A DNA stretch of 40,237 bases, taken from Candidatus Bipolaricaulota bacterium. GTDB lineage: Bacteria > Bipolaricaulota > Bipolaricaulia > M55B111. Positions within the stretch are counted from its first letter, which is position 1, and every line of letters starts with the position of its first letter. Below the pieces are notes generated by a model that saw nothing but the letters and a program-made list of their open reading frames with translations, did not search any database and was not told where the DNA came from. The translations under genes were made by a program, and so were the position numbers. The stretch is taken from NCBI GenBank assembly GCA_021735245.1, contig JAIPHJ010000016.1:1-40237 (forward strand), in the 5' to 3' direction. Below, one piece after another: positions 1 through 40,237 of this stretch.

Positions 1-141
1 AAAAAACCTCTTCTGTATACTGGTTTCATTTTTGAAGTCCATATTAAACTGGGTGCTGGACCAACTCCCGTTTATCAAATAAGTCCTTCGGTTAACTCTT
101 CCCTGTTAATTTAACAAATCAAAACCGCACAATTTTGGTCT
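1..141 (+). repeat. Dispersed intergenic repeat, copy R1
   Basis: Bases 1-90 match the last 90 bases of the window (from 40149) in the same orientation, at about 88% identity with one gap. Bases 57-140 match 31427-31510 in inverted orientation with only 2 mismatches in 84. The copy is cut by the window start, so its left half is unseen. No ORF in it looks coding. It may be a non-autonomous mobile element or a repeated intergenic unit; nothing seen decides which. Confidence 0.85.
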
Positions 142-156
142 CAGTTCATATTATAT

Positions 157-306
157 GGATATTTCGTGAGAAGGCAAATATATTGCGGTATATCGGAGTA
201 TTTCCGGGAAGATCAGGAACTTGCCGTGATCGATGGAATATTTTCGATTTTAATTTCTTTTCCCGGAAGCTTACTCCTTTGCAAAGAATAACCCGTTCTA
301 ATATCC
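157..306. repeat. Nested inverted repeat upstream of the aminotransferase gene
   Basis: Outer arms GGATATT (157-163) and AATATCC (300-306) enclose stronger inner arms: GGAGTA plus TCCGGGAA (195-210) pair with TTCCCGGA plus TACTCC (260-277), with a small internal bulge. A further GATCA/TGATC pair lies inside. The structure ends about 15 nt before the strong ribosome site of the next gene (AAAGGAGGTG), so in RNA it would be a leader structure. It matches no riboswitch class I recognise. It may equally be a decayed palindromic element like those at 6303, 9505 and 40100. Confidence 0.55.
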
Positions 307-336
307 TTAAACGAAATTAAAGGAGGTGTTCAGTTA

Positions 337-1407
337 ATGCACGATAAATTATTTACACCGGGCCCGACCGAGGTAAGAACCGAACTTCTCCAGGAACTGT
401 CCACGGCCCAAATACACCACAGAACGGACGAATTCAGCGAACTGTACGACGCCATTCAGCCCAGACTACAAAAACTTCTCTACACCGATAATCCAGTTTT
501 TCTGTTCTCTTCATCCTCCACGGGAGCGATGGAGTCGGCGGTAACGAACGGGGTAAAGAAAAAATGCCTGACCGTTTCCAACGGTGCTTTTTCCGAACGG
601 TGGCATAAAATAGCGCTAAAAAACGGAGTCCCGGCCGACATGGTCGAACGAGACTGGGGAGAACCCGTCCCACCCGAGGTAATCGACGAGAAGCTCTCCA
701 CCGGGAACTACGACGCGGTAACCATGGTCTTTAACGAAACGTCGACGGGCATGATGAACCCGGTGAAGGAAGTCGGTGAAGTAGTTAATAATTACGACGA
801 CGTAATGTTTCTTGTAGACGCCGTATCCGGTATGGCAGGTGCAAAAATCAAAGTCGACGAGTGGGGGATCGACATGTGCCTCGCGGGGGTACAGAAAGCC
901 TTCGGGCTGCCCTCCGGCCTGGCAGTCGCATCCGTGAGCGATAGACTGCTTGAAAGGGCAGAAGAAGTCGAACCAAGGAGCTATTACTTCAACCTGCCGT
1001 TACTGTACAAGTACCACAAGAGAAGCCAGACGAGAACGACGCCCGCCATACCTCAAATCATAGTCCTCAGGAAACAGCTCGAATACATAGTTGAGGAGGA
1101 GGGAATTGAAAACCGGTTTGCCAGACACGAAAAACTTTCCGGTATCGTCCAGGACTGGGCAAAGAAGTACTTCGACATCTTTCCAGCCAAGGGATACTGG
1201 TCGCAAACACTTACCTGTGTCGAGAATACCAGAGGAATCTCAGTTGCAGACCTGAACCGGGAATTGATAGAGAAGCACAACCTCAGAATAGCGAACGGTT
1301 ACGGAGACATGAAGGAAGAAACGTTCCGAATCTCCAGCATGGCGGACACTTCCGAACCGGATATTCGAGGTCTGCTGGCCACTATAAACGACATCCTTGG
1401 ACTCTAG
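337..1407 (+). CDS. Class V PLP-dependent aminotransferase (serine-pyruvate / alanine-glyoxylate / phosphoserine type)
   Basis: This 356-residue cytoplasmic fold-type I transaminase starts with the family-typical FTPGPTEV at residues 6-13. Asp161 in LVDAVSG should bind the pyridine nitrogen of PLP. Lys187 in GVQKAFGLPSG is the Schiff-base lysine. TPAIPQ at 235-240 is the usual substrate-loop motif. The ATG follows AAAGGAGGTG, one of the best ribosome sites in the window. It is followed after 14 nt by serA and a DUF1015 gene, so the likely role is transamination of 3-phosphohydroxypyruvate or hydroxypyruvate in serine metabolism. Sequence alone does not tell a phosphoserine aminotransferase from a serine:glyoxylate enzyme; the operon favours the biosynthetic reading. 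Confidence 0.9.
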   Translation: MHDKLFTPGPTEVRTELLQELSTAQIHHRTDEFSELYDAIQPRLQKLLYTDNPVFLFSSSSTGAMESAVTNGVKKKCLTVSNGAFSERWHKIALKNGVPADMVERDWGEPVPPEVIDEKLSTGNYDAVTMVFNETSTGMMNPVKEVGEVVNNYDDVMFLVDAVSGMAGAKIKVDEWGIDMCLAGVQKAFGLPSGLAVASVSDRLLERAEEVEPRSYYFNLPLLYKYHKRSQTRTTPAIPQIIVLRKQLEYIVEEEGIENRFARHEKLSGIVQDWAKKYFDIFPAKGYWSQTLTCVENTRGISVADLNRELIEKHNLRIANGYGDMKEETFRISSMADTSEPDIRGLLATINDILGL

Positions 1408-1421
1408 GGAGGGGGTAAGTC

Positions 1422-2336
1422 ATGGTTAAATTACTGATCTCGGATCCGATAGCGGAGGAAGGGATAGAAAAACTCGAAGGGGCGGGATTCGAGCTCGATC
1501 ACAAATACGACCTATCCGCCGAGGAACTCGAGGGTGAAATAGGGAAATACGAGGGAATCGTTGTTCGATCCGCGACCAAACTAAGGGCTCCTATCCTCGA
1601 AGCGGCTGACAAGCTGCAGATCATAGTCAGAGCTGGCGTGGGGTTGGATAACATTGACCTCGACCGCGCCGACGAACTCGGTATCGAGGTCCAAAACACC
1701 CCGGCAGCCAGTTCAAACTCCGTAGCGGAGCTGGCTCTGGGCCACATGTTTTCTCTTGCCCGACAGATACCGCGGGGAACGGCGTCCCTGAAGGAACAGA
1801 AGTGGATAAAGAGCGACCTGCACGGTACCGAACTTTCCGGAAAAACCCTGGGCGTGATAGGGGCCGGAAGGATCGGGAGTCTGGTCGCGGAAAAAGGGAC
1901 GGCACTCGGTATGGAAGCAGTTGCTTACGACAAATTCGTCGACGAATCTCCAGTTGAAGGAGTAGACATGGTCGACCTGAGTCACCTTCTTGAGAACTCC
2001 GATTACGTGACGCTGCATATTCCGTTCGTCGAATCGGAAGGGGCGACGATAGCCGAACCCGAACTGAAGAAAATGAAGGACTCGGCCTATTTGATAAATT
2101 GCGCTCGTGGAGGAGTAGTAGACGAGGAAGCGCTAAAACGGGCTTTGAATAACGACTGGATTGCCGGAGCCGCGCTGGACGTATTCAAGGAAGAGCCCCC
2201 CGAGGACGAGGAATTACTCTCATTTGAAAACCTCTCATTGACACCTCACGTAGGTGCTTCTACAGCGGAGGCCCAGAGAAGAGTCGGAACGGGGGCCGCA
2301 GATAAATTAATTTATTTCTTCGATAAGGAGGAATGA
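1422..2336 (+). CDS. serA: D-3-phosphoglycerate dehydrogenase, short form without ACT domain
   Basis: The protein is a 304-residue D-2-hydroxyacid dehydrogenase that oxidises 3-phosphoglycerate to 3-phosphohydroxypyruvate with NAD, the first step of serine synthesis. The Rossmann signature GVIGAGRIG lies at 144-152. The catalytic triad is Arg229 (CARGG), Glu258 (KEEPP) and His276 (TPHVGAS). RAGVGLDNID at 70-79 is the substrate-loop signature. The protein ends right after the catalytic domain, so the C-terminal ACT or ASB regulatory domains of long SerA forms are absent and allosteric serine inhibition through ACT is unlikely. A GGGAGGGGG purine run precedes the ATG. It lies 14 nt after the aminotransferase and 3 nt before the DUF1015 gene, so one transcript is likely. 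Other 2-hydroxyacid dehydrogenases are possible, but the context favours SerA. Confidence 0.88.
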   Translation: MVKLLISDPIAEEGIEKLEGAGFELDHKYDLSAEELEGEIGKYEGIVVRSATKLRAPILEAADKLQIIVRAGVGLDNIDLDRADELGIEVQNTPAASSNSVAELALGHMFSLARQIPRGTASLKEQKWIKSDLHGTELSGKTLGVIGAGRIGSLVAEKGTALGMEAVAYDKFVDESPVEGVDMVDLSHLLENSDYVTLHIPFVESEGATIAEPELKKMKDSAYLINCARGGVVDEEALKRALNNDWIAGAALDVFKEEPPEDEELLSFENLSLTPHVGASTAEAQRRVGTGAADKLIYFFDKEE

Positions 2337-2339
2337 CAG

Positions 2340-3641
2340 ATGGCTGAAGTCTATCCTTTTCAAGGGTACCGATACAATCCGGAAAAAGTGGGCGATGTAA
2401 ATCGCGTAGTCAGCCCACCGTACGACAAGATCGACGAAGAAGAGCGAGAAGACCTTGCCAACAACAGCATCTACAATATAGTCAGGATAATTCTAAGCAG
2501 GGCTAAAGACGAGGGAGAGGACAAGTACGAACGAGCCGCAAGTAACCTTCAGGATTGGATTGACGAAGGGGTCCTGCAGAGGGACGAAGAACCGGGATTC
2601 TACGCATACTATCAGGAGTACGAGGCCGAGGGCGAAAAGAAAGTCCGAAAAGGCTTTGTCGGCCTGGGAAAAATTGAAGAAGGGGAAGGGGTCAAAGCCC
2701 ACGAAGAAACGATGTCCGGACCCAAAGCAGACAGGCTGAGGCTGCTCAAAGCAACGGAAGCAAACTTCGGCCAGATATTCATGCTCTATTCCGACCCCGA
2801 AAACGAAGTAACCGAGGTAATGGACGAATCAAAAGGAGAAAAGCCGGTCCTGGAAGTAAAGGACAAGTACAGGAACGCTCACAGGGTCTGGAAAATAACT
2901 GACAACGAAATAATTGAGGAAATAAAAGGGCAGATGGAGGATAAGAGTCTTTACATAGCCGACGGTCATCACAGGTACGAAACCGCACTCAATTACCGAA
3001 ACGAGTGCAGGGAAAAGGGCTGGAAATCGCCCGAAAGCGGTGGTTTTGATACCCGAATGATGACTTTCGTAAACTTGGACGATCCCGGCTTAAGCATACT
3101 GGCGACTCACAGACTGCTCCACGACCTCAAGAATTTCAGGCCCCACGGAGTGCTGGACAAAGCCAGGGAACACTTCTCCATAGCTAGATACGACGAAAGA
3201 GAGGACCTGCTGGAGAAGTTAGACAACGATAGAGGAGAGAAGCATACCTTCGGTTACAGGGCAAAGGACGACAAAGCCTACTGGAGCCTTACTCTCCGGG
3301 ATGAATCAATTATGGCCGATCTACTTCCGGACAAGTCGGAAGTCTGGCGAAGCCTGGACGTCGCTATCCTCCACAAACTCGTCCTGGAAAACTACCTTGG
3401 AATTGATCAGGAAGCCCTGGAAGAAAAAAGGAACCTGGAATACATCAGGGGACGGGAGAAAGCCCTGGACATGCTCAAAGAGGGAGGATACCAGGGTGCT
3501 TTCATAATGAATCCAACCAGAATAGACCAGGTAAAAGAAGTTGCCGACAGGGGAGAAAAGATGCCCCAGAAATCGACCGACTTCTATCCCAAATTGTTGA
3601 CGGGTCCCGTAATTCACAAATTATCAATTGATAAAGGTTAG
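2340..3641 (+). CDS. DUF1015 family protein in serine operon
   Basis: The 433-residue soluble protein carries the DUF1015 hallmark A207-D-G-H-H-R-Y-E (residues 207-214) and an N-terminal RVVSPPYDKI at about 23-32. The family has no role that I can state as established. The D-G-H-H-R core resembles the active-site motif of ParB-like ADP/ATP-dependent serine kinases (SerK/SbnI), so a phosphoserine-related activity is a reasonable inference here. The gene starts 3 nt after serA and ends 3 nt before alaS, which is tight enough for translational coupling. I recall similar aminotransferase-serA-DUF1015 runs in other anaerobes but cannot check this here. The sequence is strongly acidic and has no signal peptide or membrane segment. 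Confidence 0.85.
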   Translation: MAEVYPFQGYRYNPEKVGDVNRVVSPPYDKIDEEEREDLANNSIYNIVRIILSRAKDEGEDKYERAASNLQDWIDEGVLQRDEEPGFYAYYQEYEAEGEKKVRKGFVGLGKIEEGEGVKAHEETMSGPKADRLRLLKATEANFGQIFMLYSDPENEVTEVMDESKGEKPVLEVKDKYRNAHRVWKITDNEIIEEIKGQMEDKSLYIADGHHRYETALNYRNECREKGWKSPESGGFDTRMMTFVNLDDPGLSILATHRLLHDLKNFRPHGVLDKAREHFSIARYDEREDLLEKLDNDRGEKHTFGYRAKDDKAYWSLTLRDESIMADLLPDKSEVWRSLDVAILHKLVLENYLGIDQEALEEKRNLEYIRGREKALDMLKEGGYQGAFIMNPTRIDQVKEVADRGEKMPQKSTDFYPKLLTGPVIHKLSIDKG

Positions 3642-3644
3642 GTT

Positions 3645-6257
3645 ATGGAGTGGACAACGGACGAACTTAGAGAAGCTTATCTGGGGTACTTCGAAGAAAA
3701 AGACCATCTGAGAAAGGCGGGGTCCGGGCTGATACCCGACGACCCGTCCATGCTATTCACCTCGGCGGGCATGGTACAGTTCAAAGACATCTTCTGGGGT
3801 AAGAGAGACCCGGAGGAAACCAGGGTTACAACCTGCCAGAAGTGCTTCCGGGCAAACGATATCGAGCGCGTCGGCGAAACCTGGTATCACCATACCTTCT
3901 TCGAAATGCTCGGGAACTTCTCCTTTGGAGATTACTTCAAGAAGGGAGCTATCGAACTTGCCTGGGAATTTGTCACCGAGGTTCTCTCTTTCGAGGAGGA
4001 AAACCTCTGGATAACCGTCTACGAAACGGATGATGAAGCCTACGATATCTGGCGCGACGAAATCGGCATCCCCGAGCGAAGGATAGTCAGACTGGGCAAG
4101 GACGAAAACTGGTGGGGGCCGGTGGGCGACTCCGGACCCTGTGGTCCCGATTCCGAGATATTTTACGACGCGGGTGAGGAGTACGGCTGTGGCCCGGATT
4201 GCGAGGGCGTAGCCTGCGACTGTAACAGATTCAACGAACTATGGAACCTGGTCTTCACCGGCTATCAGATGAACAGAGAGGGGGAAGTTAAAGAGCTGGA
4301 AAGACAGAATATCGACACCGGCATGGGACTGGAACGGGTGGCTGCAGTTCTCCAGGGAGTCGATTCCGACTTCGAAATAGACGTGTTTCGGCCCCTAATC
4401 GAAAAATTAAGAGAGATAATAGGTCTTAACGAATACTCACCCCGGCAAACAAGTTTCGTTCACCGAATTGGTGACCACCTTAGAGGAGCGGCTTTCTTAA
4501 TTTCCGAGGGAGTGATTCCTGCCAACGCGGGCAGGGGCTACGTTCTGCGCCGGATTATCCGACGAGCCGTACAGGCCGGGGACAGACTCGGAATGAAGGA
4601 GACCTTCCTGACGTCTGCCCTGCCCCCGATTCTCGATACCATGGGAGGAACTTACCCGGAACTTGTCGATCGAAAGGACCTGATCGAGAACGTACTTGAC
4701 CACGAAGAAGCCAGCTATAGAAATACCCTTAACGAGGGGGAACAGTTATTTTATCGTCTGTCTTCCGATTTGAAGGAAAGTGGAGAGGCGGTAATTCCCG
4801 GCGAGGACGCCTTTCGACTCTACGACACTCACGGACTGCCGCTATCATTTCTGAAAGAACTGGCGGAGGAGAAAGACCTCGAAGTCGACGAAGAAGGCTT
4901 CGAGCGAGAAATGGCCAGGCAGAGATCCCGGTCGAGAAGCGAACAGGAGGATAGTGAAGGCCTGCACGAAGTCGCCGACGTCCCGGAAACGAAATTCGTC
5001 GGCTACGAAAAGGACTGTATAGAAGCACGAGTTATTGCACTCATCGGTGACGGAAAAGAAGTCGACAGTCTTTCGGAAGGGGAGGAAGGAGTAGCAGTAC
5101 TGAACAGAACCCCGTTCTACGCCGAGGCCGGAGGCCAGGTGAGCGACGTGGGCACGCTGGAAGACGAGCATTCCGGAGCTAAAGTCCACAAAGTAGTGGA
5201 GAGAAAAGGCATATACTACCACAGGCTGGAGATGGAAGCGGGTAAATTGAAGGTAGAGGATAAAATTGAAGCGAGGATAGAAACGAGCAAGAGGAGAAGC
5301 ACGGAACGAAATCATACGGGTACTCACCTCGTCCACCAGGCCCTCCAGCAGGTTCTCGGTCCTCACGTCGTCCAGTCCGGATCTAAAGTGGCACCCGACG
5401 AATTGAGGTTCGACTTCAACCACTTCGAAATCCCGACCGAGAAAGAAAAGCGGGAAATCGAAAACCTGGTAAACGAGGTGGTTCTTTCCGATAGACCGGT
5501 ATCCGAGGACTGGGTGGATAGCGTAGAAAAGGCAAAGGAACTCGGGGCAGCCGCCCATTTCGAAGAGGAGTACCGGGGGAAGGAAAAACTCCGGACGATA
5601 ACGGTAGAAGGCTTCAGCAAGGAGCTCTGCGGTGGAACCCACGTAAACCGAACGGGAGAGGTCGGCGGGTTTGCGATTCAATCGATCGAAACTATTGCCT
5701 CGGGCATACGTCGGATGAGAGCCTTAACAGGTGAAAATTTCCTATCCGAATACAGGCACCAGCGTGACCGGCTCGAACGGCTGGCGGAACTGGCCGGTTC
5801 CGGAAAGTCGGACATCGTCAAGCGGTTCGAGTCCATATTATCACAGCAGGAGAACCTGAGAGACGAACTGGAAAGGAAGACGGAGAGGCTATTGTCCACG
5901 GTAAAAGACCGGATTCTAGAAGAAACGGAGACTCTCGACGGAGTCGAGCTAATTTCCGCTCGGCCCCAGGTCGACGGGTCGGACCTAAAACGGTTAGCCG
6001 ACTACGTGGAAAAGGAAATTGACGGAGTAGTTATCTTAGGCTCGACCGAGGACGACAGCGCGTCGATAGTCTGCAAGGTTACGGAATCCCGAACGGACGT
6101 GCTGGACGCGGGAGAAATCGTCCGGGAAGCCTCGGCGGTGCTTGGCGGCGGAGGTGGGGGCTCACCCAACTTTGCTCAGGGCGGAGGCCCGAAAAAGGAC
6201 CAGATAGACGAAGCGCTGCGGTCCGGAGCTAACATAGTAAGATCAACCGTCGGTTAG
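3645..6257 (+). CDS. alaS: Alanyl-tRNA synthetase
   Basis: This 870-residue class II synthetase has the complete bacterial architecture. The aminoacylation core includes TSAGMVQFKDIFWG (about 38-51), a zinc-type Cys cluster (CGPDCEGVACDC, about 182-193) and the GRGYVLRRIIRRA motif. The editing domain has its two zinc-binding elements, His557-x3-His561 and Cys662-x3-His666, so mischarged Ser or Gly should be cleared. A coiled-coil linker and a Gly-rich C-Ala domain (LGGGGGGSPNFAQGGG) close the protein. The ATG lies 3 nt after the DUF1015 stop, making alaS the last gene of the serine operon. That link between serine supply and the enzyme that must reject serine is suggestive but may be only gene order. 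Confidence 0.97.
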   Translation: MEWTTDELREAYLGYFEEKDHLRKAGSGLIPDDPSMLFTSAGMVQFKDIFWGKRDPEETRVTTCQKCFRANDIERVGETWYHHTFFEMLGNFSFGDYFKKGAIELAWEFVTEVLSFEEENLWITVYETDDEAYDIWRDEIGIPERRIVRLGKDENWWGPVGDSGPCGPDSEIFYDAGEEYGCGPDCEGVACDCNRFNELWNLVFTGYQMNREGEVKELERQNIDTGMGLERVAAVLQGVDSDFEIDVFRPLIEKLREIIGLNEYSPRQTSFVHRIGDHLRGAAFLISEGVIPANAGRGYVLRRIIRRAVQAGDRLGMKETFLTSALPPILDTMGGTYPELVDRKDLIENVLDHEEASYRNTLNEGEQLFYRLSSDLKESGEAVIPGEDAFRLYDTHGLPLSFLKELAEEKDLEVDEEGFEREMARQRSRSRSEQEDSEGLHEVADVPETKFVGYEKDCIEARVIALIGDGKEVDSLSEGEEGVAVLNRTPFYAEAGGQVSDVGTLEDEHSGAKVHKVVERKGIYYHRLEMEAGKLKVEDKIEARIETSKRRSTERNHTGTHLVHQALQQVLGPHVVQSGSKVAPDELRFDFNHFEIPTEKEKREIENLVNEVVLSDRPVSEDWVDSVEKAKELGAAAHFEEEYRGKEKLRTITVEGFSKELCGGTHVNRTGEVGGFAIQSIETIASGIRRMRALTGENFLSEYRHQRDRLERLAELAGSGKSDIVKRFESILSQQENLRDELERKTERLLSTVKDRILEETETLDGVELISARPQVDGSDLKRLADYVEKEIDGVVILGSTEDDSASIVCKVTESRTDVLDAGEIVREASAVLGGGGGGSPNFAQGGGPKKDQIDEALRSGANIVRSTVG

Positions 6258-6302
6258 TCCAGGTTCGATCGTACCGGCTCGATTTATTAACCCCTCAAAT
6301 AT

Positions 6303-6487
6303 TTCCCCGTCGTACGAAATCGAAACTAATTCATGGTGGTTGAGTTAATCTTTTATACAGGTTCTCCGTCCCTTGCCTGGCAACTGATTTAACCTTATAA
6401 AGCTTACCGGTAGAGGTAATCCGGCAGCCAGGTAAGGGACGGAGAGCAGTCGTCCAAACTGGACAATTTTCTACGACGGTGGGGAAA
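6303..6487. repeat. Long nested inverted repeat between convergent alaS and dnaN
   Basis: An 18-bp arm (6364-6381, CTCCGTCCCTTGCCTGGC) faces its complement at 6427-6444 with one mismatch and a 45-nt loop. Further out, TTCCCCGTCGTA (6303-6314) faces TACGACGGTGGGGA (6472-6485), imperfectly. A small hairpin GTCCA-AAC-TGGAC (6453-6465) lies in the right flank. The region is the only space between two convergent genes, so a bidirectional termination function is plausible. There is no U-run after the stem as in a classic intrinsic terminator, and the length is unusual for one. Confidence 0.6.
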
Positions 6488-6501
6488 GAACTTAGTTTCG
6501 C

Positions 6502-7683
6502 TTACCGCTCAGCCGATATTGGCATACAGACGTAGAGAAAGTCGCCTTCACCCTTTGCCGGTTCCAGCAATCCCGCGGTCTCCGAATCCAGCAACCAGAG
6601 AACCACTTTGTCGGTGCTCATTCGGCGCAGCGCGTCTATTAGAAATTCCGCTTTAAAGGAAATCTCTACGTCGCCGTTACTGGGCTCCAGCAGTTCGACA
6701 ACCTCTTCCAGTTCACCTTTTTCGGGAGACGAAGAATACATCGTCAGACCGTCAGATCCTTCTTCTGCCCGCAGCTGGACCGCACCCGATTCCTCCGAGG
6801 CCGTGATTTCAGCCCGGCCGAGCGTTTCCATAGCCCTGCTTCTATCGAGCTTGAGCGGCAATTCGTTGTCATCCGGTATAACCGCCTCGTACTCCGGGAA
6901 CTGTTCCATTATGAGTTTGTCGGAAAAGACGACGTCGTCGGAGACGAAGAATACTTCCGACTTCGATGCATAGACAGAAACCTCGTCGGATTCCGTCCCG
7001 GAAAGAATCCTGTCCAGTTCGGTCAGAGCACCGGACTCTATAAGGAGATCCGTCGGCTCCTCTACCTCTGACAGGGGTATCGTCTTGACCGACATCCTGT
7101 ATCCGTTAGTTGCTACCATCTTTAGCTGGTCTTCCTCGAATATCGTCTTTACTCCGGTCAACGATAGCCTGGTCGTCTCTTTAGCCTTCAGCGCGGCAAA
7201 CGTGGTCTGTTTGATCGCGTTTTTTAATTCGTCGACATTTATTTTGGCTACGGGTTCTTCCGGCAGTTCGTCAACGCTCGGATAATCCTCCGTGGACAGC
7301 TGAAACAGGTCGAAATTAATCGGGCCCGAGGAAAGCTCCACCTTCTGGTTTTCTTCCGGGTCGGACTTCAGCCTCACTTCTCCGTCCTCCGGAATGCGCT
7401 GCATTATTTTAGCCAGTACGTCACCTTTGAGGACCACCGTAGCGGAACCTTCGAGGTTTGATATTGGAACCGTGCATCTCGTGGTCATCTCCAGATCCGT
7501 CGAGGTAAGTTTGAGCTCCTCGTCCCTTATTTCCAACTTTACCCCGGACAGTATCGGCATGTCCCGTCCGGTCCCAATACTTCTCTTCACTATATCCATG
7601 CCGTAAATCAAATCCTTCGTGGCACACTTGAAGTCGACTTCGGCTGGGCTGTCAGTCCCCACGTCAAGCTCCTGATCAGTCAC
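6502..7683 (-). CDS. dnaN: DNA polymerase III beta sliding clamp
   Basis: The 393-residue protein matches DnaN over three repeated clamp domains, with the typical N-terminal IGTGRDMPILSGVKLE and TSTDLEMTTRC (about 36-66) and a C-terminal YVCMPI in place of the common PMR ending. It forms the ring that holds Pol III and partners on DNA. The start is GTG, chosen because AGGAGG lies 7 nt upstream; the first ~15 residues are an acidic extension before the clamp fold. dnaN usually sits beside dnaA at the origin, whereas here it precedes tmk-side genes on the minus strand with no dnaA in view, so it gives no evidence of oriC. It has its own candidate promoter (7734-7742). Confidence 0.95.
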   Translation of the reverse strand: MTDQELDVGTDSPAEVDFKCATKDLIYGMDIVKRSIGTGRDMPILSGVKLEIRDEELKLTSTDLEMTTRCTVPISNLEGSATVVLKGDVLAKIMQRIPEDGEVRLKSDPEENQKVELSSGPINFDLFQLSTEDYPSVDELPEEPVAKINVDELKNAIKQTTFAALKAKETTRLSLTGVKTIFEEDQLKMVATNGYRMSVKTIPLSEVEEPTDLLIESGALTELDRILSGTESDEVSVYASKSEVFFVSDDVVFSDKLIMEQFPEYEAVIPDDNELPLKLDRSRAMETLGRAEITASEESGAVQLRAEEGSDGLTMYSSSPEKGELEEVVELLEPSNGDVEISFKAEFLIDALRRMSTDKVVLWLLDSETAGLLEPAKGEGDFLYVCMPISAER

Positions 7684-7733
7684 TATTTTACCTCCTGATT
7701 GCGTTCATGTCTTTTGAGTTGTTTCACTTTAAC

Positions 7734-7742
7734 ATAATACCA
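7734..7742 (-). promoter_or_regulatory. Candidate extended -10 promoter for dnaN
   Basis: On the minus strand, TGG directly precedes TATTAT (the TGn extended -10 form), about 50 nt before the dnaN GTG. I see no good -35 at 16-18 nt, which extended -10 promoters tolerate. It lies in the 94-nt gap between tmk and dnaN. Confidence 0.4.
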
Positions 7743-7777
7743 ACTTTCTCGACTCTAATCACACAAGCCACACCGCC

Positions 7778-8404
7778 TTATAGAAGCTCGGACTCTAGTT
7801 CGGAAATCACTCTCCGGGAAATCTCGTCTTTCGGCAGTGTTCCGTCTATCAGGACTGCGTCGTCCATCGAGCGGATTTCCTCGAGGTAACCTTCCCTGAC
7901 CCGTCTATAGAATTCCCGGGCTTCTTTTTCGATCCTGTCCGGCTTCTCCCCGGTACTCCGCTTATCACGCTCTTCCAGATCAATATCAAGGAAAATTGTC
8001 GCGTCAGGCTCTACGCCATTCAACGCTACGCCGTTTAAGGACTTGACCACGTCAATCGGTATTCCACGGCCGTGACCCTGGTAGGCCACGGACGACACGG
8101 CAAACCGATCCGAAATAATCACGTTTTCCTTTTTCAGTTCGGGGATTATTTTCTCCCTCACGAGCTGAGCCCGCGACACTTCGTAGAGAAAGAGCTCGCT
8201 CAACGGTTCGATATCCATTCCGTGGTCCTGCAGCAGGAGGTCACGTACCGCCCGGCCCAGACTCGTTCCACCCGGCTCTTCCACCTCAAGGACCGAGTGA
8301 CCTTTTTCTTTCAGGTAGTCGGCCAAAAGCCCTGACTGGGTTGTCGTTCCCGACCCGTCGAGCCCCTCGAATACTATCAGACTGCCACCAAAACTATTGC
8401 CCAA
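7778..8404 (-). CDS. tmk: Thymidylate kinase
   Basis: The enzyme phosphorylates dTMP to dTDP with ATP. The P-loop reads GLDGSGTTTQ, starting at residue 14. The DR motif is ISDRFAVSSVAYQGHGRG, and the LID region has RSTGEKPDRIEKEAREFYRRV. The longest frame begins at TTG 8425 without a ribosome site. I prefer TTG 8404, which places MGNSFGGSLIVFEG at the N terminus, near the usual distance to the P-loop, with GAGG a few bases upstream. With that start the gene overlaps the lspA stop by 11 nt, which suggests coupling. The length of 208 residues is normal for the family. A dUTPase-like gene lies in the same run of minus-strand genes. Confidence 0.92.
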   Translation of the reverse strand: MGNSFGGSLIVFEGLDGSGTTTQSGLLADYLKEKGHSVLEVEEPGGTSLGRAVRDLLLQDHGMDIEPLSELFLYEVSRAQLVREKIIPELKKENVIISDRFAVSSVAYQGHGRGIPIDVVKSLNGVALNGVEPDATIFLDIDLEERDKRSTGEKPDRIEKEAREFYRRVREGYLEEIRSMDDAVLIDGTLPKDEISRRVISELESELL

Positions 8405-8840
8405 TAAACCTCGAACCTCCCGCAAGCATAAATACTACCAGACCGGCTCCGGTCACTATGGCTACGTCGGCAAGGTTAAATATGGGAGCCCTCCAGACTT
8501 GAATAAAATCGACCACGGCTCCGGACAGGAGTCTGTCCATCAAGTTACCCAGTGAACCACCGAGCAAAAGGGCCAGACCTAGTTTCGTTACCGTCTGACG
8601 AAGCCCGGAAAAGAAAAGAAGATAGGCCAGCAGGCCGACCGCTATTACCGTTATCGCGAGAAATAGGTAACTTTTTCTCGGGAAAAGTCCAAACGCCCCA
8701 CCCGAGTTTTTGACGTACCTGAGGGAAAAGAATCCATTTCGAAAGAATATCGGATGTCCCCCCCGGTAGCCGACCCCCGCGAGAAACTTGCTCAACCTAT
8801 CAAGTACGAAGACGACAGACGCTATCAGGAAGTACTGCAA
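8394..8840 (-). CDS. lspA: Lipoprotein signal peptidase (signal peptidase II)
   Basis: This four-helix inner-membrane aspartyl protease cleaves the signal peptide of lipidated prolipoproteins. Counting from the longer frame at 8858, the catalytic aspartates are Asp108 in GNLMDRL and Asp131 in FNLADVAI, with the conserved KNSGGAFG at 50-57 and VVDFI at 115-119. I chose TTG 8840 because AAGGGGG lies 4 nt upstream, whereas the TTG at 8858 has its purines immediately adjacent; the difference is six residues. It is translationally linked to tmk. Its presence shows that lipoproteins are made, although the ABC binding protein in this window is not one. Confidence 0.93.
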   Translation of the reverse strand: MQYFLIASVVFVLDRLSKFLAGVGYRGGHPIFFRNGFFSLRYVKNSGGAFGLFPRKSYLFLAITVIAVGLLAYLLFFSGLRQTVTKLGLALLLGGSLGNLMDRLLSGAVVDFIQVWRAPIFNLADVAIVTGAGLVVFMLAGGSRFIGQ

Positions 8841-8952
8841 AATTCCCCCTTTCTCCAATCCTGGTGTAGAACTTTCTCTCTTTCCCGGCTCCGCTTTTCA
8901 ACCTTTGTCCGGCCCAATCGTCGCTCAGTAAGATAAAATCTTTTCGATCCGG

Positions 8953-9393
8953 TCATGTCCAGACCACAAGCCGACTTAGCCGGGCGTTTTCCTTGAGGTT
9001 CAACCCCGAAGAGTTTACGTGCAGAACAGGTTTCTTATCCAGATCCCCCTGGAAGACTATCGGATGGTGGTACGACCCCCCTGAAGTCATCCTATCCAGA
9101 GGAACAACTATCCCAAGGCCTTTTGAAACGCTAACCTCTTCGTTGAAATCAATTATATAAATACCGCCTTCCAGGTTCCACCAGCCGTAGTCGTCTCCGG
9201 GTGACCTTTTTTCGGGCTCGACCACTTCGAGGTCCCCCGACTTCTCCTCACTCCCCCCAAAGTCAAGGTCGGTGGGAGAGGACGGTTTTTTTACCCCGTC
9301 GACCGTCAAATCGATTCCGATATTCGCCAGCTGCGTTTCTTCGTGAATAATACCATCTACGTAACCCTCAAGTTCTTTACCAAATAGAAACAT
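8953..9393 (-). CDS. dUTPase / dCTP-deaminase fold protein, probably catalytically degenerate
   Basis: The 146-residue protein resembles archaeal-type dUTPase/DCD proteins in order: IGIDLTV (about 25-31), TDLDFG, then GGIYIIDFNEEVSVSKGLGIVVP and LNLKENARLSRLVV near the C terminus. The family's RSSL motif is replaced by the LDRMTSGG region, and the AVWDPGY-like active-site segment appears as IVFQGDL, so the catalytic Asp seems lost. It may be a non-catalytic nucleotide binder, a regulator or a divergent enzyme. It precedes lspA and tmk on the same strand, which fits dTTP metabolism. The ATG follows GGTGATCT. The fold assignment rests on remembered motifs, not on a search. Confidence 0.55.
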   Translation of the reverse strand: MFLFGKELEGYVDGIIHEETQLANIGIDLTVDGVKKPSSPTDLDFGGSEEKSGDLEVVEPEKRSPGDDYGWWNLEGGIYIIDFNEEVSVSKGLGIVVPLDRMTSGGSYHHPIVFQGDLDKKPVLHVNSSGLNLKENARLSRLVVWT

Positions 9394-9504
9394 ATTAGAT
9401 CACCCCGAAAAGTATGTCAGGGGAGAGATTATTGTGCAAACCTTCGTCCGTTTCGGTCTCAGGTCGGTTACCACTGGAATACATCTTGTGAATAATTTAC
9501 TATT

Positions 9505-9825
9505 CAATTGAATACATAGTGTGGCGTTTTGTGTGTAAAAATTAGCTTTGGAAACCGTTCAGGAAAATCCCATCGGAGGCGAGCGGGCACGGTTCCAGCA
9601 CTAGATTGACATTGGAGTCAAAATGGCTGTTGATTTTTAACCAAAATTTATTCCGTATATTTCTTTATAATCCGGTGATCTATATCAATCTAGTGCTGGA
9701 GAGCGAGCCGAGATCGGAAAGGGCAATTTCCCCGCTGGGGAAATTGATCCCTGGTTTTATCGAACGGTTTCCAAAGCTACAATTTGGTTTTACACAGTTG
9801 TTTCTACACTATCATTGAATATGAT
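9505..9825. repeat. About 320-bp nested inverted repeat upstream of hypC
   Basis: Several arm pairs share one centre. TAGTGT (9517-9522) pairs with ACACTA (9806-9811). TGTGTAAAA (9532-9540) pairs with TTTTACACA (9788-9796). TAGCTTTGGAAACCGTTC (9543-9560) pairs with its complement at 9762-9779. Innermost, a perfect 16-bp arm at 9594-9609 pairs with 9685-9700. A separate hairpin, CAATTTCCCC-GC-TGGGGAAATTG (9724-9745), lies in the right half. This fills nearly all of the 453-bp gap between the divergent dUTPase-like gene and hypC; I see no coding sequence in it. It looks like a palindromic mobile-element footprint (MITE-like) or a very large leader structure. Confidence 0.7.
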
Positions 9826-9846
9826 AGGGAGGTAATAGTTAAGCCT

Positions 9847-10095
9847 ATGTGTCTTGCAATACCCGGTGAAGTGCTCACTGTCGAGGAAGACCTCGCTACC
9901 GTAGATGTTGGAGGGGTTGAACAAGAAGTCAGGCTTGATACTCTGAGTGAAGACGTTGCCGAGGCCGACTACCTGTTAGTCCATACCGGTTTTGCCATCC
10001 AGAAACTCTCTCCCGAAGAGGCCCGGGAAACCCTGTCTCTGTTCGACGAACTGATAGAAACGAACAAGCAGCTGGAGGAAGAACGTGAAGTTTAA
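9847..10095 (+). CDS. hypC: [NiFe] hydrogenase maturation chaperone HypC
   Basis: The 82-residue protein begins MCLAIPGEV. Cys2, exposed after Met removal, is the residue that holds the Fe(CN)2CO unit in the HypC-HypD complex and contacts the hydrogenase large subunit. The open frame extends upstream to 9784, but that part is not HypC-like. ATG 9847 is required to place Cys2; its nearest ribosome site, GGGAGGT at 9827-9833, is rather far (13 nt). hypD overlaps its end by 11 nt. No hydrogenase structural gene or hypA, hypB or hypF is in the window. Confidence 0.95.
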   Translation: MCLAIPGEVLTVEEDLATVDVGGVEQEVRLDTLSEDVAEADYLLVHTGFAIQKLSPEEARETLSLFDELIETNKQLEEEREV

Positions 10096-11164
10096 GTTCA
10101 AAGCCAGGGAACGGGCCGACGAACTGGTCCAGCTTATAAACCGTCGGGTTCCGGACCGGCGGATAAAGATAGTTCACGTCTGTGGCACGCACGAAGTGGC
10201 GATTACCGAAAACGGTCTTCGCAGTTTGCTCCCCGACCGGATCGACATTAGAGAAGGACCCGGTTGTCCGGTCTGTGTTACCCCAACCGCGGACTTGGAC
10301 GCGGCGCTAAAGCTCGCGGAGCGCGGAGCAATCTTAACCGCATTCGGGGACATGATGAACGTTCCGGGAACGGCAAAATCGCTAAACGAACTAAAGTCCG
10401 AAGGTGCTGACGTTAGGCTCGTCTACAGCGTAAGCGAAGCGGCAAAAATTGCCGAAAATACCGACAAACAGGTCGTGTTTTTCAGCGTCGGGTTCGAGAC
10501 GACGACTCCCATGACGGCCGCTGTACTGGAAGACGACCCCCCGGAAAATTTCAGCATCCTCCCGAGCAACAAGTTGATTCCACCGGCAATGGAGAGCTTG
10601 CTCGAACTGCCGGATAACGAAGTAGACGGTTTTATCGCCCCCGGTCACGTTTCGACGATTATCGGCGTTCGGCCTTACGAGCGACTGGCCGATGGTTACG
10701 GAGTGCCGATAGTGGTCGGAGGCTTCGAGCCACTGGATATACTTTACGCCCTAGCCCTGATAATGAACCAGATATCGAATAGCGACCCAGAAGCGGAAAA
10801 TGGATACACCAGAGCAGTTGATTACGAAGGAAACCCAAAATCCAAAAAGTTGATAAAAGAGGTCTTTAAAGAAACAGACGCAACCTGGCGGGGGATCGGC
10901 ACTATTCCGAACTCGGGCCTGACGCTCAACCGGGACTACGAAGAGTGGAACGCCCTGAATAGGTTCGACGTCGAACCCGAAGAAGGGATAGAAGAGCCCC
11001 CGAATTGTCTATGCCCCCGGGTAATTACCGCCCAGGCTACACCGGGAGAGTGCGAGCTATTCAGGGAGAAATGTACCCCGAGCAATCCTTACGGGCCCTG
11101 CATGGTGGGAGAGGAAGCGATGTGTAATATCTGGTATCGATACGGGGGTAGACCAAAGCTATGA
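10085..11164 (+). CDS. hypD: [NiFe] hydrogenase maturation iron-sulfur protein HypD
   Basis: HypD is the scaffold on which iron receives cyanide and CO ligands. Visible signatures are Cys33 in HVCGTHE, Cys61 and Cys64 in GPGCPVC, the FGDMMNVPG motif, and the C-terminal [4Fe-4S] cysteines in NCLCPRV, GECELFREKC, GPCMVGE and MCNIW. The length of 359 residues is typical. The GTG start overlaps hypC by 11 nt, and the stop overlaps hypE by 4 nt (ATGA), so the three genes are translationally coupled. Confidence 0.97.
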   Translation: MKFKFKARERADELVQLINRRVPDRRIKIVHVCGTHEVAITENGLRSLLPDRIDIREGPGCPVCVTPTADLDAALKLAERGAILTAFGDMMNVPGTAKSLNELKSEGADVRLVYSVSEAAKIAENTDKQVVFFSVGFETTTPMTAAVLEDDPPENFSILPSNKLIPPAMESLLELPDNEVDGFIAPGHVSTIIGVRPYERLADGYGVPIVVGGFEPLDILYALALIMNQISNSDPEAENGYTRAVDYEGNPKSKKLIKEVFKETDATWRGIGTIPNSGLTLNRDYEEWNALNRFDVEPEEGIEEPPNCLCPRVITAQATPGECELFREKCTPSNPYGPCMVGEEAMCNIWYRYGGRPKL

Positions 11165-12189
11165 ATTACCCGGAAGAAGAAACGGTTCAGTTAACTCACG
11201 GCGCCGGCGGGCGGGCTATGGGTGAGTTGCTGGAGAAGCACGTGTTGAATACTTTCACCCGCAAGAGCGCGGGAGAGATAGGACTCGATCAGCTGGACGA
11301 CGGTGCCACGATTGACCTGCCGGGAGAAGGGACGCTCGTACTGACGACGGACAGCCACGTCGTAAACCCGCTGTTTTTCCCCGGTGGAGACATCGGGAAG
11401 CTCGCAGTATGTGGCACGGTCAATGACCTTGCCGTAATGGGAGCGGATCCGATAGCCCTGACCTCCAGTATTATAGTCGAGGAAGGGTTTCCAATCCCGG
11501 AACTCCGTCGGGTCATGGGGTCAATGGAAGAGTCATCTGCCGAATCGGGGGTTCCGATCATTACAGGAGACACCAAAGTACTGGAGAAAGGCGACATGGA
11601 CGGTCTGGCAATAAATACGGCGGGAATCGGCCTGGCAGAAGAGTCCATCTCCGACGCGGGAATGAATCCGGGGGACAGAGTGATACTTACCGGGACGATC
11701 GGCGACCACGGCATGGCGCTAATGCAGTACCGCGAAGGACTCAGTTTCAGAACGGAGCTGAAATCCGACATCGCACCGCTGAACGACCTGCTGAAAAGGG
11801 CCAGTGAAGCAGGGGATATAACTGCTATGAAGGACCCGACAAGGGGAGGAATCGCCGCCGCACTGAACGAAATGGCCCAAAAGAGCGATCTCGGGCTGTC
11901 GATCAAAGAGGAATTAGTTCCCGTTAGAGAAGCCGTGTCCGGTATTGCCGAGTTAATCGGAATAAGTCCTTACGAAGTCGCAAACGAAGGCAAAGCAATA
12001 ATAACGGCTGGTGAGGAAACGGCCCGGGAAGTCGTGGAGAGTTTGCAAAGCCACCCACTCGGCCGTGACGCCCGGATAATAGGAGAGGTCAATCGGGAAC
12101 GACCCGGCAGAGTAATCATGGAAACGGAAATCGGAGGAAGAAGGTTCCTGGAAGCCCCGCTGGGAGACCCCGTGCCCAGGATTTGTTAG
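11161..12189 (+). CDS. hypE: [NiFe] hydrogenase maturation protein HypE (carbamoyl dehydratase)
   Basis: HypE belongs to the PurM-like ATPase family. It converts the thiocarboxamide on its C-terminal cysteine to thiocyanate, supplying the cyanide ligand to HypCD. The protein starts with LTHGAGGRAM (residues 12-21), has the NDLAVMGADP motif, and ends PRIC with Cys342 as the last residue, as the mechanism requires. The carbamoyl donor HypF is not in view and must lie elsewhere if the pathway works. The ATG overlaps the hypD stop by 4 nt. No terminator is obvious after it. Confidence 0.97.
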   Translation: MNYPEEETVQLTHGAGGRAMGELLEKHVLNTFTRKSAGEIGLDQLDDGATIDLPGEGTLVLTTDSHVVNPLFFPGGDIGKLAVCGTVNDLAVMGADPIALTSSIIVEEGFPIPELRRVMGSMEESSAESGVPIITGDTKVLEKGDMDGLAINTAGIGLAEESISDAGMNPGDRVILTGTIGDHGMALMQYREGLSFRTELKSDIAPLNDLLKRASEAGDITAMKDPTRGGIAAALNEMAQKSDLGLSIKEELVPVREAVSGIAELIGISPYEVANEGKAIITAGEETAREVVESLQSHPLGRDARIIGEVNRERPGRVIMETEIGGRRFLEAPLGDPVPRIC

Positions 12190-12219
12190 GATGGTTAGGG
12201 AATAACTCCTCGATTGAGG

Positions 12220-12248
12220 TTGGATATTAACCTGGCAAATCTTATACT
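12220..12248 (+). promoter_or_regulatory. Candidate promoter at the start of the long infB leader
   Basis: TTGGAT (12220-12225) and TATACT (12243-12248) are separated by 17 nt, a good sigma-70-like layout. It starts 31 nt after the hypE stop, so transcription from here would give an mRNA with a leader of roughly 325 nt before infB. I saw no closer promoter of equal quality. Confidence 0.4.
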
Positions 12249-12579
12249 AAGCTCAGTTATAATAGTCCTCGGGTATTCGCGGGGGTCAGGTTAACCGAAT
12301 TCGAGGCCTGGTTTGTTCGGTTGACTTTCAACCGAGCGCCAGCGTGACGATGATCTCGATAGCTTTCAAGATTGTCCGGGTCAATGCCACAAATAATATG
12401 GCCTGATGTCTTTTCTTCAGGAAAAATTAAGCCGAAACCGGGGTGAGAATTTGCCCCCGTGGAAGTTACAATTAACTGTACAACCGATTAATTTGCTTTT
12501 TGCCTGGAGAGATAAGATCGAATGGTTGATTTTAAAAAGAGTATTTTAACTTGAGTAGTGAGTTTGGAGGGATAATTTA
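12249..12579 (+). other. Long untranslated leader before infB with alternative hairpins
   Basis: No convincing ORF lies between hypE and infB. The clearest structure is TCGGTTGA-CTT-TCAACCGA (12317-12335), an 8-bp hairpin with a 3-nt loop. The left strand of this stem can instead pair with GTTAACCGAA upstream (12290-12299 with 12316-12325, 9 of 10). The two pairings exclude each other. A weaker CGGGG/CCCCG stem lies near 12450. No U-run follows either hairpin. It fits no riboswitch I recognise. Confidence 0.4.
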
Positions 12580-14337
12580 GTGTCAAAGCACAGGATTTAC
12601 GAAATCGCTGACGAGCTAGGATTGGAGTCAAAAGAAATGCTAGGGATCCTCGAAGAGCTCGGTATGGGGGATTTAACGCCCTTAAATACCGTGGACGACG
12701 AGGAATACAACCTTATTCTGGATCTTTACGAAGAACAGCAGGGTAAACTGGAAGAAGAAGGGGAGGTCGAGGAACCAGCAGAGGAAAAGGAAGAAGAGGA
12801 AGTACCCGAAGAGGCGGAAGAAGAAGCAAAAGAAGAAGATGCTCCTGCCCGCCCCGCGGTGGTCTCGGTACTGGGACACATCGATCACGGAAAAACTACC
12901 CTGCTCGACACGATAAGGGAAGCCCGCGTGGCAAACAAGGAAGCAGGTGGCATCACTCAATCCATAGGTGCTTACCAGATAGACTGGGAAGGCAACAAAT
13001 TCACGTTCGTCGACACTCCGGGTCACAAGGCATTTACATCCATGAGGTCTCGCGGTGCTCAGGCCACGGACATAGCGGTTCTCGTTGTAGCCGCGGACGA
13101 CGGAATAATGGAGCAGACGAAGGAAGCCATCGCCCACATAGAAGCCGCGGACATTCCTATGATCGTGGCCATCAACAAGATAGACAAGAACAATGCCAAC
13201 CCCCAGGAAACGATGAACCAGCTCGCCCGGGAAGGTTTTACCCCGGACGAATGGGGAGGGGACACGATTATGGTCCAGCTTTCCGCACTCACGGGAGAGA
13301 ACGTGGATGAACTGCTGGACATGTTAAGCCTCGTTTCAGAAATGGAGAACCCTACCGGTGATCCCGAAGGAGAACTGAAGGGGTTCATCGTAGAGAGTCA
13401 TCTCGACTCACGCATGGGACCTCTGGCAACGGCAATTATCCAGGAAGGAACGCTACGACCGAGAGACGCTCTTCTGGTGGGTAATACGTACGGTAGAGTA
13501 AAGTCCCTGTCCGACGAAACCGGGCAAGTAGACGAAGCCGGTCCGAGCAAACCGGTGGAAATTATGGGGCTCAAGGACGTACCTCCCGCCGGAGCGAGCA
13601 TCGAGAGGTTCGACGATCTCGGCGAAGCTAAAGAGATAGCTCAGGAAAGAAAGGAAGAAGAAAAGATCAAAAGCCGGAAGGCCAAACCTTCCGTCGAGGA
13701 CCTGTTTGCTCAGGCACAGAAGGACAACCTCGACCTGGTAATTAAAGCCAGCTCCCGCGGGTCTCTAGACGCGGTTAAGAAGGAACTGGACGAGATCGAG
13801 GTCGAAGATATCGAAATAGAAGTCCTTCACGAGGGAGTGGGCGACATTTCCGAAAGCGACATCATGCTCGCTTCGTCCTCGGAAAACTATTCCGCCGTCT
13901 TAGGATTTGGCGTCAAGATAAGAACGAAAGCGGAAGAGAAATCCGAGCAATTGGATATTCCGGTAGAGACTTACAACATAATTTACGATCTCGTCGATAG
14001 CGTTAAACGCGCCATCGGGGAGGTCAAAGGACCGCAGTACGAAGAGGTCAAAATCGGCGAAATCGAAGTCCGAGAGGTCTTCGAAATAACTGGTTCCGGT
14101 CAGGTTGCCGGCTGTTACGTTGATTCGGGCAAAGTTACCAACAAGTCCCTAATCAAGGTCTGGCGGGACGGAGAGTTAATCCACGAAGGTCAGGTAGGTA
14201 GTCTAAAAAGATTCAAGGAAGACGTCAAAGAAGTCGGCGAAGACTACGAATGCGGTATTTCGGTAGAGGATTTCGAAGGATTTGAAGAGGGTGACACGCT
14301 GGAAGCCTTTACCAAAAAGAGGGTTGAGGCTTTCTAA
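12580..14337 (+). CDS. infB: Translation initiation factor IF-2 (short form)
   Basis: IF-2 is the GTPase that places fMet-tRNA on the 30S subunit. The N-terminal IF2_N domain (KHRIYEIADELGLESKEML) is followed by a Glu-rich linker (about 50-88), then the G domain with G1 GHIDHGKT from residue 99, DTPGH and NKID, and domains II to IV. Ile replaces the usual Val in the G1 motif. At 585 residues it is much shorter than the enterobacterial protein and keeps a minimal N terminus. The GTG start is preceded by GGAGGG. It heads an operon with ylxP and rbfA, a common order. nusA and rimP are not upstream. Confidence 0.97.
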   Translation: MSKHRIYEIADELGLESKEMLGILEELGMGDLTPLNTVDDEEYNLILDLYEEQQGKLEEEGEVEEPAEEKEEEEVPEEAEEEAKEEDAPARPAVVSVLGHIDHGKTTLLDTIREARVANKEAGGITQSIGAYQIDWEGNKFTFVDTPGHKAFTSMRSRGAQATDIAVLVVAADDGIMEQTKEAIAHIEAADIPMIVAINKIDKNNANPQETMNQLAREGFTPDEWGGDTIMVQLSALTGENVDELLDMLSLVSEMENPTGDPEGELKGFIVESHLDSRMGPLATAIIQEGTLRPRDALLVGNTYGRVKSLSDETGQVDEAGPSKPVEIMGLKDVPPAGASIERFDDLGEAKEIAQERKEEEKIKSRKAKPSVEDLFAQAQKDNLDLVIKASSRGSLDAVKKELDEIEVEDIEIEVLHEGVGDISESDIMLASSSENYSAVLGFGVKIRTKAEEKSEQLDIPVETYNIIYDLVDSVKRAIGEVKGPQYEEVKIGEIEVREVFEITGSGQVAGCYVDSGKVTNKSLIKVWRDGELIHEGQVGSLKRFKEDVKEVGEDYECGISVEDFEGFEEGDTLEAFTKKRVEAF

Positions 14338-14361
14338 ACTGAGTTATCGTCGGGGATCGAG

Positions 14362-14643
14362 ATGAGTATTGGGGTCTTAAAAGTTAAATTTATAATCCCT
14401 GGAGCCAGCTCGCTCAAGGAGAAGCGGTCGATCCTCCAACCTTTTATTCACAGAATCCGCAACAACTACAATATATCGATCAACGAACTGGACGGGGAAA
14501 ACGACCCGGGGACGGCCACCCTCGGATTCGCCCACATCGCCAAAAGCAGCGATCTGAACCACAAGAAGATGGCTCAGATCGCCGACGAAGCAGCTAAAGT
14601 GAAGAACCTTCAAATAGAACGACAGTCCACAGAGGTAATCTAA
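14362..14643 (+). CDS. ylxP: DUF503 / YlxP-like small protein
   Basis: The 93-residue protein begins MSIGVLKVKFIIPGASSLKEKRSILQ in nearly canonical DUF503 form; SLKEKRS is the family hallmark. The family is usually encoded between infB and rbfA, as here. It is thought to be linked to ribosome assembly or translation; its biochemical role is not settled. The stop codon shares its last base with the rbfA ATG, so coupling is likely. Confidence 0.88.
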   Translation: MSIGVLKVKFIIPGASSLKEKRSILQPFIHRIRNNYNISINELDGENDPGTATLGFAHIAKSSDLNHKKMAQIADEAAKVKNLQIERQSTEVI

Positions 14644-15008
14644 TGGGAAGCAAAGCCAAAAAGAGAAAAGAGGAAAAATTCAAGCGTGCCCTGGCAAAGA
14701 TCATCGAAAAAGATACCAGGGACGATACGTTCGACTTCGCGACCGTGACGGACGTGGAGCTGAGCGACGACTTTAAGTACGCTGACGTCTACGTCGACGT
14801 CATAGGGGACGAAGAAGAAAAGGAAAACTCCCTTGAAAAGTTTAACGACAAAGAGGGCTTCTTCAGAACCAACCTAGCCCACCAGCTAAATCCCAGATTC
14901 ACTCCCGAACTAACCTTCAAGCTCGACCGCAGCCTGGAAAGGTTTAACAGGATAGAAGAGATCCTTGAGAAGGACGAAGAGTCGAGGGACAAAGAAGACG
15001 GTCGATAG
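14643..15008 (+). CDS. rbfA: Ribosome-binding factor A
   Basis: RbfA helps mature the 30S subunit at the 16S 5' helix. The KH-type fold is visible as the segment ATVTDVELSDDFKYADVYVDV (about 31-51) and the ending AHQLNPRFTPELTFKLDRSLE. The N terminus is lysine-rich and the C-terminal tail very acidic. Length (121 residues) and position after ylxP are typical. The ATG overlaps the ylxP stop (TAATG). Confidence 0.93.
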   Translation: MGSKAKKRKEEKFKRALAKIIEKDTRDDTFDFATVTDVELSDDFKYADVYVDVIGDEEEKENSLEKFNDKEGFFRTNLAHQLNPRFTPELTFKLDRSLERFNRIEEILEKDEESRDKEDGR

Positions 15009-15061
15009 GTCCCATCAAAGAGTCCAGGCCATAGACCTCCGGATAATTTACGAGTTGCGGG

Positions 15062-15120
15062 TTGACAGATACACTCCTGTCGGTTAATATTTACTGTAAG
15101 TTAGTAAATATAAACTAACT
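15062..15120 (+). promoter_or_regulatory. Promoter and palindromic operator of the TetR gene
   Basis: A perfect -35 TTGACA (15062-15067), a 17-nt spacer and -10 TAATAT (15085-15090) are followed at the start-point region by AGTTAGT-N8-ACTAACT (15099-15120). A second palindrome with the same 7-8-7 geometry precedes the RND exporter. Binding here would block initiation, so autoregulation by the TetR protein is the simplest reading. Confidence 0.75.
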
Positions 15121-15140
15121 AATTAAAAAGAGGAATTATT

Positions 15141-15728
15141 ATGACCAGAAAAGATACCGATACACGACAGAGAGAAATAATCGAGGCGACTCTCGAGCTG
15201 CTCGCGGAAAGCGGTACCCAGAACCTGACGACGGCTCACATCGCTAAGCGAGTCGGAATATCGGAAGCGGCTCTTTACCGACATTTTGACGGCAAGTACG
15301 ATATAATCAGTTCGAGTATAGAGTTCGTCGGGAAACGGATGAGGTCGGAGCTGGCAAAGATACCGTCCGAAAAGTCAATCAGGAAAAAACTGAAGCGGTT
15401 GTTCTTTAGACACCTGGAGTACATTGAAGAGCACCCCGGTAACGCCCGGTTGCTTTTTTCCGACGACATTCATTTCGACGACGAACAGTTACGAGGTCTT
15501 TTGCGAGGCGTGGTGGAGGAGAGAAAAAGATTTATTCAGAACATAGTTGAAGAAGGTCAAAGCCAGGGAGAAATAAAGTCCGACGTGGCCTCCGAAGGGA
15601 TAGCGCTTATGTTTATCGGTCTTATCCAGATAAAAGTTTTGATATGGTCGCTGTCCGGCAGAGAAGGTTCCTTAACCCGGGACAGCGAAGAACTGTGGAA
15701 CGTATTTAGTCGGTCGGTCGAAGCGTAA
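15141..15728 (+). CDS. TetR/AcrR family transcriptional repressor
   Basis: The 195-residue protein has the N-terminal TetR helix-turn-helix, with LTTAHIAKRVGISEAALYRHFDGKYDII at about residues 29-56, followed by an all-helical ligand and dimerisation domain with no recognisable ligand. It lies just upstream of an RND/MMPL exporter and a LolA-like gene. Its likely operator occurs both in its own promoter (15099-15120) and before the exporter (15743-15764). Regulation of the exporter is therefore inferred from shared sites, not from position alone. GAGGA precedes the ATG. Confidence 0.9.
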   Translation: MTRKDTDTRQREIIEATLELLAESGTQNLTTAHIAKRVGISEAALYRHFDGKYDIISSSIEFVGKRMRSELAKIPSEKSIRKKLKRLFFRHLEYIEEHPGNARLLFSDDIHFDDEQLRGLLRGVVEERKRFIQNIVEEGQSQGEIKSDVASEGIALMFIGLIQIKVLIWSLSGREGSLTRDSEELWNVFSRSVEA

Positions 15729-15742
15729 TTTTTTTAGAATTA

Positions 15743-15764
15743 TGATAGTGAATATTAACTAACA
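15743..15764 (+). promoter_or_regulatory. Second TetR-type operator, before the RND exporter
   Basis: TGATAGT-N8-ACTAACA repeats the 7-8-7 layout of the site at 15099-15120. The right arm matches at 6 of 7 bases and the left arm at 5 of 7. It lies in the 63-nt gap between the TetR stop and the exporter ATG, which also holds a T-rich stretch after the stop but no clear promoter. Confidence 0.6.
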
Positions 15765-15791
15765 TACAGCCAGGAGCGGGGAGGAATAGTA

Positions 15792-18074
15792 ATGGACATC
15801 AGCCAGAAATTAACTCAGTTACTCGAGAGCCTGTCAGCCTCAATAACCAATTTTCCAAAGGCCACGATAATCGTCGTTTTACTGGTGACTCTGTTTTTCG
15901 GATTCTGGATTCCCGGTCTCGAAATCGACAACTCCGTCGATGACATGCTTCCCTCCTCCCATCCGGCAAAAGAGCTCTACGACGAGGTCACCGAAACCTT
16001 TGGAGGAACGGATACGATAATTGTTGCCTACCGGAACGACGATATTTTCAGCGTAGAAACTCTCTCCAGGATCGACGAACTGACGGAAGAATTCAACCAG
16101 GTTGAAGGTGTAGACGATGTCCGGAGCATTGCGAACGCCAAAAAGCTGGAAGGAAGTGGGGGAAGTCTGAAGGTCTCCGATCTGGTGCCCGAGTCGGGTG
16201 TTGATCCAGAACGAATTTCTGAAATAGAAGAGTACGTAAAAAACACTCAAACGCTAAGGGGTACAGTGCTGTCCAGCGACGGAAAGTACGCGGGATTCCT
16301 GGTCGAACTCTCGGAGGACGCGTCGGATAGCACCGTTAATAGCGACCTAAAAGAGATTATCGGTGAAGAAGAAAACCCAGGAAATTTCTACGTCGCCGGT
16401 GGGCCCGCGGTAAACGCGGAAATGACTTCGTCGATGAAAAACGATCTGGTTACGCTGGTTCCGATAGCAGTCGGCGTGCTTGCTCTCGTGCTTTGCCTCA
16501 CACTAAGGACTACCGGAGGTGTCTACATCCCTCTCTCGGTGGTAGTACTCAGCACGATATGGACACTCGGGCTAATGGCGCTGACCGGGACGGAGATGTC
16601 GATGATTTCCACGACCCTCCCGGTAATGCTTATCGCCATCGGGGTAGCCGATGCTATACACATACTGAACGATTATTATCACAAATTGGGGGAGGGCCTG
16701 AAGCTGGGCCAGGCAATTGATACCGTAATCAAGCACATTGGCACGGCAATCGTCCTGACCAGCGTGACCACGGCAGTGGGTTTCCTCTCGTTAGTCACGT
16801 CCCCCGTCAGCCAGGTTGGGGAATTTGGGTTATTCATCGGCTTCGGAGTCATTGCCGCGCTGATTATCTCCATCACCTGGATTCCCGCACTTCTATCATT
16901 AACCGATCACGCGGAGGACAAGGGAGATAACGCGAAGGAACGAGAATCCGAAAAGCAGGGGAGCGAAATACTGGCGAACCTGGGCGAATTCGTGGTAGGA
17001 CACAAAACGGTCATTCTCATCGTCGGGATCTTAATTCTAGGCATAGCCGCTTACGGAACGACGTTGTTGACCGTCGAAACCAATACGCTACGTTTCTTTC
17101 GGCCAAACAGCGATATCCGTAAATCCACTGAGGTTATAGATGACAGTTTTGGTGGCTCGGAAAACTTGTCTATAGTCGTGAACGGGGACATAAAGGACCC
17201 GGAGGTACTGAACGGGATGCTCGAACTGCAGGAACAACTGGGTGAAATCGAGGAGGTCGGCTACTCCCAGTCAATCGCGAACCTAATAACCGAGATCAAC
17301 AAAGCACTGCATGATAACGATCCTGATGAACTAAGAATACCCGATACGAGAAACGCCGTATCACAGGAACTCCTGCTCTACGAAATGTCAGGTGACAGTT
17401 CCGACTTCGAACAACTGGTTAATTACAACTACGACAAGGCGAGAATAAATATCCGAATGACTTCGGTAAGCAGCAGCAAGCTTGCGGAGATAATAGATCG
17501 GGTCGAAAGAGAGGCGAAAGAGATAGCGGGGGGCAAATTTGACGTTCAGGTTACCGGTTCAAGCTATCTCTTCAAGGTTCTGACGGACCTGCTCATTAAG
17601 GGTCAGGTAATCAGCTTATCCATTGCCCTGGTTGCCGTGGCAGTCATCGTCGGTCTCATCTTTCTATCAGTTAATTTTGGGTTGTTGAGTATGATACCGC
17701 TCGGATTTACGATCGGTGTAAACTTCGGGTTGATGGGATTGTTAGGAATACCACTGGACAACGCGACAACGATGCTGGCCAGCATAGCTATCGGGATTGG
17801 CGTCGACTACACGATACACTTTATTTCTCGTTACAGACTCGAGCTAGATCGAGGCGAAAGCCCCGAATCCGCCGTTATTGACGCCACCAGAACGACCGGG
17901 CAGGCAATCTTCTTCAACGCAATCGCCGTGGCTATCGGCTTTGGCGTCTTACTAGCGTCGAGTTTTACCCCTATAGCGACGCTGGGTGCTCTGGTCGCTC
18001 TAACCATAGCACTTTCCGCAGGGTCGGCACTGACACTGCTGCCCGCGGCTTTATTGTGGACGGAAAAAGTTTAA
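15792..18074 (+). CDS. RND superfamily (MMPL-type) exporter
   Basis: The 760-residue inner-membrane protein has two RND halves. Each half has one leading helix (about 24-46 and 401-425), an extracytoplasmic domain, and a bundle of about five helices (about 215-370 and 600-755). Motifs such as GVADAIHILNDYYHKL and GVDYTIHFISRYRLEL are the equivalent TM4-end motifs of both halves, as in COG1033-type predicted exporters. Transport is expected to be proton- or ion-driven, with lipid or hydrophobic cargo in related proteins. The LolA-like gene follows at once, and a TetR regulator precedes it. I see no membrane-fusion protein or outer-membrane channel gene. Confidence 0.9.
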   Translation: MDISQKLTQLLESLSASITNFPKATIIVVLLVTLFFGFWIPGLEIDNSVDDMLPSSHPAKELYDEVTETFGGTDTIIVAYRNDDIFSVETLSRIDELTEEFNQVEGVDDVRSIANAKKLEGSGGSLKVSDLVPESGVDPERISEIEEYVKNTQTLRGTVLSSDGKYAGFLVELSEDASDSTVNSDLKEIIGEEENPGNFYVAGGPAVNAEMTSSMKNDLVTLVPIAVGVLALVLCLTLRTTGGVYIPLSVVVLSTIWTLGLMALTGTEMSMISTTLPVMLIAIGVADAIHILNDYYHKLGEGLKLGQAIDTVIKHIGTAIVLTSVTTAVGFLSLVTSPVSQVGEFGLFIGFGVIAALIISITWIPALLSLTDHAEDKGDNAKERESEKQGSEILANLGEFVVGHKTVILIVGILILGIAAYGTTLLTVETNTLRFFRPNSDIRKSTEVIDDSFGGSENLSIVVNGDIKDPEVLNGMLELQEQLGEIEEVGYSQSIANLITEINKALHDNDPDELRIPDTRNAVSQELLLYEMSGDSSDFEQLVNYNYDKARINIRMTSVSSSKLAEIIDRVEREAKEIAGGKFDVQVTGSSYLFKVLTDLLIKGQVISLSIALVAVAVIVGLIFLSVNFGLLSMIPLGFTIGVNFGLMGLLGIPLDNATTMLASIAIGIGVDYTIHFISRYRLELDRGESPESAVIDATRTTGQAIFFNAIAVAIGFGVLLASSFTPIATLGALVALTIALSAGSALTLLPAALLWTEKV

Positions 18075-18102
18075 CCCAACCACAGATTAAGGAGTGATGA
18101 AA

Positions 18103-18915
18103 ATGACAAAGAGGACTAAATTCAGTTCAATTCAGAAAATAACGCTAATAAGTCTATTGACTCTTACGCTTCTGGCTTCAACCGGTGGCCTTATTCTATC
18201 CGCCGAGGAACTCACCGGGCGGGAAATTATCGAGAAGGTAGATAGTGCCCCCACACCGGAAACCGTGAACGCAACTTTGACGATGAACCTTATAAATAAA
18301 GATGGTGAAGAAAAGATCAGAAAGTTAGAGGCCTGGAAAAGGGGAAACGAAGACTCGGTCATGGTATTCCGAGAACCGGAAAACTTAGCCGGAACTGGGC
18401 TACTAAAGACGGTAAACGATGAAGGTGAGGAAAAAACCTGGCTTTATCTTCCATCTCTTGATATAACCAAGGAAATGAGCCAGGAAGCGGAAAACAAGCA
18501 GTTCATGGGGTCGGACTTTAGCTATGACGATTTAGGATCGAGAAACGTAGACGAATATACCTACGAACTTATACGAGAGGAAAGTTCGGACGGGGAAACA
18601 ATATACGTAGTGGAAGGAGTAGCTAAAAATCCTGAAAAAGCAGGGTACAGTAGAGTGCGATCCTGGATCAGTGAAAAAAACTGGAAGCCGAAAAAAGTCG
18701 AGTATTACGACCTGGACGGGGAGTTATTAAAAGTCCAGAGGAACTCCAGTATAGAGAAGATCAGGGATTTCTGGGTTGTCCGGAAAATGATAATGGAGAA
18801 CGTTCAAAGGGGAAGTAAGACGGTCCTAACGTGGAAAGAATATAAGATAAACACCGAACTTCCCGCTAATATATTTGACCCGGAGGCACTGCCAGAATTA
18901 ACGAAGGAAGGCTAA
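18103..18915 (+). CDS. Outer-membrane lipoprotein-sorting (LolA-like) protein
   Basis: A lysine-rich start and a hydrophobic stretch ending near LSAEE form a signal peptide without a lipobox Cys, so the product should be exported and soluble. The mature part resembles the LolA-like proteins that accompany MMPL/RND exporters: KLEAWKRGNEDSVMVFREPENLAGTGLL, KTWLYLPSL and SDFSYDDL are typical strands of the half-barrel that holds acyl chains. ATG 18103 is preferred because AAGGAG lies 8 nt upstream; GTG 18094 and ATG 18097 overlap or crowd that site. A likely role is to accept or deliver a lipid or lipoprotein handled by the exporter next door. Confidence 0.87.
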   Translation: MTKRTKFSSIQKITLISLLTLTLLASTGGLILSAEELTGREIIEKVDSAPTPETVNATLTMNLINKDGEEKIRKLEAWKRGNEDSVMVFREPENLAGTGLLKTVNDEGEEKTWLYLPSLDITKEMSQEAENKQFMGSDFSYDDLGSRNVDEYTYELIREESSDGETIYVVEGVAKNPEKAGYSRVRSWISEKNWKPKKVEYYDLDGELLKVQRNSSIEKIRDFWVVRKMIMENVQRGSKTVLTWKEYKINTELPANIFDPEALPELTKEG

Positions 18916-18917
18916 TT

Positions 18918-19161
18918 ATGAATAAATTAGAAAGTCGAAAAAGCTCGCTTCTGATAATAAGTATGGCCGTACTTCTGGTATTTACTTTGGGCCCGGGCCG
19001 CCATGAAAATTCCACAGGAGATGATCGAAATACAGTTCCTTGGGCCGGGTTTCATGGCCACGAGACTTGTACTAACGCTCGTTTCCGTCTCGCTTATGGG
19101 TCTGTTCATGGAGAAGTTAATCGAAAGGTTCGGTTATCTCGAAGTTCAAAATAAAATTTAA
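18918..19161 (+). pseudogene. Remnant of a COG0701-like permease gene
   Basis: An ATG after AAGGAAGG opens a frame with a hydrophobic start (MNKLESRKSSLLIISMAVLL) that then turns into non-hydrophobic sequence. In the +1 frame, from about 18961, the DNA encodes WARAAMKIPQEMIEIQFLG, then a hydrophobic helix and FMEKLIERFG, ending at TAA 19159-19161. That segment resembles the C-terminal end of predicted permeases of the COG0701 type. I read this as a permease gene with an internal deletion and a frameshift. Neither frame alone is a plausible membrane protein. The family name is from memory and moderate in certainty. Confidence 0.45.
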
Positions 19162-19285
19162 ACCTAAATGGAGCGGTTTTGTCCTTTTAGCTGTAAAGAA
19201 TAAGATACTTTAGGGCTATCCTACTCTTCCCTTTAACACAAAAACCCGCTTAATTCAAGCCCGAATTATTTGAATTGAAAAACCA

Positions 19286-19313
19286 ACTTTGATAGTGTAA
19301 TACTAAATATAAT
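19286..19313 (+). promoter_or_regulatory. Candidate promoter with overlapping palindrome for the sugar ABC operon
   Basis: TATAAT (19308-19313) is preceded at 16 nt by a weak -35 (ACTTTG). TAGTGTAATACTA (19293-19305), a palindrome with one mismatch, fills the spacer and is of the size bound by LacI-type sugar repressors. The AT-rich leader then runs about 165 nt to the binding-protein ATG. It includes an orphan ribosome site AAAGGAGGTG at 19386-19395 with no gene behind it; only a 14-codon frame from GTG 19393 follows. I see nothing else in 19162-19485. Confidence 0.4.
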
Positions 19314-19485
19314 GTAATAAAAAAATGTACGAGGCTATTTTTCATAGTAAGTTTTGGACCTAACATATTTTCTTTTGACGATTTTAAAGGAGGTGTTAGA
19401 CATAATAATTTCCACGTTCTTTCTTCGCACCGTTTAATCTTTAGGATAACAAAAAAACTTTTCCAACCTTGGAGGTACCTTTTTA

Positions 19486-20874
19486 ATGAAAAAATTAACC
19501 ATATTTCTAGTGGTCTTCTCTTTGATTTTTAGTGGTATGGTCGTTGCTGGGTTCGCACAAGAAACAGAAAAAGAGGTTATCAAGTTAAAGGTACTGGGCG
19601 GAGAGACAAGTGCTCCGGAAAGGGCGGACTACTTTGGCCTTTTTGAAAAAGCATCGAAGGAAAGCGTTGAAAAATTATCACCCGAAGTACGCAACAGTTT
19701 CCCTGTGGCCAAATACGAGTTTAAACACCCCGGTGTCGATATCCAAATTGAGGGCGAAGCACCTCCTTACGGCGATATGCTTAAGGAGATCCAACTGGCC
19801 GTTTCTTCTCAGGCAAGCTACGATCTAATTGAAATGGACGATATCTGGCTCGGTCAGATAGCCGAAAGTGGTTATCTGTCGGCCAAACACTCCGATCAGT
19901 ACGAGAAATGGGCCAACGACCTGGGTTTCTACGACGTCTTCAAAAAAGGCTCGAAGTATAAGGGAAAATACTACGGCCTCTGGAAAGCTACCGACACCAG
20001 AGCTATCTGGGTCTGGAAAGACGTTCTCCACGCTGCCGGTTACACAATGGAAGACATCAGGTCAGCCAAAGGCTTATTAAACGCCCTACCGGAAATAACC
20101 GAGACGGCCAAAGAGGAATTTGGCATGAGTGGCGGGCTTGAATACCCATTCAACGGAAAATGGGTCGTAGATCAATGGTACGGCTGGCTTTACCAGTTAG
20201 GTGGTAAGATCCTCAAGCAAAACGAGGACGGAGAATGGGTGGCCGGATTCAACAACGAAGCCGGTTACGAATCCTTAAATTACGTAAAGAAACTGAAAGA
20301 AGCCGGTGCAACAATGAGAAGGACGTGGCAATGGAACCTCGCAAACTTTATGGATAGAAGCTACGCCATGACATACGAGGGAAGCTGGGATTTCCTCACT
20401 ATCAAAAACGAGTTCCCGAATCTCTCTCCGGCGGAAATCAAGGAAAAGATAGGAATGATTCCAACCACCGTATTTGAAGGAGAAGAAATGAGAGTCTTGA
20501 CCGGCGGTTGGTTGTGGACTATTCCGAAGACGGCCAACCATCCCGATCTCACATTCAATATACTGACTGAAATATTCGCGGACCGTAAAGCATACGCTCA
20601 GCATCTAGCATACGAGGCCAAATTCCCGACATCCGAGAAGCTCTGGGAATCCTCACTCTATCAGGAAAAGATGCTTGAGAACATGCCGGAAGAATGGTTC
20701 GAGAGCTTTCAGAACGGAGTTGAAGGTGGAGTATGGAGGCCTTTCTTTCCTGAATACCCGAAAATCCAGAAAGCACTCTGGGACGCAACCCAGAAAGTAG
20801 TAATGGGTAAGGCTACCGCCAAAAAAGCTTTAACCACGGCGGAGAAAAAGGTCAATAATCTAATGGAAGACTAA
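19486..20874 (+). CDS. Sugar ABC transporter substrate-binding protein (family 1)
   Basis: The 462-residue protein starts with a signal peptide cut probably after VAGFA. No Cys follows, so it is a soluble periplasmic protein, not a lipoprotein. The mature part is a type I extracellular solute-binding fold: PGVDIQIEGEAPPYGDMLKEIQLAVSS, YDLIEMDDIWLGQIAESGYL and YAMTYEGSWDF are typical lobes and hinge. Aromatic residues are abundant (WYGWLYQLGG, GGWLWTIP), as expected for carbohydrate binding. A strong stem-loop separates it from the permease genes. The downstream mannosidase and glucosidases suggest a manno- or gluco-oligosaccharide or a glycoside osmolyte, but the ligand cannot be read from sequence. 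Confidence 0.9.
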   Translation: MKKLTIFLVVFSLIFSGMVVAGFAQETEKEVIKLKVLGGETSAPERADYFGLFEKASKESVEKLSPEVRNSFPVAKYEFKHPGVDIQIEGEAPPYGDMLKEIQLAVSSQASYDLIEMDDIWLGQIAESGYLSAKHSDQYEKWANDLGFYDVFKKGSKYKGKYYGLWKATDTRAIWVWKDVLHAAGYTMEDIRSAKGLLNALPEITETAKEEFGMSGGLEYPFNGKWVVDQWYGWLYQLGGKILKQNEDGEWVAGFNNEAGYESLNYVKKLKEAGATMRRTWQWNLANFMDRSYAMTYEGSWDFLTIKNEFPNLSPAEIKEKIGMIPTTVFEGEEMRVLTGGWLWTIPKTANHPDLTFNILTEIFADRKAYAQHLAYEAKFPTSEKLWESSLYQEKMLENMPEEWFESFQNGVEGGVWRPFFPEYPKIQKALWDATQKVVMGKATAKKALTTAEKKVNNLMED

Positions 20875-20889
20875 TCTCTTCGTTATTAT

Positions 20890-20928
20890 CCACGGGAAAC
20901 GGGTCCTGCACTGACCCGTTTCCCGTGG
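20890..20928 (+). terminator. Strong stem-loop after the binding-protein gene (attenuator)
   Basis: A perfect 16-bp stem (CCACGGGAAACGGGTC paired with its complement at 20913-20928) has a 7-nt loop and is followed by TTCTAATTTT. It lies 15 nt after the stop of the binding protein and 104 nt before the first permease. Such structures in ABC operons stabilise or partly terminate the message, giving more binding protein than permease. Confidence 0.85.
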
Positions 20929-21032
20929 TTCTAATTTTGCCAACCAAGTACTGACCTGGATGATATTGATAACTTTGGGCAAGCAGAACGCTTCTTTGAA
21001 CACTCACGTGTGACGCGAGGTATCGGAAAAAC

Positions 21033-21908
21033 ATGAGAGATTACAGTTACGCTATACCCATATTATTTTTACTGCCTGCTATAGGCATACTCTTCTTCCT
21101 CCAATTTGTCGGGTGGGGCTGGAATATAAATATCGTTTTGCACGACGTGACGGTAATGAACATTCTCAGGGAGTGGCAGTTCGTGGGGCTGGAGAATTTT
21201 CGGGAAACCATTTTAGACCCTCAGACCCTCACGTCGCTGAAAAATACGGCAATATACACTGGAGCCTGTGTTAGTTTGCAACTGGTCATCGGCACGGTAA
21301 TAGCGTACTTTCTTTACCGGGCTGTCCCCCGGGTAGAGAAGTTTTTCCGCCCGATGTTCATCCTTCCCTGGCTAACTTCAGTACTGATTGCGGCCTTCGG
21401 GTGGGAACTACTTTTCAGCACGGACGTCGGGTTGATAAACTTAATGCTTACCACCATTGGCATCCCTAAAGTTGATTTCTTTGGCGGCTCCGTTACAGCC
21501 ATGGTATCCATAATAGTAGCCAATACCTGGTGGGGGACCCCGTTTACAATTCTCTTTATAGGATCCGGCATGACTTCCATTTCTCCTCAACTGGTGGAAG
21601 TCTCGAAGATAGACGGGGCAAGCGAATGGATGTTCTTTACGAGAGTAGCTATTCCTATGCTCCTGCCGTTTATCGTAATGGATATTGTACTCACCACAGT
21701 CTGGACCTTTAATGGTTACGCACTAATTTTAGAGATGACCGGTGGTGGACCACTCAATGCTACCAGAGTTTTGCCTCTGCATGCGTATCTTGCCGCTTTT
21801 GAAAGTGGCGACTTTTCTTACGGAGCCGCAATAACTATATTTTCAGTCGTCATAACGTTGATCCTGGTTTACTTCTACTTCCGAGTAGCAGATATAGAAA
21901 TGGTCTAG
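21033..21908 (+). CDS. Sugar ABC transporter permease, MalF/UgpA type
   Basis: The 291-residue inner-membrane protein has six predicted helices. The cytoplasmic EAA loop reads LVEVSKIDGASEWMFFTRVAIPMLLP at about residues 187-212, where it would dock on an ATPase. The C terminus has GGGPLNATRVLPLHAYLAAF, common in this subfamily. The ribosome site is weak (GAGG about 14 nt before the ATG). It pairs with the next gene as the heterodimeric channel. DNA from here to about 23500 looks more AT-rich than the flanking operons. Confidence 0.92.
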   Translation: MRDYSYAIPILFLLPAIGILFFLQFVGWGWNINIVLHDVTVMNILREWQFVGLENFRETILDPQTLTSLKNTAIYTGACVSLQLVIGTVIAYFLYRAVPRVEKFFRPMFILPWLTSVLIAAFGWELLFSTDVGLINLMLTTIGIPKVDFFGGSVTAMVSIIVANTWWGTPFTILFIGSGMTSISPQLVEVSKIDGASEWMFFTRVAIPMLLPFIVMDIVLTTVWTFNGYALILEMTGGGPLNATRVLPLHAYLAAFESGDFSYGAAITIFSVVITLILVYFYFRVADIEMV

Positions 21909-21921
21909 ATAGGTGAATATC

Positions 21922-22734
21922 ATGTCCGAAAAAGCAACACGAGTGATGATTTTGATCGGCTACGCTCTTTTTTCCTTATTGCCGCTTTATTGGCTCGCCA
22001 GCGTCTCCTTCCAGCAAGAATTCAATTTCCCTCCCAAGCCACTCCCGACGGATCCAACGCTATCCCACTATACGACTCTTTTCTCAAAACCAAGCCTCGT
22101 AGTTAGCATAATTAATTCGATCCTTATTGGTATAATGACGGCTATTCTTTCCGTACTAATATCTTCCATGGCAGCTTATGCCTTTGGAAAACTAAAATTT
22201 GCAGGGAAAAAGATAGTCTTTCTCGGTGTCATTTTGACCTTTCTCTTGCCTCCCAACCTCAATATAGTTCCGCTATATTCCTTATTTGCGGAGATGGGTC
22301 TGCTCGATAATCGGTTTGCACTGATATTCCTGTACCAGATTCTAATTCTGCCGCTGAATATATTTCTATTTATCAACTATTTTGATACGATAAAAGAATC
22401 GATTGTAGAATCTGCAATAGTTGACGGAGCGGGACCGATCAGACGTTTCTATAGAATTTTTCTTCCGCTATCAAAACCGGCTATAGTAGCTGGGTTTATT
22501 TTTGGCTTCAGGTTTTCCTGGGGAGAATATATCTTTGCCCAGACTTTTATTCGAAGTAGAGCACAGATGTTATTTCCCGCTACGTTGCAACAGGCAGTCT
22601 ACGGAGGTCAGTATACAGTAAATTACGATTTGATGGCTGCAGGGGCGATGGTGCTGTTGGTCCCTACGCTAGCTGTGTTAATTTTTGGGCAAGACTATCT
22701 CGAAATAGGCCTTCAACTGGGCGGTGTTGACTAA
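21922..22734 (+). CDS. Sugar ABC transporter permease, MalG/UgpE type
   Basis: This is the second channel subunit, 270 residues with six helices. Its EAA loop is ESAIVDGAGPIRRFYRIFLPLSKP, in the cytoplasmic loop between helices 4 and 5. ATG 21922 is preferred to GTG 21913 because AGGTG sits 6 nt upstream. It starts 13 nt after the first permease. No ATP-binding subunit (MsmK/MalK type) follows, so the transporter must share an ATPase encoded elsewhere. Confidence 0.92.
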   Translation: MSEKATRVMILIGYALFSLLPLYWLASVSFQQEFNFPPKPLPTDPTLSHYTTLFSKPSLVVSIINSILIGIMTAILSVLISSMAAYAFGKLKFAGKKIVFLGVILTFLLPPNLNIVPLYSLFAEMGLLDNRFALIFLYQILILPLNIFLFINYFDTIKESIVESAIVDGAGPIRRFYRIFLPLSKPAIVAGFIFGFRFSWGEYIFAQTFIRSRAQMLFPATLQQAVYGGQYTVNYDLMAAGAMVLLVPTLAVLIFGQDYLEIGLQLGGVD

Positions 22735-22836
22735 ATTAACAATGCCACGTAGATATTAAGCTTCTAACTTTCATAGTGGTTGTTCAACGAATTCGTTTGC
22801 GAGCATCACGAACGAGGCGATATCGAGTAATTATTG

Positions 22837-23505
22837 ATGATTACAACAGAACTTAAAATTGCCGGAAAGATCTACGGGAAAAACTTCTTTCGGTTAACTT
22901 TGCCGTTCCTAATCCCGTTCGGGCTGTCAGTATTTTTTCGCGGATTCAGGAATACATTGCCATTTATACCCCGGATGCTGACGTTGACAGGAATCAGTTT
23001 TATTTGCTTGATGCTGTTAGGCGGAACAGTGATAGATACATGGGGAGCTATAAAAAGCAAACAATTTAGCCTCAGGAAAAACTGGCTTCAGGTCTCCAGC
23101 CGAATCCCGCGCTTACTTTTACCAACGATACTTGTCCTAGTTCCCTGGTTGACCCTGTTTTACCTTTTCCTTGAATTCTTCAATTTTTTCCTCTTCGTCG
23201 CCCTGGTCATCTATCCCTTTTTCTTCCCCTTCCTGCTGCCCAGTCTACTCATTAGTGGTTCTGGTATGATGGGGGGATTAAGAAATTCTATCACCACTTC
23301 CTGGAACTATTCCACCAAAGCGGCAGTCGTTACTTACGTGCCGGGAATTCTTGGAGGTATTTTGAGCATAATTGGACTGGCGTCCTTAATTTACCTTTTT
23401 CTCCTTCCGGCCTGGATGGTGTTATCGACGGTGACTTACTACAAAATCTCCCAACGTTCCGATCCATCGGTAAACCAGCTGACGTTAGACGAAGGAAGAA
23501 AGTAA
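22837..23505 (+). CDS. Polytopic membrane protein of unknown function
   Basis: The 222-residue protein has five or six hydrophobic segments (about 15-32, 42-66, 88-112, 114-138, 170-200). A short Gly-rich loop, GSGMMGGLRNSITTSWNY, lies before the last helices, as in DUF624- or glycerophosphodiesterase-membrane-like proteins. DUF624 (YesL) proteins often accompany sugar ABC transporters, which fits, but I do not claim the family. There is no clear ribosome site; I use ATG 22837, with an in-frame TTG directly before it. It is the last intact gene before a stretch of transposon remains. Confidence 0.6.
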   Translation: MITTELKIAGKIYGKNFFRLTLPFLIPFGLSVFFRGFRNTLPFIPRMLTLTGISFICLMLLGGTVIDTWGAIKSKQFSLRKNWLQVSSRIPRLLLPTILVLVPWLTLFYLFLEFFNFFLFVALVIYPFFFPFLLPSLLISGSGMMGGLRNSITTSWNYSTKAAVVTYVPGILGGILSIIGLASLIYLFLLPAWMVLSTVTYYKISQRSDPSVNQLTLDEGRK

Positions 23506-23535
23506 ATTTGAACCGGCAGTTAAAGAGGCCAGAAT

Positions 23536-23807
23536 ATGTTCCAATGTCCGAAAGAGCTACAATGGCTTAAACGAAGACTTCTAACACCGGCAGGATTCCG
23601 GCACAGGAGAGGCAAAGCCACGATAAACGGCATCGAGGACTTCTGGAGGGAAAAGATGCTTGTTAAAACATTGCGGAAAGGCCGGAAAACTTCTTAGCGT
23701 ACCTAGCCGGAAAAGAGGTCAGGTTTAATCACCACAATTTGACTGGTGATCAATTTGTCAATAAAATTCTTGAAATGCTATTGAATAGAGAGAAAAGTAC
23801 TACATGA
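23536..23807 (+). pseudogene. Frameshifted C-terminal remnant of an IS1595-like transposase
   Basis: A frame from 23536 to 23697 contains HRRGKATINGIEDFWREKML. After a -1 shift near the A-run at 23665-23669, the frame 23670-23807 continues with IAERPENFLAYLAGKEVRF, then NHHNLTGDQFVNKILEMLL and a stop. Together these resemble the end of ISXO2/IS1595-type DDE transposases: the NGIE-FW element followed by an FRFN-R-like segment. The N-terminal two-thirds are missing. The remnant lies between the ABC genes and the glycosidase genes. Family identification is from motif memory only. Confidence 0.55.
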
Positions 23808-23913
23808 AACGCCAAACGCCCTGGTTTATCAAAATCACGCAGAATATTCTGGCCTATGGCCGGAGATGAATGCGAAAGTTTGTAAACAAATAGAAATCGC
23901 GGTGGCGAAGCCA

Positions 23914-23961
23914 TGAATCGGGCGAAATGCCCCGCCCCATGGGCGGGGATAGCGCGATTCA
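23914..23961. repeat. Large GC-rich hairpin, IS-end or REP-like
   Basis: The inner stem CCCCGCCC-CAT-GGGCGGGG (23930-23948) is perfect. The outer arms TGAATCG (23914-23920) and CGATTCA (23955-23961) close it, with bulged bases between. Such two-part hairpins occur at the ends of IS200/IS605 elements and in REP sequences. It lies 76 nt upstream of the GH38 GTG. No TnpA or TnpB frame is visible. The rest of 23808-24037 shows no gene. No U-run follows, so it is not a standard terminator. Confidence 0.6.
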
Positions 23962-24037
23962 AGCGATTTCTTTATTTCGTCAAGGCTGCAATCTTACTCA
24001 AGCCGCAGGAAAATTTTTTGTTTCTTGGAGGGTTAAC

Positions 24038-27000
24038 GTGAGTACAGACAAGACAAAGACTAAACGCGCCGACGACACCGAAAAGAGGTTAGAAAAGCTA
24101 GTTGTCGCAGATAGAAATGAACTGGACGACCTGAAATATTACAAAACCCCCGACTTTCTGAAACCCCGGGACCTGGATCCGACTAACTTTCAGCCCTGCG
24201 AGGTCGGTTTTACCTGGTCACGCAATCGGCAATACAGCCCCGAAGAGAGGAAGCAGATCACCGGGGATCTGGCCCGGGGCGGGAAATTACAAGAACAGCT
24301 GTCGATTGGGGACAGCGTCTGGTTTCATCTGAACTTCCAGGTCCCCGAATCAATGAAAGGACTACCCGTTTACCTCCGTTTTGTGGTAAAGCCCCAAAAA
24401 GATCCCGAGGGTAGCCCCCTCTCAAATCGACCGGCCGTGGAGGCATTATGCTACAGGGACGACCAACCCTGGCAGGCACTTGATCAGGGCCATCGAAAAC
24501 TTCTTCTTGAGGAGGAGGCTAAGCCCGGAACGCAGTACGAGCTGAAGATCGAGGTAGGCACTACCCTTTACTGGGGTGGGTTGGACGTAGAAGAGTTTAG
24601 ATTGGAAGCCGCCGAACTACTCGCGACAAGGAAGAAAGCCCAAAAGCTTTACCATACCTTTAAAGTCTTTAACGATCTGCGGAAAAACCTTGACGGGACT
24701 TCGGTAAACCGAACGAAAATACTTCGGGGACTCCACGAGGCCAGCCTGGAGGTACCTGTAAAACCGGACTCTGAAGAACAACTGCTGAAAGGGGTTCAAC
24801 TTGCCCGGGAAAGACTGGAACCTCTAAAGGAGCTCAAGTCCGACATTTCCGATTTTACTTTAACTACGGTGGGCCACGCTCATATCGACGCCGCCTGGTT
24901 GTGGCCCTGGTCGGAGACCATCCGCAAGTGCGGTCGAACCTTCTCCTCCGCTTTGAAACTGATGGAAGAATACCCGGAGTTTAAGTTCCTCCAGTCCCAG
25001 CCCCACCTCTATGAATTTGTTAGAAGACACTATCCCGACCTTTATGATCGCATCTCCCGGGCTGTAAGCTCTAATCGCTGGCAACCGGTAGGGGCCCTGT
25101 GGGTGGAAAGTGACGTCAACCTTGCGGGCGGGGAGACTCTGACCAGACAGTATCTCTACGGCAAACGGTACTTCCGCAAACAGTTCGATGTCGACCCAAA
25201 GATCACTTTTATCCCCGACGTCTTCGGTTATTCTCCCGCACTGCCGGGCATAGCCCGAGCTGCCGATTGCCCTTATTTCTTTACTCAGAAGATGAGCTGG
25301 AGCGAAGTCAACGAGTTTCCCCACCACAGCTTCCAGTGGGAAGGGATTGACGGATCCAAACTCCTGGCCCACTTCCCTCCCGCGGATACCTACAACGGAA
25401 TGAGCACGGGGGAGGCTGCAGAAGAACTTACCAGGTCGGTCAAAAACTACAAGGAAGCCGGCGTCCACAACGGAGCCGCTTACTTAATTGGTTGGGGTGA
25501 CGGAGGCGGGGGTGTCAACAGAGATATGCTGGAGACCACCCGAACCGTAAACGAGATTGATGCCCTCCCGGACGTGGAGTTTTCCTCACTGCAGGATTTA
25601 TTTGCCGATCTGGAAGGGGTCCGGGACCAGCTGGAGAAGTGGCGAGGAGAACTCTACCTGGAAAGACACAGAGGCACGTTAACCACCCAGGGAGAGACCA
25701 AGAAAAGCAACCGGGAGCTTGAGTTCTTACTGCGGAAGGCGGAACTATGGTCGGTCGCTGCCACGATAGAAGATCCGACAGTGGGATATCCTCAAAAAGA
25801 CCTGGAACTTGCCTGGAAAGGTTACCTCTTTCACTGTTTCCATGACGTGTTACCCGGTTCTTCCATCAGGGAAGTCTACGAGGACGCAGCCCGGGACTAC
25901 GGTGAGGTCAAGTCACGGGTTTTGGATATCCTCAATTCGGCAAAGAGTGAACTGTTACCCTCACGGGAAAGTTCCAACTACCTCTCCGTTTTTAACTCCC
26001 TCAGCTGGGAAATGGATCGAATAGTGGAAACCGATAACCACCAGTGGGACCAGGGCCAGAGATTGCAGGCGGTTGACCGCCAGGGAAACAAAAGCCCCGC
26101 TCAAGTGAGCGGCGACGGTCAAAAGCTGATCTTCGAAGCAAACGAGTTGCCGGCCATGGGTGCCAGAAGCTTCCGGGTTGAGCGAGCGGAAAGTTCCCCT
26201 TCACCTCGGCTCGACGTTCGCCCGGATCTCGTAGAAAACGAGAAGATCGCATTGCAAATAGACGATGACGGCAGGTTGAGTTCCATTTACGACAAGGTGG
26301 AAGACCGTGAAGTACTCCAGGGTCCGGGTAATAAATTACTGGCCTACAGAGACGTGCCCACCGAATTTGAGGCCTGGGAGCTAGAAGGGGACATTTACGA
26401 CAAAAGCGAGTCTTTGCCCTCCCCGGAAAACGTGGAAGTCCTGGAAAGTGGGCCCCTGCGGGCAGTCGTCAGACAGAAGAGATCCTTCGGGGAGTCCGAA
26501 CTGGTTCAGGACATAATCGTCTATGCCGATTCCAAACGGATCGATTTTCGCACCGGAGTCGACTGGAACGAGGAGAAGGTACTGCTTAAGACTCACTTTC
26601 CTATCAACGTGCGCACCGATCGGGCTACCTACGAAGTACAGTACGGCCACTACGATAGGCCCACCCATTCCAACACCTCCTGGGACCAGGCCCGGTTTGA
26701 AGTGTTTCACCAAAAATGGGTCGATGTATCCGAGTTCGGATATGGTGCCGCTTTGTTGAACGACGGCAAATACGGGGTCAACGTGAAGGACTCTACTATA
26801 GGACTTAGTTTACTGAGAGCGCCCAAATCTCCGGATCCGGAGGCCGATATGGGAGAGCACCGATTTACCTACTCTTTGATCCCTCATCAGGGGGACTTCC
26901 GGGAAGCCGGTGTTATTCAGCAGGCCTACGATCTAAACAGTGAACCCATGACCAGGCCAGTGGAAGAGTTTAATGCTGTGGAGCCCCCCTTTCAAATCGA

Positions 27001-27250
27001 GGACCAGGGAGTAGTTGCCGAGGCCGTTAAAATGGCTGAGGACCGAGAGGACATGTTAGTTATCAGGTTCTACGAGGCCTGGGGCAGGAAAACCACAACG
27101 GAGCTGGAGTTCAACTTCAAACCACGGAAGGCGGTTGAACTAAACAGCATCGAAGACGAGCAGGGTGAACTGAATCTTTCCGACCGGTCCGTTCAACTAA
27201 CTTTCAATCCCTTTGAAATCAAAACAGTCGGGGCGAGGCTACCTAGATAA
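24038..27250 (+). CDS. GH38 alpha-mannosidase, Ams1/MAN2C1 type
   Basis: This 1070-residue cytoplasmic glycosidase has no signal peptide. An N-terminal region of about 270 residues, as in the Ams1/MAN2C1 group, precedes the catalytic domain. That begins with GHAHIDAAWLWPWSET (about 279-294), whose His and Asp ligate zinc. The retaining nucleophile is Asp394 in FIPDVFGYSPALPGIA. HCFHDVLPGSSIREVY belongs to the middle domain. The frame is open up to 23927, but that part crosses the GC hairpin. GTG 24038 is chosen because GGAGGG lies 5 nt upstream. It should release mannose from imported oligosaccharides. Mannosylglycerate hydrolases are also GH38, so an osmolyte substrate is possible. Confidence 0.92.
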   Translation: MSTDKTKTKRADDTEKRLEKLVVADRNELDDLKYYKTPDFLKPRDLDPTNFQPCEVGFTWSRNRQYSPEERKQITGDLARGGKLQEQLSIGDSVWFHLNFQVPESMKGLPVYLRFVVKPQKDPEGSPLSNRPAVEALCYRDDQPWQALDQGHRKLLLEEEAKPGTQYELKIEVGTTLYWGGLDVEEFRLEAAELLATRKKAQKLYHTFKVFNDLRKNLDGTSVNRTKILRGLHEASLEVPVKPDSEEQLLKGVQLARERLEPLKELKSDISDFTLTTVGHAHIDAAWLWPWSETIRKCGRTFSSALKLMEEYPEFKFLQSQPHLYEFVRRHYPDLYDRISRAVSSNRWQPVGALWVESDVNLAGGETLTRQYLYGKRYFRKQFDVDPKITFIPDVFGYSPALPGIARAADCPYFFTQKMSWSEVNEFPHHSFQWEGIDGSKLLAHFPPADTYNGMSTGEAAEELTRSVKNYKEAGVHNGAAYLIGWGDGGGGVNRDMLETTRTVNEIDALPDVEFSSLQDLFADLEGVRDQLEKWRGELYLERHRGTLTTQGETKKSNRELEFLLRKAELWSVAATIEDPTVGYPQKDLELAWKGYLFHCFHDVLPGSSIREVYEDAARDYGEVKSRVLDILNSAKSELLPSRESSNYLSVFNSLSWEMDRIVETDNHQWDQGQRLQAVDRQGNKSPAQVSGDGQKLIFEANELPAMGARSFRVERAESSPSPRLDVRPDLVENEKIALQIDDDGRLSSIYDKVEDREVLQGPGNKLLAYRDVPTEFEAWELEGDIYDKSESLPSPENVEVLESGPLRAVVRQKRSFGESELVQDIIVYADSKRIDFRTGVDWNEEKVLLKTHFPINVRTDRATYEVQYGHYDRPTHSNTSWDQARFEVFHQKWVDVSEFGYGAALLNDGKYGVNVKDSTIGLSLLRAPKSPDPEADMGEHRFTYSLIPHQGDFREAGVIQQAYDLNSEPMTRPVEEFNAVEPPFQIEDQGVVAEAVKMAEDREDMLVIRFYEAWGRKTTTELEFNFKPRKAVELNSIEDEQGELNLSDRSVQLTFNPFEIKTVGARLPR

Positions 27251-27282
27251 AGGGTTTTATTTAGAAAATCTATAGGAGGATT

Positions 27283-28965
27283 ATGAAGAAACGCTGGTGG
27301 AAGGAAGCCGTGATCTATCAAATATACCCCCGGAGTTTTAACGACTCGAACGGGGATGGAATTGGAGACATACCGGGAATTACGGAGAAAGTGGATTACC
27401 TGGAGTGGTTGGGGGTCGATGGGGTTTGGTTGAACCCGGTTTATGACTCTCCAAACGATGACAATGGATACGATGTCCGGAACTATGAAAAAATCATGGA
27501 CGAGTACGGCAACATCGAGGAGTGGGAGGAACTGTTAAATGCCCTCCACGATCGAGATATCAACCTCATAATGGACTTCGTACCCAACCATACCTCCGAT
27601 GAACACAGGTGGTTTGAGAACTCCCGATCCCCCCGGAAGAAGAATGAGTATCGAGATTACTATTTTTGGCGCTCCGGCAAAAACGACGGTCCGCCAAACG
27701 ATTGGGATTCCATCTTCGGGGGCTCCGCCTGGGAGTACGACGAACGAGCCGGGCAGTATTACCTGCATTTGTTTTCCAAAAAGCAACCTGACCTCAACTG
27801 GGATAACCCCGAAGTTAGAGAGAGTATTTACGAAGCGATGAGGTTTTGGTTGCGGAAGGGTGTAGACGGTCTCCGTCTGGATGTGATCAACTTTATTTCT
27901 AAAGCCGCTAATTTACCCGATGCCGGATCCGATAAGCACCCCGGGGCAAGAGGTAGCAAGTATTACATTGACGGACCTAACGTACACCAGTATATCCAGG
28001 AGATGCACGAAGAGGTTTTCGCTGACTTCGATATGGTTGCCATAGGGGAGACCTCTCTCGTCAACCTGGAAGACGGCAAGCAGTACATCGACCCCGACAG
28101 CAATGAACTGGACATGTTGTTCCATTTTGATCACGTGACGTTCGACAAAGGACCAAAAGGAGACTGGGGAAAACAGAGGGATTGGAACTTAACCGAACTG
28201 AAAGAGATCTTCGGTCGGTGGATAGAGGCCGCTGACGAGGTAGGAGGCTGGATGGCCCATTACCTTAGCAACCACGACCAGCCCCGAGCGGTATCACGCT
28301 ACGGAAACGACCAGGAATACCGGGTAGAATCCGCAAAAACCCTGGCAACTCTCTTGCTGACCTTACCGGGAACTCCTTTTATCTACCAGGGTTGCGAAAT
28401 AGGGATGACTAACTATCCCTTCCAGAGCATAGAGGATATTCAGGATGTAAGTACGAGAAACCACTTCCAGGAACTCAAACAGGAAGGGAAAATCGACTCC
28501 TTCGAAGAGGTAAAAGAATCCGTGCGTTTCTGGAGCAGAGATAATGCCAGGACACCAATGCAGTGGAGCGACCAGAACTACGCCGACTTCTCCCAAAGTA
28601 AACCCTGGCTGCCGGTACACCCCAACCACGAGGAAGTGAACGTCGAAAGGGAACGGTCCGATCAGAACTCAGTATTAAACTACTACCGTCGGCTGATTGC
28701 ACTCCGAAAATCTGCTGAAGTCCTGGTATACGGGGAGTACGAACCACTTCTTCAAAACCACGAAAAGATTTTTGCTTACCTCAGAGAGTGGAAAGGGGAC
28801 CGTGTTATGGTAGCGATGAACTTTACTCCGGAGGAGGTAACGATACCCGAAGAACTTTCGTTCGATCGAGGGCAGTTGTTACTGGGGAATTACGGGAATG
28901 AGTCTGCACCGCTGAAAAATCAACGCCTGCAACCTTATCAAAGCGCAATTTTCCGCGTTCATTGA
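27283..28965 (+). CDS. GH13_31 alpha-glucosidase, oligo-1,6-glucosidase type
   Basis: The 560-residue cytoplasmic enzyme is close to MalL/oligo-1,6-glucosidases: WWKEAVIYQIYPRSFNDSNG at the N terminus and LIMDFVPNHTSDEH as region I. The nucleophile is Asp200 (LRLDVINF), the acid/base Glu256 (IGETSL) and the stabiliser Asp332 (SNHDQPR), numbering almost as in the Bacillus enzyme. Val directly after the nucleophile favours alpha-1,6 bonds over maltose-type alpha-1,4 bonds, according to published mutagenesis of this subfamily. Trehalose-6-phosphate hydrolase is an alternative but less likely without a PTS nearby. AGGAGG precedes the ATG. Confidence 0.92.
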   Translation: MKKRWWKEAVIYQIYPRSFNDSNGDGIGDIPGITEKVDYLEWLGVDGVWLNPVYDSPNDDNGYDVRNYEKIMDEYGNIEEWEELLNALHDRDINLIMDFVPNHTSDEHRWFENSRSPRKKNEYRDYYFWRSGKNDGPPNDWDSIFGGSAWEYDERAGQYYLHLFSKKQPDLNWDNPEVRESIYEAMRFWLRKGVDGLRLDVINFISKAANLPDAGSDKHPGARGSKYYIDGPNVHQYIQEMHEEVFADFDMVAIGETSLVNLEDGKQYIDPDSNELDMLFHFDHVTFDKGPKGDWGKQRDWNLTELKEIFGRWIEAADEVGGWMAHYLSNHDQPRAVSRYGNDQEYRVESAKTLATLLLTLPGTPFIYQGCEIGMTNYPFQSIEDIQDVSTRNHFQELKQEGKIDSFEEVKESVRFWSRDNARTPMQWSDQNYADFSQSKPWLPVHPNHEEVNVERERSDQNSVLNYYRRLIALRKSAEVLVYGEYEPLLQNHEKIFAYLREWKGDRVMVAMNFTPEEVTIPEELSFDRGQLLLGNYGNESAPLKNQRLQPYQSAIFRVH

Positions 28966-29088
28966 TTCCGGGTTGCTGAATTATGACGAGACGAGGCGTA
29001 ATTAGCCGAAGAATCAGAAGCCGACCTGTTTTTCCTGTTGTCGTTCGAGTGATGATTATTTGAACAGTCACCTGGGGAGGTGTATTAG

Positions 29089-31380
29089 TTGAACCCGACG
29101 GATTCCGACCGATTACAGAGCGAAGATTTTAGTTTAGATATACAATCGTATGAGAGTACAGCTTGCCGGGTTGATATTAGTCCGGTTCCCCGACCCGAGT
29201 ACCAAAACCCCTTCTTGCCTTCATTAAACACAGGCGAGGAATCTCAGCAAGGAGGGACGTTCCATCTAGAAGGAAATCCCCAACAATTTAGGGTTTTTTT
29301 CGAGGGAAATCAGCTAGCAGAATTTGGTTCTCTGAAGAGCTCCTTCCCCGCGTGGGCGCGTGATAAAAGTAGAGCTCCCGAAGAATGGACCAGTCTGATT
29401 CATGAAATCGAGGGAAGTCACAGTATCTTTGGTCTCGGTGAGAAAACGAAGTACTTAGAGAAAAGCGGCGGTACGTACGAGATGTGGAACCGTGATCCCA
29501 GCGGTCTTTACACTCACAACGAAGATCCCCTCTACACTTCTATTCCCTTCTATATCGTTAGAAAGGACGATGACCCCTTCAGCTACCTCGGACTCTACCT
29601 GCACCACTCCGAGCGGAGTAAATTTGACGTGCAAAACCGCCTCGGAAGGGGAAAGGTAGGTTTGGGCGTCGCGGCTCCCCGGATTTCTATGTTCTTGTTG
29701 CCCGCTACCACGTTAAAAGAAGTAGTCAAACAATTCACGCAACTGACCGGTAAGCCTTTTATGCCTCCGAAGTGGGCCATTGGTTATCATCAGTCCAACT
29801 ACGGAATCCCTCACGACGAAGAAGAAGCAAGGGATATGGCCCGGAAGTTTCGCCAAAAGGAAATACCCTGCGATGCCCTCTATTTTGATATCCAGCACAT
29901 GGACGAACACAGAGTATTTAGCTGGGACCGGGATAGGTTTCCCGACCCGAAAGGCCTAATGGAGGACCTACACGAGCAAAACTTCAAAGGCGTGACCATA
30001 GTGGATCCCGGCATTAAAAAAGAAGAGGGTTATTCTCCTTACGATACCGGTCGAGAGCGAGACGTATTTATAAAAGATTCCGAGGGAGAGGATTTCGTTG
30101 GATCACTGTGGCCCGGATTTTCGACCTTTCCTGATTTTCTTCGTTCTGAGACTCGTGATTGGTGGGCCAAATACAACAACCAGCAACTCGATTGGGGCGT
30201 GGACGGTATCTGGAACGATATGAATGAGCCGGCCATTTTCTTCAGTCGCAAAAATCTCTACGAGCAGGCTCGTCAAATTCAACAGGATATTGATAAAGGA
30301 AAATCTTTTGGTAGTGAGCTCAAGCACCATCTCATAGAAATGGCTACCACCACGCCGGAAGGCCTGCAACACAGAGACGATTCGGGGGAATATCATCCAC
30401 ACGAAAAGGTCCATAATCTGTATGGGTACTACGAAGCCAAAGCCACCACGGAGGGGCTTAAACAACACAGACCCAACAAACGTCCATTTATCTTGACCCG
30501 AGCGGGGTTTTCGGGAATACAAAAATACGCCGCAAAGTGGACCGGTGACAATTCCTCGACCTGGGAGCACATGAAACTTTCGGTCTACATGGTGTTAAAC
30601 CTTGGTCTATCGGGAGTACCCTTTAGCGGGCCGGATATAGGCGGCTTCGAAGGGGACGTAGAGCCGGAACTTTTGACACGCTGGATCCAGCTGGGTTCTC
30701 TATTTCCATTCTGCCGGAATCATTCCGGGTTAGATACGGTTCCTCAACAGCCGTGGTCTTTTGGAGAACCTTACGAGCGAATAAATAAAGAGTACATCTC
30801 TCTTCGATACCGCATTATGCCCTATCTGTATACCTTATTCTACAAAGCTCACAGAACGGGGCTCCCCCTATTTCGACCACTCTTTATGGAGTTTCCCTCC
30901 GACAATGAGGCCCGTTCTATTACGGATCACTTCATGGTGGGAGACGCTTTACTTGCTGCCCCCGTTCTGGAAAGAGGTGCCAGTAAAAAGTCACTTTATT
31001 TGCCGGAAGGGAAAAAGGGAACCCTCGACTGGCAGGACTGGTGGACGGGGAAAAGTTACGAGAGCGGTTATCATCACTTTGACGCACCCCTGGAAAAATT
31101 ACCTCTTTTTATACGCGAGGACCACGGGGTACCGCTGACGGAAACTGTACAACATACCGAAGATTTGCCGGACACGCTTCGTCTGCGGTATAACCTAAAG
31201 CAAAAAGCAAGGGTGCCGATTTACCACGATGACGGAGAGACTAAAGATTTTCAGGAGGGGGACTACTTTTTCGGGGAGTTCGTTATCGACGCTCAGGAAG
31301 GGGAGAAGCACGCCGATGTATCTTTAGAGGCCAAACACGAGGGTCGGGAGCCCTTCTGGGATAACGTGGTATTGGAGTAA
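29089..31380 (+). CDS. GH31 alpha-glucosidase family protein
   Basis: The 763-residue protein has the N-terminal galactose-mutarotase-like domain of the family. A (beta/alpha)8 barrel follows, with nucleophile Asp377 in DGIWNDMNEPAIF and acid/base Asp487 in KWTGDNSSTWEHM. GVPFSGPDIGGF and the C-terminal beta domains complete it. GH31 members cleave alpha-glucose or alpha-xylose from oligosaccharides; the sequence seen does not separate these, but glucosidase is the default. TTG 29089 is the start, with GGGGAGGTG 6 nt upstream. There is no signal peptide, so it acts in the cytoplasm on imported sugars. It is separated by 123 nt from GH13 and ends the locus. Confidence 0.92.
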   Translation: MNPTDSDRLQSEDFSLDIQSYESTACRVDISPVPRPEYQNPFLPSLNTGEESQQGGTFHLEGNPQQFRVFFEGNQLAEFGSLKSSFPAWARDKSRAPEEWTSLIHEIEGSHSIFGLGEKTKYLEKSGGTYEMWNRDPSGLYTHNEDPLYTSIPFYIVRKDDDPFSYLGLYLHHSERSKFDVQNRLGRGKVGLGVAAPRISMFLLPATTLKEVVKQFTQLTGKPFMPPKWAIGYHQSNYGIPHDEEEARDMARKFRQKEIPCDALYFDIQHMDEHRVFSWDRDRFPDPKGLMEDLHEQNFKGVTIVDPGIKKEEGYSPYDTGRERDVFIKDSEGEDFVGSLWPGFSTFPDFLRSETRDWWAKYNNQQLDWGVDGIWNDMNEPAIFFSRKNLYEQARQIQQDIDKGKSFGSELKHHLIEMATTTPEGLQHRDDSGEYHPHEKVHNLYGYYEAKATTEGLKQHRPNKRPFILTRAGFSGIQKYAAKWTGDNSSTWEHMKLSVYMVLNLGLSGVPFSGPDIGGFEGDVEPELLTRWIQLGSLFPFCRNHSGLDTVPQQPWSFGEPYERINKEYISLRYRIMPYLYTLFYKAHRTGLPLFRPLFMEFPSDNEARSITDHFMVGDALLAAPVLERGASKKSLYLPEGKKGTLDWQDWWTGKSYESGYHHFDAPLEKLPLFIREDHGVPLTETVQHTEDLPDTLRLRYNLKQKARVPIYHDDGETKDFQEGDYFFGEFVIDAQEGEKHADVSLEAKHEGREPFWDNVVLE

Positions 31381-31426
31381 TGAATCCCGCCCGGGGGACG
31401 GGACTTGGTGAAAACATTTGAAAACA

Positions 31427-31512
31427 GACCAAAATTGTGCGGTTTTGATTTGTTAAATTAACAGGGAAGAGTTAAACGAAGGACTTATTTGATAAACGGG
31501 AGTTGATCCAGC
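31427..31512 (-). repeat. Dispersed intergenic repeat, copy R2 (inverted, partial)
   Basis: The reverse complement of 31427-31510 matches R1 bases 57-140 with only 2 differences. R2 lacks the first ~55 bases of R1, ending just inside the CCAGC arm. It lies in the 338-bp space between the convergent GH31 and flavodiiron genes. R1 and R2 are inverted and 31 kb apart, so they could recombine and invert the intervening DNA. Confidence 0.9.
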
Positions 31513-31550
31513 CGAAAAGGTCCCGCAGAAAGCTCCGGGGCCTTCTCGGC
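31511..31550. terminator. Stable stem-loop between convergent genes
   Basis: GCCGAAAAGGTCCC (31511-31524) pairs with GGGGCCTTCTCGGC (31537-31550): 12 Watson-Crick pairs, one G-T and one mismatch, with a 12-nt loop. No U-run follows. It may end the GH31 transcript or belong to the neighbouring repeat. A smaller CCCG/CGGG pair lies just after the GH31 stop. I see no gene in 31551-31718. Confidence 0.5.
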
Positions 31551-31718
31551 AAGTGTCGGTAGCAGGATAGAATCGGCAAAATTCCTAATTCGGCCAACTG
31601 GACCATCGGCGGTTCAATCCTGGCGGAGAGTTTCCGATTACCACCCTTCCACCGGGGCGCGGGTTCTCAATTACCCTCCCTAAAAGATGCAATTTGAGGT
31701 CGTCGACTTTATTTTTCT

Positions 31719-32903
31719 TTACTTTACCTTTTCCGCGATTTCTTCCCCCAGCTCTATAACCCTCTCCAGATCCCCCTCTTCCGGCGATCCTTTAACGTCG
31801 ACCGCGCCCAGCAGTTCGCCGGAGGTGCCCTCGACGAGCTTCGATAGCTCCCTAACGGCCCCGCCTGCCCAGCCGTGTGATTCGACGATACCAAAGTACT
31901 TGGTCGGCGGGTTCAACTTTTTGGCAAGCGTGGCGGTATAGATTATCTGGGGATGGGGGCCGGCTAGGACGGTTGGCGTCCCGAAAACTACCCCGGCACT
32001 ATCTACCAGCTCTCCGGCCAGATTATTAAGGTTCTGCGACGATACTTCGAACGGTACGGCGTCCACCTCCGAGGCAATAGTCTCTCTCAAAACGTGAACC
32101 ATTTCAGCGGTGCTACCCCACATGGAGACGTAGGGAATCAGGACTTTTTCGTCCAGTTCGGCGCCGGTCCAGGACCTGTGGGCCTCGAGGATCTTCTCGG
32201 GGTTCCGGTAGATTACCCCGTGACTCGGAGCTATGGTATTAACTTCGTATTCCTCGAGCTTATCCAGGGCCCGTTTTGCCCTCGGACGGAACGGCATCAT
32301 GATTTCCCCGAAGTAATCCTTGGCCCGCTTCAGGACGTCCTCACCGAACTCGTCGGCGTATAGCTTGGGTGTAGCTACGTGAGCGCCGAAGAAATCGGAG
32401 GGGAAAAGTACTCCTTCCTCCCGGTAATAAGTGAACATGGTCTCGGGCCAGTGAAGCCACGGGGCTTCTATGAATTCAAGAATTTTGTCCCCCAGGTCGA
32501 GCGTATCGCCGCCTTCGACCACGTGAAATTTCTCTTCCGGTAAGTCGTAAAGGGAGAGAGCCATATCCTTGCCCTTTTTCGTGGCCAATATCTCCGCGTC
32601 CCCGGCGAGCGAGACCATGTGGCTGAGACCGTTCGCGTGATCCGGTTCCGCGTGATTCATGATCAGATAATCCAGGCCTTCTGGATCGGTAACCTGTCTG
32701 ATTTTCTCCTCCAGTTCTTTTTCGAACCCTGGGTTAACCGTATCTACCAGTGCCGTTTTGTCCTCTCCCTGAACCAGGTAGGCATTGTAGGTGGTGCCTT
32801 CGGGTAGAGGAACCAGCTTGTCGAAGAACTTTCTATCCCAGTCCCTCACACCGACCCAGTAGACGTCGGACGATATCTCTCTTACTTCACGTGTAATAGC
32901 CAT
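31719..32903 (-). CDS. A-type flavodiiron protein (NO / O2 reductase)
   Basis: The 394-residue cytoplasmic enzyme has an N-terminal metallo-beta-lactamase domain with a di-iron site: His84, Glu86, Asp88 and His89 (NHAEPDH), then His151, Asp170 and His228 at the expected spacings. A C-terminal flavodoxin domain follows, with the FMN loop VSMWGSTAEM near 259-268. It reduces NO to N2O and/or O2 to water, using rubredoxin-like donors. No rubredoxin domain is fused. It lies 55 nt downstream of the DUF438 gene on the same strand, probably in one transcript. GGGAGG precedes the ATG. Confidence 0.95.
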   Translation of the reverse strand: MAITREVREISSDVYWVGVRDWDRKFFDKLVPLPEGTTYNAYLVQGEDKTALVDTVNPGFEKELEEKIRQVTDPEGLDYLIMNHAEPDHANGLSHMVSLAGDAEILATKKGKDMALSLYDLPEEKFHVVEGGDTLDLGDKILEFIEAPWLHWPETMFTYYREEGVLFPSDFFGAHVATPKLYADEFGEDVLKRAKDYFGEIMMPFRPRAKRALDKLEEYEVNTIAPSHGVIYRNPEKILEAHRSWTGAELDEKVLIPYVSMWGSTAEMVHVLRETIASEVDAVPFEVSSQNLNNLAGELVDSAGVVFGTPTVLAGPHPQIIYTATLAKKLNPPTKYFGIVESHGWAGGAVRELSKLVEGTSGELLGAVDVKGSPEEGDLERVIELGEEIAEKVK

Positions 32904-32958
32904 GACTGTTGCCTCCCGTTATAGAAAAATTCTTAGCTAAATATTAGTAAAGCAAAAA

Positions 32959-34263
32959 TTAATCCCAGTCGAGAAGTCTCCGTTCTCCCTCTAGTTCCCG
33001 TATTTCCTTTATATCCTGGGTTACCTCGAGCGTGCCGAGATATTCTCCTTCCTCGTCCCGGACCGGAAAGTACCTGATGTGAACGAATTTCGGCCCCATA
33101 CTTATCCAGAACTCCGCCTTCTCTCTGTTTCCGGCTTTGAACTCCTCAAGAATGCTGTTGACGACGTCGACGCTGTCCGGCGGATGACAGTTCTGAACCG
33201 GACGGCCAAGCACTGTCTTCGTCCGGGGGAATATCCTTTCCCCGCCGGAGAAGTATCTTACCCTGTCGTTGGCATCGATAAAAGTCAAGTCAATCGGCAG
33301 AGTCTCGAATATCGCGTCGAGCTCGGTCGTATTAAGGAATCCGACGTCAAGACTCTGATCCCCGTCTCTAACGGGATTGTAGTCGTCAGTCTGGAGAGAA
33401 CTCACGTCTACCATACCTTTGATCTCCTGGGGAAGCTTCTCCACCTGGCCCTTCTCGATACCCTCAGTTACCTCGTACGGCTGTTTCGGTTCAACGTCGG
33501 GGTTCCAGTCGGCCGGCTCGATTTCGTAGTAGCCTATCCCCCGGCTCTGGTTATGAATCGCGAGCCATTCGCCGTCGGAGAGCAGCTCCTTGACGGTCGG
33601 ATATAAAATGTTGTTTTCCCGGAAAACCATGTCGATGGCGCTCTGAGAAACCTCGTTTGCGGTCTCGGTTATCTCCTCTATCGGCGGTTTACCCTCCCAG
33701 TTATCCCTGTCTAGCAGACCCAGCAGGTCCTTTATCTTTTCCCTTGTTTCGTCGTGCTTCCGCCAGAGAACTTCGGGGACGGAGGTGATGCCGCGTCGTT
33801 CTATGTAGGGGAAAAGCAGGGTTTCCTCGCGGGTGTAATGGGTTCTGCCTATTTTATTGAGCTTGCCGGCAAACTGAGCTAGTTCGCCGAAAGCTTTACC
33901 ACCTTTCTTACCCTGCGTGATGTCCTTGACCCGGAGGCCCAGCTTTTCGGCGTCCTTCGTTATCTCCTCGTTTTCCAGGTAGAGGCTCTTGAGCGGATGT
34001 CCCTCGCCAAGCCCCTCCAGGTCGAACTTATCCTGGACGGATTCGCGGAACAGCTCGACGTGGATGTCGCACATGCTGGCGATTTCTTCCGCGTCCACGC
34101 CTTCCTCCATCATCTCCTGTTCCATCATCGGAATCTCCAGCGGGGAAATTTCCCTCAACAGATCCTTGAATTCTTCCTTTAATTCACCTATCTCGCCCTT
34201 TTCGTGGATCTCCCGGAGCAGTTCTTTGATTCTCTCCTTTCTTTGTTTCTTGCCTTCGTTCAT
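32959..34263 (-). CDS. DUF438 - hemerythrin - PAS domain protein
   Basis: The 434-residue soluble protein has three parts: a DUF438 domain (about 1-80, with MCDIHVELF at 64-72), a hemerythrin HHE domain (about 86-225, with candidate iron ligands His89, His142, Glu146 and His170 and FRENNILYP), and a PAS domain (about 312-425, IDLTFIDANDRVRYFSGGERIF). No kinase, GGDEF or DNA-binding output is present. The hemerythrin part could bind O2 or NO. It lies upstream of the flavodiiron gene and divergent from a MarR regulator, which supports a stress-sensing or iron-repair role. AGGAGG precedes the ATG. Confidence 0.9.
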   Translation of the reverse strand: MNEGKKQRKERIKELLREIHEKGEIGELKEEFKDLLREISPLEIPMMEQEMMEEGVDAEEIASMCDIHVELFRESVQDKFDLEGLGEGHPLKSLYLENEEITKDAEKLGLRVKDITQGKKGGKAFGELAQFAGKLNKIGRTHYTREETLLFPYIERRGITSVPEVLWRKHDETREKIKDLLGLLDRDNWEGKPPIEEITETANEVSQSAIDMVFRENNILYPTVKELLSDGEWLAIHNQSRGIGYYEIEPADWNPDVEPKQPYEVTEGIEKGQVEKLPQEIKGMVDVSSLQTDDYNPVRDGDQSLDVGFLNTTELDAIFETLPIDLTFIDANDRVRYFSGGERIFPRTKTVLGRPVQNCHPPDSVDVVNSILEEFKAGNREKAEFWISMGPKFVHIRYFPVRDEEGEYLGTLEVTQDIKEIRELEGERRLLDWD

Positions 34264-34328
34264 GGTTTTTACCTCCTGCGGACTTCTGACAGCTCTTCAC
34301 CCTATCGTGAATGAATTTACAAAATACC

Positions 34329-34371
34329 TTGAACTTAATTAGGTTATACCCTAGATTTATTTATATGTCAA
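34329..34371. promoter_or_regulatory. Overlapping divergent promoters with a palindromic operator
   Basis: Minus strand, for the DUF438-flavodiiron operon: TTGACA (plus-strand 34366-34371), 17-nt spacer, TATAAC (34343-34348). Plus strand, for the MarR-hcp side: TTGAAC (34329-34334), 17-nt spacer, TAGATT (34352-34357). The near-palindrome TAGGTTATACCCTA (34340-34353, two mismatched positions) overlaps the -10 of the first promoter and the spacer of the second. A bound regulator would control both directions. The minus-strand promoter is the stronger match. Confidence 0.65.
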
Positions 34372-34397
34372 CGCTATGTATTAGCCCAACTATTTAG

Positions 34398-35027
34398 GTG
34401 GTAAAAATCTTTACAGACAAAAGCAAACTTTCCGAAGAACCGGCAAAAATCTCACTTTTATTATATAGAATTTCCCAGGGCATTAATAAACTAATCAGGG
34501 AGAAAGCGAAGGAAAACAACATTTCTTCCACCCAAATTCAGACGATCATCTTTCTCTCCGGGGCTCACCCTCAAAACAAGGACGTGGGCTCCATAGCCAG
34601 AAGGTTACAGATTGCCCAGCCGACGGCCTCGAGGGTTGTAGATTCGCTGGTCAAAAGGGAGCTGGTGAAGAGGGAAAGGAGCGAGGTCGATAGAAGAAAG
34701 ATAAAGCTGGGATTAACGGAAAAAGGGGAGTCAATAACTGAAAGTCTAAATGATATAAGCCGGACCCTGGAGGAAACCGTCCTTAAATTGTCAGAAGACC
34801 AACAGAACGAGCTGAGTCGGGACCTAGTCGAAATTGCTGGCACGCTGCAGAGCCAGGGACACCTGAGCACCGCTTTGACCTGTCAGTACTGCCGGTTTTT
34901 CGACCGGGGAGGCGGAAGTTCCGATGATCAACCCCATCACTGCCAGCTGACCGGGGAAGATCTGAGCCGGGACGAGAGCTCTACGGAGTGGGTCCACAGG
35001 GAAACCGGGGTCAACCTGATCGAGTGA
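34398..35027 (+). CDS. MarR family regulator with C-terminal Cys/His motif
   Basis: Residues 15-150 form a MarR winged helix: SIARRLQIAQPTASRVVDSLVKRELVKRERSEVDRRKIKLGLTEKG carries the recognition helix and wing. A C-terminal extension of about 55 residues has Cys162-x2-Cys165-R-F-F and His180-His181-Cys182, which could bind a metal or Fe-S cluster or act as a thiol switch. A related C-terminal motif occurs in some MarR-like proteins I recall, usually with a further Cys that is absent here. It is divergent from the DUF438-flavodiiron operon and 44 nt upstream of hcp, so it probably controls NO or hydroxylamine defence. GTG 34398 lacks a spaced ribosome site, and no better start is visible. 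Confidence 0.85.
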   Translation: MVKIFTDKSKLSEEPAKISLLLYRISQGINKLIREKAKENNISSTQIQTIIFLSGAHPQNKDVGSIARRLQIAQPTASRVVDSLVKRELVKRERSEVDRRKIKLGLTEKGESITESLNDISRTLEETVLKLSEDQQNELSRDLVEIAGTLQSQGHLSTALTCQYCRFFDRGGGSSDDQPHHCQLTGEDLSRDESSTEWVHRETGVNLIE

Positions 35028-35071
35028 GAAAATTTAATTATATAACTTAACCACAGGAGGAAGTTTTACTA

Positions 35072-36727
35072 ATGAGCATGTTTTGTTATCAATGTCAGGA
35101 GGCAGCCGGAAACGAGGGCTGTACGGTAAAGGGAGTCTGTGGCAAAGAACCCGAGACGGCAAATCTGCAGGATTTATTGATCTGGCTCCTCAAAGGTATC
35201 TCTTACTACGGAGAAAAAGCCAAAGAAGAAGGAGTTACGGACGAAGAAACGAACGTATTCGTGACAGAGAGCCTTTTCGCGACGGTCACAAACGTGAACT
35301 TCGACGACGACTGGTTCGAGCACAGGATAAGCCGGGCACTCGAAATCAGAGATAATATCCGAAAAAAATACGAATCCGCGAACGGTGAACTGGACGAGGC
35401 GGACCTTCCGGAAGCAGCAACCTGGAGATCCCACAAAATCGAGGAGTGCTACAGCAAAGCAAAAGAGGTCGGAGTAAAAGCTACTGAAGACAAAAACTTA
35501 CGGTCTCTGAGAGAACTCCTCACTTACGGAATTAAAGGTATAGCGGCTTACGCGGACCACGCCTACGTTCTGAATAAAAAGAAACAGGATATATTTGATT
35601 TCATTCAGAAGGGTCTCGCCGCGACACTGGACGACAGCCTGGGCGTAGACGACTTAGTTAATCTAGTTGTAGAGTCGGGAAATATTGCCGTTGAGACCAT
35701 GGAAACGCTGGATAAGGCCAATACGGGCGCTTACGGAGACCCTGAACCGACAGAAGTAAACATCGGGGTCAGAGACAACCCGGGGATCCTGATCAGCGGC
35801 CACGACCTCAAAGACATGGAGGAGCTTCTCGAACAGACCGAAGGTGAAGGCGTAGATGTCTACACGCACGGAGAGATGATGCCGGCAAACGCCTATCCGG
35901 CCTTCAAAAAGTACGACCACTTCGTCGGCAACTACGGAAATTCCTGGTGGAAGCAGAACAAGGAGTTCGAAAAGTTTAACGGGCCCATCCTGATGACGAC
36001 CAACTGTCTCGTCCCTCCCGAAGATTCTTACAAAGAAAGAGTTTACACGACCGGGGTGGTCGGATTTCCCGGACTTACCCATATCGAGGACAGGAAAAAC
36101 GGCGGTCAGAAGGACTTCTGGGAGATAATCGATCAGGCGAAAGACACGGAGCCGCCAGGGGAGCTGGAAACTGGCTCCATACCCGGAGGCTTCGCCCACG
36201 ACGCCGTACTGAGCAGGGCAGACGATATCATCAAGGGAATACAGTCGGGCGATATTAGAGGGTTCGTGGTCATGGGTGGTTGCGACGGAAGGCACGCTTC
36301 CAGGGATTATTTCAAAGACGTGGCCCGGGAACTACCCGAGGATACAATTATATTGACCGCCGGCTGCGCTAAATTCCGCTACAACAAGCTGGACCTGGGC
36401 ACGATAAACGGAATACCGCGGGTCCTGGATGCCGGACAGTGCAACGACTCCTACTCGTTAATCAAAATCGCGAAGGAGCTCGCGGAGGCAACCGGCGTCG
36501 ACGACATAAACGAACTACCGATCTCCTACGACATCGCCTGGTACGAACAGAAAGCAGTCACCGTACTTCTGGCTTTATTGAGCCAGGGAGTGGAAGGGAT
36601 CCGACTCGGTCCGACGCTTCCCGCGTTTGTCTCGGAGGACGTCCTGGACGTCCTGGTCGATAAATTTAACCTCAAACCGACCGGTTCCGTCGAAGACGAC
36701 GTAGAGGCAATACTCGAAGAGCTTTAA
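35072..36727 (+). CDS. hcp: Hydroxylamine reductase (hybrid cluster protein)
   Basis: The 551-residue protein has the N-terminal cluster motif Cys5-x2-Cys8-x8-Cys17-x5-Cys23. Hybrid [4Fe-2S-2O] cluster ligands appear in [43 protein letters not shown] and [10 protein letters not shown]. Hcp enzymes reduce hydroxylamine and, in work on E. coli, NO, and protect anaerobes from nitrosative stress. The usual electron partner Hcr is not encoded here. It follows the MarR gene by 44 nt, with an AT-rich imperfect palindrome (TTAATTATATAACTTAA) and AGGAGG in the gap. Two terminators follow it. Confidence 0.96.
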
Positions 36728-36796
36728 TTAGTTGAAGGGTGTTCGTAACCGAAAGCCAGCCGGAAAACTAATTTGAGAGAATTAATCTGACACACA

Positions 36797-36821
36797 AAAG
36801 CCCCGTTAGAAGCGGGGCTTT
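36797..36821. terminator. Intrinsic terminator after hcp (first of two)
   Basis: AAAGCCCCG (36797-36805), 7-nt loop, CGGGGCTTT (36813-36821). A-run and T-run flank the GC stem on both sides, so it can act in both directions between convergent hcp and the zinc-ribbon gene. Confidence 0.85.
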
Positions 36822-36826
36822 AACGG

Positions 36827-36856
36827 AAAAAGGCGACCCACTCGGGCCGCCTTTTT
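36827..36856. terminator. Intrinsic terminator (second of two)
   Basis: AAAAAGGCG (36827-36835) pairs with CGCCTTTTT (36848-36856), with an inner CC/GG extension. It lies 5 nt from the first terminator. The A5 and T5 tails make it bidirectional, probably serving the minus-strand gene ending at 36894. Confidence 0.88.
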
Positions 36857-36893
36857 AGTTGAGGGTTATTGAGTCTAAAGATTATCGACAGCG

Positions 36894-37085
36894 TTAGATT
36901 AAATTTTTACCTTCACCGGAGCTATCCTCCAGGTTGTGCTCCCAGTCGCAGCTGGTGCACCTTTCTGCCCTCGGAGATTCTATTCCTCTTTCCGCATCGT
37001 TCTCCTCGTCCTTTCCGACCAGCACTTCAATTTTAGCTCCACACTTTGGGCAATTGTCGCCTTCGTTAACCACCCATTTTGACAT
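36894..37085 (-). CDS. Small double-CxxC zinc-ribbon protein
   Basis: The 63-residue acidic protein has Cys12-x2-Cys15 (NCPKCGAKIEVL) and a second CTSC at about 43-46, a zinc ribbon or rubredoxin-like metal knuckle. I do not recognise a family with a known task. The AAGGAGGT site upstream of the ATG is strong, so it is surely expressed. Its place beside hcp and the flavodiiron locus raises the option of a redox or metal role; the CxxC spacing (27 residues between pairs) resembles rubredoxin only loosely. Confidence 0.75.
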   Translation of the reverse strand: MSKWVVNEGDNCPKCGAKIEVLVGKDEENDAERGIESPRAERCTSCDWEHNLEDSSGEGKNLI

Positions 37086-37211
37086 TTTCGACCTCCTTAC
37101 AGGGTAATTAAGTATAAAATTTTTCTGAAGTTTAGCAAAAAATCGCCTGGATAGCTAAGAGGGGACCTATCTTCTATTTTGACTGGAAACTATGAAGGTT
37201 CCTATCCGATA

Positions 37212-39395
37212 TTATTCAGAGGCTCTCCGGGTTAACCTTTCCGAAAGCAAGGTGTACCGATCTTCCACCTTCTCGTTACTTACGGCAATGCCAATAGCTT
37301 TCTTCGTTCCTACAATTACCGCCAGATCCCTGGCCCGGGTTAGGGCGGTGTAAAGCAGATTACGCTGCAGCATCATGTAGTGCTGAGTGAGCAGGGGGAT
37401 AACAACTACCGGGTATTCGCTGCCCTGGCTTTTGTGAATGGTGACAGCGTAAGCCAATACGAGCTCTGACAGGTCTCCGGTATCGTAACTTGCCCGCTTG
37501 TCGGGAGCAAACTGGACCATAATGCCGGACTGGTTATCGTTTACGCCGACTATCCTGCCGATGTCCCCGTTGAATACTCCCTTCTCGTAGTTGTTTCTTA
37601 TCTGCATTACTCTGTCCCTTTTTATGAATTTCCGGCTGGAAAGGGGCAAATCTATTGGCTCTCCCGCATTGAGCCTATCCTGGAGCAGCTTGTTTAAGCT
37701 ATCTACACCGGCCTCTCCCCTGTGCATCGGTGCCAGTACCTGAATGTCGCTTTTTGGGTTCAGGTTGTACTTTTTCGGAAGCCTGTAATCCACCAGGTTA
37801 ACCACTTTTTTTGCTACCTCTTCCGACTCCGACTCCTCTATGAAGAAAAAGTCACCGTCCGGACTGTTTTTCAGGTTCGGGAAGTCACCCTGATTTATCC
37901 GGTGGGCGTTGGTTACTATCCGGCTCTCCCTGGCCTGGCGGAATATCTCGGTCAGCTCTACCCTGGCTACCGCCTCCGAGTTCAGCAGTTCGTGGAGGAC
38001 GTTTCCGGCTCCGACCGAAGGCAGCTGGTCCTTGTCCCCAACCAGAATCAGCCTGGCTCTGTCGGGTACAGCTTTAAGTAAATTATTAGCCAGGAGCATG
38101 TCGACCATACTAACTTCGTCTACGATGACTGCGTCCGCATCCAGCTTGTTATTTTCATCGTGTTCGAACCTATTGGGCGGCCGAAAGCCCAGCAATCGGT
38201 GAATCGTCTCCGCTTCTCTACCAGTTGCTTCCTCTAGTCTTTTTGCCGCCCTGCCGGTGGGAGCAGCTAACCCTACTTCCTTGTCCAGCTTCTCCATCAG
38301 CTCGATTATTCCCTGCAGTACGGTTGTTTTGCCCGTACCGGGCCCGCCAGTTATTAAGAGCACTTTGTCCGTGACGCTTTTCTTTATCGCCGAAATTTGG
38401 TCTTTGTTGTAGTCTATTTCCCTGGTTTCGGTAAACTTTTCCACCATGTCGGCAACGGTCCCCTCGTTCACCCTTGGCGAACGTTTCATCAATTCCTCTA
38501 TCCTGTTAACCACGCCGACTTCGCCGTAGTAGAAGGGGGCCAGGTACTGCGGAGTTCCCTCTCCCAGATCGGATTCTTCTATTATACGTTCTTCCCGAAT
38601 CAATTCGTCCACTGCAGGTTGTATTTGCTCCTTCTGAGCATCCAGAAGTTCAGCGGCATTTTCAACCAGTTCCCGTCGGGGTAAATACAGGTGACCATCG
38701 TTTGTCGCTTCCTGCAGGGCGTACTCGACTCCGGCCTTCAGGCGGGGCAGTTCGGCCTCCCCGAGTCCCAGCTTCCTGGCAATTCTGTCGGCGGTTCTGA
38801 AGCCGATACCGAAGACGTCCCGGGCGAGCTGATAGGGGTCATCTTCCAGTATTTCTACCGTATCCTCTCCGTACTCTTTGTAGATCTTGACCGAATACGC
38901 AGTGCTTACCCCGTGTTCTTTGAGGAAGATCATTATGTTCCGGATCTCTTTCCCTTCCTTCCAGCCCTCCTTTATTCTCTCCAAACGATGGGTGCCGATA
39001 CCCTCGACCTCAGTGAGTTTGTCGGGATTTTGATCTATTACGTTTAGGGAGTCTTCTCCAAACTTATCCGTAATCCTCTCGGCAATCACCGGACCTACCC
39101 CGTCTATGAAGTCGGAGGCGAGGTACTGCTGGATGCCGGCTTCAGTGGCCGGCAGGTCTATCCTGCAGTTCTTTACCTGGAATTGCCTCCCGTACTCACT
39201 GTGGTGGTCCCAAAAGCCTTTGAGGTTCAACTTCTGTCCGGGGAAGACGGCCGGTAGGTTTCCGACAACCGTAATCTCGTCTTCGATCATGTTTTCGGGG
39301 GCTGCGCGGGCAACGGTGAAGCCGTTTTCTTCATCCTGATAGACTATTCTTTCCAGACTGACCTTTATTTGTTTTAGTCCGTTATTGTTTGCCAT
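37212..39395 (-). CDS. recD2: RecD2-type SF1B DNA helicase
   Basis: The protein has 727 residues from ATG 39395. Its N-terminal OB-like and helix-hairpin-helix regions contain VEGIGTHRLERIKEGW and GIGFRTADRIARKLG. The helicase core has Walker A GGPGTGKT at about 350-357, DAVIVDEVSMVDM (motif II), LVGDKDQLPSVGAGNVL and VTIHKSQGSEYP (motif VI region). Such RecD2/YrrC helicases act 5' to 3' without RecBC, in repair and replication. The frame could extend to TTG 39434, but ATG 39395 has a promoter -10 just 6 nt upstream and no ribosome site, suggesting a leaderless mRNA. No recB or recC gene is in view. Confidence 0.93.
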   Translation of the reverse strand: MANNNGLKQIKVSLERIVYQDEENGFTVARAAPENMIEDEITVVGNLPAVFPGQKLNLKGFWDHHSEYGRQFQVKNCRIDLPATEAGIQQYLASDFIDGVGPVIAERITDKFGEDSLNVIDQNPDKLTEVEGIGTHRLERIKEGWKEGKEIRNIMIFLKEHGVSTAYSVKIYKEYGEDTVEILEDDPYQLARDVFGIGFRTADRIARKLGLGEAELPRLKAGVEYALQEATNDGHLYLPRRELVENAAELLDAQKEQIQPAVDELIREERIIEESDLGEGTPQYLAPFYYGEVGVVNRIEELMKRSPRVNEGTVADMVEKFTETREIDYNKDQISAIKKSVTDKVLLITGGPGTGKTTVLQGIIELMEKLDKEVGLAAPTGRAAKRLEEATGREAETIHRLLGFRPPNRFEHDENNKLDADAVIVDEVSMVDMLLANNLLKAVPDRARLILVGDKDQLPSVGAGNVLHELLNSEAVARVELTEIFRQARESRIVTNAHRINQGDFPNLKNSPDGDFFFIEESESEEVAKKVVNLVDYRLPKKYNLNPKSDIQVLAPMHRGEAGVDSLNKLLQDRLNAGEPIDLPLSSRKFIKRDRVMQIRNNYEKGVFNGDIGRIVGVNDNQSGIMVQFAPDKRASYDTGDLSELVLAYAVTIHKSQGSEYPVVVIPLLTQHYMMLQRNLLYTALTRARDLAVIVGTKKAIGIAVSNEKVEDRYTLLSERLTRRASE

Positions 39396-39401
39396 GGATA
39401 G

Positions 39402-39431
39402 ATTATACGGGTAGAAGGAGTGCGGGGTAAA
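39402..39431 (-). promoter_or_regulatory. Promoter placing the recD2 start codon at +1
   Basis: On the minus strand TTTACC (39426-39431) and a perfect TATAAT (39402-39407) have an 18-nt spacer. The TATAAT ends 6 nt before the ATG of recD2, so transcription would begin at or next to the A of the start codon. Confidence 0.6.
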
Positions 39432-39605
39432 CAACTAAGGGCACAGACAAACCAACCGCCTGCGATGCTATTAGAAAGAAGAACAGATAGTACTCTCAAA
39501 GAGAAAGAGTTTCGGTGCCATTGCCGGAACTTGGAATTTGCCGAACAAGCTGTTAAGATCATCCAGTTGCCAAGAGGAGAGCCGGGCTAATTCTATCGGG
39601 TTCTC

Positions 39606-39631
39606 GGGGAAAATTTGGCCAATGTTTCCCC
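39606..39631 (+). other. Leader hairpin before the small membrane protein gene
   Basis: GGGGAAA (39606-39612) pairs with TTTCCCC (39625-39631), with the palindrome TTGGCCAA in the 12-nt loop. It lies 33 nt before the GTG of the next gene. The rest of 39432-39660 shows no gene or convincing promoter for the plus strand. Confidence 0.35.
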
Positions 39632-39664
39632 CAGGGCCTCGACCTATAGTTAAGGAGAAAAAAC

Positions 39665-39949
39665 GTGCAAACTAAAAACATTGTTCGCGTTGCGATCGTG
39701 GTAGCGTTAATTTTACTGGTGCCCTTGATAGCCATGCAGTTCACCGATGAAGTGGTCTGGAGTTTGGCTGATTTTGTTATTATGGGTACCCTTTTATTCG
39801 GCACCGGCCTCGCGCTTGAAGTCGTGCTGAAAAAGCTCACCGAACCAGTATATCGAGTCACTTCGTGCACGGTGATTGTGGTAACGTTTCTCCTTATTTG
39901 GGCGGAACTTGCCGTCGGCGTCTTCGGGACTCCGTGGGCGGGATCTTGA
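39665..39949 (+). CDS. Small three-helix membrane protein of unknown function
   Basis: The 94-residue protein has helices at about 7-26, 34-56 and 64-88, with an acidic patch between the first two (FTDEVVWSLADF) and the ending LIWAELAVGVFGTPWAGS. The pattern of the two WSLADF/WAELAVG segments recalls a small family seen in other bacteria, but I cannot give it a function. GTG 39665 is preceded by AAGGAG. It is divergent from recD2 and monocistronic in this view. Confidence 0.75.
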   Translation: MQTKNIVRVAIVVALILLVPLIAMQFTDEVVWSLADFVIMGTLLFGTGLALEVVLKKLTEPVYRVTSCTVIVVTFLLIWAELAVGVFGTPWAGS

Positions 39950-40099
39950 TTGTAACCTAAGTCGAGCAATTCTCTCTCCTAAGACCAACTTCTAGTTCAG
40001 TCTACAAGAAAAATCGTCCTTATTTGAGAAACTTAGTTATCTTCACCCGTTAGGTGGTATCTAAAGCGGTAAATCAAATTGCGCTTCCCACACTTTCAA

Positions 40100-40237
40100 C
40101 CAGCACCTAGTTTAATATCGATAATTAACCGTGGTAAATACCTTCAACAAAAAACCTCTTCTGTAAACCGGTTTCACGTTCGAAGTTCATATTAAACTGG
40201 GTGCTGGACCAATTTCTGTTTACCAAATAAGCCTTCG
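40100..40237 (+). repeat. Dispersed intergenic repeat, copy R3, with internal inverted repeat (cut by window end)
   Basis: From 40149 it matches R1 (1-90) at about 88%. CCAGCACCTAGTTTAATAT (40100-40118) is the inverse of 40190-40208, with one mismatch in 19, so the unit is a large palindrome. Further out, CTTATTTGAGAAAC (near 40019-40033) is the inverse of GTTTACCAAATAAG (near 40218-40231). The rest of 39950-40099 shows no gene. The right end lies beyond the window. Confidence 0.75.

Follow-up and report, generated by a model that had tools for sequence, protein, structure and literature searches.

The DUF1015 gene and its operon

The window, by which we mean the whole analysed stretch of 40,237 nucleotides from Candidatus Bipolaricaulota bacterium, carries four genes in a row on the + strand, separated by gaps of 14, 3 and 3 nt:

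337..1407, + strand: class-V aminotransferase, SerC-like by context, the operon's first gene (PF00266, 2e-26)
1422..2336, + strand: SerA-like 2-hydroxyacid dehydrogenase, short form (PF02826, 1.9e-55, and PF00389 only)
2340..3641, + strand: DUF1015 protein, proposed free-serine kinase, SerK-like (PF06245, 2.5e-95; 433 aa, ATG start)
3645..6257, + strand: alaS, alanyl-tRNA synthetase, the next gene after DUF1015 (TIGR00344, 4.2e-261)

Ribosome-binding-like purine runs precede the aminotransferase, SerA-like and DUF1015 starts. An earlier note on this DNA had placed a DUF1015 gene at 2340–3641, 3 nt away from serA on one side and alaS on the other, and the open reading frames and the PF06245 match bear this out. 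The same note spoke of a serine biosynthesis operon without serB. No SerB lies within the operon, and in the source genome (83 contigs, 85% complete, 4.4% contamination) the SerB model TIGR00338 finds no match at E ≤ 1e-8; its partial matches, followed up to E 1, fall inside frames of 400–897 aa, of which one contains a stop. The arrangement recurs in the phylum, as described below. The names 'serC', 'serA' and 'serine biosynthesis operon' we infer from context, since the aminotransferase and the dehydrogenase score under the NCBIfam equivalog cut-offs. The dehydrogenase reaches 345 bits with TIGR01327 (cut-off 454), and the aminotransferase stays under every equivalog cut-off, the best match being BhcA with 184 of the 650 bits required.

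At the end of another contig of the source genome (C17, locus L002) lies a second, diverged serC-serA-DUF1015 copy, truncated by the contig end, which may be a strain variant, a contaminant or a duplication. Contig C40 encodes serine hydroxymethyltransferase (SHMT) fused to the glycine-cleavage T-protein in a single 1181-aa frame (L178:386-3931, + strand; PF00464 6.9e-118, PF01571 5.2e-85), with a second copy on contig C11 (L179); the fusion may couple glycine and serine metabolism in the window's family. Further along the window, inspection by eye finds at 19486–31380 a sugar ABC transporter and, after it, three genes of glycosidase type, probably a single carbohydrate-use cluster. Flavodiiron-like, hemerythrin/PAS-like, MarR-like and hybrid-cluster-like genes follow at 31719–36727, which suggests an oxygen or nitric oxide response cluster.

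Family membership and conserved motifs

The window protein belongs to PF06245 at full length, scoring 319.6 bits over residues 4–341 (gathering cut-off 25.8). This is its only Pfam match, and neither SerB (TIGR00338) nor His_Phos_1 matches it. Neither the Pfam nor the NCBIfam copy used here names a function for DUF1015. In the open-licence literature we found no report of its function, and the mentions of DUF1015 there are non-functional. Four motifs were followed in an alignment of 78 DUF1015 members (A2):

2415..2426, + strand: PPYD, residues 26–29, in an N-terminal extension without SerK equivalent; P27 and D29 in 78/78
2700..2705, + strand: H121-E122, matching H29-E30 of SerK (catalytic Glu); H in 78/78, E in 77/78
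2958..2975, + strand: ADGHHR, residues 207–212, matching V68-D69GHHR73 of SerK in the hmmsearch alignment; invariant
3561..3578, + strand: MPQKST, residues 408–413, matching SPK221TT223 of SerK in the hmmsearch alignments; K411 and T413 in 78/78

T124, R132 and D208–R212 are also kept in 78/78 each. ADGHHR and MPQKST served as scan patterns for collecting the members, and part of their invariance is therefore due to selection; the HE motif was no such pattern.

The residue after the C-terminal Thr is Tyr in 55, Phe in 13 and Asp in 10 of the 78 members, whereas SerK, SbnI and L138, a SerK-like archaeal protein, have Arg in common at this position. The shared Arg is an observation of this analysis and not an established defining feature. 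Since it is not kept in DUF1015, the serine pocket may differ. In the window protein the position is residue 414 (window 3579–3581). All 19 aligned members from the window's phylum have Asp here and most other members Tyr or Phe; the residue may be the sign of a substrate pocket particular to the lineage.

A distant sequence link to SerK

Searching PDB sequences with the window protein alone gives no match up to E 1, and the phylum alignment A1 gives unrelated matches only. A profile of the 78 members (hmmsearch) reaches SerK at E 0.049–0.66, pairing ADGHHR with VDGHHR of SerK and the C-terminal MPQKST stretch with SerK residues 166–223. Removing an inner insertion improves the match to 1vk1 to E 0.012. 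When the 78 members were scanned against 18950 NCBIfam models, SerK (NF053625) was the commonest weak match, occurring in 9/78 with a best E of 0.0023, and no other weak family appeared in more than two members. The NF053625 equivalog cut-off (380 bits) lies above all 78 members, and the window protein has no match to this model. PF02195 (ParB) is not among the 25 of 29 Pfam families listed for the 78 members at E ≤ 1. Comparison of A2 with three SerK-like rows by hhalign gives a probability of 67% and an E of 5e-5 over 57 columns.

The order of the motifs is also shared. In SerK, whose sequence was found via L138, the catalytic glutamate sits in KMKPHE30, a numbering confirmed by the PDB sequences of the E30Q and E30A variants, and is followed by D69GHHR and then by SPK221TT223R. 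H121-E122 was paired with H29-E30 by motif and order, not by atomic superposition. Archaeal SerK itself scores over its cut-off in 0/37 DUF1015 genomes from the 80 named loci described below, and the weak matches there are mostly of ordinary-ParB length.

Predicted fold

An AlphaFold2 model of the window protein with 77 relatives has a pLDDT of 95.9 and a pTM of 0.93. For a second model the lead sequence was an archaeal member with 38% identity to the window protein; built from 30 rows, none of them from the window, this model has a pLDDT of 94.7. At E ≤ 1e-3, Foldseek returns the same nine PDB matches for both models, all of them SerK (1vk1, 5x0b, 5x0e, 5x0g, 5x0j, 5x0k) or SbnI (5ujd, 5uje, 6nr6); the next match of the window model is EF-G, at E 3e-3 and probability 0.13. 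VIA Z scores of the window model are 12.7–14.4 for SerK, 11.2–12.4 for SbnI, 4.8 for sulfiredoxin and at most 3.2 for the remainder, and those of the second model are 12.6–15.1 for SerK/SbnI and 4.4–5.2 for sulfiredoxin entries. In both models the superpositions span 210–232 residues and cover the ParB-like domain and the SerK-type C-terminal domain alike, at a structure-based identity to SerK of 13–20%. The N-terminal extension of ~85 residues and an insertion of ~47 residues have no SerK counterpart.

The earlier note had likened ADGHHR to the motif of ParB-fold serine kinases. Two independent models that match only SerK or SbnI structures, and catalytic motifs that align, bear it out. A fold unlike ParB/SerK together with a classical serB elsewhere in the genome would have spoken against the note's proposal; we find a SerK-like predicted fold and no serB at the threshold given above. 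A shared fold alone is no proof of function.

SerK (the ADP-dependent TK0378 of T. kodakarensis, PDB 5x0b–5x0k; 1vk1 of P. furiosus; NF053625) resembles DUF1015 in its two-domain fold (Z 12.7–15.1), its PHE, DGHHR and PK.T motifs and, in Desulfurococcales, its serA/aminotransferase neighbours. It differs in that DUF1015 is longer (433 against about 240 residues), with its extension and insertion, and lacks the post-Thr Arg. SbnI of staphylococci likewise shares the fold (Z 11.2–12.8) and the HE and DG.HR motifs, but it serves siderophore biosynthesis and has TRF where DUF1015 has T[YFD]F. The sulfiredoxin/ParB-CTPase fold has the core in common with DUF1015 and no SerK-type second domain.

Gene neighbourhood within and beyond the phylum

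Among 100 genomes of the window's phylum, DUF1015 is found in 67 and a SerA-like match (E ≤ 1e-40) in 91. A SerA match lies directly upstream on the same strand of 64 of the 68 DUF1015 matches, a count that excludes the second fragments of two split genes, with a median gap of 21 nt between matches. Three of the other four are near contig starts, and the fourth, a divergent copy (G057), stands apart. DUF1015 is downstream of 63 of the 66 high-scoring SerA matches, and in three families without DUF1015 (f3, f4 and f7) SerA, where present, scores lower. The best 30 phylum loci have serA upstream in 30/30 and serC in 29/30, the exception ending at a contig edge. Because it recurs in this way, the serC-serA-DUF1015 arrangement is not due to chance. 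alaS is downstream in 6/30, all six from the window's own family.

Beyond the phylum, we took the best 80 of at least 585 DUF1015 stretches in named genomes of many phyla. With SerA and SerC profiles, 9/80 are linked within the DNA examined: Planctomycetota 4/10, Chloroflexota 2/3, Bipolaricaulota 1/1, Caldifarciminota 1/1 and Gemmatimonadota 1/1 (weak). The other 71 of these best 80 have no serA or serC within the DNA examined; Bacillota (0/20), Thermodesulfobacteriota (0/8), Nitrospirota (0/6), Myxococcota (0/6) and all remaining phyla are without a link. The families found next to DUF1015 in unlinked lineages, methyltransferases among them, gave no lead. A phylum sample centred on a Chlorobiaceae genome, probably GTDB Bacteroidota, has DUF1015 in 173/198 genomes, and a serA or serC relative lies within 1.5 kb in 25 of its 30 best-scoring DUF1015 loci. 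The order of the genes varies from phylum to phylum, which speaks for a cluster that was repeatedly retained or assembled. In a FastTree of 237 proteins, ser-gene linkage changes at least 10 times.

We take COG4198 to be the same family as DUF1015. Glycine riboswitches have been described ahead of serC and COG4198 genes, presumably in Firmicutes (PMC2211319). At the gathering threshold, no glycine riboswitch is found in the window or in any of the 25 loci scanned out of the 80 named ones. In two Porphyromonas species, DUF1015 stands side by side with serC and an NAD(P)-binding gene (PMC11316588).

DUF1015 and SerB

The earlier note had raised the possibility that DUF1015 supplies the missing step of the pathway. 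In the window's family this part of the claim keeps some ground: DUF1015 is present in 6/6 genomes, a SerB-like match (E ≤ 1e-8) in 0/6, His_Phos_1 in 0/6, SHMT in 2/6 and cysE in 3/6, and incompleteness alone would hide a universal SerB in all six with a probability of 7e-5. For the phylum the claim fares worse. With SerB-like HAD counted at E ≤ 1e-15, 50 of the 100 genomes have both, 17 DUF1015 alone, 20 the SerB-like protein alone and 13 neither, so that the two are not anticorrelated (Fisher p 0.17). Because DUF1015 and a SerB-like HAD coexist in 50 of the 67 DUF1015 genomes, a general replacement of SerB in the phylum is unsupported and was rejected; replacement is an option for particular lineages only.

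The SerB-like HADs form an HAD-IB subfamily under the serB cut-off, seen in 70/100 phylum genomes and not found in the window's family; six of the seven sequences read (L041–L047) start with FDLDGTLVRY. Four phylum HADs that were scanned have serB as best NCBIfam match, at 100–109 bits against a cut-off of 144.

In the Chlorobi/Bacteroidota sample, DUF1015 is linked to serC/serA in 0/51 genomes with SerB over the cut-off and in 40/49 genomes without classical SerB, plus 25/30 in the top-scoring set (Fisher p 1.5e-19 for the 51 against the 49). The 49 are the listed rows after the top 30, skipping G414 and G410 (sub-threshold SerB) and G284 and G409 (contig-end rows); the top 30 include G371 and G354, each with a SerB match under the cut-off. 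On the tree there are four supported independent SerB changes, and none is paired with a linkage change. As independent evidence the contrast was therefore rejected, and it may reflect one or two old events, given how few independent changes the tree holds. Porphyromonas is a possible counter-example to it, since P. gingivalis has SerB.

Discussion

Both characterised relatives of DUF1015 act on free serine. SerK of T. kodakarensis phosphorylates it to phosphoserine; the serK gene of Desulfurococcales has serA and an aminotransferase gene close by, and serine assimilation to 3-phosphoglycerate has been proposed there (PMC5120207). SbnI also phosphorylates free serine, and its kinase activity depends on Glu20 and Asp58 (PMC9641203). 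The earlier note had offered regulatory phosphorylation as another role of DUF1015, which finds no support here because these relatives act on free serine.

DUF1015 is probably a serine kinase, since a SerK-like predicted fold, active-site motifs and frequent serine-gene neighbours point the same way. We predict that it is a free-serine kinase that belongs to the SerK/SbnI group of ParB-fold enzymes as a distant relative of greater size, with a probability of roughly 0.62; we prefer this reading because the characterised relatives phosphorylate serine and the window operon mirrors the Desulfurococcales arrangement. From the fold, the motif alignment and the conserved operon we infer its substrate, donor, activity and direction. 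DUF1015 would move phosphate between free L-serine and a donor, with a nucleotide, or possibly pyrophosphate, bound at the DGHHR loop and Glu122 as the catalytic base. O-phosphoserine would pass to and from the other two pathway enzymes of the operon, the SerC-like and the SerA-like one (phosphoserine <-> phosphohydroxypyruvate <-> 3-phosphoglycerate). The most likely net flow would run from serine to phosphoserine, that is, serine assimilation as proposed for archaeal SerK, and where SerB is absent the flow could be reversed. Pyrophosphate-serine phosphotransferase is an orphan activity (EC 2.7.1.80). Several points argue against a free-serine kinase: the low structure-based identity to SerK, the marginal best sequence E-values, the Arg that DUF1015 lacks after the C-terminal Thr, the N-terminal extension and insertion that SerK does not have, and the lack of serA/serC linkage in most other lineages (71 of the best 80 named loci).

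DUF1015 may instead replace SerB, turning phosphoserine into serine in vivo with transfer of the phosphate to a nucleotide, Pi or water and so completing biosynthesis without SerB. SerB (TIGR00338) and its displacements SerB2 and SerB4 (PMC9026213) hold the pathway position proposed for DUF1015, but they belong to HAD or histidine-phosphatase families, none of which DUF1015 matches. The gene content of the window's family and the Chlorobi/Bacteroidota linkage contrast favour replacement, as do the 450 gut genomes with SerA and SerC and no known SerB (PMC9026213). Serine is also probably used in the window's organism, since its genome has cysE. However, SerB-like HADs accompany DUF1015 in most phylum genomes, the Bacteroidota contrast collapses on the tree, known SerK runs from serine to phosphoserine, and other HADs or SHMT could provide serine. 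With nucleotide donors, phosphorylation is the energetically favoured direction. On balance we regard replacement as doubtful. It seems to us unlikely that DUF1015 is a reversible serine/phosphoserine phosphotransferase which, in lineages that lack SerB (the window's family and many Bacteroidota among them), runs toward serine, conserves the phosphoryl group in a nucleotide or pyrophosphate and so provides the absent final step of serine biosynthesis.

DUF1015 could also be a ParB-fold nucleotide-binding protein that acts on another small substrate, for instance phosphohydroxypyruvate, glycerate or homoserine, or that serves the pathway as a regulatory switch. Many proteins with the ParB-CTPase fold bind ATP, CTP or GTP, and binding of CTP is reported for a SerK-like protein from archaea (PMC12704722); the absence of the C-terminal Arg and the many unlinked lineages fit as well. 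But DUF1015 keeps both domains of SerK and SbnI together with the catalytic Glu, not a ParB domain alone, and its linkage is to serA and serC, so that such a role is rather improbable. Still less probable is a kinase whose phosphoserine goes mainly into cysteine or some other product. SerK of T. kodakarensis works in cysteine synthesis (PMC5120207) and SbnI in siderophore synthesis (PMC9641203), but SerC and SerA of the operon would already make phosphoserine, and the window's genome has cysE, a gene that scores over its cut-off in 42/100 phylum genomes.

The predicted free-serine kinase activity would matter well beyond the window, as DUF1015 is widespread: it occurs in 67/100 genomes of the window's phylum and in 173/198 of the Chlorobiaceae-centred sample, and named genomes contain it in at least 585 stretches. 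If DUF1015 is a serine kinase, a small group of enzymes from a few archaea and staphylococci would widen to much of the bacterial tree, and the 'missing SerB' gap of 450 genomes (PMC9026213) would become testable by one enzyme assay. If the reversible phosphotransferase is the true reading, DUF1015 would provide the final step that serine biosynthesis seems to lack in many bacteria.
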